A program made the translations under genes and the position numbers. A stretch of 64,000 nt of DNA from Sabellastarte sp. h YS-2021 (taxonomy: Eukaryota; Annelida; Polychaeta; Sabellida; Sabellidae): assembly GCA_964017235.1 (NCBI GenBank), contig OZ024936.1, positions 89,626,537 through 89,690,536 of the forward strand, given 5' to 3'. The notes under the pieces are model-generated. The model ran no database searches, was not told the DNA's origin, and saw only the letters and a list, made by a program, of their open reading frames with translations. Each line of letters starts with the position of its first letter. Within the stretch, counting starts at the first letter, position 1. This document shows, in pieces, positions 1 to 64,000 of the stretch.

Positions 1-762
1 GCTAGCCTTGGCCTCCGGCAAGCGCCGCAGCGAAATCCATGCCTGGGTCGCTAACAAAGTAGCTAATTTAGGCCAATGGGAAAAGGTTGCCTTGTTCCCT
101 TCTTCTGATTTCATAGCCAAAAACCAACTAGCAAGAGAAGGTTCTCAAAGTGTGTCTCCGGTGACTATCCCTGCTCTGACTACCATTGTGGATAGACAGT
201 TTAAAGAAGACAGGACCCTGGGTCTCGTTCTCTCCTTTTCATCTCCTTTAAGAAAGGACATACCTCAGACATCAGACCCGCTACACTCTCTTCATGGTTG
301 AAACAAACCATTTTACTTTGTTACAAACAAGCAGATCAACAAGCCTTGGACTTGGTCCAAGTCAAAGCGCATGACATCCGGGCCTTCGCGGCCTCTAAGG
401 CCTTTTACGGTGGGGTATCGGTGGACCAAATCATGCAAGCCTGTCACTGGAAAGCTCACAACACATTTACAAATTTTTACCTAAAAGACCTTACTTGGTC
501 GGACACCGACAACAATTTGTACCTGGGACCCGTAGTGGCTGCACAACAAGTCCTAGATCCTTCCCCTCAGACCAGTTGTCCTCGGAAAGAAAAAAGGGGG
601 GGGGCACATCCGCTACAACCAAGTCTTCAGGAGTCTTTCCCAGGATCTAGGTATTCCTCTACCTTCAAGATGTTACGGGTAAGGTCATTTTATCCTTTAA
701 TTATCAAGTATTTTCTATTAAGGACTTATTTAGTTGTCATTAATCTCATATTCAGGTTGTAA
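1..762 (+). pseudogene. DIRS tyrosine recombinase, C-terminal half, frameshifted
   Basis: The translation starts at the first catalytic arginine motif (SGKRRSEIHAW), continues to an HxxR box (HDIRAF) and ends with the segment holding the expected nucleophile tyrosine (FTNFYLKD). Such enzymes integrate circular double-stranded DIRS cDNA without staggered target cuts. Compared with copy C, about 50-60 bases are missing near position 220, just after DRTL, which shifts the frame: the N-terminal part is read at 8-301 and the C-terminal part from 298. The HxxR and tyrosine residues survive, but the protein cannot be made in one piece. Confidence 0.85.
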
Positions 763-1071
763 AAATTTTATGAGATTCCCAACCTCTGGGTTGGTCAGTC
801 ACACGTGAAGGGCCCCTTTTGGACCCTTAGACCTCGGAGTGAGCACTGCTGCACTCCCGTCCTTCAATAAAACATCTAGACAGTTTTAGCACTGTCTCTC
901 ATTTACTTAGGTTTTTGGCTCGTTACAGGCCCGGCCTTCGGGATCGGGGCACTGTAAATGGGACTCAGACTGGTATTTCTGGCACTATTCTATACATATT
1001 AACTCAAAATCTTAGAAAAAATGACATTCCTTCCAGTCTCAGCTGTAATCCCGCCACCGGGCGGTTGAATT

Positions 1072-1177
1072 CAGCATTAAGTCCCACATGGTAAGCTATT
1101 GTAGCGTAATAAAATTGAAAATTTTAATTACTTAAATGTAGCTTTTATAAGCTACAAGCTTACCATGTGGGACTTAG
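1072..1177. repeat. Internal complementary region of DIRS copy A
   Basis: The first third reads as the reverse complement of the family-1 left tip and the remainder as the reverse complement of the right tip, meeting near 1114/1115. It is the template thought to let DIRS elements complete their termini through a circular intermediate. Confidence 0.85.
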
Positions 1178-1425
1178 AAGAGTCCCACCCTGCCTCCCCG
1201 CTGTTTACAGCTGAGGGGTAGGTTTAAAAAATTTCAACGAGAAAGTAGGACGATTGGTCAGAAGTTATCACGTGACGACAACTACCAGTATATCCGGTGG
1301 CTAACAAGAACGATCTTTTTTTCTAAGACGTTGGCCCCGGGTGTGGCAACCCGAGATCAGCATTAAGTCCCACATGGTAAGCTTGTAGCTTATAAAAGCT
1401 ACATTTAAGTAATTAAAATTTTCAA

Positions 1426-3040
1426 ATTTGGAAGTTTATCTTTTGTACACACACTTGGGACTCAATATATTTTGGGCTTAATATCACAAACACTGGTTTA
1501 AATGAAGATTGAGAAAGATTCTGCAGATAACTTATGGTACTTAGCGATAATTACCAGTGTACAAAATTAACTCCTAAGCCCACCGTCTGAGACTGGGGCC
1601 ATATTCACATAAGGGATTAGCAAAAAATCAGCGAAAAATTAGCTTAAGTTAATCCAAAACTTGGATAAGGATACAGATTCTTATTCACAGAGAAGCTAAG
1701 CTACTTTTTGGATTTGGGTTAACTTTAACCCACCCAAGAAAATGGGTTAACTTTTGGGTTAAATATAGTGTAATCTGCTGCACTTTGATACAATGAAACA
1801 ACTGACATGTTTATAGAAATGGATATTTTTCTGGAAATAAAGAAGAGAATCCAAATTCCTAAAACTTGATCTGTTAAAATGTACTTACATTTTATAATAC
1901 TTCATCTCTCCACTAAGACCTTACATAAAGCCATAGAAAACTGATAAAACTCTTTACTATCTTTGAATGTACATAGAAATACTTTACCCAAAGATCATGC
2001 TTATCATTGTAGATATTAAAATAATACAAATTAAATGTCCCATACAGAAAAAATGGATCCAACAGGAAATACAGGATATGTTAGCACAGAGTCGACACAG
2101 TCTAGTTGTTTTAATATTTTTCTACAGATATATGTATCTGAGATACTGATAAACATCTGGTCACTGGAATAAAACATAGAAACATAGAATTGGCTGAACA
2201 GCTACTGAACTACACAAATTAGCTTTAGTTATAACACAACATAATATGTTCTTGTGCACTTTTACAATTCTATTTCAAATGTGCAGATTAAATTAGACTG
2301 GTTATCAGACATCAGTCTAATAAAGTGTAGGAGAACATGCGGTCATTAATCCTCTTGCTAATGAGTACATTTTGCAAAAATGACAGAGTGTACTATATTT
2401 TCCTTAGAAATTTATGATAAATTACCAAAATTGTCCGCGATACCATTTATGTCTGCACAAAACTCGTAAACTATGTGTGAGCACACCCACTCTTTTCTAC
2501 AAAATGCGCAGTCCACATTGTTTAAATACTTTTTAAAAATATTTTCAAGTTTCATCTACTTACCTTCATGAAAAATGCATAATGTGAACCATTGCAAAAA
2601 ACGCAAATATACCCACATAGTAAAAGCAGGAATTCCCCCCACAGAGTAGTTTCAAGGGTTTTGATTGGCTGAGAATGAATATTGTAGATACAATGCTTAG
2701 ATTGGTTGTCTGTAGGATCATATATTTATTATACAAAGAGAAACACTGGGATTTCAGACATGGCTTGCTGATTTTAATACACTATTTTGTAATATAATTG
2801 TGAGATAAGCGGTTTGGTATAAGCATATGTTATTGTTTTTATCATATTTACAAGTCTGTTCATCTCTAAGCCAATGCTCACATTGTCCATCCGCAAGTTT
2901 ACTACATCTTTCCAGTAAAGGGCCCATGCGCGCTACTACGGACAATTTCAGGATTTTTACTCCATCTGATATTATACAAAAGTATTAAAAAGAGTGTTCC
3001 TTTCACAATTCAACAAGTATTCAAGTTATTGCCGCAGGAT
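1426..3040. other. Intergenic AT-rich DNA, no gene seen
   Basis: No ORF here has a recognisable product; the 60- and 63-codon frames look like chance. The only structure seen is a fragment of the palindromic GGGGCC-ended repeat family at about 1594-1760, rich in short self-complementary words such as TTAACTTTAACCC and GGGTTAACTT. Confidence 0.6.
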
Positions 3041-3200
3041 ATACCATATTTCATTGTATAAACACCACCTGCCCATTAAATGGACGCCTGCCAGTCCCAA
3101 GTCCACTGTGATTCCAGGATTTCAAAAAAACATAACATTAAGTACATCCCCAATCGGCTAACCATTAACAATAAATAAATAAATTCAAAGTAAAACATGA
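3041..3200 (+). mobile_element. MITE M1, left half, split by the DIRS family 2 insertion
   Basis: This stretch aligns with the left half of the M1 elements at 23822 and 38848: a TACCATATTT-type terminus, a 'tataaacacc' box, a 'gattccaggattcc'-like block and an A-rich segment ending in AAAACATG. The continuation of M1 is found on the other side of the DIRS element at 18100. Confidence 0.7.
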
Positions 3201-3420
3201 TTTTATTTCATAAAAATGTAATATACTCTATGAAAACACTTGGGTAAGCTTTGCTTGGCATTCGGTGACCGCCACATACACCGTACATAGAATTTAAAAT
3301 ATGAGGGGAGACCCTCTTTAAACCTGTATACTTGCTACCCTTTGACCCCTGGTGACCTAATTCAGTCTGCCATGCGCAGTAATACAGAAATAGTTCATTC
3401 TTTTTGTGGCGGTTGAACTC
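3201..3420 (+). repeat. Left inverted terminal repeat, DIRS family 2
   Basis: Reverse complement of 17865-18099 with few mismatches, including the blocks AAGCTTTGCTTGGCATTCGG and ATGCGCAGTAATACAG. It begins TTTTATTTCATAAAAATG. Confidence 0.85.
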
Positions 3421-3593
3421 TCAACTCTGCATTTTTGCTACCTCATTAAGTCCTGCATTTACACGTATTTGATGCTCTGTAAGTACACTTCTGCTGTTTT
3501 ATTCACCCTTTCTCCATTTTATTTACCTTTCACTTCGATTTCTGGTGAATTTATTGTATACTTTCTGCAATATTCTTACTTTTTTTTCAGAAT

Positions 3594-4040
3594 TCGTATT
3601 ATCGCTCATTTGGTCACGTGGTGTTAGAATGTCGGATTGCCTTTGGAGATATTCATTTCCATGGTAAATTAATTCGTTTTATGCACTTCTACAAGCATTA
3701 TAATTTTAATTTATGGCTTTCCTTCATTCTTTCCACAAAATTCTTCGTTTCGCCACGTATTTTGACCGTATTGTCAACTTGAGTGTGCATTGTTTACACA
3801 TAGTTGCAAAGATTTTATTATCGCTCATCAGGTCACGTGGTGTCAGAATGTTGGATTTCCTTTGGAAATAGTTATTTCCGCGGTGAATTATTTCATTTCT
3901 TCACTTTTACTGGCCTTATAATTGCCAATTTAGGTCTTCCATCATATTTAACACGAAATTCTTCGTTTCACCGTGTATTTGACCTTATTTTTGAGCTTCA
4001 TACGAATCATCTCACCAGGTCACATGACGATGATGTCATA
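3594..4040 (+). repeat. Direct repeat of about 219 bp, two copies, in DIRS family 2
   Basis: The phrase ATCGCTCAT followed by GGTCACGTGG recurs at 3601 and 3820, and the following 200 bases match approximately, ending in AAATTCTTCGTTTC. A third partial start (CACCAGGTCACATGA) occurs near 4012. The repeated CACGTG core may be a promoter motif; this is inference. Confidence 0.7.
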
Positions 4041-4649
4041 CTTAAAATGGAGGTCAACCTATCGGTTGTCAGAAAATATTCATTTTCTCAGTGATTACAG
4101 CATTTCCAGGTCTGTTTATGCACTCCTTTTTCATAATTCTTTGATTATTATTCTTTCAGAGCATATTGTGTAATAATTCCCTTTGTTAACGCATATTTCG
4201 TAGCAGAATATTACGGTATTTACTACCTACCATTCACGGTTCATTATTTTTACAGGCCCTTTCATTTGACATTTCTGGGATACGGATCCTGGTTTCAGTG
4301 TTTTGGGGTTCAATTCTGAGCCCAGGGTCTCCATTTCAGCCTTTCCCCACCTTCAATTCTGGAGAATGGTGGTTTATGGCTCTTGGGGATGACTTTGTCG
4401 TCCACCTTTGGAGATCCATCTCACTGTTACTGGTTTCCTACATTCCAAATTTGTGAGTTGGTCATTTGCTTTCTCAGTCCATTTTCAGTCTTTTGGCCTC
4501 TTTTGTGCCTAAGGCTCAGCCTAATCAGGCTGTCTTTTTGGGCTGGGATTACCTTCTCAAGACCATTTTTTGTTCAGGGTCCCTTAAGAAGAGTTTATCA
4601 GTTGAATCCAACTGATTTTGCTACTTCCTAAACACAGCTCCATTCATTT

Positions 4650-6200
4650 TCTAAATCTAGAAAATTTTTGTTTGGGGCTTGGTGGAAATCTTCTGTTACT
4701 CAACAGCTTTCTATTGCATTTTCACCATTTTTTAGATCTGACTTCCAATGGGCACATCTCCCTTTTGGGTATGTTGGTGTCCCTCTGTCTTTAGTTTACC
4801 TTTAGGCAGACTTCAGGGACCCTAGTCCAACATTTTTGGTGCCAGTTGGACAAAATGGATGCTTAGGACTTCTTCCTTCAATCTTCTCCACAGAAGATTT
4901 TCAAGGCTTCCTGTCCAACAGAATTAGGGGATAAATTTGACTGCTCTTTCCTTTTGATCAGTCTTATTTTTCTCTGAGTCAACCACTTTTCCCAGGCTTA
5001 GAAGTGGGTCTAGATTCTTTCTGTCACGCATTCTTTTGGGATCTTCTCATTCTAAGTTTAAAAGGTTGGGTAATTACCCAAGTTTACCTTCTAAAACTTA
5101 CTTTTGTCAGGTAAAAACCTCCTGAGGGTGTTTTTGGGTTGACTTGCTCAGGTTTCCGGACCTGGGATCTAGCCTGGTGGGGTTCTTAAGACCTTCTCTT
5201 CCCTAGGCAGAGGTCCTCTGCTATTAGCAGAGATCTGAGATGGACCTTAGGGTCCTTAGTACTGTGGGATTTTTTCATTCAGTACTGTTTTGTTGATCAC
5301 TTATTCAAGTTGATTGACCAGGCAATACTTTTCAGTGTTTTTTTTTCATCCACCATGCTTTGGACATCTATGGGCTTTCAGCCATCTTTGCCCTTTGTTT
5401 TGAGAGATTTCTTTATCCATCTCCCTCACTTGTGCCTAGTCACTTGGTAGGGTAATTTGGGTTCTCCCAACTAGGGAGTCTTCTCTCTAACTAAGTAAGA
5501 GATGTGGTTCTTTTCCATTTTGCCTTCCACAGGCAGAGGCTCAGCCTCAACCTCTATCATGGTGTCCTTCAGGAGATAGGAGTGTTTTGTTTTATTCAAA
5601 CTTTGACTCTTACTTCCAGATCCCTCCACTTGCCAGTGGGAGGTCAATTGATTTATTCCATTTCATTTGAAATGTTTAGGTGTCAGCCTTTCTTTTTCCA
5701 GAAGCCTGGAACTTGGTTTTCACCTTCCAGTGGTCTCTCAGATTCCACTTTCCTGATTTCATCTTCTTCAGCTTTTTTGCTTCTCCTCAGAAGTATGTTA
5801 CTCTTTGTCATTCAGCCTCACACTTGCTGTTCGTTGGAGCAGTTCAAGTGCTTGGGCTCTTTTTTACCTGATTTTCTCAGGGCCCCTTTTTCCTTGAGAA
5901 AAAGATAGAAGACTGGAAACCAGCATTGGATTTAGATCTTTTTGTAGATTTGGATCTTTTCTTGGTTCTCCAAACTATCAGGATGGAAACTTTTCAGTTG
6001 ATCATTTTCTCACTTCTATTTGGCCAGTGGACCACTTCTCTTCCTCAATATGCCTCCTTTCTCTCCTTTGGTTCACTCTTGTTCGGAGTTTTGCTTTTGA
6101 GCAGGGTGTACCACTTTGTGGCAGTGCCTTAGGGCCTAGCCACTAGCCTTTCAGTATTTACTTCCTTAGTCAAGGAAGTAAGGAAAGTTGGCTTTGAGGT
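4650..6200 (+). pseudogene. Decayed DIRS RT and RNase H sequence
   Basis: Several short translated stretches line up in order with copy C. They are HLPFG near 4755 (copy C: SLPFG), KGWVITQ near 5065 (LGWIINQ), RRLSLN near 5525 (KRLHIN) and VDLDLF near 5932 (HVDLFAT). Stops and frameshifts interrupt every one, and no YxDD box can be found. Much of this stretch lies inside the first 2,548-bp tandem unit, so the same relic recurs in units 2 and 3. The 134-codon frame starting at 5504 is a by-product of this decay and probably not a gene. Confidence 0.6.
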
Positions 6201-7295
6201 TGGGCATCTCATGTGACTACATATAGACTCATTAGAGCCAATAGTTGTCAGAGGCTCATTTGGCAACTCTCTTAGAGTTGTCTTTCAACTTGGAGTGGTT
6301 CTTAGCAGGAATGATTTAGATTTGTTCCTACAACAGGTCTCCTTCCTGGGTCAGGTTCTTAGCCTGTCTAAAGGTGTTCCTCTCACGGACAATGTTCTGT
6401 CTATTCAGCAGCTCTTCCTTTCTCTGCATTAGAACACCTTTAAATTACCTCTGCAGTTGGGCACCTTTATTATCTCCCGCCCGGCTCGCCGGCGGGAGAT
6501 TATAATTTACACCATGTGTGTGCGTGCGTGCGTGGGTCACGCAGTTTTCTCTGAAACTGCTACAGTCTTACACATTTTTGGTAAATTACTTGTCCTAATG
6601 AATTTTTACGCTCTTCAAAATTTTCTGGGTTTAGTGAACTTTGGCCTACTTTTGAGTGAGTAATAGCACTTTTACCTAATATAATTATATGGCTTATAAC
6701 TCTCAAACAATTACATTTAGAGTATTTTGTTGCAATATGTTGTTCAGCTACTTTCTCCACAGCTACAACATGGTCAGTAGTTTGGAAGTGTATCTCCATA
6801 GCTAAGTGAGTAATAGCTACTTTGTCAATTTTTAATGATAACCATAATGAGTAAATGGCTTATATCTTCAAAAGTATTGCAGCTACATAATTTCTCTCAA
6901 ATATGTTGTTCATCTACTTTTTTGTGAACTGTAACATAGTGAAGTTTCACAACTGTTGCTCAATGCACAGGTGAGTAATGGCTACTTTATTCCTACTTTT
7001 AGTGAAAATGTGAAAAATCACAAATATCTCGCAAACCGTAAGAGATAGAGCAATTTCGAGCGAATATTTAACCCACCAGGTGGTACAACAATGTCCTATG
7101 CTAAGGGGATTGGTGAACTTTGGCCTACTTTTGAGTGAGTAATAGCAGCACTTTTACCTAATATAATTATATGGCTTATAACTCTCAAACTATTGCATTT
7201 AGAGTATTTTGTTGCAATATGTTGTTCAGCTACTTTCTCCACAGCTAGCCTACAACATGGTCAGTAGTTTGGAAGTGTATCTCCATAGCTAAGTG
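4748..7295 (+). repeat. 2,548-bp tandem unit 1
   Basis: First of three head-to-tail units beginning ATGGGCACATCTCCC. The unit runs from decayed DIRS RT through RNase H relics into unrelated AT-rich repeat DNA containing a GC-rich hairpin at about 6473-6499. Confidence 0.95.
6473..6499. repeat. GC-rich hairpin, repeated in each tandem unit
   Basis: TCTCCCGCC and GGCGGGAGA form a 9-bp stem with a 9-base GC-rich loop, flanked by TTA and TTATAA. Copies sit at the same place in units 2 and 3 (about 9021 and 11569). A half copy (GGCGGGAGAT) recurs at 14149. Confidence 0.7.
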
Positions 7296-9843
7296 ATGGG
7301 CACATCTCCCTTTTGGGTATGTTGGTGTCCCTCTGTCTTTAGTTTACCTTTAGGCAGACTTCAGGGACCCTAGTCCAACATTTTTGGTGCCAGTTGGACA
7401 AAATGGATGCTTAGGACTTCTTCCTTCAATCTTCTCCACAGAAGATTTTCAAGGCTTCCTGTCCAACAGAATTAGGGGATAAATTTGACTGCTCTTTCCT
7501 TTTGATCAGTCTTATTTTTCTCTGAGTCAACCACTTTTCCCAGGCTTAGAAGTGGGTCTAGATTCTTTCTGTCACGCATTCTTTTGGGATCTTCTCATTC
7601 TAAGTTTAAAAGGTTGGGTAATTACCCAAGTTTACCTTCTAAAACTTACTTTTGTCAGGTAAAAACCTCCTGAGGGTGTTTTTGGGTTGACTTGCTCAGG
7701 TTTCCGGACCTGGGATCTAGCCTGGTGGGGTTCTTAAGACCTTCTCTTCCCTAGGCAGAGGTCCTCTGCTATTAGCAGAGATCTGAGATGGACCTTAGGG
7801 TCCTTAGTACTGTGGGATTTTTTCATTCAGTACTGTTTTGTTGATCACTTATTCAAGTTGATTGACCAGGCAATACTTTTCAGTGTTTTTTTTTCATCCA
7901 CCATGCTTTGGACATCTATGGGCTTTCAGCCATCTTTGCCCTTTGTTTTGAGAGATTTCTTTATCCATCTCCCTCACTTGTGCCTAGTCACTTGGTAGGG
8001 TAATTTGGGTTCTCCCAACTAGGGAGTCTTCTCTCTAACTAAGTAAGAGATGTGGTTCTTTTCCATTTTGCCTTCCACAGGCAGAGGCTCAGCCTCAACC
8101 TCTATCATGGTGTCCTTCAGGAGATAGGAGTGTTTTGTTTTATTCAAACTTTGACTCTTACTTCCAGATCCCTCCACTTGCCAGTGGGAGGTCAATTGAT
8201 TTATTCCATTTCATTTGAAATGTTTAGGTGTCAGCCTTTCTTTTTCCAGAAGCCTGGAACTTGGTTTTCACCTTCCAGTGGTCTCTCAGATTCCACTTTC
8301 CTGATTTCATCTTCTTCAGCTTTTTTGCTTCTCCTCAGAAGTATGTTACTCTTTGTCATTCAGCCTCACACTTGCTGTTCGTTGGAGCAGTTCAAGTGCT
8401 TGGGCTCTTTTTTACCTGATTTTCTCAGGGCCCCTTTTTCCTTGAGAAAAAGATAGAAGACTGGAAACCAGCATTGGATTTAGATCTTTTTGTAGATTTG
8501 GATCTTTTCTTGGTTCTCCAAACTATCAGGATGGAAACTTTTCAGTTGATCATTTTCTCACTTCTATTTGGCCAGTGGACCACTTCTCTTCCTCAATATG
8601 CCTCCTTTCTCTCCTTTGGTTCACTCTTGTTCGGAGTTTTGCTTTTGAGCAGGGTGTACCACTTTGTGGCAGTGCCTTAGGGCCTAGCCACTAGCCTTTC
8701 AGTATTTACTTCCTTAGTCAAGGAAGTAAGGAAAGTTGGCTTTGAGGTTGGGCATCTCATGTGACTACATATAGACTCATTAGAGCCAATAGTTGTCAGA
8801 GGCTCATTTGGCAACTCTCTTAGAGTTGTCTTTCAACTTGGAGTGGTTCTTAGCAGGAATGATTTAGATTTGTTCCTACAACAGGTCTCCTTCCTGGGTC
8901 AGGTTCTTAGCCTGTCTAAAGGTGTTCCTCTCACGGACAATGTTCTGTCTATTCAGCAGCTCTTCCTTTCTCTGCATTAGAACACCTTTAAATTACCTCT
9001 GCAGTTGGGCACCTTTATTATCTCCCGCCCGGCTCGCCGGCGGGAGATTATAATTTACACCATGTGTGTGCGTGCGTGCGTGGGTCACGCAGTTTTCTCT
9101 GAAACTGCTACAGTCTTACACATTTTTGGTAAATTACTTGTCCTAATGAATTTTTACGCTCTTCAAAATTTTCTGGGTTTAGTGAACTTTGGCCTACTTT
9201 TGAGTGAGTAATAGCACTTTTACCTAATATAATTATATGGCTTATAACTCTCAAACAATTACATTTAGAGTATTTTGTTGCAATATGTTGTTCAGCTACT
9301 TTCTCCACAGCTACAACATGGTCAGTAGTTTGGAAGTGTATCTCCATAGCTAAGTGAGTAATAGCTACTTTGTCAATTTTTAATGATAACCATAATGAGT
9401 AAATGGCTTATATCTTCAAAAGTATTGCAGCTACATAATTTCTCTCAAATATGTTGTTCATCTACTTTTTTGTGAACTGTAACATAGTGAAGTTTCACAA
9501 CTGTTGCTCAATGCACAGGTGAGTAATGGCTACTTTATTCCTACTTTTAGTGAAAATGTGAAAAATCACAAATATCTCGCAAACCGTAAGAGATAGAGCA
9601 ATTTCGAGCGAATATTTAACCCACCAGGTGGTACAACAATGTCCTATGCTAAGGGGATTGGTGAACTTTGGCCTACTTTTGAGTGAGTAATAGCAGCACT
9701 TTTACCTAATATAATTATATGGCTTATAACTCTCAAACTATTGCATTTAGAGTATTTTGTTGCAATATGTTGTTCAGCTACTTTCTCCACAGCTAGCCTA
9801 CAACATGGTCAGTAGTTTGGAAGTGTATCTCCATAGCTAAGTG
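7296..9843 (+). repeat. 2,548-bp tandem unit 2
   Basis: Same length as unit 1. All translated frames of 60 codons or more are identical between units, and no mismatch was found in the stretches compared by eye. Confidence 0.95.
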
Positions 9844-12391
9844 ATGGGCACATCTCCCTTTTGGGTATGTTGGTGTCCCTCTGTCTTTAGTTTACCTTTA
9901 GGCAGACTTCAGGGACCCTAGTCCAACATTTTTGGTGCCAGTTGGACAAAATGGATGCTTAGGACTTCTTCCTTCAATCTTCTCCACAGAAGATTTTCAA
10001 GGCTTCCTGTCCAACAGAATTAGGGGATAAATTTGACTGCTCTTTCCTTTTGATCAGTCTTATTTTTCTCTGAGTCAACCACTTTTCCCAGGCTTAGAAG
10101 TGGGTCTAGATTCTTTCTGTCACGCATTCTTTTGGGATCTTCTCATTCTAAGTTTAAAAGGTTGGGTAATTACCCAAGTTTACCTTCTAAAACTTACTTT
10201 TGTCAGGTAAAAACCTCCTGAGGGTGTTTTTGGGTTGACTTGCTCAGGTTTCCGGACCTGGGATCTAGCCTGGTGGGGTTCTTAAGACCTTCTCTTCCCT
10301 AGGCAGAGGTCCTCTGCTATTAGCAGAGATCTGAGATGGACCTTAGGGTCCTTAGTACTGTGGGATTTTTTCATTCAGTACTGTTTTGTTGATCACTTAT
10401 TCAAGTTGATTGACCAGGCAATACTTTTCAGTGTTTTTTTTTCATCCACCATGCTTTGGACATCTATGGGCTTTCAGCCATCTTTGCCCTTTGTTTTGAG
10501 AGATTTCTTTATCCATCTCCCTCACTTGTGCCTAGTCACTTGGTAGGGTAATTTGGGTTCTCCCAACTAGGGAGTCTTCTCTCTAACTAAGTAAGAGATG
10601 TGGTTCTTTTCCATTTTGCCTTCCACAGGCAGAGGCTCAGCCTCAACCTCTATCATGGTGTCCTTCAGGAGATAGGAGTGTTTTGTTTTATTCAAACTTT
10701 GACTCTTACTTCCAGATCCCTCCACTTGCCAGTGGGAGGTCAATTGATTTATTCCATTTCATTTGAAATGTTTAGGTGTCAGCCTTTCTTTTTCCAGAAG
10801 CCTGGAACTTGGTTTTCACCTTCCAGTGGTCTCTCAGATTCCACTTTCCTGATTTCATCTTCTTCAGCTTTTTTGCTTCTCCTCAGAAGTATGTTACTCT
10901 TTGTCATTCAGCCTCACACTTGCTGTTCGTTGGAGCAGTTCAAGTGCTTGGGCTCTTTTTTACCTGATTTTCTCAGGGCCCCTTTTTCCTTGAGAAAAAG
11001 ATAGAAGACTGGAAACCAGCATTGGATTTAGATCTTTTTGTAGATTTGGATCTTTTCTTGGTTCTCCAAACTATCAGGATGGAAACTTTTCAGTTGATCA
11101 TTTTCTCACTTCTATTTGGCCAGTGGACCACTTCTCTTCCTCAATATGCCTCCTTTCTCTCCTTTGGTTCACTCTTGTTCGGAGTTTTGCTTTTGAGCAG
11201 GGTGTACCACTTTGTGGCAGTGCCTTAGGGCCTAGCCACTAGCCTTTCAGTATTTACTTCCTTAGTCAAGGAAGTAAGGAAAGTTGGCTTTGAGGTTGGG
11301 CATCTCATGTGACTACATATAGACTCATTAGAGCCAATAGTTGTCAGAGGCTCATTTGGCAACTCTCTTAGAGTTGTCTTTCAACTTGGAGTGGTTCTTA
11401 GCAGGAATGATTTAGATTTGTTCCTACAACAGGTCTCCTTCCTGGGTCAGGTTCTTAGCCTGTCTAAAGGTGTTCCTCTCACGGACAATGTTCTGTCTAT
11501 TCAGCAGCTCTTCCTTTCTCTGCATTAGAACACCTTTAAATTACCTCTGCAGTTGGGCACCTTTATTATCTCCCGCCCGGCTCGCCGGCGGGAGATTATA
11601 ATTTACACCATGTGTGTGCGTGCGTGCGTGGGTCACGCAGTTTTCTCTGAAACTGCTACAGTCTTACACATTTTTGGTAAATTACTTGTCCTAATGAATT
11701 TTTACGCTCTTCAAAATTTTCTGGGTTTAGTGAACTTTGGCCTACTTTTGAGTGAGTAATAGCACTTTTACCTAATATAATTATATGGCTTATAACTCTC
11801 AAACAATTACATTTAGAGTATTTTGTTGCAATATGTTGTTCAGCTACTTTCTCCACAGCTACAACATGGTCAGTAGTTTGGAAGTGTATCTCCATAGCTA
11901 AGTGAGTAATAGCTACTTTGTCAATTTTTAATGATAACCATAATGAGTAAATGGCTTATATCTTCAAAAGTATTGCAGCTACATAATTTCTCTCAAATAT
12001 GTTGTTCATCTACTTTTTTGTGAACTGTAACATAGTGAAGTTTCACAACTGTTGCTCAATGCACAGGTGAGTAATGGCTACTTTATTCCTACTTTTAGTG
12101 AAAATGTGAAAAATCACAAATATCTCGCAAACCGTAAGAGATAGAGCAATTTCGAGCGAATATTTAACCCACCAGGTGGTACAACAATGTCCTATGCTAA
12201 GGGGATTGGTGAACTTTGGCCTACTTTTGAGTGAGTAATAGCAGCACTTTTACCTAATATAATTATATGGCTTATAACTCTCAAACTATTGCATTTAGAG
12301 TATTTTGTTGCAATATGTTGTTCAGCTACTTTCTCCACAGCTAGCCTACAACATGGTCAGTAGTTTGGAAGTGTATCTCCATAGCTAAGTG
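9844..12391 (+). repeat. 2,548-bp tandem unit 3
   Basis: Same length and sequence as units 1 and 2. At 12392 the sequence does not restart the unit but continues into the AT-rich repeat DNA that each unit carries internally after its first copy of the GTGAACTTTGGCCTACTTTT block. This shows where the ancestral single copy continued. Confidence 0.95.
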
Positions 12392-12628
12392 AGTAATAGC
12401 TACTTTGTCAATTTTTAATGATAACCATAATGAGTAAATGGCTTATATCTTCAAAAGTATTGCAGCTACATAATTTCTCTCAAATATGTTGTTCATCTAC
12501 TTTTTTGTGAACTGTAACATATTGAAGTTTCACAACTGTTGCTCAATGTACAAGTGAGTAATGGCTACTTTATTACTACTTTTAGTAAAAATGTGAAAAA
12601 TCACAAATATCTCACAAACCATAAGAGC

Positions 12629-13675
12629 AAAATGAGTAAATGCTAATTATCTGTAAAAGTATTGCGGATACCCAATTTTTATCAAATAACTCATCTACCT
12701 TTGGGAGAGCTTTCACTTGGTGAAGTTTCAGACCCATAGATAATTACTCACCTATTCAAAATGAGTAAATGCGAATTATCTCTTAAAAGTATTGCAGATA
12801 GCCAATTTTTCTCAAATAACTCCTTCATCTACTTTTGCAAGAGCTTTCACGTGCTGAAGTTTCAGACCCATAGCTAATTACTCGCCTACTCAAAATGAAT
12901 AAATGCGAATTATCTCTAAAATTATTTCTGATAGCCAATTTTTCTCAAATAACTCATTCATCTACTTTTGGGAGAGCTTGAAGTTCCAGATCCGTAGATA
13001 ATTACTCACCTACTCAAAATGAGTAAATGTGAATTATCTCTTAAAAGTATTGCAGATAGCCAATTTTTCTCAAATAACTCATTCACCTACTTTTGGAAGA
13101 GCTTTCAGATGGTAAGTTTCAGACCCATAGCTAATTACTCACCTACTCAAAATGAATAAATGCGAATTATCTCTAAAAGTATTGCAGATAGCCAACTTTT
13201 CTCAAATAACTCATTCACCTACTTTTGGGAGAGCTTTCACTTGATGAAGTTTCAGACCCATAGGTAATTATTCACCTACTCAAAATGAGTAAATGCTAAT
13301 TATCTCTAAAAGTATTGCGGATACCCAATTTTTCTCAAATAACTCATTCATCTACTTTTGGGAGAGCTTTCACTTGGTAAGTTTCAGACCCGTAGTTAAT
13401 TATTCACCTACTCAAAATGAGTAAATGCTAATTATCTCTGAAAGTATTGCGGATACCCAATTTTTATCAAATAACCCATTCATCTACTTTTGGGACAGCT
13501 TTCACATAGTGAAGTTTCAGACCTGTAGGTAATTACTCACCTACTCAAAATGAGTAAATGTGAATTATCTCTTAAAAGTATTGAACATAGCCAATTTTTC
13601 TCAAATAACTCATTCACCTACTCTTGGGAGAGCTTTTACTTGGTGAAGTTTCAGACCCGTAGCTAATTATATATG
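12629..13675 (+). repeat. Satellite of about 133 bp, eight monomers
   Basis: Monomers start with AAAATGARTAAATG at 12629, 12758, 12892, 13016, 13149, 13282, 13414 and 13547, giving spacings of 124-134 bases. Each carries the blocks AATTATCT, CAAATAACTCATTCA and AGCTTTCAC. Identity between monomers is high but imperfect. It lies within the DIRS family 2 relic. Confidence 0.9.
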
Positions 13676-14755
13676 CTATGTTTAGTGAAAATGTGAAAAA
13701 TCACAAATATCTCACAAACTATAAGAGATAGAGCAATTTAGAGCGAATTTTTGAGCCACAGGGTAGTACAACGGTATCCTATGCTGTTGGGTTTGGTGAA
13801 CTTTGGCCTACTTTTGACTGAGTAATAGCACTTTTACCTAATATAATTATATGGCTTATAACTCTCAAACTATTGCATTTAGAGTATTTTGTTCCAATAT
13901 GTTGTTCAACTACTTTGTCACAGCTACAACATGGTCAGTAGTTTGGAAGTGTATCTCCATAGCTAAGTGAGTAATAGATCTTGTCCAAGCTATATCTCGG
14001 AAACCGTAAGGTGTAGAAAGTTGATAATTGGTAGGAACATTGGTTAGGGGATGTAGGTGTGCAACGTCATTGTCTGACCTTGATTTGACCCTTGACCTGG
14101 CCGTAGTGGCCTTGACCTATAAAATCTTGTATGGGCTATTTAATGCTCGGCGGGAGATACACACCGCGGCAGTGGTGTTATTTCTCTTGAAGTCCACTTG
14201 GAAGCCATTTCTTCAAGGTCGCCTGCACTTTACACTTCTTCAGTGATTCTGTTACATGAAAAGTCCGGCCGGACATTCTGTCCTAAGACTAGGAAAACGT
14301 TTAGGACATTTTCGGAGAATTTAGGACAGAATTCTTGTCAATCAAATTTTCATTCTACAGGTTGCTAAAATTAAGTCATTAAAGTCAATGACCCTTTATG
14401 AATGGCATATAAAGTAAAATTTACTGAATCATAATAAAAATCTCATTTTAGTTAAAATGTCAAAAAGTCTTTATGATGTTCAATGATCATCATGTATTAC
14501 TAAAATGAGAACTCACGGCCACAGAACCTAAGTATGGTGAATCGGTGATCCATGAGATTTTCATGCTATTAAAATGTCCACTGGCAGTAAATATTACAGC
14601 TAGCAAATAAACTTTCAATCTGATTTTTTTTCAGTGCAATTATTAATAAAAAGAAATATTAATCAAAGCAAAAATTCAGAATATTACAGTAAAATTTATG
14701 TGGAACCCTACAGAAAACAAAATCTACAATTACACGAAAATACCAGACGACCATA

Positions 14756-15205
14756 ATTAATATTCATGAGAAGATATGAGGACACAGATTTTCCCTGGGA
14801 TTTCCTTGCAATATTTTATAAAATGGAAGCATAGACGAAAATCAAATAATTTAAACTCGAGAACTCACGGCCATAGCACCCAAGTCATTAATATTCATGA
14901 GAAGATATGAGGACACAGATTTTCCATTTGATTTCCTTGCAATATTTTTTAAAATGGAAGCATAGACGAAAAGCAAATAATTTAAACTCGAGAACTCACG
15001 GCCATAGCACCCAAGTCATTAATATTCATGACAAGATACGAGGACACAGATTTCCCCTGGGATTTCCTTGCAATATTTTATAAAATGGAAGCATAGGCGA
15101 AGATCAAATACTTTAAACTCGAGAACTCACGGCCACAGCACCCAAGTCATTAATATTTATGAGAAGATGTGAGGACACGGATTTCCCCTGGGATTTCCTT
15201 GCAGA
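14756..15205 (+). repeat. Satellite of about 131 bp, 3.4 copies
   Basis: ATTAATATTCATGA recurs at 14756, 14887, 15018 and (as TTTATGA) 15149, always 131 bases apart, with the shared block GAGAACTCACGGCCA. A lone fragment of that block lies at about 14502. Confidence 0.9.
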
Positions 15206-15459
15206 TCACGTGGCTTGTCACGAGATTTCATAAAAGACGTCTAGACCTTTCTACAATAAAAAAGTTTAAAATCACGTAGATCTCGCGAGATTTTAGGGTT
15301 GTAACGTGACTTCATATTTTGTAAATAAAAAGACGTCTAGATCTTCTATTATCGCCCACGGATACGACTCGGACAATATGTCCTAATATTCTACTTAAAA
15401 TTCGGGGTTTTGTTGCAAAATTCGGTCAATGACCGATGGCCGACACGAATCTGAAACCC

Positions 15460-17500
15460 TGTTCTTTAGTGTCATCTCAGGACACTTTGATTTTCCTTCT
15501 CAAAGGTGCTCTGTATTGTCCATTCTTTGATCCCTCTATGAAGGTTTATTTAAGATGGTTCTATCCTGGGAACTATGTCTTTACATACCTCCCTTTAATT
15601 CCCTAGTTTTTACATCTACTTTCATGGATGTTTCACTGCAGGGTTTGGGAGTTCTTTGTGCTCTGTGGACCACCTAAGGTCTATTTTTGATGTAGCAGTC
15701 CAGTCTGTTCATCAGTTCTAGAGCTCATAGCTGTCCTTTTTGTTCAGACATTTGTTCCTGTATTATCCTTTCATCAAAGGATCATCCTTTCAGCCTCAAA
15801 CAACACACATGTCTTGTTCTCAAGACATTTGTTCCTCACTTGTCCTTTCTTTAAGGGACACTTCAGATAGTTTCAGGTAACACTGTTGTCTGTGCTTTCT
15901 TTTTTTATATCAAGAGAGCTTCCACTCTTGGGACATGTGTATCTATTTTGGCACCTTTTGCCATTATTTTTACAAGAACAAATCTGTTCTTCCACCTTCT
16001 CATGTTCCAGGGGCATGAATCCTTGGCAGACCATCTCTGGAGGTCTTATCTCACCTTTCATATAAAGTGGTCTCTCTATTCTTGGATCTTCAGACTTCAG
16101 ACTTCTCATCTGATTTAGATATCTTTTGCCATGTGATTCAATCACAAGCTGCTCTTGCATGTGCCTCCTGTGCTAGATCCTTAGGCTCTGGCAACAGATG
16201 CCCTGGAGTGCTTTGGTCCGGAGTACTTGTTTCACTCCTTCCCTCCTTCAGCTCTTTGTCCTCTATCGCCAGGAAGTTAATCAACTTTCAGAGCTGTACC
16301 ATTCTTCTTGTAGCCTTCCTTGTAGCCAAGTTTTTGGCCTCAAGATCTCCTTTAAGAAAGCCATTGGCTCTTCCGCTTATTCTTCTATAACAATCTCATC
16401 TAGAGTTTTGTTATTAATTTTTATGGAGTTCCTTTCTTCAAGCTTTCTGGCTGAAGTCTCCTTTAAGAAGAATTTTCACAGGAGGGGTCTTGGAGGATTT
16501 TTATCCTCCATTACTGTCTATGATGCACTGTGGAACTGCATCAAAAACTTGTGAGGAACATGGCCATTCTGCCATGCCTTAACTGTCCCTTTCATTGCTG
16601 TTTGTTCCTTTTAAGGAGTTATTTTTCAGACAATGGGGATACAGGTCAGCTCTCTCCAGGTACTACTTGGAGTTGGGTTCTTATAGGCAGCTTGGAAGTC
16701 TATTTTTAGAGCTTCTTTAAGTCCACACTAAGGGTAGTCGTCACCTACCTTTTGGTACTTAAACCTTGGTTCTGCAGGCTCTTACCAAGGCTCCTCTTGA
16801 ACCCTGTTTACTTGCTGAGCCAAGTTTTTCACATATTAGACAGTCTTTCTTACTCCCTTTCTTTGGGAAGGAGAAGGATTGATTTTGATTCCTTTATTTA
16901 AAGGTTTTCTCCCACTCTCTAGGGATGGCCTAAGTCATCCTTAAGTCAGATCTTACTTTCCTGGCTTAAGCCAGTTATCTTCAGAAGGCTCTTCCTGCTT
17001 TGACTTTTTGTCTTTGGTCAAGGATGACTTAGAGGACCTCTCCTTTCCTACTGTCAGATTCCTAAGATACTATCTATCTAGCTATTCTGACTTTCTTAGG
17101 AGGATTTCTTCTTGGTCTTTCTTCTAAAGTTCAAAGAGGGTGATATTGCTGCTCAGACAATATCTTTTTGGATAACATTTTATCCTTTATTCCCTCTAAC
17201 TCTGTTCCACATGTGAAGGCCCATGATGTTTTTGCCCAGGTTTCATTCTGGTCTCTTCGGTGGTTTCCCACTGCTTCACATCATGGGGGATTCCTCTCGG
17301 GATTCTTGCACTTCACTTATTTTCCTTCAGAGATGTTGTTCTTAAGAATCTCTATGATTTCTTAAGTGTAGTGGACTTTTGTTTCCACTCAGCCCATTCT
17401 CTCTCGTCTACTTAAATTCCTCAATTTAAGTTATTCTGAGACTTTTTAGTCTCAGAAAAAGGGGGGGGTGGCATTTTCCTTTTAGGGATTCTGTTCATCT
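15460..17500 (+). pseudogene. Decayed DIRS recombinase region, family 2
   Basis: Translated fragments match the recombinase of copy C in order: KAPLEP near 16785 (copy C: KAPFEP), LRYYLS near 17070 (LRYYLD) and VKAHDV near 17215 (VKAHDI) followed by HFTYFPSEM near 17310 (TFTNFYLKD). The first catalytic-arginine motif is lost and many stops are present. No functional product is possible. The rest of the stretch, 15470-16700, reads as featureless T-rich relic. Confidence 0.6.
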
Positions 17501-17701
17501 CCATTTTCAGAACCATGCTTCTTAGTGCCTCTTGGCATGTTCCTGGTCTGAGCACATTGGCATATTTATGCCCTCTCCTTTGAGCTGACCTAATAGGGTG
17601 TAGACAGCAGTGCTGAAGTTCTTGCAGTGGTTAATTCTACTCATTTAACTCAATAGAGTTTTTTCTTCAGCACAGAGGTTTTGGGTTCAATTGCATATAT
17701 T

Positions 17702-17796
17702 TGCATTATATGACATTTTTATGAAATAAAATTTCATATTTTTAAATGTAAAATACATTTTTATGAAGAAAAATGTACATACTTACCATATGAAAA
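17702..17796. repeat. Internal complementary region, DIRS family 2
   Basis: ACATTTTTATGAAATAAAA is the reverse complement of the left tip. It abuts TTTCATATTTTTAAATG and what follows, the reverse complement of the right tip, so the joint defines both element ends. Confidence 0.85.
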
Positions 17797-17864
17797 TAGC
17801 AAATCACCCTCCCGCCTGCCCAGCTTTTAAAAGACCTTTTTCCAGCATTTATGTTTATTCACAA

Positions 17865-18099
17865 AAAGAAGGAACTATTTCTGTATTACTGCGCATGGCA
17901 GAGTGAATTGGGTCACCAGGGGTCAAAGGGTAGCAAGTATATAGGTTTAAAGAGGGTCTCCCCTCATATTTTAAATTCTATGTACGGTGTACGTGGCGGT
18001 CACCGAATGCCAAGCAAAGCTTACCCAAGTGTTTTCATATGGTAAGTATTATATACATTTTTCTTCATAAAAATGTATTTTACATTTAAAAATATGAAA
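17865..18099 (+). repeat. Right inverted terminal repeat, DIRS family 2
   Basis: Inverted copy of 3201-3420. Toward the end it carries TATGGTAAGTATT, a splice-donor-like word, then an AT-rich tip ending AAATATGAAA. Confidence 0.85.
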
Positions 18100-18240
18100 T
18101 TTTTAGTCTGAAATGCAGTAAAATCTACAAAAATATGAGATAAAATGTCAGTTTCTTCAAATGAAAGTTTTGTTTCAAATATTTCAAGTTCTAATATTTT
18201 AAGTTCTTATATGTACTGCCATTTTAGATGCTAGGTATAC
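18100..18240 (+). mobile_element. MITE M1, right half
   Basis: Matches the interior of the M1 elements at about 24040 and 39070 (AAATCTRCAAAAATA, TTTCTTCAAAT and TTTCAAATATTT blocks). It continues where the left half at 3041-3200 stops. The M1 right terminus itself is lost or truncated near 18240. Confidence 0.65.
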
Positions 18241-18695
18241 AGTATTTATCAGCCCTAATGCCACTTGAAATTTGTTTTGTTTTATTTATCCATTAAACTG
18301 CATCAGCCCCAGGAGATTTACATGGTGAAATAAGGTACATGTCTTTTAATATCCATCTTGGGAACATTTCATTTTGTGAGTGGTAAGGTTCTTATGGCTG
18401 CAGGTTCCAGAGATGTAAACAAGACCAGAAGGGGTTTTGGTCTAGTAGGGCAAGCTGCAAAGACATCCGAGACATGAGTAGTGCACTGAAGCTGTCAGCC
18501 ATCCAAGTATTAATGTAGCCCATTGCCACTTATCTTCAGTGAAGCTAAAGATACTCATTACACGATGTCACAATTTATGAAAGTTCACAGACATAAAAAA
18601 AACAACAAAAAAGTAATCTTTAGAAGCGCTAGCCTAGCTAGAGCACGTGCTTAATAAGGTTATACTAGGTATTTTTATGGAAAGTGTATATGTTT

Positions 18696-21131
18696 TCAGA
18701 AACATTCCTTTGCTGCTTCAGTGAGGCTCTCCGCAGTGTGAGGTAATGCAATGGCTTGTGTTTGTAGCCAGGTTTTGGCCTTGGCAGCAATCATTTCCCA
18801 CTCGTCTGCTTTGTTGGTGCATATTTTCTCCAGCCAGGTTATCACCAGGATAGTGGCCCACACTGAGCTGCTCTTCACTGGGCACATTTTCCCCTTCGAT
18901 TCAATTTGGATCAACTTCAGTAAATCCTCATCCAGTTCCCATGAGCCATCAAATTTCTGCAGAGAAATAATGGATTCCAGTGCACTCTGTGTATTGATGT
19001 TTCCATCTTGTGACATTCTGCATGAATATGATAGTTTAGCTTTCTTACGTTTAATTTCAGTGTTTGACTTAAACGTAATTGCACCTTTAAATGAATAGGC
19101 CCCAGTCTGTGTTACACCAGTGTCATCACACTGTACATTTGCCATATGTGCTATTTGCTGTGGGCGAGGTTTACCAAATCCTTGTGACGTCATCATTGAC
19201 ATGCCAGGAAGTTGCATACGTCTTACACAGTACGGTACTGGAATAAGTCTGCCCAATCCCCTACCTCTTCCCATTGGTATAGTATGCCTGTATGTATGGT
19301 TAGGACCAGAATATGAATGCCACAGTGGCATACCATTTTGATCACAGACTTTTTCTTTGGTTTTCATGTCCACACCAAAGAAAGCTGTGTAGTTGGAGAC
19401 TATATTGGATGCCAAGCTCAAAAGGACCATCTTCTGCTTTGTTGGGGTAGTTGAATTTCCAGGCATTTGATCATCTGTTAGCTCCAGTTGTTTGATTTGC
19501 ATCTTTGCTGCAGTTCTGTGCAACAAAAGGTCATCACTGCTCTGTACTGCCTCTTCAGACAAAACCAGCTGCTGTTCAGTGAATTGGTCCCCAATCTGTG
19601 CTCTCAATATTGCAGAAAGCTCAGTACATGGCATACTGGGATCATCCTTTTGCATCACACCGTAAGCCACTAAATGTTCTCCAGCAAACAAAACAGGTAG
19701 GTGTTCTGGAATGGTTGTTACAGCGAAGCCGTCAGGTACACACCACTCTACTGACACAGAAGTCGTCGAAGGTTGTGTAGCGAGTTTCAAGCAGGATATA
19801 ATCTTTGGTTGAAGCCTGTCAGAGCCTGTCACAAACTCTGCTTTTCCTTTTCCTGCCCGTGCAATACCTTTTACCAGTGATGTTGAAACTCCCGTTCCAA
19901 TACCAAAAGCAAACAGCCTTGTGTGATTGGCATGTGTCTTGACCAGGTTTATAACTGCCTGTGTATTAGAGACCATCCCATCAGTAAGTACAAAGAGTTG
20001 TCTTGGGTAGTTATCCCTCCTTGTCATGCTTTCAAAGATATGCTTGAGGGGTCCCAGTATTTCTGTTCCCCCCATGTCTGCATTCATGGTCTTCTGAAGT
20101 CTGATGGCCTGCTCAAGTGTCTGTTCGTTGTACTTTTGGCTTTCCGGGAACAAGGTACTGAAATTGTTGCCAAAGCTCACAATGTTAAAGTAGCAGGCAA
20201 CAGGAAGACTTTTAAGGAAGAGCAGAAGAGTTGCCTTTGCTTGGTTTATGTTGTCACCTCTCATGGAGCCAGACCTGTCTACAAGGAATATGAATTCAGC
20301 GTTTGCTGTTGTGGCACTCCTGTCAATATCTGGGTAGAAGTTCAACATTATAACATCATTTTGTAAGATTCCAGTTCGACCTTCTGCACCAGGTTCCAAG
20401 GTCATTACTGACTTATGTGGATTTTCATACACAACACGTAGGTCTAGATCTTCCTTCTGATTGAAAGAGTTTGTTAAAGTAACAGAAATTTTATTCTCTT
20501 CTTCTCGTTTCCACCGAATGGGAGCCAACTGAGAACTAATATCCTTGACTTGCAATCTACTGACAATTTGTGCATTGAACTGACAATCACACTGTACTGG
20601 TATTGCTCCTTGCTGTGTAGGCAACAGGCTGGTAGAACTCACTCCAACGCCTTCTTCACTTGGGGTATATCTTGGATTCAGGGTTCTAGGTAGCACAAAG
20701 CGTACAGCCCCTTCATCATCGAAATTCAACTGGACCACATACGCAAACTTGATTATGGCAGTTTTCCCTGCAGGCAGACAACCAACACTCATGTGAAAGA
20801 TATCTCCAGCAGTCTCATCTTCATGTAGAAGGAAAGCAGTGTGGCCTTGGCTTATGGCCTCCTGATAGCTTTCTTTGGCCTGTTCTTTTTCTTGACATTC
20901 CCCAACTATATGCTTGCCATCTATTTCCACATCAAATTTGTATACTGCCGAGTCATCATCCATTGGAAATACAAATTCTGCCTCGATTGCAGCATTTTCC
21001 TCATTTTTGTAAACAAGAGTAGATTTCACTGAGGCTATTGTATCACATATTGTAATGTCAGTGCTTGTGCTTTCCATAAAAAGTGGTTTAGATGTAGATC
21101 TGCATTTTAATCCATATGATTTGCTGTACAT
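18696..21131 (-). CDS. VWA5A-like protein (VIT and VWA domains), intact, single exon
   Basis: An uninterrupted 811-residue protein. Residues 1-136 form a VIT (vault/inter-alpha-trypsin) domain and residues 278-440 a von Willebrand factor A domain. The metal-binding MIDAS residues are present: D285-R-S287-G-S289, T356 and D384. Residues 720-811 resemble the conserved tail of VWA5A and PARP4 (WELDEDLLKL, WATILVITWL). There is no signal peptide or membrane segment, so a cytoplasmic role is likely. The molecular function of the VWA5A family is poorly known; it has been linked to tumour suppression in humans. Length is close to human VWA5A (about 790). The start is the first ATG before the VIT domain. 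The mammalian gene has many introns; this copy has none, suggesting an ancient retrocopy or an intronless lineage. Family assignment is firm; exact orthology is not. Confidence 0.92.
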   Translation of the reverse strand: MYSKSYGLKCRSTSKPLFMESTSTDITICDTIASVKSTLVYKNEENAAIEAEFVFPMDDDSAVYKFDVEIDGKHIVGECQEKEQAKESYQEAISQGHTAFLLHEDETAGDIFHMSVGCLPAGKTAIIKFAYVVQLNFDDEGAVRFVLPRTLNPRYTPSEEGVGVSSTSLLPTQQGAIPVQCDCQFNAQIVSRLQVKDISSQLAPIRWKREEENKISVTLTNSFNQKEDLDLRVVYENPHKSVMTLEPGAEGRTGILQNDVIMLNFYPDIDRSATTANAEFIFLVDRSGSMRGDNINQAKATLLLFLKSLPVACYFNIVSFGNNFSTLFPESQKYNEQTLEQAIRLQKTMNADMGGTEILGPLKHIFESMTRRDNYPRQLFVLTDGMVSNTQAVINLVKTHANHTRLFAFGIGTGVSTSLVKGIARAGKGKAEFVTGSDRLQPKIISCLKLATQPSTTSVSVEWCVPDGFAVTTIPEHLPVLFAGEHLVAYGVMQKDDPSMPCTELSAILRAQIGDQFTEQQLVLSEEAVQSSDDLLLHRTAAKMQIKQLELTDDQMPGNSTTPTKQKMVLLSLASNIVSNYTAFFGVDMKTKEKVCDQNGMPLWHSYSGPNHTYRHTIPMGRGRGLGRLIPVPYCVRRMQLPGMSMMTSQGFGKPRPQQIAHMANVQCDDTGVTQTGAYSFKGAITFKSNTEIKRKKAKLSYSCRMSQDGNINTQSALESIISLQKFDGSWELDEDLLKLIQIESKGKMCPVKSSSVWATILVITWLEKICTNKADEWEMIAAKAKTWLQTQAIALPHTAESLTEAAKECF

Positions 21132-21160
21132 CTTGTAGTTTTTCTGTGTTTGTTAAATTC

Positions 21161-21170
21161 TTTATATAGT
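21161..21170 (-). promoter_or_regulatory. TATA-like box upstream of VWA5A-like gene 1
   Basis: On the minus strand CTATATAAAG lies about 30-40 bases before the ATG. The second gene copy has CTCTATAAAG at the same place. If used, the 5' leader would be almost absent, so it may be coincidental. Confidence 0.3.
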
Positions 21171-23822
21171 AAAACTACAGAGACTGCAGATCCAAGAAGG
21201 TTGTCACTTTTTTGCTGACACAGCACACACCATTACATACCATAATAATAGTGTATGAAACATTTTTACTGTATCTTTATTTAGTTCCTCATAATGCAAA
21301 GGTTCTACAGTAATACTCATGAATACTGCAACATTTTCAAACTGCTGATGTAACACAATTGTATGAATACAAAGGCATTTATGTACCATTAGAGTTCGAT
21401 GACAATAGGGAAATCTCTCAGACAAGAGTGTCTCAATAAACAAATACTCTCAAGTGGCTGTTATACTTTGACGATCCAATCGTAATCCACCTCCACGATT
21501 GACAAAATTGGTTGATCGGGGTTATTGCTCCCAAATGACTGGTGGAATTCACGATAGGTTTTTGAGCTACATTATGATTGGTGCTGAAAACCTTGGTTCC
21601 CGAAAACATTACAGTTGTTTTTCTGATCCATCTGATTGGTTCCTGAAATGTTCCCCTCAGTTCCCAAATCATCCCAATTGGTTAGGAACCTTATGAAGTC
21701 TGTATGATCACAAGGATTGACTTTAATATTGAAGAAAATATTGCTTTAGGAATGCTAAGATACCTTTAAGATTTAGTTTTCAAACCCAAATCTGATAAGG
21801 ATCTTAGAAGATTGTAGAAGGTATATTAAAAAAATTAAAATAATTTGAACTTATCCAGAAGATACCCGAAGCATTCCGATTGGTTCGCTGATACTCCCGA
21901 TCCATCACTGCCGCTTACAAGTTAGCCCTAAATATTCAAGTCATGGTTTATGAATGTTTGAGGTAGTAGTAGTGGTATGAAGTATTTATAAAGTGCCAAA
22001 CTGATGAAGACATCCTCTAAGGCACTGGTGAAGAGATCAACCTCCCAAACATTACCAAACTGCCGACTTTCAGAATCATTGCCTTAGTGCAACAGGCTCA
22101 TAACAAGGCAAATTTAATAAGATTACAATGTGTACTTGGTGAATAACTTCATGAGAATACAGTCACTGAGAATGACACATATCTAAAAACATCAAAAATC
22201 AATACATTATCTTCCACATGTATTTGCCAACACACACTTGCATTATCAGTATTTGTATCAGCAGTACCTTTGGACCCTGTTAGTTTGCAGAAACGAAGTG
22301 TTTGGAGTGTTTATTTATACTCTGGTTATACACAAACTGTAAGAGATTTTGAAAACATTTCACAATTTTAAGACCAAGAGAATTTATCTCAACTGTAAAC
22401 AAATAAGTATTTCTGAAACATAACATAGTGCTTGACCCCTCTTATGTCTCTGGATACTGAAATTTTGTTGACTGCTTTTTGTTTTGTTGCACCTTAGAGT
22501 CCTCTTTAGACTTTCACCAAGTCCTTTTGTCTTTTGTGTAATATATGGGTACTGTATGACTTTTGGAGAAACAACCAGCCCTGACAAAAGTTTGTTTTTT
22601 CAGAGACTATCCCCTATACTCCAGATTGCTTGTGGTATAATGAACTCCTGTAAGTTTCCAATTTTAATTTGACTATTCTGGTTACTGATGGATAGAAATA
22701 CAAAGACTTGGAGCAAGTCTAAGCTCCTCTTGTATGGGGAGATTAAGCGCTATAAAAGTCCATTAGTCAATTAGAATTGACAAATCTTGATTATTATTGA
22801 CAAATTGTAAGTCAATGTTACTGTGTAAGCTAGGTATTCTAATATTTAGACATTTTATTTATATGGCATGGCTTATTAACTACAGAATCTCTGAGGTGCC
22901 AAATTGTATTTTATATTAAGTGGAAAATACAACTTAGCAAAGCCTATATTTGACTTAATAACTCTTATATTCGACTAAGTATCTCGTATATCCGACTAAG
23001 TATCTCGTATATTCGACTTAGTATCTAGTATATTCAACATAGTGTGCTGTATATTCATATTAGTATCTTGCATATTCGACTTAGTATCTCTTTTTTGGGG
23101 CTTACTCTTAGGTAGCATGTACAAATTATTATCTTGTACATGCAAGTTAATATGAGTTATTATTTGGTAGGTACCAGATAGTGTATTGTAAATTACCGGT
23201 ATATCTTAGTAACTTATATTTATGATTTAGTAAAAAAATGTATATGCGACTCGGTACTTGTATATTGGATTTTAGTAATAGGTAGCATCATCAAATTGTT
23301 GTGTATAACACAATTTACTAAGTAGAATATAGGACTAAGTTATATATATATGAGTTACTGAGTGATATATGCCACATACTTAGTGGAATATACATGTTAT
23401 TAAGTCAAATCTATCAGAACCTAAATCATATATTTGACTTAATATAAAAACATTTTGGCCGCTAAGAGCTTCCATAATTAACTGATAAGCTTCTTGTCAT
23501 GGACAAATAAAAACTGTAGTTTTGATATCACTACAAACACCTGAAGATCTTCTTATTAGTTTTGTAATTGTATATTGAATATATTGTATCGCTTATAGAT
23601 TTGTTCAGTCTAATCTAAATTTACACTTGAATGTTACCATAGATTAAGGGGAAATATTTCAATGTGTGTTTTGTTCAATAGTTTTAACAACTTGTAGATA
23701 CTTGAGTTTGAGGAAGTTTATCAGTCATATGGGTTTTGCTATTTATAGAATAATGGGAATATTTTCATTGACAAAATTTATGAATCATGTGAGAGTCTTT
23801 ATAATGGTGATAATATCTATAA
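21171..23822. other. Upstream region of VWA5A-like gene 1, no coding sequence seen
   Basis: No ORF here looks real. On the minus strand several CCAAT boxes occur (plus-strand ATTGG near 21508, 21576, 21631, 21677 and 21879), and most are kept in the second unit. Region 22945-23100 is a degenerate tandem repeat of about 24 bp built on ATATTCGACTTAGTATCTCG. Confidence 0.5.
22945..23100. repeat. Minisatellite of about 24 bp
   Basis: About six degenerate copies of TATCTCGTATATTCGACTTAG-like sequence. Similar but more decayed words (TATATGA, AAGTTG) occupy the corresponding place in unit 2 near 38000-38180. Confidence 0.65.
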
Positions 23823-24286
23823 ATACCGTGTTTATTGTAATAAATGCCCCCTCCCTATTAATCGCCCCCCCCCTCTTCTCTACCTTTGCAAAGTTCATAT
23901 TTCGGGGTTTTACATCCCTCTCAACAGCCAACACCTTTGCGATTCCGGGATTCCAAAAAATGGTGCATTTTAGTACTTTCCAAGCGAATATCGCTTACGA
24001 GAAATAAAGAAAATAAAAACAAAACATGGCAGTTTTGGTCACAGACGCATTGAAATCTGCAAATATAGGACATAAAACTACATAATTTCTTCAGATTTAA
24101 GGTTTGTTTTAAATATTTTAAGCTGTCTCGCCATTATACATGCCAGCAAGCGAGATCAAGGCAGCAAGTGTCCATTATCGCCCATTGCCACTGGACTCGA
24201 GATATGATTTTATTTATCTGTAATAGTCGCCCCCCCCCCCTTTTGAAAAATGCATCGCCCCGGGGCGTTTATTACAATAAATACGG
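23823..24286. mobile_element. MITE M1, complete copy
   Basis: Terminal inverted repeats CCGTGTTTATTGTAATAAA and its imperfect complement TTTATTACAATAAATACGG, followed inward by C-rich (left) and G-rich (right) blocks. The duplicated unit 2 has an empty site reading ATAAATATATAC at 38553-38563, which shows that the insertion duplicated the dinucleotide TA. No ORF. Class inferred: nonautonomous DNA transposon with TA target duplication. Confidence 0.75.
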
Positions 24287-24662
24287 TATATACTTTTATT
24301 ATGCTACAATAGCTTAGAATGTGGGACTGAATGCTGTTCTCGGATGGCCAGACATTTATTGTTGGCCATAGCCTCAGGTTGTCGTCGCGTGACCTACCCC
24401 ATCTGTCTTCTCCTTTCACGTTGGCCGCCACCATATTGGAATATATTGTGAAGTTTTTCTGCCGTTTTCTACTTATATCTCAGCTTATTTATATTGTTGG
24501 ATGTCTATTTTCAGCCATTTTGTTTATTAACCATTAAAGCACATTTTGCATAACTTTCCGTCCATTCGGATAATGTTTCTACTTTTATTCTGTTGTGAGT
24601 TTTCGTCTCGGCTAGTTTTCTTTATGTAATCGGGTCCACCTTTTTTATTGCGTTTCAACATA

Positions 24663-26429
24663 TCCTTTCACCAATCCAATAAAGACAAACCCTGCGCATC
24701 TAAATGCCATCATTTCTGTCATGCTTTCGACACTCATAATTACTCTCCTACCTGCAGAGAGGCAGGCAAGGGAGATGATCCCTGTGTCACTTTCATCTCA
24801 CCTTGTGACATTTGTACTTCCTTTACGGAAGAACAGTTAACTAAAATTACACACAGGAAGAGATATGTAAAGAAACCAGATAAGAAAGCTGACAAAAATG
24901 ATCAAGAACTAGATTTATTGGGTGATAATTCTGTTGAATCCTTTGTGGGCTCTCAAGCAGACCTTGAGAGTGCTGCTGACTATCTTTTCACTTCCCCTCC
25001 TCGCCCTCAACCTCTTGCCTTCGAGGCTTTATCATTAAAAACTCCTGCTTTACAGCAGAAATTAGAAACCAAGCTTGAGAAGTCCTTGGGATCTCAGCTA
25101 GACATTCAACTGGATCAAAAGATGGGTGCTTTCCAGGCTAATAATTTAGAGGCAATGAAGTCCCTTCGAGAAAAGTTTCAGAAATCTCTCCGTAAAACTT
25201 CTTCTCAAGGGGAGGTGGATCACGTCTCCGTTTTGGCCTCAAAACCTGGCCCATCTAATACTCGTCTGGACCCCTCGATCACTAATACTTTTGAGTCGAT
25301 GGACATTGATTATGGCCCAGCCTTACCACCTCGCCTCGACTCTCATAGTCGCGTCGATGACACCTCGGGTTTCAATGTTAGTTCTATTGAGGAACCCTCG
25401 AGGTTGCCCTCGGCTCAACCAAAGAAATCTTCTCACTCTTTCAAACAGTATGCTGTGGCCCCGAGCTCTGCCTCGGACCACTACTCTGACCAATCTGATG
25501 AACCTCGGCCTGCCCCTAGCAGAGCCAAGAAGCATACTGATAAGTCGAAACAGAAATCCAGGTCCAGATATTTACCTTCTTCCTCAGAGGAGGATCAGTC
25601 CCGTGAGGCCAGACATAGGTCTCCAAAACCTTCTAGGAAGACCTACTCTGATCAAGACCATCCTCAACATGACCCAGACCTTTCTTACTACAGGGAAGTA
25701 GCTCTGTCTGACATCCCCTCTCAGTATGCAGAGGAGGTGGATACCTTCAGGCGTATCCTCAAACTTCCAGACCCTAGGGACTCCCTTCCCAGGTCTTCAA
25801 CTGCGGTCATGGGCCTTGATGATGAGAAAGGCAGGCAGGATCTCAGGCCAAGAGGTCCTTCATCTATGCTTCCTCTGAACTCCATTATCAAAGATGCCTT
25901 TGATAAGTTTGATCAAAACTTTCAAGTAGCAAATTTACCTGAGGGTAAATATATCAGAGCTCCTGCATCCACTGCTAAGTGGTACAAGGTGGGACAACCT
26001 TGTTATGAGGACAAGATGCAAGAACTCAGTACAGACTTTGCTAAGATCTGTACTTCTCCTAAGCCCTCTGGGGCCCGTATGGGCAAGGTTCCCCTACCAA
26101 TTCTCAAGGAATTGGAACACCAGGCGAGACAGAACATATCCACTCTCAACTTCAGTACCACCTTTGCCAAGACTTCTTCCTGCAACTCCACTCTGGAGAA
26201 GTGCCAACATAGTTTGAAGTCGACCTTTAAGAAGGTCAAATCACAGATCAGGAAAGGTGCCGACACTGAAAAGGTAGCAAAGCGTGGATACGAGGAAGCC
26301 TGTGACTACCTGGATATTTGGAACAAGACCCTCATTACCCAGCACAGGGCCTTGACTTGTCTCAGCAAATCACTTGCTCATATACTCCAAAGGGAACTAT
26401 ATTCCATGGGCAACACTGGCCTGCTTTAG
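24663..26429 (+). pseudogene. DIRS gag-like ORF1, copy B
   Basis: The N-terminus is a Cys/His-rich module (KCHHFCHAF, then CREAGKGDDPC and CDICTSF) followed by a long polar, Ser/Pro/Lys-rich linker (RSRYLPSSSEEDQ) and a conserved C-terminal block (ALSDIPSQYAEEVDTFRRIL onward). It probably packages the retrotransposon RNA; this is inference from position and composition. The start codon of copy C is ATA here, so no normal initiation is available. A frameshift before the RREAEMTL motif near 26429 moves the C-terminal part to another frame (to about 26757). The basic RG-rich tail of copy C is not preserved. Confidence 0.8.
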
Positions 26430-26639
26430 GCGCGAAGCCGAAATGACCCTGTTACAACCACATTTAGGGGAGACGAGACATCAGGAACTCAAGAATGCGT
26501 CCTTTTGGCCGCCTTCCTTGTTCAAGTCTCAACTGGTCAAGGAAGGTGAAGACTTCCTTCTTCAAAAACGCACCTCAAAAGACTCTCAGGGTTTTGGACC
26601 CTATCAGAATAAGCCCTTTTGTGGTCCCCACAAGAAAAG

Positions 26640-28560
26640 AGGCTCCTACAGGAAATGTCCCTATGGGGGAATTCCTCTCAAAACAGTAACCAGTCGTTTT
26701 CCTCTGGCAGAGGAAACTTCACGGGCTCCTCAAAAGCCTCACTCAGTCCATCAGTAGGAGGTTGCCTCCATTCTTTCAGGAGAGACTGGCAAACAAACAA
26801 ATGTTCATCAAACGTGTTAAACATTTTCACCAATGGCTACGTACTGCCATTCCTCTCAAAGCCAAACTTGGTCAGATTTCCTCTGATTCTGTCAGAATAC
26901 AAGATCCTTCCCAAAGACTAAGCTCTGGCCAATTGTATCCAGTCTCTCCTGTCAAAGAATGCTATCGAAAAAGTGGAAAATGTAAAATCTCTTGCGTTTT
27001 ACAGTCGCCTGTTTCTAGTCCCCAAGCCTCACCAAAGGTGGAGGCCAGTAATAAACTTAAGCAGGCTCAACACTTTTCTACATGTAGAAAAGTTCAAAAT
27101 GGAAACTCCAGAGTCCATCAGGACCTCCCTGGTTCCAGGGGAATGGGTATTGTCGATAGACCTATCGGACGCTTACCTTCACATCCCCATCCACCCAAAC
27201 TCAAGGAAATACCTAAGGTTTTGCCACAGGTCACATGCGTTCCAGTTCACCTCCCTTCCGTTCGGACTAGCCACAGCCCCCCAGGTCTTTACAATGATCG
27301 TGAAGGAAGTGAAGCTCATGGCTCTCTCCAGAGGACTCAGACTTCAACAATACCTGGACGACTGGCTGATCAGGTCCCAGTCTCAGGAAGAAGCCGAAGT
27401 GAACACTCAGGCAGTGGTAGACCTAACCCAGTCCTTGGGGTGGATAATAAATCGGGAAAAATCAGAACTGACTCCTACTCAGGTGTTTTCGTTCGTGGGC
27501 TACGAATACCATCTAGATTCAGCCCTTGTAAAATCCACTCAAGAGAGATGGCTCAAACTTCTTGATCGTATGACTCAAGTCAAAACATGTTTTGACTGTA
27601 AGATGTTTGATGTCGCTAATTGGGTTGCTTGCCTCAACGGAGAAGATGGTCCCGGAGGGACGCCTTCACATGAGGCCCTTTCAGTTTCATCTCAAGGAGC
27701 ATTGGAGATATCCTCAGTCACTGGACAACCTCCTTCCTTGGACAGATGTCATTTCTGCACACCTAGACTGGTGGCAGAATCCTGCAAATGTGATGAAAGG
27801 CGCAGACCTTCATCCCAAAGACCACAGTATCCAACTCTTTACAGACGCCTCAAACGAAGGTTGGGGTGCTCACTTAGATCAAAGATCTACCCAGGGTCTG
27901 TGGTCAGACCAGGAAAAAAGGCTACACATAAACATCCTAGAGTTGAAGGCGGTCTCACTGGCCCTTCGAAATTTCAAGGACCAGTGCCAGGACCAAACAG
28001 TTCTAGTTGCAACGGACAACTCAACAGTGGTAGCCTACATAAACAAACAAGGGGAACTCACTCAGTAGAGATGTGCACTCTCCTGTGGAAGATCATGACT
28101 TGGTGCCACCACTATCACATAAAATTAAAGGCCAGACACATTCCAGGGTGTCTGAATGTGATGGCCGACCTATCCAGGTCCAACCAAGTGCAGTCGACAG
28201 AATGGTCACTGCATCCACAGGTGTTCAAACAGATCTGCCAGAAGTGGTTCACTCCTCATGTGGACCTGTTTGCCACTCATCTGAACCAGGCTTGGGACAT
28301 AGATGCTCTGAACATACACTGGACGGGTCTCACTGCTTTTGCTTACCCTCCGACGGCTCTCCTTCACAGGGTGAGCCAATAGATCAAGCAATGCCATTGC
28401 CTGATCATCGTAATAGCCCCAGGCTGGCAAGGGATGCCCTGGTTTTGGGACCTAGTGCAGCTCTCAACAGAAGTCCCACTACAACACCCAGTGTCAATGA
28501 CTCTACTCAAACAGTCCCATAAGTATATGTTCCACAACAATCCGCAACAGCTCAACCTCC
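26640..28560 (+). pseudogene. DIRS reverse transcriptase/RNase H, copy B
   Basis: RT motifs are clear: FYSRLFLVPKP, FKME (kept here, lost in copy C), SIDLSDAYLHIPI, SLPFGLATAP and the catalytic YLDDWL. RNase H follows with FTDASNEGWG, ELKAVS and ATDNSTVV. There is an in-frame stop near 26921 and a 5-base deletion near 27560, and a second frame change near 28050. After RNase H comes the VDLFATHLN to PPTALL segment usually placed with the methyltransferase-like part of DIRS polyproteins; about 35 bases are missing there compared with copy C. Confidence 0.85.
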
Positions 28561-28568
28561 ACGCCTGG

Positions 28569-28674
28569 GGTCGTATTCACGAAAGGTCTTAGCCAAGTCT
28601 TAGGCTTAACTTTTGTATAAAAATATAGCCAAGTTAAGCCTAAGACTTGGCTAAGACCTTTCGTGAATACGGCC
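28569..28674. mobile_element. Hairpin MITE inserted in DIRS copy B
   Basis: A nearly perfect 106-bp palindrome: GGTCGTATTCACGAAAGGTC at the left pairs with GACCTTTCGTGAATACGGCC at the right, with about 45-base arms around a short AT loop. Copy C lacks it and reads CGCCTGGTGTC, so CCTGG flanks both sides as a 5-bp target duplication. Confidence 0.85.
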
Positions 28675-28679
28675 CCTGG

Positions 28680-29724
28680 TGTCTAGGAGTGGACAACTCC
28701 AAGAACAAGGCTTCTCTGTGGAGGTGGCAGAGAGAATTGCTGCCCCGCAGCGGTCATCAACAAGGACCATCTACAAGTCAAAGTGGGCCCTATTTGAAAA
28801 ATGGTGCAGAGAAAATTCGGTGGATTTCTCCACTCCATCTGTGAAACAAATCACAGATTTTTTCACGTACCTGTACCAAGACCTAAACAGGTGCCCCTCG
28901 ACCATTGATGGTTACAGGACCTTCATAGGTTACTCTCCAGTTTCCACAGGGATCGTCCAAAAAGTTCCAGAAATCTTCCTAAGTGGAACCTTTCTGTTGT
29001 TCTCAATGAGCTCACAAAAGAACCCTTTGAGCCTATGAAAGACACAGACCTCAAACATCTTACCCTCAAAACTTATTTCTTGCTAGCTTTGGCCTCCGGC
29101 AAGCGCCGCAGCGAAATCCATGCCTGGGTCGCAAACAAAGTATCTAATCTAGGCCAATGGGAAAAGGTCGCCTTGTTCCCTTCTTCTGATTTCATAGCCA
29201 AAAACCAACTAGCAGGAGAAGGTTCTCAAAGTGTGTCTCCTGTGACTATTCCGGCTTTGACTACCATTGTGGATAGACAATTCAAAGAAGACAGGACCCT
29301 GTGTCCGGTGCGGGCCCTGAGGTACTATCTGGACCGAAGCAAGGACCTAAGAGGTTCCCGGTCCCTCCTTTTCATTTCCTTCAAGAAAGGACATACCTCA
29401 GACATCAGACCTGCTACTCTCTCTTCTTGGTTGAAACAAACCATCCTACTTTGTTATAAACAAGCAGACCAGCAAGCCTTGGATTTAGTCCAAGTCAAGG
29501 CGCATGACATTCAGGCCTTCGCAGCCTCTAAGGCGTTTTACGGTGGGGTATCGGTGGACCAGATCATGCAAGCCTGTCACTGGAAAGCTCACAACACTGG
29601 GACCAGTAGTAGCGGCGCAACAGGTCCTAGACCCTTTTCCTCAGTCCAGTCATCCTCGGAAAGAAAAGAAGGGGGGCCACATCCGCTACAACCAAGTCTT
29701 CAGGAGTCTAAGCCCAGGGTCTAG
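28680..29724 (+). pseudogene. DIRS tyrosine recombinase, copy B, catalytically dead
   Basis: The N-terminal core-binding part (28679-28910) is followed by a deletion of about 58 bases after IDGY that shifts the frame; the catalytic part resumes at 29035. The first arginine motif (SGKRRSEIHAW) is intact, but HxxR is changed to HDIQ. The segment carrying the nucleophile tyrosine (FTNFY in A and C) is deleted after WKAHNT. Either change alone should abolish strand cleavage. Confidence 0.88.
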
Positions 29725-30118
29725 GTATACATCTACCTCATCAGGGTGTATACGGTAAGGTCTATCTAATCTTTAAATCATTATAATTGTACATTGTATT
29801 AAGGACCTGAAGGTTGTCATTTTAGTCAGTACTCGAGCCTTAAGCTTAGGTTCTTCCTTGATCGTCCTTGGGACTGACCCCGTCTGTGTATCTCGGGTAC
29901 ACATCTTATTCTCGTCAAACACCCTGACAGTTTTTTAGCACCGTCATTCATTCAGGTTTTTGGCTTCTACAGGCCCGGTCTTCGGGATTTGCGCCCTGTA
30001 GACGGGACTCAGACTGGTACATTCGATCTTTCATTCTACTTTTATTATCAAAATTCTAAGAAAAAAACAGACTTATCTGCCAGTCTCAGCTGTAATCCCT
30101 CCTCCGGACGGTTGGATT

Positions 30119-30222
30119 CAGCATTCAGTCCCACATGGTAAGCTATTGTAGCGCAAGAAAATTGAAAATTTTAATTACTTAAATGTAGCTTTTATAAGCT
30201 ACAAGCTTACCATGTGGGACTG
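30119..30222. repeat. Internal complementary region, DIRS copy B
   Basis: Same structure as in copies A and C: reverse complement of the left tip (AGCTATTGTAGCGCAAGAAAA), then of the right tip, flanked by inverted AGTCCCACATGG and CCATGTGGGACT. Confidence 0.85.
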
Positions 30223-30689
30223 AGGAATGTCCCACCCTGCCTCCCCGCTGTATTACAGCTGAGGGGTATGGGTTTAAATCTCAACAAGAAAAGTGCTTAC
30301 AAAGGGGCAGATCACGTGACGACAACCTGAGGCTACAATAAATGTCTTTTTTTCTTAGGCGTTGGTCGTAATGCCTTGCGGCAACCAGTAAAGCATTCAG
30401 TCCCAGATGGTAAGCTTGTAGCTTATAAAAGCTACATTTAAGTAATTAAAATTTTCAATTTTGTATTAGTACTGTGACTTTGGATAGAAGATAGTTTTCT
30501 GACAAGTTACTAACTTACATAGGTTATACTTTGTTCAGTTAACTAACTTAAGATGATTTATGTATCATTTAGTCTAGTACTTTATCCTCAAAAATTATCC
30601 TGGATATTGGTACTTTGGCTTATTGGTTTCTATCTACTCTTGGTGTGTCAAAAATTTAAACCCACCACCTGTATGGTTGAAATCAAGCA

Positions 30690-31042
30690 ATAGTGAGGAT
30701 AAGATAAGGGTATTTTACACAATAAAATGTAAAAATTTTATTGCAATTTAACTTTTTGTAAGTTAAATACTTACCTTATCCTCACTATATTCGGATTCCC
30801 GCCCGTCCATCCCCACATATAAATTTTTGATTTGGTACTCCCAAATTAAAATATGAACTATAAAGGGGAACTGGGGACGCGGCGCATGCGCAGTTCACAT
30901 ATGGGCAGTGCACTAACAAGAGTGTTTCTTTTAAAAATATTTGAGTTGGTCATGGATGTTTGCTCTCGCCAACACATAGCAATAGTGAGGATAAGGTAAG
31001 TATTTAACTTACAAAAAGTTAAATTACAATAAAATTTTTACA
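30690..31042 (+). mobile_element. 3' end of a fourth DIRS family
   Basis: An internal complementary region (30690-30790) is followed by a right inverted repeat ending about 31042. The part GTAAATAAGTTAACTT-like at 30770-30800 is the reverse complement of the tip at 30985-31042 (TAAGGTAAGTATTTAACTTA and onward). Layout and spacing match the 3' ends of the other three families. The body and left end are absent; bases 30459-30690 may be more of it but show nothing recognisable. The repeat contains GCGCATGCGCAG, an NRF1-like site. Confidence 0.7.
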
Positions 31043-31503
31043 ATTTAAAATATAGTATGATTCACTGGAATATCAAACACCCAAAAGATATTAAAACTTA
31101 ACAAAAACTTTTTTTTCTGAATTAAAAAAAAATTAACTCCATTTATGTGGGGAGAGTAGAAATTGTCAGGTTTTTGGTAGAAAATGAGGGTTAGATTATT
31201 AGTCCATTATCTGCTGTGGTGTTAAAGTGTTTAAATTAGAAGGGGACTGTATAGATTCTCAAAACTTTCATCAATTTTCATCATAAAATATAGCAAATAA
31301 AATGTGTCATGCAAGTCACAGAGAATCCCTCATATTCTTTTGTCAACAGATTAGTGGATATTGTTTAAAACTATTGAGTTTTACTACATGACACTTGTTT
31401 TGTTTGAATAGAGTGACAAGTTTTACTTTGATATGTTTGTGGATTGCAGATTTTTTAGAATGAAACAATAGAAGTGGCAAACTCTGTCACTCTGGTCATT
31501 TTA

Positions 31504-31728
31504 GAGTAAGAAATCTAAAATTCGCCACATATCTGAAATTCGCCACATGTGAAAATACTAATAAAATAAATTAATTGCGGTGAGATTTGTTGACTGTATA
31601 GTAAATTAAGGCTTTTTGAACTGAAAAATACCAATTTTTGGACAAAAACATCATTTTCTTCATAAAATTAATTAAGGTTTTAGAGGTGGCGAATTTTAGA
31701 TTCCTGGCGAATTTTAGATTTCTTACTC
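31504..31728. mobile_element. MITE M2, 225 bp
   Basis: Terminal inverted repeats GAGTAAGAAATCTAAAATTC and complement, flanked by TA on both sides. A second 225-bp copy lies inverted at 40796-41020. No ORF. The bases on either side, 31043-31500 and 31730-32100, hold nothing I recognise. Confidence 0.85.
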
Positions 31729-32099
31729 TATAGGTTTGCAATAAATAATCTGGATTAATTGTAAATAGACAACATGATTCTCAATAATGACATTGACTCT
31801 GGCTTCATAGCAAAAGAAAATGACTGGACCATTTTGAATAAAACCTTTTTTCAAATGAATAACACAAAATTAGATAGATAGGTAATATTTTTATTTTACT
31901 GACGGTGTGTTATCCAGAGTTATATATATAAACAGAAAGTTTATACAACAGTTTTACTGAAACAGAATATAATATACACTCAGCCATTTAGGCTTACAGG
32001 TCAGTACAAAATCTTCTAACAGTATATGTATATGCATAACAATATGAAGAAAGATTAGAAATATACACAAAAACGCTCCTTGGTGTAGTTTTAGTTAAA

Positions 32100-33545
32100 T
32101 CACTCTACTTTAGATTTTAAATAATGTGGATTTTCTACAATCCCAAATTGAGGTTATATATTTAACAGGAACCCTTAAATTTTTGTTGTTTAAAGTCATC
32201 AGTTTTATATACTGGTCTTCAGGATTTAAATTATCAAAATCCTCAGAAACATTACATGAGATATAATTAAAAAAAGATATTCTTTGGGTCTTATAAAATG
32301 GACAAGTAACAATAAAGTGCTCTTCGTCTTCAATTTCATTACTATTACATAATTCACACAACCTTTTACATAATTGTTTGCATTTGAATCTTCCTGTTTC
32401 TACTGCCAGTGGCAATGTGCCAGACCTTAATTTGGCTAAAAACGATCTTTCATATTTATTAATATTTTGTGAAACATAATTTTCAGTGGAGATGTGACAC
32501 TTGAATTTCACATACATTCTTAATTTTGGTTTAGTGCTAATAGAATCCTGCCATTCTAGGTCATAATGTGTAAATAATTTCTCTCTTGCTACATCAATTT
32601 CAGGACCATCGATTAGATTTCCCAGCATGCCTATCTGGTCAAGAATTTTCACCAGCTATCATTTGTTATATTCTGAAGGTCATGGAATTTTCACCAGCTA
32701 TCATTTGTTATATTCTGAAGGTCATGTTCAAATATACGATAAGTTAGTCTCTCATGATCCATTTTAATAAGTCTATTATAGTTTTTAAGTATATTCAAAT
32801 AAATCCTATATTTTGGTTTCAACCAACCTACATCACCTTGAAGTACATGCAGTGGGGTTTTTGAATGAACACCCAGAAAATAGCGACAGACCCTGTTTTG
32901 AATCTTTTCTGCAAATGAGGGGTTTAAAACCCCCCAAACACTGCTACAGTAATCGGTTATTGGTATTACTCCCTGTTCATACAATTTTGTAAATGTACTA
33001 TAACCATTACCTTTATATGGTTTGAATTTTGATATTAAGCTACCTAGTGCATGGCCACCAGCGTCTGCAAGTTCTTGGGCACCAACTTTGTAATCAAGAT
33101 TTTTAGTCAAAGTTATCCCTAAATATTTATATTGATCAACAATTTTTAACTGCGTTGGACCAACAGAAAATGAAAAGTCTGATCTCTTCTTCCTTTTTTT
33201 CCTAAAATGCACAATTTGGCTTTTATCAGTATTGATAGTCAGAAACCAATTCTGACACCATTTATGTAGCCTATTTAGCATCAGCTGTAAATTAATTTCA
33301 TTCTCAGACACAATTGCAATGTCGCCTGCATATAGAAGGATTGATACTTTATTATTTCCATTTGAAACACCTAGTCTCATTTTTTTTATTTCTACTGCCA
33401 AATCATTTATAAATATGCTAAATAGTGTAGGGGACAAATTGTCTCCCTGCCTCACGCCTATATTTACTTCAAACCATTGACTTAATAGGTTGTTGAGTTT
33501 GAATTGAATCATCTTGTTAATGACTTTTTCTCCTCTAGAATAACT
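32100..33545 (-). mobile_element. LINE fragment (non-LTR RT), 5'-truncated, minus strand
   Basis: Reading on the minus strand, 33512-32691 encodes RT motifs GVRQGDNLSPTLF, then a catalytic box changed to YAGD (normally YADD), FLTINTDKSQIV and the palm/thumb region YKYLGITL. After a frameshift, 32652-32110 encodes the C-terminal part ending in a CCHC knuckle (CELCNSNE...HFIVTC). A 42-bp sequence is duplicated in tandem at 32643-32726, at the point where the frame breaks. The loss of the first catalytic Asp pair and the frameshift mark a dead copy. It probably belongs to an L2/CR1/Jockey-like clade; the clade is not certain. Confidence 0.85.
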
Positions 33546-33969
33546 AATTTAACAGTAAATATATAAAACGCTAATGGTATGTTTCTTAGTATATATCGTA
33601 AAAGAAAAGATTGATCTAAAATTACGAATAACCCAGAGATTTAGACCCAACAAAACACCATATAAAATTTAAAAAAGACATTTTTCACCAGGTTAAAATA
33701 TAGAATTTTAACAAAATATGTTATGAAAAAGTACTTTCTACCCACTACCTTCATAGCATGTGGCGTTTGTTAGGGCATGGCAAAAAATTGTAATTTTTAT
33801 AGATTGGGTACAAAATGTCTGGGTACAAATTGTCCAGGTATAAAATGTCCCAGTATGAAATGTCCGGGTACGAAATGTATTAACAGTTATCCTATCACAA
33901 TTTTACAAGTATTCCAGTTATTGCCACAAGATATACCTTTGTTGTTTTGGGAGCAGGTTCCACAATAAA
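33546..33969. other. Intergenic stretch with a 15-bp minisatellite
   Basis: Between the LINE and duplication unit 2. At 33806-33880 there are five copies of a 15-bp unit, GGGTACAAAATGTCC. Nothing else is recognised. Confidence 0.6.
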
Positions 33970-34217
33970 CAAGGCCGAAAGGGGTTTCGGTCTAGTAGCT
34001 CAAGCTGCAAAGCCATCAGAGACATGAGTAGTGCACTGAAATGGTCAGCCGTCCCAGTACCAATGTAGCCCATTGCCTCTTATCTTCAGTGAAGAGACAG
34101 ATACTCGTCATGCTACGCCACAATCCGGAAAGTGATCTCTAGAAGCACTAGCCTTGCTACAGCTCATGCTTAAATAGGATATACTTCGTTTAATGTTGGT
34201 AGAAAGTGTATATGTTT

Positions 34218-36660
34218 TCAGAAACATTTCTTTGCTGCTTCAGTCAGACTCTCCACAGTGTGAGGTAATTCAATGGCTTGTGTTTGTAGCCAGGTTTTGG
34301 CCTTGGCAGCAATCATTTCCCACTCATCTGCTTTGTTGGTGCATGCTTTCTGAAGCCAGGTAATGACCAGGATAGTGGCCCACACTGAACTGCTTTTTAC
34401 TGGGCACAGTTTTCCCTTTAATTCAATTTGGATTAACGTCAGTAAATCCTCATCCAGTTCCCATGAGCCATCAAATTTCTGCAGAGAAATAATGGATTCC
34501 AGTGCACCCCGTGTACTGATGTTTCCTTCTTGTGGCATTCTGCATGAATATGATGGTTTATCTTTCTTGCGTTTAATTTCAGTATTTGACTTAAACATAG
34601 CTGCACCTGCAAATGAATGGGCCAGAGTCTGTGTTACACAAATGTCTTCACACTGTACATTTACCATAAATTCTTTTGGGCTTGGAAAGCCCCTACATAA
34701 TCCTTCTGTCTTCATCTTTGGCATGCCAGGAGGAGCGCTGCATTGTAAACTTGCGCTGTGTCGTACTAGATTTAGTCTGCCAGGTTTGCTACCTTTTGCC
34801 ATTGATAGACTACACCTGTATGTATGCCTTGGACCAGAATATAAATGCCACAGTGGCATACCATTTTGATCATAGACTTTTTCTTTGGTTGTCATGTCCA
34901 CACCAAAGAAAGCTGTGTAGTTGGAGACTATATTGGATGCCAAGCTCAAAAGGACCATCTTCTGCTTTGTTGGGGTAGTTGAATTTCCAGGCATTTGATC
35001 ATCTGTTAGCTCCAGTTGTTTGATTTGCATCTTTGCTGCAGTTCTGTGCAACAAAAGGTCATCACTGCTCTGTACTGCCTCTTCAGACAAAACCAGCCGC
35101 TGTTCAGTGAATTGGTCCCCAATCTGTGCTCTCAATATTGCAGAAAGCTCAGTACATGGCATACTGGGATCATCCTTTTGCACCACACCGTAAGCCACTA
35201 AATGTTCTCCAGCAAACAAAACAGGTAGGTGTTCTGGAACGGTTGTTACAGCGAAGCCGTCAGGTACACACCACTCTACTGACACAGAAGTCGTTGAAGG
35301 TTGTGTAGCGAGTTTCAAGCAGGATATAATCTTTGGTTGAAGCCTGTCAGAGCCTGTCACAAACTCTGCTTTTCCTTTTCCTGCCCGTGCAATACCTTTC
35401 ACCAGTGATGTTGAAACTCCCGTTCCAATACCAAAAGCAAACAGCCTTGTGTGATTGGCATGTGTCTTGACCAGGTTTATAACTGCCTGTGTATTAGAGA
35501 CCATCCCGTCAGTAAGTACAAAGAGTTGTCTTGGGTAGTTATCCCTCCTTGTCATGCTTTCAAAGATATGCTTGAGGGGTCCCAGCATTTCTGTTCCCCC
35601 CATGTCTGCATTCATGGTCTCCTGAAGTCTGATGGCCTGCTCAAGTGTCTTTTCGTTGTATTCTTGGCTTTCCGGGAACAAGGTACTGAAATTGGTGCCA
35701 AAGCTCACAATGTTAAAGTAGCAGGCAACAGGAAGACTTTTAAGGAAGAGGAGAAGAGTTGCCTTTGCTTGGTTTATGTTGTCACCTCCCATGGAGCCAG
35801 ACCTGTCTACAAGGAATATGAATTCAGCGTTTGCTGTTGTGGCACTCCTGTCAATATCTGGGTAGAAGTTTCAACATTATAACATCATTTTGTAAGATTC
35901 CTGTTCGACCTTCTGCACCAGGTTCCAAGGTCATTACTGACTTATGTGGATTTTTGTACACAACACGTAGGTCTAGATCTTCCTTCTGATTGAAAGAGTT
36001 TGGTAAAGTAACAGAAATTTTATTTTCTTCTTCTCGTTTCCACCGAATGGGAGCCAACTGAGAACTAATATCCTTGACTTGCAATCTACTGACAATTTGT
36101 GCATTGAACTGAAAATTACACTGTACTGGTATTGCTCCTTGCTGTGTAGGCAACAGGCTGGTAGAACTCACTCCAACGCCTTCTTCACTTGGTGTATATC
36201 TTGGATTCAGGGTTCTAGGTAGCACAAAGCGTACAGCCCCTTCATCATCGAAATTCAACTGGACAACATACTCAAACTTGATTATGGCAGTTTTCCCTGC
36301 AGGCAGACAACCGACACTCATGTGAAAGATGTCTCCAGCAGTGTCATCTTCATGTAGAAGAAAAGCACTGTGGCCTTGGCTTATGGCCTCCTGATAGCTT
36401 TCTTTGGCCTGTTCTTTTTCCTGACATTCCCCAACTATATGCTTGCCATCTATTTCCACATCAAATTTGTATACTGCCGAGTCATCATCCATTGGAAATA
36501 CAAATTCTGCCTCGATTGCAGCATTTTCCTCATTTTTGTAAACAAGAGTAGATTTCACTGAGGCTACTGTATCACATATTGTCATGTCAGTGCTTATGCT
36601 TTTCATAAAAAGTGGTTTAGATGTAGATCTGCATTTTAATCCATATGATTTGCTGTACAT
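34218..36660 (-). pseudogene. VWA5A-like gene 2, one frameshift
   Basis: Paralogue of the gene at 18696-21131. The VIT domain and linker are read from 36660 to about 35870. One extra T in a short T run near 35870 shifts the frame just before the VWA domain; the rest, including the VWA domain and C-terminus, is intact from about 35870 to 34218. Apart from that base the gene would have 813 residues. MIDAS residues are kept, with SGSMR changed to SGSMG. Most of the protein is near-identical to copy 1, but residues about 611-688 differ at most positions and are two residues longer. It could be a recent pseudogene or an intact gene with a sequencing error; the single homopolymer-associated defect makes both plausible. 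Confidence 0.85.
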
Positions 36661-37507
36661 CTTGTAGTTTTTGTGTGTTTGGTAACTTCTTTATAGAGTA
36701 AAACTGCAGAGATTGCAGATCCAAGAAGGTTGTCACTTAAATGTGTTTTGCTGACACAGCACACACCATTACATACTATAATAATAGTGTATGAAATATT
36801 TTACTGTATCTTCATTTAGTTCCTCATAATGTAAAGGTTTTGCAGTAATACTCATGAATACTGCCAACATTTTCAAACTGACGATGTTACACAATTGTAT
36901 GAATACAAAAGCATTTATGTACTATTAGAGTTCACTGACAATAGGCAAATCTCTCTGACAAGTACGTGTCTCAGTAAACAAATACTCTAAAGTGGCTGTT
37001 CCACTTTGATGATCCGATCGTAATCCACCTCCACAATTGACAAAATGGGTTGATCGGGGCTATTGCTCCCACATGACTGGTGGAATTCACGATAAGTTTT
37101 GAGCCACATTATGATTGGTGCTGAAAACCTTGGTTCCTGAAAACATTACTGTAACAATTGTTTTCTGATCCATCTGATTGGTTCCTGATACGTTCCCCTC
37201 AGTTCGCAAATTAACCCAATTGGTTAGAACCCTTATGAAGACTCTATGATCACAAGGATTGACTTTAAAATTGAAGAAAATATTGCGTTAGGAATGCTAA
37301 AGATACCTTTAAGATTTAGTTTCCAAACCCAAAATCTGATAATTATCTTAGAAGATCGTAGAAGGTATATTAAAAATTCAAAATAATTTGAACTTATCCA
37401 AAAGATACCCGAAGCATTCTGATTGGTTCCCTGATACTTACGATCCATCACTGCCGGTTACAAAGTCAGCCCTATATATTCAAGTCATGGTTTATGAATG
37501 TTTGAGG

Positions 37508-37608
37508 TAGTAGTAGTAGTATTAGTAATAATAGTAGTGGAAGTAGTAGTATTAGTAATAATAGTAGTGGAAGTAGTAGTATTAGTAATAGTAGTGGTAG
37601 TAGTAGTA
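37508..37608. repeat. GTA/ATT trinucleotide microsatellite
   Basis: An imperfect (GTA)n array with ATTAGTAATAATAGTAGTGG higher-order repeats. Unit 1 has only GTAGTAGTAGTGGTATGA at the matching place (about 21965), so it expanded after the duplication. Confidence 0.9.
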
Positions 37609-38847
37609 TGAAGAATTATAAAGCGAAATTTATAAAGTGCCAAACTGATGAATATATCCTCTAAGGCGCTGGTTAAGAGATGGGCCTCCAAAACACTACC
37701 AAACTGCCGACTTTCAGGATCATTGCCTTAGTGGAACAAACCCATAACAAGGCAAATTTAATAAGAGTACAAAGTATACTTGGTGAATAACTTCATGAGA
37801 ATACTGTCACTGAGAATGACACATAGCTAAAAACATCAAGGATCAATACATCCTTCACCACATTTATTTGCCAACACATACTTGCATTATCAGTATATAT
37901 ATCAGCAGGACCTTTGGGCCCTCTTAGTTTGCAGAAGGCAAATGTGTGTTATTATCTTGAATATATGAGTTAATGACATATTAAGCGGTACATACAAGAT
38001 ACTGAATTGTATATACATCTTAGTAACTCCTATATATGATTTGGTAACTTGTTTATACGGTATATTCAATTTATATTGGGTAGCATATTCAAATTGTTAC
38101 ATATACAACTTCCTAAGTTGAATATATGACCAAGTTGTATATATGAGTTAGTAAGTGATACATATGAGAAGCCAAGTGGAATATATTTATTAAGTCGAAT
38201 CTGTGAGATATTAATCCTATAGTGGGCTTTTTTATAAAATGTGTTTTGGGAGCTGAGAGCTTCCGTAATTAACCACTAAACTTTTTCTCAATACCAAATA
38301 AAGAGCTGTAGTTTTGATATCACTGCAAACACCTGGAGAACTTCCTATTACATTTATAAATGTAAGTAGCATTACTTACAGATTTATTCAGTCCGGCAAA
38401 ATATTTCAATATGTGTTTTTTTAACAACTTGTAGATACTTCAGTTTGAGGAAATTTTTCAATCATATGATTTGTCTATTAATAGAATAATGATAATATTT
38501 TCATTCAGGAAGTTTATAAATGTAAGAGTCTTTATCATTGTCATAATATCTATAAATATATACATTTAAACTAGTTGAATATTATTTTTTTCCAGTTGTA
38601 TTGCAACACAGGTCTTCAATGAATAATACATTTCATGGCCACCAGCTTTTACTAAGCTTTTCATCTACCACTTTTCATGTGATGCTCCTGAGATTTGTAA
38701 TGATTTGCCTAATGACGTACGTTCAGCCACTTCTCTCTTCTCATTCAGAAAAAAATCAGAAAAATATCTCTTTGCTAAAGCATACCCACCCTAGTTTCTG
38801 GCTATGTCCCAGTCTTTCTCTTGGCATTGACCGCTAGCTATGTTTAT

Positions 38848-39318
38848 GATTACTGTATTTATCCATATAAACGCCCCCCCTCCCTATAAATAGCCACCCA
38901 CCCCCCTCTTCTCAAGCTTTGCAAATTTCATATTTCGGGGTTTTACATCCATCTCAACAGCCAGCACCTCTGCGATTCCGGGATTCCGAAAAAGATGCGT
39001 TTTAGTACTTCCCGAATTGAGTACTGCTTACGAGGAATAAAGAAAATCGAAACAGAAGATGGAAGTTTTGATCATAATGCCTTAAAATCTGCAAAAATAC
39101 AAGATAAAATTTAGAAATTCTTCAAATTTAAGGTTAGTTTCCAATATTTTAAGCTCTTGCGCCATTATACGTACTGGCAAGCGAGATCAAAGCTGAAAGT
39201 GTTCTTTATCGCCCATTGCCATTGGACTTGAGAGTTGATTTTTTAATAGGTTATAGTCACCCCCCCTTTTGAAAAATGCAATGCCCCCCCCCAGGTGTTT
39301 ATACGAATAAATGCGGTA
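38848..39318. mobile_element. MITE M1, copy in duplication unit 2 flank
   Basis: Same family as 23823-24286: CTGTATTTATCCATATAAACG terminus, C-rich block, GATTCCGGGATTCC, and a right end AATAAATGCGG, flanked by TA. The sequence TATGATTA also occurs on both sides, so an 8-bp duplication cannot be excluded for this copy. Bases 39319-39820 show nothing recognisable. Confidence 0.8.
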
Positions 39319-39823
39319 TATGATTATGGATTTTTGTTTTCTGTATCATTCACTCAGAGATTTTCTTTAGATGGAGATTAAGCACTATAAAAGTACTGTT
39401 AGAATAGAATTACAATATGGATTACCCGGTAAAGGGTGGATTTTTACTTTTAAAAGTAATCTTGAACTGTCAACATTAAAACTTTCAAGTATACTCTGGG
39501 CCTACTAAGTATTTTATTTATTTTATATTTTTTACTAAGTATTTTATTTTATCTACCCACACAGGAAAAAATTGTATTTGCACGCTCAGAAAATATGAGG
39601 TATATGAAGTTCAAAATTGGTGGGAATATTGTTTGGATGGTATAACTATGTGGCATCATGGTGTGACCTTCAGGTGTCACTTTTGACCTTGGTTCTGCCA
39701 GAATGTTTTCCCATGCCACATTTCAGACATATTTTTCCCATCACAAAGCTTTCATTCATAAAACTACATAGTTCAACTCCAGTACTGTTTATATTCTGAA
39801 GTTAAATATTCTTAACTACTGTA

Positions 39824-40048
39824 GTGCTTCTAGGCATAAATTGGCCGCGGTCATAAGTTGGCCGCCATCACCAAATCTTGAAATTGCTACAAATTCAAAA
39901 GCTGATTGCAATCGTAAATTGTCCCTTATTATTACATTTATGCTTTTTATTCGTTTTAAACCCTGTACAAAGACTTATTTGTCTGTTTGGCCCAATTAAA
40001 TTAGTGGCGGCCAACTTATGACCGCGGCCAACTTATGCCTAGAAGCAG
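39824..40048. mobile_element. MITE M3, 225 bp
   Basis: Long inverted ends (GTGCTTCTAGGCATAAATTG on the left; matching complement ending CCTAGAAGCAG on the right) with internal GGCCGCGGTCATAAGTTGG words, flanked by TA. No ORF. Confidence 0.8.
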
Positions 40049-40132
40049 TACATACCTGCCTTGCCTCAACCTTGAGGGATATTTCTACAATTGCTTTGGT
40101 GTCACTTGACAAGTAAACTAACAAAATAAATA

Positions 40133-40293
40133 TTATAGGCATAAAAGACATATTTGAGTGCTTTATGATGGTTTAAAACTATCGATCGGCTGAATATTAA
40201 AGCCACGAAGCCTGAAGGGCTGAGTGCTTTAATACAGCAGATTGATAGTTTAAAACCATCATAAAGCACGGGAATTTGTCTTTTATTCCTATT
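40133..40293. repeat. Palindromic element with 26-bp stem
   Basis: GTGCTTTATGATGGTTTAAA pairs with TTTAAAACCATCATAAAGCAC about 70 bases later; outer words TAGGCATAAAAGACA and TGTCTTTTATTCCTA also pair. Likely a MITE. Beyond it, 40294-40795 has no recognised feature except an ATTCTAAAATGG word inverted at about 40702. Confidence 0.65.
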
Positions 40294-40795
40294 CTAAAAT
40301 GGTTACATAAATATTTCAGTAAAAATAAGCGGTAAATCTTATGCAGAAATAAAAAAAATCCAATGCCATGTTGGCTATTCCATTAACTAAACATGCATAG
40401 TGATGGATGTGCAAACAGCCTTTTGGTTAAAATATTGTTAGGAAATCCACAACAGAATTCCATGATCTCATAAATATTAATGAGTAGTCGATCTTTAAAT
40501 GAAATATTGATAAAAATCCCCACTGAATTATTTAACTTAATATTTGCTACATATAATTTGTTTTATTTTACCGCTAGTTGTTTACATTTGTACGCAAAGG
40601 GATGATGCATGCAGAATTCAACAGCATTGTTTTATTTACCGTTCTATATTCGTGGTTCCAGCATTGCGCAAAAGACGTGTCCAAGGTCACTGCGCCGCAT
40701 ACCATTTTAGAATAGACATTCCAGCAATCTCGGAGTCACCACCCAGTTCAGTTTAAACTGTGGTCCTCTTGACAGGCAATAACAACTCTTTGTTA

Positions 40796-41020
40796 GAGTA
40801 AGAAATCTAAAATTTGCCAGGAATCTAAAATTCGCCACCTCTAAAACCTGAGTTAATTTTATGAAGAAAATGATGTTTTTGTCTCACAATTGGTATTTTT
40901 CAGTTCAAAAAGCCTTAATTTACTATACATTCAACAAATCTCACCACAATTCATTTATTTTATTAGTATTTTCACATGTGGCGAATTTCAGATATGTGAC
41001 GAATTTTAGATTTCTTACTC
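40796..41020. mobile_element. MITE M2, second 225-bp copy, inverted
   Basis: Same termini as 31504-31728 but reversed, flanked by TA. Interior matches the reverse complement of the first copy (TTTTTCAGTTCAAAAAGCC). Confidence 0.85.
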
Positions 41021-41247
41021 TAATAACAAACTCTTTCAAATTGTGAATATGAGAAAATTCTTTACCAAATATATATATGCATTCTTTCTCCCTTCAACCA
41101 AATCAAATCTCTGCATTTCAATTTTCAACAAACCTATCAAGAAATGACTCGGACTGTTTTTTGTTGTTGTTTTTTTAAGCACAAGCTCTCTGAGGCTTGA
41201 GCTTCTATCGATAACTTTTTTTTTCAATCTCGGGACTTTCATGAATT

Positions 41248-41400
41248 CTAGGAGGTCCCTGGTGGCCTATTGGTTAGCATGTTTGAGATCCAATCACAGG
41301 CAGTCACCTCGATGTGGATTCAGCTCCCACAAGTGAGACATGTATCTTTGGGAAAATGCTGTTTTTCAGTGGAAAACCTTGTTACCACATAAAACTGTCC
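41248..41400 (+). repeat. tRNA-derived SINE-like fragment
   Basis: GTGGCCTATTGGTTAGCA resembles a polymerase III A box and GTGGATTCAGCTCCC a B box 60 bases on. A related sequence is at 62345. No cloverleaf can be folded convincingly by eye. Confidence 0.4.
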
Positions 41401-41559
41401 AAAGATTAATTTAGGGAGGTGCCTTTTGTATTCTTTATTTTCAGGTATTTGAAATTTCGAAGGAGAAAAATTTACAGCAGCCATATTTAAGACTATGTTT
41501 GCAAAAGTTAAACCTACGCTCAAATGGACTTATTGTTATTATTATTATTATTCCTACCG

Positions 41560-41825
41560 AAGTCCTACCGAAGTTTTAAAATATCTAAAATGTCCGCCTC
41601 TGATTTCGGTACCCAAAACATGCACAGACGATTTCACACATGCATGTGTGAACTTCTTTCTACGGTAACCAAAAGTGTGGTGTACATAAAGTTGTGATTC
41701 GGTCATCTTTCGGAGTAACATGGCAGCATAAGGTGAGTTAAGGTATTGGACGTTTCGTCACATATTTGTCCAATGGCTACCAAAGGTGAGTTGAGGTTAA
41801 TGGAGGTTGTCTCTTGGTGACAAAC
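41560..41825 (+). repeat. Dispersed repeat X, left part, split by DIRS copy C
   Basis: Matches the reverse complement of 63385-63645 in many blocks (GTCCGCCTCTGATTT, CTACGGTAACC, GGTGAGTTGAGGTTAATGGA). It stops at the left end of DIRS copy C and resumes at 48207. No coding potential. Confidence 0.75.
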
Positions 41826-42215
41826 TTTTATTACGCTACAATAGCTTACCATGTGGGACTTAATGCTGTTCTCGGGTTGCCACACCCGGGGCCAACGTCT
41901 TAGAAAAAAAGATCGTTCTTGTTAGCCACCGGATATACTGGTAGTTGTCGTCACGTGATAACTTCTGACCAATCACCGTACTTTCTCGTTGGCCACGATT
42001 GACTGGTAGCAGTTTGTAAATATACAGACATTTTCATTTATTTCTCAGACTTTACTTATTGTTGGAGGCTAATATTTGCATATTTTTTGTAATATATATC
42101 ATAGATCATTCTGTCAAATTTTAATTTTCACAGGATAAGTATTTTTCTTGCTTTCGCGTGTTTTGAGCTTTCCTCGGTTCACCCAATTTCATAACGTCTT
42201 TTTATTGCGTATAAA

Positions 42216-44406
42216 ATGTCTCTTCATCAAGCAAATAAAGACAAACCGAGAGCCCTCAAATGCCGCCACTTTTGCTTCCACTTTGACTTACACAACTACT
42301 GCCCTACCTGTAGGGAGGCTGGCAAGGGAGATGACCCCTGTGTCACCTTTGAAACTCCCTGTCAAGTATGTACGTCTTTTTCTGATGAACAATTAAAGAA
42401 AATTCAAAATAGGAAACGTTACCTAAAGAAGCAAAAAGTGGAAACTAGCTCTAAAGATGGTGAACTAGATCTTTTGGGTGAAGGCGACGGGGACTCCTTC
42501 ACTGGTTCTAATGCAGACCTCGAGAGTGCTGCTGATAACCTTTTTACCTCACCCCACCGCCACCCCCCCACCCCACCCCGTCCTCAACCTCTCGCCTTCA
42601 GTTCATTGTCTTTAAAGACCCCAGCCAAGTCTGTTCCACCCACCCCAGGTACAGCTTTGCAAAATAAAATCCAGAAAAACCTTGAGAAATCCCTGGGTGA
42701 TTCCTTAAATATACACTTACAGCAGCAAATGGGTACCTTCCAGGCATCCATGTTGGAAGCGTTTCAGTCGCTCCGAGAGGAGTTGGCTACACAAAAGAAA
42801 GTCGAGGTAGAATCCTCACTTCCTGCTTCCAAACCTGGCTCGTCCAGTAACAATGCTGCCCCTCTGGATTTGCCCCCTCCGAGATCTAGTACCAACATTC
42901 AGAGCGAGGCTATGGATGTGGACTACGGTCCAGCACTCCCTCCTCGCCTAGTACTCAACCAAGATACCTCAGATCAGTACGTTGCCCCCTCTGAGGGTCA
43001 TCCCGAAGAGGTCTCGTACTCTCATAAAAAGCAAAGCCATAGACAGCCAGTTGATCCGAGCTCTGCCTCGGACCAACCACATGAGGATCCCGATCAACCT
43101 CGGATCCATTCTTCTAGACCTAAGAAACAGTCTGACAAGAGCAAGCATAAATCAAGGTCTAGATATGTGTCCTTTTCTTCAGAGGAAGATCAGTCCCCTG
43201 TAGCTAGACACAGGTCTTCTAAGCCTTCTAGGGCTCAGCCCTCAGGAGCAGCTTCTGATCAAGACCTCCCACAACATGATCCAGACCCACCTTATTATAG
43301 GGAAGTAGCTCTGTCTGACATTCCCTCACAATACTCTGAAGAAGTAGACACCTTCAGGCGTATTCTCTCCCTCCCTGACCCCAGGGAATCTATGCCTAGG
43401 TCTTCTACCTCAGTATTGGGTCTAGATGATGAAAAAGGCCGTCAAGAGCTCAGACCTAGAGGTCCTTCCTCTATTCTACCCCTTAGCTCAGTTATCAAGG
43501 ACGCCTTTGACAAATTTCAACATGACTTTAAGGCTGCCAATTTATCTGAGGGAAAATATGTCAAGCCTCCTCCTTCCACTTCTAAGTGGTACAAGGTGGG
43601 ACAGCCCACATTTCAGGATAAAATTCAGGAGTTGAATACAGACTTTGCTAAGATCTGTATTACTCCTAGACCTCCTGGGGCCCCAGTAGCCAAAGTTCCC
43701 CTGCCAGTCCTCAAGGAGCTGGAACACCAGGCTAGACAAAATATCTCAACCCTCAATTTCACCGCTGCATTTGCCAAAACCTCCTCTTCTTGCAATGCTT
43801 CATTGGAAAAATGCCAACATAGCATTAAATCAACAGTCAAGAAGATTAAATCTCAGATTCAGAAAGGTGCCAATCCTGAGAAAGCGGCAAAGCGCGGATA
43901 TGAGGAAGTAGCTGAGTACATGGATTTTTGGAACAAGACAGTTCTTGTTCAACACAGGGCCCTCACATGTCTCAGCAAGTCTCTAGCCCATATTCTCCAG
44001 AGGGAGCTATACTCTATGGCTAATACCGGCTTGCTTAGGCGCGAAGCCGAGATGACTCTATTACATCCATAGTTTAGGAGAAACGAGACGTCAAGAACTT
44101 AGGAACTCGTCCTTTTGGGACTCTTCCTTGTTCGAGTCTCAACTCGTGAAGGAAGGTGAGGACTTCCTTCTCAAAAAAGGCACCTCAAAAGATTCTCAGG
44201 GTTTCGCACCCTACCAGAATAAGCCCTTTCGTGGTCCCCACAAGAAAAGAGGCTCCTACAGAAAACGCCCCTATGGGGGCAATACCTCTCAAAGCAGTAA
44301 CCAGTCCTTTCCCTCGGGAAGAGGAAAACCCAACTTCAGAGGCTCCAGGGGTCGTTTTCGACCCCACAATAGGGGAAGGGGGCGTGGAAACCCCCCTCCC
44401 CAATGA
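42216..44406 (+). pseudogene. DIRS gag-like ORF1, copy C, one stop/frameshift near its end
   Basis: Starts at the ATG after TTTTTATTGCGTATAAA. Residues 13-50 hold a Cys/His-rich module (KCRHFCFHFDLHNYC, CREAGKGDDPC, CQVC). A polar middle rich in Ser, Pro and basic residues follows (SRYVSFSSEEDQSP), then a helical C-terminal third (ALSDIPSQYSEEVDTF to ALTCLSKSLAHILQRELYSM). The frame stops at 44072 after RREAEMTLLHP. Comparison with copy B shows the protein formerly ran on to a basic tail read at 44128-44406, ending RGRFRPHNRGRGRG, a likely RNA-binding tail. Probably the nucleocapsid-like protein of the element. Confidence 0.82.
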
Positions 44407-46270
44407 CTCCTCCAAAGCCTCACTCAGTCCACCAGTAGGAGGTCGCCTCCGTTCTTTCAGGAGAGACTGGCTCACAAACAAATGTTCTCAAAACGTGTTA
44501 AACATTATCACCAATGGCTACGTTCTGCCATTCCGTTCAAAGCCAAACTTGATCAGATTTCCTCTGATTCTGTCAGAGTACAAGGCCCAACAAAAAGTCC
44601 AAGCTTTGGCCACTTGTATCCAGTCTCTGCTGTCAAAGAACGCTATCGAAAGGGTGGAAAATGTAAAATCTCTCGGGTTTTACAGTCGCCTGTTTCTAGT
44701 ACCCAAACCTCACCAAAGATGGAGGCCAGTCAGAGACTTAAGCAGGCTCAACACTTTTCTACACATCCGGACTTCCCTGCTTCCAGGGGAGTGGGTATCA
44801 TCGATAGATCTGTCAGACGCTTACCTGTACATCCCCTTCCACCCAACCTCAAGGAAATACCTAAGGTTTTGCTACAAGGCTCAGTTGTTCCAGTTCACCT
44901 CCCTCCCGTTTGGGCTGGCCACAGCCCCCCAGGTCTTTACAATGATTGTAAAGGAAGTGAAACTAATGGCCCTCTCAAGAGGACTCAGAATTCACCAATA
45001 CCTGGACGACTGGCTGATCAGGTCCCAGTCTCAGGAGGAAGCCCAAGTGAACACACAGGCAGTGGTAGACCTAACTCAGTCCTTGGGGTGGATAATAAAT
45101 CAGGAAAAATCAGAACTGAAACCTACTCAGGTGTTTTCGTTCGTGGGCTACGAATACCACCTAGATTCAGCCCTTGTAAAACCCACTCAAGAGAGATGGC
45201 TCAAACTTCAGGATTTGATCCTACGACTCAAGTCAAAACGTGTTTTGACTGCAAGATGTTTGATGTCTCTAATTGGGTTGCTAGCCTCAACGGAGAAAAT
45301 GGTCCCGGAGGGACGCCTTCACATGAGGCCCTTTCAGTTTCATCTCAAGGAGCACTGGAGATATCCTCAGTCGCTGGACAACCTCCTTCCTTGGACAGAA
45401 GCCATTGCAGCCCACCTAGATTGGTGGCAAAATCCCTCAAACGTGATGAAAGGTGCAGAGCTTCATCCCAAAGGCCACAGTATCCAACTCTTTACCGACG
45501 CCTCAAACGAAGGTTTGGGCGCTCACTTAGACCAAAACCCTACAAAGAGTCTGTGGTCAGATCGGGGAAAAAGGCTACACATAAATGTCCTAGAATTGAA
45601 GGCGGTCTCCCTGGCCCTTCAAGACTTCAAGGACCAGTGCCAGAATCAAACAGTGTTAGTGGCGACGGACAACTCAACAGTGGTAGCCTACATCAACAAA
45701 CAGGGAGGAACACACTCAGCAGAGATGTGCCTCTCCTGTGGAAGATCATGACCTGGTGCCATCACTACCACATAACATTGAAAGCCAGGCACATTCCAGG
45801 GTGCCTGAATGTGATGGCCGACCTACTGTCCAGGTCCAACCAAGTGCATTCAACAGAATGGTCTCTGCACCCACAGGTGTTCAAACAGATCTGCCAGAAG
45901 TGGTTCACTCCTCATGTAGACTTATTTGCCACTCACCTGAACCACAAGCTCCCACTGTACGTGTCTCCTATCCCAGACCCAAGGGCCTGAGACATAGATG
46001 CTCTAAACATAAACTGGACCAACCTCACAGCCTATGCGTACCCTCCTACGGCTCTCCTTCACAAGGTGATCCAAAAGATCAGGCAATGCCACTGCCTGAT
46101 CATCATAATAGCCCCAGGCTGGCCAGGGATGCCCTGGTTTTGGGACTTAGTGCAGCTCTCAACAAAGATCCCACTACAACTCCCAGTGTCAACGACGCTA
46201 CTCAAACAGTCCCACAAGTATGTGTTCCACAACAACCCCCAGCACCTGAACCTCCACGCCTGGTGTCTAG
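44400..46270 (+). pseudogene. DIRS reverse transcriptase/RNase H polyprotein, copy C
   Basis: RT motifs FYSRLFLVPKP, SSIDLSDAYLYIPF, SLPFGLATAP and YLDDWL, then RNase H FTDASNEGLG, ELKAVS and ATDNSTVVAY. A 33-base in-frame deletion removes the FKME-containing segment found in copy B (between NTFLH and IRTSL), so this RT is probably inactive. A 2-base deletion after HSAEMC near 45731 moves the rest (HIPGCLNVMADLLSRSNQ, VDLFATHLN) to another frame, and a stop replaces Trp near 45989. The tail with APGWPGMPWFWDL is the region usually equated with the DIRS methyltransferase-like segment; I could not confirm methyltransferase motifs. Confidence 0.88.
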
Positions 46271-47489
46271 GAGCGGACAACTCCAAGAACAAGGCTTCTC
46301 TCTGGAGGTGGCAGAGAGAATTGCTGCCCCTCATCGGTCATCAACAAGAACCATCTATAAGTCAAAGTGGGCCCTTTTTGAAAAATGGTGCAGAGAAAAT
46401 TCGGTGGATTTCTCCACTCCATCTGTGAAACAAATCTCAGATTTTTTCATGTACCTGTACCAAGACCTAAACAGGCGCCCCTCGACCATTGATGGTTACA
46501 GTACTGCAATCGTTGACACTTTGGGCCCAACGGCCCAACATATTGCACACAATGCAGACCTTCATAGGTTACTCTCCAGTTTTCACAGGGATCGTCCCAA
46601 AAGTTCCAGAAATTTACCTAAGTGGAACCTTTCTGTTGTTCTCAACGAGCTCACAAAAGCACCATTTGAGCCCATGAAAGACACAGACCTCAAACATCTT
46701 ACTCTCAAAACTGCTTTCTTGCTAGCTTTGGCCTCCGGCAAACGCCGCAGCGAAATCCATGCCTGGGTCGCAAACAAAGTATCTAATCTAGGCTAATGGG
46801 AAAATGTCGCCTTGTTCCCTTCTTCTGATTTCATAGCCAAAAACCAACTAGCCAGAGAAGGTTCTCAAAGTGTATCTCCGGTGACTATTCCTGCTTTGAC
46901 TACCATTGTAGATAGACAATTTAAGGAAGACAGGACCCTGTGTCCGGTACGGGCCCTGAGGTATTATCTGGACCGAACCAAAGACCTGAGAGGGTCTCGT
47001 TCCCTCCTTTTTATCTCCTTCAAGAAAGGTCATACCTCAGACATCAAACCCGCTACTCTCTCTTCCTGGTTGAAACAAACCATCCTATTTTGTTACAAAC
47101 AAGCAGACCAACAAGCCTTGGACTTGGTCCAAGTTAAAGCGCATGACATCCGGGCTTTCGCGGCCTCTAAGGCCTTTTACGGTGGGGTATTGGTGGACCA
47201 AATCATGCAAGCCTGTCACTGGAAAGCTCACAACACATTTACAAATTTTTACCTCAAAGACCATACTTGGTCGGATACCGACAACAATATGTATCTGGGA
47301 CCCGTAGTGGCGGCACAACAAGTCCTAGATCCTTCCCCTCAGACCAGTTGTCCTCGGAAAGAAAAAGCAGGGGGAGGGGGGGCACATCCGCTACAACCAA
47401 GTCTTCAGGAGTCTCTCCCAGGATCTAGGTATTCCTTTACCTTCAAGATGTTACGGGTAAGGTCATTTTATTTTTTGATTATCAAGTAA
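46255..47489 (+). pseudogene. DIRS tyrosine recombinase, copy C, one nonsense codon
   Basis: The core-binding part begins near 46255 (RLVSRSGQLQEQGFS) and overlaps the end of the upstream polyprotein in another frame, as is usual in DIRS elements. The catalytic domain has SGKRRSEIHAW (first Arg), HDIRAF (HxxR) near 47145 and FTNFYLKD with the probable nucleophile Tyr near 47247. A single TAA replaces a CAA codon at about 46793 (SNLG*WENV), inside the catalytic domain. Otherwise the frame is open. This is the least damaged recombinase in the window. Confidence 0.88.
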
Positions 47490-47850
47490 TTTTTATTAAT
47501 TTTATTATCAAATTATTATTTAGTTGTCATTAATCTCATATTCAGGGTAAAAAATTTATGAGATGTCCAACCACTGGGTTGGTCAGTCACACGTGAAGGA
47601 CCCTTAGACCTCGAAGTGAGCACTGCTGCACTTCCGTCCTACAATCATACATCTAGACAGTTTTAGCACTGTCTCTCATTTTACTTAGGTTTTTGGCTCG
47701 TTACAGGCCCGGTCTTCGGGATCGGGGCACTGTAAAGGGGACTCAGACTGGTATTTCTGGCACTATTCTATACATATTAACTCAAATCTTAGAAAAAAAA
47801 ATGTCATATCTTCCAGTCTTAGCTGTAACCCCGCCACGGGGCGGTTGAAT

Positions 47851-47957
47851 TCAGCATTAAGTCCCACATGGTAAGCTATTGTAGCGTAATAAAATTGAAA
47901 ATTTTAATTACTTAAATGTAGCTTTTATAAGCTACAAGCTTACCATGTTGGACTTAG
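47851..47957. repeat. Internal complementary region, DIRS copy C
   Basis: GGTAAGCTATTGTAGCG and AATAAAA mirror the left tip (41826-41850). The following TTGAAAATTTTAATTACTT and its continuation mirror the right tip (48150-48206). Confidence 0.9.
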
Positions 47958-48206
47958 GAGAGTCCCACCCTGCCTCCCCGCTGTTTACAGCTGAGGGGTA
48001 GGTTTTAGAAAATTTCAACGAGAAAGTAGGGCGATTGGTCAGAAGTTATCACGTGACGACAACTACCAGTATATCCGGTGGCGAACAAGAACGATCTTTT
48101 TTTCTAAGACGTTGGCCTCGGGTGTGGCAACCCGAGAACAGCATTAAGTCCCACATGGTAAGCTTGTAGCTTATAAAAGCTACAATTAAGTAATTAAAAT
48201 TTTCAA

Positions 48207-48330
48207 GTTTGTAGTACTGTCATCCGACTCAGATGGACGGTTAAAAACTGTGTCCACTCAGCAGCCGTACGCAAGTAGTGTGAACAACTCAGATGAAATG
48301 GGGTGACCTGGTGGCTGTTCCGCCGTCGAG
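48207..48330 (+). repeat. Dispersed repeat X, right part
   Basis: TTTGTAGTACT and, about 85 bases on, AGTGTGAACAACTCAGATGA and ATGGGGTGACCTGG match the reverse complement of 63300-63375, continuing repeat X from 41825. The region 48331-48815 shows no recognisable feature. Confidence 0.7.
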
Positions 48331-48853
48331 AAAAACTTCTAACTGTGGGACATACTTCCTGTAGTGTGATGTTTCATAAGTCTTCACATTAAACCTAAGT
48401 CTGTACTCAGTCCTTTCAGGATTGATCATGCCCAGTAAAGATGAGTGAGTGATCATTTCAGGTCAGTCAAACCAATACCACTTACAAGCAAAAAAAAACA
48501 CTTAACATTATTCATTGTTTCTACTTGTTTCCCTTTGTTGTTTTGACCTTTCCTGTAATTGTTCTTGAATTTGATCATACTGCAGAATCTTGACAGCTTT
48601 AGGTCCCCTTTTTGTTTTGGGTATCCATGTTGCTGAGGGATTTTTGTTTTTAGCTGGCTAAGTGGGGGTGTCGGGTGCCTGCAAGTCGCCCATATGACGA
48701 ATGGCTTTAAGGCTGGACTTCTCGAGTGGACTTGGCCATGAGGTTTCAATTGGTCAGACTCCGCACAGTCCATTTTGTTTTTAGTTTAAGGCCACTGGAT
48801 TATCTATATCTCTTTCATTTTGCTACTCATCTTCCTGTTTCTTTTCTTTGTGA

Positions 48854-49487
48854 ATGTATCACACGAGTGTACTGAATTGTTTGTTTCGAGGTCCACTCAT
48901 AGTTCCATCCTTCTCCCTCAATCCTTCAGACAGGCAAGCTATTGCAGAAATATTAACCAGTTTGCAAGTATTGCTAAGTTCAGGGGTCTATCAGTCAGGA
49001 CTGTTTATGTGTGGTGATATTTCCCTAAACCCAGGTCCCATCTCTTTTTGCATTTGTCAACTGTCGATCTGTCAGAAACAAGTGACCCTGTATTTCAGAC
49101 TTTACATCCACTCACTGTCTTAAATCTACTGGCAATGACTGAGACAACTATTCATCCAACTGAAATGATGGTATGCTACACTATTACTCCTGTGGGGTTT
49201 AAGCTGTGTGATTGATCCTGTGCTTATTGCTTTGGTGATGGGGCTGGCTTTTTTGATAATCGTAAGATCCAATTCAAAATTGTTGACAGTCTTACCTATA
49301 TACCCTTTGAAAACATTCTAATTGCCATTGGTTCATCTGCTAGACCTAATTTGTTATTGCATATGTTTATAAACCTCCTTCTGATGCATTCTTTGACCAT
49401 TTTTATCAGTTAGTTCCCCACTTTTTATGTGTGGTGATATTAATATTTATGTTATTACAACTTCCAATGATAGTGTTAAATTTCTAA
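48854..49487 (+). mobile_element. L2/CR1-like LINE, 5' part with 2A-like motif and endonuclease
   Basis: The N-terminal frame runs to GDISLNPGP at 49013-49039, a 2A-like ribosome-skipping motif of the kind known in CR1/L2-type LINEs of invertebrates. Frameshifted endonuclease (APE-type) sequence follows: IQFKIVDSLTYIPFENILIA near 49270 and CGDINIHV near 49432. It breaks exactly at the left end of the DIRS family 3 element and resumes at 54814. Confidence 0.75.
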
Positions 49488-51779
49488 TTTTATTGCGAAA
49501 AATACACTTACCATTTCCTGACCATTGCTATATGTTGGTGCCATCCAACTCACTGGCCAACGTTGAGAAACGTTTTAAGATACCTTAAGAGGCCAGTGAG
49601 TGAGTGTGAACTAGCATGTCCCCCTAGTGGTCATGTGACCACGCTAGTAAACAATCTTCATTATTTTTGTTGGCCATCCTAGAGTGTGGATGTTTATTTT
49701 CATTTCGGATTTTTATTAAGTATTTTGGACTTTTTGTGGATTTGAGTTCTGTTATAAGACATCTGTGTTCACAATGTCTTCTCAGGATAAAATTAAGAGG
49801 AAAACCACAGAGGAAAAGTGCTTTTGTGGACATTTCTTCACGGATTGGTAACCACTTTTTGTAAGATGGCGACAGGGATGTTTGTCGTTGGATGAAGAAC
49901 TTCTGCTGCTCAGAATGCATGTTTTTCTTCATAAATCACGTATTACTTCAGATGGGACAAGTTCTTTTGTATTTTTTATGCAATATCCTCTTGCTTGAAG
50001 ATTTACTTCATTTTTAACACTGAAACTGTCGGCAGTCATACTAGCTCCGGCAGGGGCAGTTTACATGTTGCTAGGCGACAAAGGAAAGCATGGAGACAAT
50101 TCGATTGTCACAAAGCTTATCACTCGTCGGGTTCGTATAGCCAGGCGTTTGGTAGCAAAGATCTCACCACATCATGCTCTGCCGAATAGGTCACTGGTTG
50201 GAATCCCCTATGGTGGCAGACATCATTGATTTTCTTGGATGCTACATCGTGGGCAAGTTCCGGATGCAGAGTTGATGTTCTACACCGTTTAATTCCTCCG
50301 GTGAGGTTCAGTCGGAACTTTTCATGGAGGAAAATACCTACATGACGTCATCCGAAGACAATCGAGTTTCCATACCTCCCAAAAGGTCTGGAATCGGGTT
50401 GTCAGATGACCGGAGTCATGTTTCATCTCAGTAATTAGCTTTTCATTCTGTGGTGTTATGCAGGGTTTCTGCTGGAAACCGGCACCGGTACATAAACCTA
50501 GTTGTACCCATTGTCAGATTTTGTTCAAGATTACAGGTTCTCTGTGTTTCTTGCACCATGTTCATGTCAAATCTTAGAATATAATATTTTTGGAGTTATC
50601 TAGCAGGACCTATGTCAGGAGGTCTTCAAGAATTTAAGGATTAACAGGAATCTCCTAGAATATCCAGTACTACACTAGTACCTTGGACTGTGTGCAGTAG
50701 TTTCAATTACAGTCTATAATGATCCTGGATGTTTTTTGGGGCAGTGCGTTGACCAGTTCTTCAGCTTGTTACTCATCAGGAGTGTTACAAGTCATACTTT
50801 TTTCTATCTTATCTCTTAGATGATTTTGGTAGAATAAAAAATGAAGTTTCTCTCTTAGAGAGGTTTTTCTCCTGCTGAATTCTTGGTCAGATGTCCAGGA
50901 AAAATTCATTTTGTGAATTCGGGTGTATAGTCTTTTCTTCTGTCTGGAAGGAGAAACTCCTACACTTGGTTGGAAATGGAATAAGTGCCCCAGGGCAGGG
51001 TTTTGTTCCCATTATGATAATTAGTCCTCAAACACTGTTACAAAGCTCTCCTCCTCTGTAAGACTTAGAGGGGTTAGGAGTAATCTTTAGGAGGAATTTT
51101 TGTCCAATAGTGGCATATTCTACACCTTACATCTTAACATAGTAAGAGGATAATTTTTCAGTTATCCTTTACCTTTCACAGAAGCGACAGTAGCAGGAAG
51201 GATTACTTATTCATGTTCCTAAGGCAGTTGTGGACATGTGTTTTTAAATATAAATGAATAAAATGCGGGAGACATCAGTTTGCATAAAAGCTGTGTATGA
51301 AATGATCGACAAAAGGGCGATAACACCAGTGAGATGGTGATATCGCTACAATTTTACAGTTTATCGGTTGTGATAAGCTGGGAAGAGATGGCTACCACTA
51401 ACAGTTGAGGTAAATAAACCTTTACAGGTACCTTAATTTCATAATGTTGGGTTTTTCGCGAGTTGTTACTTGTAAGTATCTTGACTAAAGCACCAGGGTT
51501 TTTAGTTTGGATTGCAGATCCCACCTTAGGGTAGATCTTTTACTCATAGCAAAGCAATTTCTCCGGTTAATGGTTTCTAGGGAAGCCATTTCTTTGGTGG
51601 CGGTATGGCTTCATAGGAGAAAACAGTGCCATTGGTTCATTTGTTTATCAGGTGACCCCAAGGCTATCTGCTAATGTACCACAGATATCCTAAGTATTGT
51701 GATATCCCAGTTTTTCTGTTCTCAGGTTCTCAGGGATCATCTTCAGTGGTGGAACGATTTTTCAAGTTTGCAGGAGGTC

Positions 51780-52050
51780 CCACTACTTCATCAGAAGGAG
51801 CACAATCTCCTTCTGTTATTAGATGTTTTCTTTAAGGGTTGGGATGCACGATTATGGCATCAAACAGCCAGTGGTCTGTTTTATCATGAGGAGTCAAGAC
51901 TCCATATTAACAGGGCTACTACCTTTAGATTCATTTTGAAGTCTGATTTGGATTCTAAATTTGTTGATTTCCACAGACAGTTCTTCAGTGGCTTCCTATC
52001 GGAACAAGTAGGAAGGTATCCACTTTCAGGAATGTGTTCCCTTATATGAA
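51780..52050 (+). pseudogene. DIRS RNase H relic, family 3
   Basis: LLLLLDVFFKGWDARLW, then ASGLFYHEESRLHINRA, corresponds to copy C IQLFTDASNEGLGAHLD and KSLWSDRGKRLHINVLE. The catalytic Asp of FTDAS has shifted context and the ELKA glutamate is lost. Non-functional. Confidence 0.65.
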
Positions 52051-52379
52051 GAATCATTCCTTGGACGAATGCCAGGGGTTCAGATATATCACTTCCCAGG
52101 GTCTCCATATGTTCTAACAAATTCTTTGTTCATGAGAGTCAGGATGATTCAAATTGAAGGTGTTTTGAATGACTTTTGAATCTTCTATTCTGATTCAGGT
52201 GTTCAATCAAATCTGTTTTTTCATTACATTCACCAATGATGGATTTGTTTTGCAACTAGTTTGAATCACAAGCTTGTCTTTTTCAACTTTTCTTGGGGTG
52301 GACTGGACAGTTTGTTTGGTCCTGTGACCTTGATTCTTCAGGTGAAGCCGGTGAATCATTTGACTTCTGAAGGTCCTTT

Positions 52380-52557
52380 GGTCTTTTCAACCTGTAGTCA
52401 TTCCTGCTTTGAACCTTCTTTAGATTATGCTTTGGTGCAAGATAAGTTTCTTTGTCCAGTGAGAGCCCTGAGAGGTTATCTTGATAACTCAAAAGATCTC
52501 AGGAAAGGCAAGAAAATTCTTTTTGTAGCTATTAAGAAGGGCTACTCCAAGATTTAG
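52380..52557 (+). pseudogene. Displaced recombinase segment, family 3
   Basis: CPVRALRGYLDNSKDLR then KKILFVAIKKGYS closely matches copy C CPVRALRYYLDRTKDLR and LLFISFKKGHTS. It lies upstream of the recombinase N-terminus instead of inside the catalytic domain, so it is an extra, misplaced copy of that segment. Confidence 0.7.
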
Positions 52558-53279
52558 GTGGAGAATCATCTTGATTGCATCAGAGTGGCTAGGGATGTCT
52601 TATTTTTGGGATCTGGTGGATCTGTTCCACAAAGGTTCCTTTTAGGGCTTCCCTTGCAAGTGAGTTCAATCATTCTGCCAGTGGTATCCAACAACCTGAA
52701 TCTTAAGCTTCCAGTGTATGTGTTTCTTTTCCTAGGCTGTGGGGCTTGGGGAACAGATGCATTACTCATTTCTTGGGAGGATCTGGACAGCTTTGTGTTT
52801 GTTCCAGTGGCTCTCATTCCTGAGGTGATTCAAGATGATCACCTACAGGTGCAGAATCATCATGGTTGCACCAGGATAGCCAAGGATTCTTCAGGTGATT
52901 TAGAAGATGCCCATCTTCAGGTGCAGATTCATCATGATTGAATCATGATGGTCATGGTGGATGTTCTTGGTTGTGGGACCTGGTAGATCTATGCACAAAC
53001 CTTCATCTGAGGCTTCTTTGTGGTGAACATCTTAGATAGTACTAGATAGTACATTTTTGGATGTAGCAAATTTCCTCAATTATTTCTTTAAGGGAAAGAA
53101 TCTGGTTACAGAATAACAATTATTGTAGATTGCTTTGCTTGAAGGGGAATAAGTCTCTACAACTCTTCAGCTGTATAGAGTGTTGACATATTTCTATAGA
53201 GACAATCCAGTAGCCAATAGGTTAAGCCTTCTTTACCTTTGGTCTTTGGGCTTGTTTGGTCTCACCAGACAGCCTTTTT

Positions 53280-53850
53280 CAGCCTTTGGTGAAGATTTCT
53301 TGGAGGTTATTAACTTTCAAGACGGTCTTTCTTTTGACTTTGGCATCAGGCAAAGGAAGAAGGGTGATTCTTGTTAGCATTGTCTTCCCTTACTTTAAAG
53401 GAGTATTGCTCACAAGTGGCTCTGGCCATTTATTAGCCAAGAATCAGTTGGCTCTGGATAGGCCTACTTCAGTTAAGCCGGTCAATATGCCAGCTCTCAA
53501 TCATTGGGACAGCAGTTTTACTCAAGATAGATCTCTTTGTCTTGTGAGGTTTTGAAATACTTTTTCTTGGGACAAAGGATTCAATGAGGAATTATTGTCT
53601 TGTCTGTACCTATTTAGGAAGGCTTTACAGCAGATATTTTCAGGTCAACTATCTCATCTAGCTTTAGGCAGACTATCCTTTTGACTGAGGAGAAGTCAAA
53701 TTCTGACTCTCACCAGCAGCGAGTCAAAGCAAGAATGAGTGCATCTTTAGGTTTTAGGATAGTGTTTCTGTATATGAATCTTTAGATGCATGTTACTGGA
53801 AACCGTAACTTTTTTACCAATTTTCAGTCTGACCTGCTTGGTTTGCTTGT
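53280..53850 (+). pseudogene. DIRS tyrosine recombinase relic, family 3
   Basis: LKTVFLLTLASGKGRR (copy C: LKTAFLLALASGKRRS), then LLAKNQLAL and SVKPVNMPAL, QDRSLCLVRF and finally RVKARMSAS and FFTNFQSDL. The HxxR histidine and arginine are altered and the nucleophile Tyr is replaced by Gln. Several frameshifts and stops. Confidence 0.75.
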
Positions 53851-54452
53851 GGTCAGACTTTGATATTGGTTCCTACAGTTTGTTATCTTATAAGTATATA
53901 TGTGATACTTATATTGATACTTTAGTATGCATTTGCATCTGTATGTCTGTCATACTATCTGTTTTTATATTAGGCAGCTTTGTTGACTTCATTCAGACTT
54001 GGAGTTACACAATATGCTGATGACACTTCCAAGTTTTGGGTCACCTGTGTGGGTGTTGGATGTTCGTCTATATGCAGCATTCAACTGTGGCAGTACTGTC
54101 AGTTTTGTGAGAACTTCAACTACATACTATGATTTAGGGGATCTGTATGGTATGTGGTGACTGTTGGAAGTTTATATGTTGTTGTATGCATGTAAATTTC
54201 AATGTAAACTTCTCATAATGTTTTAGTTGTAGGCTAGGTAGTGAGTCTCGGTAATGATTACTTCCTTCCTACAACAGCAACAACAACAAGGCTGTGTTGT
54301 TTTGTAGTGCTCAACAGTTCCACTGCCTCATCTGGGAGGTGAGTTTGGATCGGAATGCCTATACGATTGTGCTGGGTATGATAGCTGTGCAGAGTGGTGT
54401 ACTGGGTCTTTAAATTCTAGTACTGCCCTCCTTCCATGAAGGCTGCATTCAG

Positions 54453-54552
54453 CAATGGTCAGGAAATGGTAAGTGTATTTTTCGCAATAAAATTGAAAAA
54501 TTTTGTTGTAATTTTAATTTTTATTAGATAAATACTTACCATTTCTTGACCA
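54453..54552. repeat. Internal complementary region, DIRS family 3
   Basis: GGTAAGTGTATTTTTCGCAA is the complement of the left tip; TTTTGTTGTAATTTTAATTT and TTACCATTTC are the complement of the right tip. Confidence 0.88.
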
Positions 54553-54813
54553 GGATAGTCCCCCCCGACCTCCCCGCAGATTCAGTACTAGGGGAGTATT
54601 TTCTGCAACAAAAATAATGAAGATTGTTTACTAGCGTGGTCACATGACCACTAGGGGGACATGCTAGTTCACACTCACTCACTGGCCTCTTAAGGTATCT
54701 TAAAACGTTTCTCAACGTTGGCCAGTGAGTTGGATGGCACCAACATATAGCAATGGTCAGGAAATGGTAAGTATTTATCTAATAAAAATTAAAATTACAA
54801 CAAAATTTTTCAA

Positions 54814-56415
54814 ATTGTTTAAGAGTCATGCAATATATCTCAGCATGTTCACATACCAACCCACCTTTACAGACACATTCTTGACCTTGTCCCCAGTCCC
54901 ACTGAGCCCAGTGTTGTTTGAAATGTTCAGGTTGGTGGGTTCACCTGGGATCATACCCTGGTGCTTGGTCAGCTCAATCTCATTAGTCCTTCTGCACCCA
55001 AGGCAAACACAGTTACCTTTAGGAGGAATCACAAGATAAAGATGCAGAGTCTGAGGTGTGATCTTGCTAATTGCTCATTGTCACATGTCCTGGCAATACA
55101 CAATTAGTGTCTTTTATGAGTAATATACAAAAGATTTTAGTGGATTGCTTGACAAACACACTCCAGTGGTCTCTCAGACTTTTATCAAAGTTGCTGCTGG
55201 ATGGCTTTCAGACTGCTACAGGCAGGCTCAAACGGTCAGGTGCCAGTTCGAATGGATCTGTTGCAAAGAAAGTCTCCACAAAATTGGGCTAGACTCTGCA
55301 AACAGATTTACTGGTGCAATTCACTTATTGCCAGGGACAAATCCAACTATTACAGAAATCTTATCAGTGGCAATGCTCATGATTCAAAGAAACTGTGGCA
55401 GGTCTATTACGCTCTGTATTACACTCCATTCCTGAAAAAGTAGTTCCTTTTCATGACTCTCGTATGTGTCTTGCCTACCGTTTTGTACATTTTTTCCCCC
55501 GGATAAAATAAGTAAGATCAGGGACTCTTTTCCACTCCTTCACTCTTCCTGCTGCCCCTGATTTACCTAAATTTACAAAATTTTCTTTGTTAGATCCATG
55601 GCCTAGTTTTTCGGTTAAGGAATGCTTGGAAATTCTTCTTCCCTCATTTACTAAGCTCATCAACCATTCCCTATCTGAAGGCATTGTCCCTGCTGGTTTA
55701 AAAAAATCTATTGTCTCCATTGATTTAAAAAGCCTCACTACCATATGATAAATTCAAAAACTACCAACCTATCTCTGGCTTGGGTGTCATCTCCAAACTC
55801 ATCGAGCGTTTAGTGGCTTCACAGGTAAATGATCATATCATTTCCAATGGACTTGATAATATCAGTCAGATTTAATAATGTCAATCAGTCAGCCTATTAG
55901 CACAGTCACTCGACCAAAACTGCATTGCTGTCAATTAAGACTGAAGTCCATCTTAGTCTTGCTAGAGGTGAAACTACTGCTGTCATTCTCTTGGACCAAT
56001 CAGCAGCATTTGACATCATTGATCATTGTGCACTCATTAAGTATCTGAGTTCCTGGTTTGGTGTTGACGTGTGGTTCTAGACTGGTTCAAATCTTACCTC
56101 TCTGACCACTGTCAGTACATCATGTTGTATGTTGTGCCCCAGGGCTCTGTCCTGGGGCCAATCCTGTTTCATTATATTCTACTCCCTTTGGCAAAGTTAT
56201 TAAAAATTATCCTGTTACACGTTTTCAATTTTATGCAGATGTTATATGTTAATTTTATACGCAAGTATGTCACTGAAGCCTTTGACAGGCTGATAAACTG
56301 CTTAGATCATGTCAAAAAGTGGCTTACTGCAGACAAGTTTAAGCCTAATCCTGCTAAAATAGAATTTATTCTGTTTGGCTCAAGGAATGTACATGGGAAA
56401 ACTTTATATGAATTT
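54814..56415 (+). mobile_element. L2/CR1-like LINE, 3' part (endonuclease end and RT)
   Basis: Continues the LINE from 49487: LFKSHAIY then THLYRHILDLV near 54860 is the end of the APE endonuclease domain. A linker (KSNYYRNLISGNAHDSKKLW, 55335-55395) and RT fragments follow: FKNYQPISGLGVISKLIERL near 55755, ILLDQSAAFDIIDH near 55988, VLDWFKSYLSDHCQY at 56074 and VPQGSVLGPILF near 56139. The catalytic YADD box reads as a degraded NFMQM. Several frameshifts. Homology ends near 56415, where a different LINE begins. Confidence 0.82.
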
Positions 56416-56425
56416 TTCCTAATTA

Positions 56426-58540
56426 ATGGAGCTAATTAATGAAAATGGAGCTCCGAGAAATGGGACTCTTGCTGATATCCGCAGATCAACCAGAGCACAA
56501 TACCACTATGCCATTAGACATGCCCAAAAAGTAAAAGACCAAAGAATTGCCAATAAGCTAGCCACAAAAGTGTTTAACAGTAGACCAAATGAGTTCTGGA
56601 ATAATGTCAGGCGTATGAAAGGTAATTTTACATCATTACCAAATACAATTGATCGTGTTACAGGCAGTAAGAATATCAGTGAGTTATTTGCATCTAAGTA
56701 CCGTGATCTGTACAATTCTGTTCCATATATGAGCAAGGACAATTTGCAGATATAAAGGACAAAATAAATAAATTGGCACTTGGTAGATGTTGTAAAACTA
56801 ATTGTTATAACTCGCATGTTTTTTCTGTTAATGATGTTACACAAGCTTTAAAAAAGTTAAAAAGGGGAAAGAGAGATGGAGTCACTGAGCTATCCTCAGA
56901 TAACATTATAAATGGTGGACATAGACTGAATATATTCATGTCATTGCTACTCAATTCTATTCTTAAGCATTGCTATTCTCCTAAAGGGCTAAATACATCA
57001 GTTATCATTTCTATACCAAAAAATAAGAGGAAATCTTTGAATGACTCAGGTAACTATCGAGGTATAGCCTTATGTAGTGTCATTGGAAAGTTATTAGAAA
57101 TGTTAATCCTAAGCCAAAACAAAGATGTACTGAAAACCTGTAAATATCAATTTGGTTTTAAACCGAATCATTCAACAAGTATGTGTACTTTTGGTGTAAA
57201 CGAGGTAGTAAAATACTATAACAATAATAAGACAGATGTATACATGATGATGCTTGATGCCTCAAAGGCCTTTGATCGTATAAACTAATAGTATGTAAAG
57301 TTGTTTCAGACACTACTTGACATAGGTCTCTGTCCTGTGATTTGTTGCCTGCTAGCTTATATGTATACCAATCAGTGCATCAGAGTGAAATGGGAAGATT
57401 GTTTATCCTCGCCTGTCAAAGTCTCTAATGGAGTGAAACAAGGGGGAATTCTCTCTCCTATTCTTTTCACAGTATATATGGATAAGTTGCTCCAAAAACT
57501 AAGTAAATCTAAAATGGGATGTCACATTGATAGGAATTATATGGGTAGCTTTGGATATGCAGACGATATTGTATTGTTAGCACCAACACTGTATTCATTA
57601 AAACAGATGATGACATTGTGTGATGATTTTGGAAAAGAATATCATGTAACATTTAATCCTGACAAATATCAATTTATCCACATTCCATCTGATAATGACA
57701 GTAAAATAGAAGGAATAAGTCACAATGGTTGTTACATAAAGACTGTCAACAAAGCAACACATCTGGGTCATGCTATTAGTGTGTACAATAATGATGTAGA
57801 ATTAAATGATGGTATAAACACTTCTATTGTTGCTGTAAATGGTATTATCAATACATTTCATAATTGTGATGTTTATGTAAAGTATAAACTGTTTAAAAGT
57901 TCCTGTATGTGCCTTTATGGCTCTGTATTGTGGAGTTATGACTCTAAATCCATGAAAAAGTTTTATGTTGAATGGCGAAAAGCAGTTAGAAGATTACTGA
58001 ATCTACCCTATGACACACATTCTGACTATCTGCATTTAATAGTTAGTGATAACCCTGTAAATATTCAAATGTTCAAGAGATTCAATAAATTTATGTATAA
58101 AGTATCAACAAGTGACAACCACTGTATAAATATTGCTGGTATACTTGCTTTTAATGGCAGTGATTCTAATGTTTGTAAAAATATCAACTGTATCTCTCAA
58201 ATGTTAAACTGTGACAGGATTCGTGTTTATCTTCTCCAAGTCAGTTTGCTAGATTTGTTAAAGAATATTTAATCAAAGATGAGAAAGAGCACATTAAGGT
58301 AATCACTGGTAATATTATGGATTTATTAACACTTAAAGATGCAAAAAACACCAGATTCAGTAACGAAGAAATAAACTTTATGTTATCATGTATATGCAGT
58401 GAGTAATAATTACACGTCTGTAATTATGTAAATATTTGTTGTTTTTTTTTGTTTTTTTTGTGTGTGTGTGTGTTTCCATTTGTAAATGTGAAATTGTAGT
58501 TTCAACTGTACCATGAGTACGAAATAAATAAATAAAAATA
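56426..58540 (+). mobile_element. Second LINE, 5'-truncated, RT nearly intact
   Basis: Frames 56426-56755, 56773-57288 and 57301-58272 together make one RT: linker, IISIPKNKRKSLNDSGNYRG, LDASKAFDRIN, then NGVKQGGILSPILF, the catalytic GYADDIVLLAP and a long C-terminal region. Only one frameshift (near 56758) and two adjacent stop codons (57286-57291) interrupt it, so it is younger than the neighbouring L2/CR1 copy and unrelated to it. The 3' end is a T/GT-rich tract and a short AAATAAATAAATAAAA tail at about 58521-58538. Clade not determined. Confidence 0.88.
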
Positions 58541-58941
58541 TACTTGGTAATCCCCTTCCATCGGCTGAGGTGGTTAAGAACCTTTGTGTCTGGTTTGATT
58601 TGGAATTTTAACCCCAAAGTTTAACACCAAATTTTCAGGGTATGTTTAACCCAAGAGAATCTAGAGCTGACTAGGTTTTGGTCGGTATCCGGCAACTATT
58701 GTTGCTATAAGTTAAATTAGTACAGGGAATGAAGACAGTAATAGTTTAAGGCAAGAGATCTCGCAAATCAATGACAAACAAAAAATTTTCAAACAGTTAA
58801 AAAAAATCACTGCAATAGGAAGACGGACAGCAGACAACAGAGATGAAAGTAGGATTGATGAATACTAAAGTGAATTGTAGTATAGGAGACGAAGACTTTA
58901 GAGCCCTCAGTATTCATGATTAAAAATTGATGAGGTGCGAC

Positions 58942-59490
58942 CTGGGGCCGATTTCATAAAGGGACTTAAGTCCAGATTAAGACTTAAATTTAAGACTTTG
59001 GTCTTAAATTTTGTCAACAGATTGCTAAGTCTGTGGTCTTAGACTTAGCGGATTTCACAAAGCAGATAATCCATGAAATTGCTAAGTCAGTGGACTTAAC
59101 TTAAAGTCTGGTAGGTAGTGGGCTTAAATTTTGTAAACTTTTCTCCACTTCAGAATTTGAAAAGGCTGTAAATAAGATATAATTATACAGAACACGTTTC
59201 TGAAGTAGTCTTTGGGAAGTTTACATGATGTAACAAGGGTTTCTGTTTCAAAACAGCACTTATCATTATCAAAAATGCATCAAATGAAGGATATAAAATG
59301 TCATATGACACAGAAAACCACAGTGGTTATTTGATAAGCTTGGACTTAGCTAAGTCATACCCTTTGTGAAATCCATTAAAGTCCCAGACCTAGCTAAGAC
59401 AAAAGTCTTAGATTTAAGTCCAAGACTTAGCCAAAACCTTGGCTAAGTCTAAGTCCCTTTGTTTAAGTCCTTTAGTGAAATCGGCCCCTG
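58942..59490. mobile_element. Palindromic GGGGCC-ended MITE, complete copy
   Basis: Begins CTGGGGCCGATTTCATAAAG and ends with its complement (GAAATCGGCCCCTG). Inner words GACTTAAGTC, CTTAGACTTAG and AAGTCCAAGACTTAGC repeat in both orientations. Long partial homology to 62826-63160. No ORF. The 400 bases before it, 58541-58940, show nothing recognisable. Confidence 0.8.
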
Positions 59491-59780
59491 TATCTCAGTT
59501 CAATTGCTATTTCCCCAGGCTGTTGGATATAGATAGCCCTGAGGCTATTTATAACATTCTGTACAAGAGTCAATTTAGCCAAAGACAGCAAATCTCCATC
59601 AGACTAGGTAACACTTATGCATCCCCATAGATAGTATGGGATCCTTAATGATAGTTAGTCTAATAACTTGGGATTTAAGATTTGGGGGATTTTTTGTGGC
59701 CACCAGGAAATGTTCAGGTGTAAGTTATTTTCCGAGAATTTATTGACGGGGTGACAATTTCCCTATTTTTATGTTTCCAG

Positions 59781-59905
59781 CTGATGCTTTTAAGTGTATC
59801 CCCACTGAGTTTGCATGTGATGGCCACAGAAACTGTGCAGAGGAAAGTGACGAGGACCTGGTGTGGTGCAGACACATTCCAGCAAGAAACTGCTACCCTG
59901 GATAC
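59781..59905 (+). CDS. Single exon: LDL-receptor class A repeat, C-terminal half
   Basis: An acceptor (TTTTTATGTTTCCAG) precedes and a strong donor (GTAAGTATG) follows. The exon is 125 bases, entering in phase 1 and leaving in phase 0, and encodes FKCIPTEFACDGHRNC followed by SDEDLVWC and RNCYPGY. This is the second half of an LDLa module: cysteines 3-6 plus the calcium-binding acidic motif (D-G...SDE). Cysteines 1-2 must lie in an upstream exon that I could not find in the window. The gene would be an extracellular or receptor protein on the plus strand. What comes after the LDLa module (RHIPARNCYPGY) is not diagnostic; an LDLa-containing GPCR such as the GRL101 type is one possibility. Confidence 0.72.
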
Positions 59906-60075
59906 GTAAGTATGGAAACCCTGTATGTGTTGGATACCCTTGATATGCGAGTATAGATACCCTGGATAATGTGAGTTTGGCAAGCCTGGAAATGAAAGTA
60001 TATTAACTGTGCAAATGCAAGGAGAGAAACCCTGGATATGTTAGCATAGATAGCCTGGATATATTTTAAAGACAC
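59894..60075 (+). repeat. Degenerate repeat built on the exon-intron junction
   Basis: ACCCTGGATACGTAAGTATGG at the exon end recurs in altered form at about 59934, 59958, 59983, 60029 and 60052 (ACCCTGGATAATGTGAGTTT, AGCCTGGATATATTTTA and so on). The period is mostly about 24 bases. Confidence 0.65.
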
Positions 60076-60850
60076 CTATATCTGCTAGTGTAGAAACCCA
60101 GTATATTTCATTATTAAAACCAAGGATATTGTAGATTAATTCATTTGGGTTGAATGTAACTTTCCACACATTCTATAGGTTCAGAGATGTTGCCAGACTA
60201 CGCGATTGTGAGGATCTTGCAATTTTTTTAAAATCTCATGCGATTTCGAAACTACAGTACGGTATATTACAGGTTTACTACACGCAAATGCAAGGACCCA
60301 ATGCGTGAAGAGAATAGCTTACATGACCTTAACATACACTAAATATTTGCTGTATCATCGCTAGATGACAGGAAGAGCTGTCAGTGTGCATGCGTGAACT
60401 CAACTGTAAGGAATTTTTCTATTGGTCGATATGTGACCCCTTTCTAATTCTCGTCCAATCAGAATTGAGCACACAGACGTCTTCGGTAGCAGACAAAAAT
60501 ATTGTGGTTATATGACAGGCGTTTAAAGGATAAATATGGATGCAAACAAAATTAAAATAAATTGGAAGAGATGTGTAGGTAATACATCCATTAGTGATTT
60601 CATCAAACCCAAGGTGTGCAACACAGATGAAAACAATAATGCTAGCAGTTCAGTAATCAGTAATCCCCCTTTGTATTTTTGAAATCTCCCCCTTTTTTAG
60701 ACCAAGGGGGGAATTCCCCCTCTTTCATCAAAAGCTGCCAACATCTCTGCATCTCTGTAGGTTACATCAGAGACGATAATTTTTAGAAGTGAGGGAATGT
60801 AGTGCATACTAATTGGTCATTGCGCACTAACAAAAAACACATCTGCAAGC
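60076..60850. other. Putative intron or intergenic DNA, no feature seen
   Basis: Contains a short run of C/T-rich sequence near 60660-60725 (CCCCCTTTTTTAG) but no ORF or known repeat that I recognise. Confidence 0.5.
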
Positions 60851-60854
60851 AACT

Positions 60855-61542
60855 GCTAGGGGCAGGATTCATGAAAGGTCTCAAGTCTCAAATCTGAGAT
60901 TTTGATCTCAAATCTAAGATTTTTTTCATAGATTTTTCTCAGATTTGAGACCTTTTGCTCAGCCGGGATTCACAAAAGATCTCAGGCTAAGATTTTTCTC
61001 AGATTTGGTCTCAAATCTTAGACTGCCTAGGGGGTGACTTAAGTTTTCATCAAATAGAGTATATGGAATAAAAAGTCACAAAACAAAATGAAATAGTGAA
61101 GTATGACATATTATTTAACTTGTAACACAAAATTTGAATATATATTAAGAGTTTGTACAAAAACTACAGTAAGCATTTACATTATAAATTTCCATGAGTG
61201 GCTTTGTTTTGCTGTTATAATCAGTTTTTTTTTAATGTCAGTACATATTATAGTAAAAAGACAATGTTTTGCTTGATTGAAAATATTCTAAAATGTGAGT
61301 ATATCATTATGGTAGAGTGGAAAAATATAAATGTGTATACTTTCCACTAATCCCCACAAAATGTTACATCAGTTTTGATTGGTCCAGACTCAAAACTTGG
61401 CTGAGTTTTTGGTCTCAGCCGAGATCCCCTTTTGTGAATCTCAACTTAAGCAGAATCTCAGCTGAGACAAAAATCTCAGATTTGAGCAAAATCTCAGCTG
61501 AGATTTGGCTAAGACTTGAGACCTTTCGTGAATCCGGCCCCA
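60855..61542. mobile_element. Palindromic element, related to the GGGGCC family
   Basis: Left end GGGGCAGGATTCATGAAAGG, right end CCTTTCGTGAATCCGGCCCC. Inside, ATCTCAGATTTGAGACC-type words repeat in both orientations, and a second pair (GGGATTCACAAAAGATCTCAG and TTTTGTGAATCTCA) lies about 100 bases in from each end. The central AT-rich part (61030-61370) is unique. No ORF. Confidence 0.7.
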
Positions 61543-61614
61543 GTTTTCCCACTTGTACTGTGAAAACAGCAGTCGGATTTCGACTTCAGGTTTATTCCTC
61601 GTAGTGAACAGGTC

Positions 61615-61941
61615 ATGCCCGCTAGTAAACACGTGACTTCACCAGAAGGTTGTTCTGTTTTTAACATCCATGCTCTCGTCCGGGCCACTGGTGTTCCAAA
61701 TTACATGCAGGCAAGGATACCTGTGTCATCTCAACTCAATGTGAATGCTTGGAAGAACGCCCTAGGGGGTTATTGGGACCAACAATTATTACAATCAAGT
61801 GAATTCGGCTTTCCTGTAGACTTCAATAGAAACTATGCTCTCAGGTGTAAACAGGGCAATCATAGCTCAGCCACAGAATACCCTAGTGACGTAGACGCGT
61901 ATATTGAGGAAGAATGTTGTTTTGGTGCGCATTCTGTTTGA
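61615..61941 (+). pseudogene. Retroelement polyprotein fragment (pre-RT region)
   Basis: About 109 codons: LNVNAWKNALGGYWDQQLL, EFGFPVDFNRNYALRC, then NHSSATEYPSDVDAYIEEE. The last pattern (NH, A, VDAYIEEE, GA) resembles the segment just before the RT in DIRS/Ngaro-type elements, but is unlike the DIRS families elsewhere in this window. No RT follows. Assignment is tentative; the frame at 61976-62239 after it has no recognisable domain. Confidence 0.45.
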
Positions 61942-62336
61942 GTAATGGGAAACAATTGGGGCACGCAGAGAAAGATTGTACACAGAAAAAAGCTGGTACA
62001 AAAAACGAGTCAGTGACTGCTCATCAATAGGATGTAGCAGTCAGCCTGAAACTGAATTAAATACAAGTAATTGTAAAACAGAGTGTGTAAACAAGCAAAT
62101 TGACAGTGAACATGTAAATGAGTATGCTATTTCCCATGAATCAAATCCTGAACCTGAGAGGCAGGTATCAAGTGCATCACCTTCTGTGCAACAGAGCCTC
62201 CTCAGTGGATTCATGAATACTGTTTTTATATGCCACTAGTTTTGAAGGTGTGCCCTATTTTAAGGTGACCTTAAACTCCCTTATATAAAAAATTTATGTC
62301 CAGTTTACGTTTTTCACAGATAAACTTTATTTGTCT

Positions 62337-62620
62337 GCCACTGTGGCCTAGTTGGTAACACACTCACCTAGGAACACAGGGGACATGTATTCAAACCCAG
62401 CTACAGGCGGATACATAGTGGCTGGGATGACCTCTGTCATTGGGTCCTATCCCCAGTGGCAGCTTCAAGAACCTCAAGGACATTGGTAAATGGTCATCCT
62501 TGAGCCTCTGTCTTTCAGTTAGGGGAATGTTGGTCACTTTACAGATGGGTTGTCCCTGTACAGTTGGATGGATCAAATAGGTGTCGCATGAAATTTGTTT
62601 CCTTGTGAAAGAAGTTCCTC
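62337..62620 (+). repeat. tRNA-derived SINE-like element
   Basis: ACTGTGGCCTAGTTGGTAAC (A box) and GTATTCAAACCCAG (B box) are about 50 bases apart, as in tRNA-derived SINEs. Related to the fragment at 41248. The 3' end is not clear. Confidence 0.5.
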
Positions 62621-62825
62621 AAAGTTGAAACTAAACCACAGTTAGCAAATATTTGTGTGTTATTACTGATAAATGATTGCTTAAAAAGTTATATAGTAAC
62701 TTACAAAAATGTGTTGAATATTATGTTAAATGTTATATTTTTCAGCATGCATGATAGCGTAGAAATGGGTAAAAGGAACAAATTTCATGGTCACAAATTT
62801 CATGGGACACAAGGCTTTGAGTCCT

Positions 62826-63165
62826 GGGGTCGGTTTCACAAAAGGACTTAGCCTGGACTTAGACTTAAAATCAAGACATTTGTCTTTAAATCATGCTATG
62901 TCCCTGGTCTTAGACTTAGCAGATTTCACAAAGCAACAACTCCTAAGCTTTGACTAAGTTTTGGAGCTCAAAATTAAGCCTACCTGGGAGTGGGCTTAAC
63001 TTTTGTAAACAAAGACTTAAAGATGGCTGCCATAAATTTCTCTCCGCTTCAAAACTGGAAATGGCTGTAAATAAAGTATAAATATAAAAACTACCTTCCT
63101 AATGTAGTCTTTGGAAAGTTTTTATATGATACTACTGGTTACATCTTCATGGAAAAAATGAGATA
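62826..63165 (+). mobile_element. Palindromic GGGGCC-ended MITE, 5' part
   Basis: CTGGGGTCGGTTTCACAAAA onward aligns with 58942-59230 for over 300 bases (GGTCTTAGACTTAGC, GATTTCACAAAGCA, GTAGTCTTTGG). The 3' half is missing; the alignment ends near 63165. Confidence 0.75.
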
Positions 63166-63289
63166 AGCCCTGGTCCAAGTTAGATCCCATTAGATTTTGA
63201 CAATGATCTGGATCACAGTCCGGATACAAAGATACTTTTTATTACCTGCCTTGGCACAGGTCAGTGCTCTCTGAGTGCTCTTGTTTAAA

Positions 63290-63660
63290 AGTTAAAACAC
63301 CTCCAGGTTGCCCCATTTTGTCTGAGTTGTTCACACTAGTACCATCAATAACAGTGGGACTTCAGTACTACAAATGTTGGTCACCAAGAAGCAACCTCTA
63401 TTAACCTCAACTCACCTTCGTTAGCCATCGGATGAACGCATGATGAAATGACCAATACCTTAATTCGCCTTATGTTGCGGTATTTCACTGAAAAACGACT
63501 GAATCACAACCTTATTTACACCATGGACCACACCTTCGGTTACCGTAGTGAGAAATTCATCTGAACATGTGCGGAATCGTCTGCGAATGTTTATGGTACC
63601 AAATTCAGAGGCGGAAATTTCAAATAATTTAAAACTCCAGTAGGATGTGCAAGGTTTGCC
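63290..63660 (-). repeat. Dispersed repeat X, uninterrupted copy
   Basis: Reverse complement matches 41560-41825 joined to 48207-48330, that is, the sequence flanking DIRS copy C without the DIRS element. Joint region on the minus strand: GGTGACCAACATTTGTAGTA. The last 340 bases of the window show nothing recognisable. Confidence 0.75.
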
Positions 63661-64000
63661 ACTAACTTGCAAGGTCACAATCAGACATTGGGCGGTGATC
63701 CAAGGACAGGGACGTTTCACCAAATGCGGGTGATACCGCCTGTAGTGTTATTGGGGTTGTACGATTTCTTATTTTTATAACTGTGTAAACAGAGTATCTC
63801 TTTGAACTAGAAAACAGATCCCATTTTATGCTAAATTCTACTTACACTGGTTCTCAGTAAGTATGAATTATTTATAAAGTGCCAAATTGATGAAGAAACC
63901 CTCTATGGCGCTTATGTCAAAGAGGGGATTATAGTATAATTTCCGAAAGGAAGTCCGTGTCCATGTTAACGCCTCATAGGAAACTTCTTACTGATATTCC

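Follow-up and report, generated by a model that had tools for sequence, protein, structure and literature searches.

The window analysed here is a 64,000-nucleotide stretch of genomic DNA. At positions 3201-18103 it contains a DIRS1-like element of 14,903 bp, in which the termini and an internal complementary region (ICR) mark one element. The inverted terminal repeats (ITRs) match neither of the other two DIRS families in the window, which we call family 1 and family 2. Between the termini lie a T-rich and heavily decayed DIRS body, an insert that carries satellite arrays, and three tandem units of 2,548 bp. The features are as follows.

3201-3408, forward strand: left terminus; outer part (3201-3225) complementary to the left ICR, and core (3232-3408) complementary to 17860-18036
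3420-6470, forward strand: left DIRS body, T-rich and decayed, judged from base composition and breakage of open reading frames
4748-7295, forward strand: triplicated unit, copy 1; DIRS at about 4748-6474 and satellite insert at about 6475-7295
5842-6430, forward strand: decayed reverse transcriptase (tblastn, E 4e-7; frameshift-aware alignment)
6467-6505, no strand assigned: near-perfect hairpin (arms of 15 bp) marking the left edge of the insert; a short run rich in TG/CG comes next, at about 6514-6536
6626-7295, forward strand: satellite with a period of about 480 bp, present in each unit and continuing past unit 3 at 12392-12627
7296-9843, forward strand: triplicated unit, copy 2, letter-identical
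9844-12391, forward strand: triplicated unit, copy 3, letter-identical
12628-13669, forward strand: array of about eight 133-bp monomers, from tandem repeat detection
13662-13977, forward strand: further partial copy of the satellite unit of about 480 bp, from sequence comparison within the window
14756-15203, forward strand: 131-bp tandem repeat, 3.4 copies, different in sequence from the 133-bp monomer
15405-15840, forward strand: decayed RNase H, start of the right body (score 103 against a maximum of 83 in 15 shuffles)
15952-16924, forward strand: decayed pol end and N-terminal part of the recombinase (score 178 against a maximum of 111 in 15 shuffles)
16926-17495, forward strand: decayed C-terminal part of the tyrosine recombinase (score 133 against a maximum of 105 in 15 shuffles)
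17707-17796, forward strand: internal complementary regions, left at 17707-17731 and right at 17728-17796
17860-18103, forward strand: right terminus, composed of the ITR (17860-18054) and a right extension to 18103; it ends in TTTT, as the left terminus starts

The surroundings of the element were also searched. Six frames of the window were compared with Pfam: three had a match, to RVT_1, RNase H and VIT/VWA respectively, and the remaining three gave no match at 0.01. Further frames in the window are presumably LINE-like. Taken together, the DIRS pol frames, the VIT/VWA gene and these frames mark the window as eukaryotic and most likely animal DNA. Rfam at gathering scores gave 0 matches in the window, and the window contains no tRNA genes. 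In viral contigs, which are an unlikely place for relatives and from which records of the own genome were possibly excluded, the ITR and satellite patterns had 0 matches each. The pattern of the family 1 pol frame matched 7 stretches in these contigs, under the same possible exclusion, and none of them was confirmed.

Initially, we compared the termini with each other. The two ITR arms (3216-3408 and 17860-18054, in inverted orientation within the window) agreed at 94.9% over 195 columns (E 4e-85), and their ungapped core (3232-3408 against 17860-18036) contained 5 mismatches in 177 positions. Between the left ICR (17707-17731) and the left end (3201-3225), 24 of 25 positions are complementary. 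The right ICR (17728-17796) is complementary to the right end (18032-18103) at 68 of 69 positions, with one 3-bp indel. The overlap of the left and right ICRs is the circular junction, which reads AAAA. Inspection of the flanks by eye showed that TTTT starts the element and TTTT closes it. When the paired end bases were summed, 7 of 271 were mismatched (5/177, 1/25 and 1/69), which is about 2.6%. The first-pass annotation had described well-preserved ITRs and an ICR that define one element of 14.9 kb, more than twice the size of the family 1 copies. Both descriptions agree with our measurements, because the arms are 95% alike, the ICR pairs with both termini, and 14,903 bp compares with a family 1 copy at about 41,826-48,210. 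The span of a single element was thus retained, but its right end lies nearer to 18103 than to the 18099 given before.

The genes of the element are recognisable as remains. There is no open reading frame of at least 150 amino acids inside the element, and comparison of the proteins of the element and family 2 gave no match at E 1e-3. The remains of reverse transcriptase and RNase H each scored above 15 of 15 shuffles. In the frameshift-aware alignment, reverse transcriptase covered 5842-6572 with a score of 198 (maximum of 15 shuffles, 175), of which the last 140 bp or so enter the insert and are not trusted. Downstream of these two genes lies a putative tyrosine recombinase, also decayed, which is assigned by homology: both of its pieces beat 15 of 15 shuffles. 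With a family 1 query, tblastn matched the pol end at 16023-16187 (E 4e-4), and no MT profile was involved in this match; we take a stretch of the pol end within 15952-16924 to be MT-like. Homology to gag was not recognisable, given that the best alignment scored 85 against a shuffled maximum of 162. An alignment of the family 1 frame at 44150-45748 on 15400-16800 was rejected, because it scored 145 and the shuffled maximum was 176; the RNase H piece alone scores better.

A single break runs through the recognisable DIRS genes: reverse transcriptase ends near 6430 and RNase H starts from near 15,405. On the family 1 protein, the end of the reverse transcriptase piece found by tblastn and the start of RNase H lie about 20 residues apart. 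The difference T minus A is 0.180 to the left of the insert and 0.172 to the right of it. Within the insert, it is 0.067 in 6475-7295 and -0.015 in 12392-15353. Outside the element, 0 of 445 intervals of 2,291 bp had a value of at least 0.15. The two halves lie 9 kb apart, and it might be considered that two separate truncated insertions of one family supplied the ITRs at 3201 and 17865, as the first-pass annotation had envisaged. However, the homologies to reverse transcriptase and RNase H are collinear and almost abut across the insert, the base composition of both bodies is equal, and TTTT is common to both ends. Furthermore, the left ITR, used as a query across the window, matched only itself, its partner arm and the ICR; neither an inner terminus nor a second copy of the family was found there. 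Because the genes are collinear, the T-richness is shared and the ITR has no inner terminus in the window, two separate insertions are extremely improbable. We are confident that a single DIRS body was split once by the insert.

The insert measures about 3.8 kb ahead of the tripling and lies in the reverse transcriptase/RNase H region. The motif CGGCGGGAGAT of the left edge of the insert recurs at 14148-14158, which is a weak match (11 bp, E about 1). This 11-bp motif was the only candidate for terminal inverted repeats of the whole insert, and such repeats were rejected. The right edge of the insert falls anywhere between 15,354 and about 15,490. A target duplication, TATTATC (7 bp, at 6468 and 15347), was likewise rejected: a shared word of at least 7 bp occurred in 513 of 2,000 shuffles and is not significant. 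The eight 133-bp and 3.4 131-bp monomers reported before were both recovered, at 12628-13669 and 14756-15203. The 133-bp array is 1,042 bp long, corresponding to about 7.8 monomers, and Tandem Repeats Finder reported 5.2 copies of 133 bp and 4.0 copies of 265 bp. A second insertion may account for the 131-bp part. Judged from its layout, the insert is a probable nonautonomous transposon built around a core of tandem repeats, of a putatively Helitron-like class.

We then compared the three 2,548-bp units (4748-12391). There were 0 differences in 5,096 compared bases (95% bound, 0.06%), and the junctions at 4748, 7296 and 12392 share 1 bp only (A). Each unit is composed of about 1,727 bp of decayed DIRS body and about 821 bp of insert. 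As tested with the family 1 reverse transcriptase frame by tblastn, remains of reverse transcriptase are present in all three units (5971-6426, 8519-8974 and 11067-11522; E 4e-7 each). Thus, the units exist as the first-pass annotation described them, but their assignment to non-DIRS DNA is ruled out by these remains and by the base composition. The non-DIRS part of the interior, previously put at about 9 kb, comes to only about 5.4 kb when the insert is taken to end near 15353.

The three units are letter-identical across 2,548 bp, and our account is drawn from the assembled sequence. There is a modest chance that the exact triplication is an assembly error and that the true number of copies is one, two or more; the junctions, however, are clean and could plausibly have arisen by illegitimate joining. 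The units show 0 differences and the paired ends about 2.6%. Therefore, barring homogenisation or misassembly, the tripling is later than the last transposition, and most likely it arose in place after that event. If the tripling followed the last transposition, no more than 9.8 kb can have been mobile: with a single unit the element is 9,807 bp long, and removing the insert as well leaves about 6,024 bp.

These lengths bear on the possibility that a large nonautonomous DIRS element with satellite cargo moves as a unit of 10 to 15 kb. The satellites do sit within intact termini, and the age of the insert is compatible with either order of events. However, the absence of differences in 5,096 bases makes the tripling look younger than the last transposition, so that a transposing unit of 14.9 kb is disfavoured. 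We regard movement as a 10- to 15-kb unit as quite unlikely. The mobile nonautonomous element of 14.9 kb proposed in the first-pass annotation is not sustained, because the triplication appears to be much more recent than the ends and DIRS sequence makes up most of each unit. The size of 14.9 kb is the ordinary outcome of nested insertion and tandem growth.

To compare the state of the body with that of the ends, gene breakage was expressed as the fewest frame changes or read-throughs required to cross each gene region. The body of the element required 17 events in 2,281 bp (shuffled, 22.1 ± 3.0) and 21 events in 2,291 bp (shuffled, 22.3 ± 3.2). Summed over 4,572 bp of body, the disabling events number 38 or more (8.31 events/kb), which is near the shuffled values, although the regions counted here and in family 2 may contain noncoding DNA that inflates the counts. 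The reverse transcriptase part by itself (631 bp) has 5 events, against 6.3 ± 1.6 after shuffling. Three overlapping regions, each 1.8-2.0 kb long, were counted in family 1: copy B is nearly intact, with 1, 1 and 3 events, and copy A has 1, 2 and 6. Family 2 has 45 events in 4,801 bp (9.37 events/kb), which is far above family 1. Because these 45 events lie below all 200 shuffles (63.8 ± 5.2; minimum, 53), the body of family 2 retains some coding signal.

In the ITR cores, mismatches numbered 5 of 177 in the element, where the sample is short and the 95% interval of divergence is 0.9-6.5% (computed with 5/176), 4 of 147 in family 1 copy B and 0 of 165 in family 2. The pairings of ends with ICRs had 0/43 and 3/66 mismatches in family 1 copy B. 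In family 2, one pairing spanned 53 columns with a single mismatch and a single gap, both within the outermost 10, and the other had 2/63. Thus, the earlier description of badly decayed genes under well-kept ends was borne out, with breakage near shuffled values beneath an ITR core of 5/177. At a similar age of the ends, the genes are near-intact in family 1 copy B and ruined in the element, and so the body looks older than the ends. Overall, the bodies of the element and family 2 appear several times older than their ends. Within the window, the ages given by ends and by body conflict in two DIRS families, each represented by one copy; they concur in copy B of family 1, the one copy of that family for which both clocks were read.

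One explanation of the contrast is that the element was intact at insertion and has simply decayed since then, the likeness of its ends being a chance of the short sample. We simulated decay with the family 1 open reading frames standing in for the ancestors (60 runs per setting). At 1.4-2.8% substitution the maximum was 5.8 events/kb, against 8.31 events/kb observed in the element; at 5% the maximum was 7.35, and at 10% the means were 6.7-7.4. The upper 95% bound of ITR divergence (6.5%), the simulated 7.35 events/kb, which is close under the observed value, and the possible noncoding DNA in the counted regions leave some room for plain decay. In contrast, family 1 copy B has a similar divergence of its ends and is nearly intact, and family 2 would require equal luck at 0/165. 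Together with the simulations at 1.4-2.8%, these points make plain decay distinctly improbable.

Inverted repeats are able to convert each other. The element might therefore be a dead relic in which gene conversion between the inverted arms kept the termini alike while the body decayed, and no mobilisation in trans took place. The similarity of the ITR cores by themselves (5/177) fits this idea. However, three separate pairings concur in the element (5/177, 1/25, and 1/69 with the 3-bp indel), and family 2 behaves likewise, with 0/165 in the ITR core, 2/63 in one end pairing and a single mismatch and a single gap over the 53 columns of the other. Conversion would find a poor substrate in a 25-bp pairing whose partners are 14.5 kb apart. 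Because several events would be needed, over pairings that differ in length and spacing and in two families, we consider conversion unlikely. From the comparison of the two clocks, mobilisation of gutted DIRS elements in trans is more probable than not and is favoured over homogenisation of the ends; it suits the published replication model, which would require only the termini and the ICR from the DNA of the element. The first-pass annotation had offered trans-mobilisation and repair of the ends as the two possible causes. Its contrast between ends and body stands and the former cause is preferred, but not for a unit of 14.9 kb.

On these grounds, we propose the following history. The starting point would be a single DIRS1-like retrotransposon of the tyrosine-recombinase kind, about 6.0 kb long, from a T-rich family. 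Its genes would already have been broken at the last copying, and helper proteins from an intact DIRS element would have done the copying, using the intact termini and ICR of the element. Satellite-array DNA of about 3.8 kb would have entered the reverse transcriptase/RNase H region, before or after that copying. Later, in situ, an illegitimate junction with 1-bp homology may have duplicated 2,548 bp spanning DIRS and insert, and the third unit may have come from unequal exchange or from the same event. The core of this account, namely a single split element copied in trans, seems to us somewhat likelier than otherwise.

The contrast between ends and body is the part worth following, and the second family in the window has the same contrast. 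If copying of gutted DIRS elements still goes on, DIRS replication would require nothing in cis beyond the termini and the ICR. In that case, the reach of trans-mobilisation would be testable, and the ends would date the last copying independently of the body. As a speculation that we think rather unlikely to hold, gutted DIRS lineages might form a working class of parasites, with near-random reverse transcriptase and recombinase but exact termini and ICR, that are still copied in trans, and one of them might have spread a satellite insert as cargo within a unit of about 9.8 kb before the local tripling.

According to two studies, DIRS1-like elements possess termini, ICRs that overlap on a short circular junction, a right extension, mostly NTT ends and no target duplication (PMC3266345; PMC9210276). 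In the text of the former, annotated lengths are 3,974 to 6,283 bp, and its Table 3 adds one of 3,793 (PMC3266345); for example, SkoDIRS1 is 6,052 bp and SkoDIRS2 is 6,283 bp (Piednoel et al. 2011, PMC3266345). The present element resembles DIRS1-like retrotransposons in its inverted termini, which are conserved in part and divergent in part, and in its right extension, overlapping ICRs, apparent TTT-type ends, order of reverse transcriptase-RNase H before the tyrosine recombinase, and original size of about 6.0 kb (PMC3266345). It differs from them in that every recognisable gene is broken, a satellite-bearing insert and a tandem triplication are present, and gag is unrecognisable here. Among the open-licence papers that our search covered, none contained any of the phrases for nonautonomous DIRS elements that we tried.

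The insert, and only the insert, resembles the nonautonomous Helitron/Helentron elements of Crassostrea gigas with central satellite arrays: it has a hairpin at one end, a short simple repeat, tandem monomers and a repeated motif at the far end (PMC8268682). It differs from those Helitrons in its 133-bp monomer with a higher-order period of about 480 bp, and no second copy of it was seen; its ends and its class are presumptive (PMC8268682). The closest comparison within the window is DIRS family 2 (49.48-54.8 kb). Family 2 is unlike the element in its unrelated ITR sequence, its length of 5.3 kb, in which satellites and triplication were not seen, and an additional recombinase piece between RNase H and the pol end. 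Like the element, however, it carries canonical, near-perfect termini and an ICR over a decayed body.

Within the window, similar pieces form a collinear series, 18388-30475 versus 33941-48213, with identities of about 75-96%. Each half holds a VIT/VWA gene region and one DIRS element of family 1. The frames of the gene are as follows.

18696-21152, VIT/VWA gene, first half: a single frame of 818 amino acids
34218-36690, VIT/VWA gene, second half: two overlapping frames

Because the family 1 DIRS copies of the two halves have different start points, some of the similarity between the halves may reflect membership of one family and not a duplication. A third family 1 copy is represented by its right end, truncated by the window start.

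1-1430, third family 1 DIRS copy: part of the recombinase, the internal complementary region (ICR) and the right inverted terminal repeat (ITR)

The element at 49479-54813 represents a second DIRS family (family 2). Its termini and ICR are almost perfect, and the two arms of the ITR core show 0 mismatches in 165 positions. Nevertheless, its genes are badly broken, and an additional recombinase piece (52354-52548) follows RNase H and precedes the end of pol.

In the decayed body of the large satellite-bearing DIRS1-like element, the coding strand has an unusually strong excess of T over A: the T fraction is 0.39 at 3420-6470 and 0.38 at 15410-17700, and that of A is 0.21. Immediately inward of the left terminus of this element lies a direct repeat pair (3597-3772 and 3816-3989; 79% identical).

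At 32643-32726, where two minus-strand frames meet, a 42-bp unit occurs twice without any mismatch. From their appearance, these frames may be reverse-transcriptase-like; the frames at 56707-58272 resemble them in appearance.
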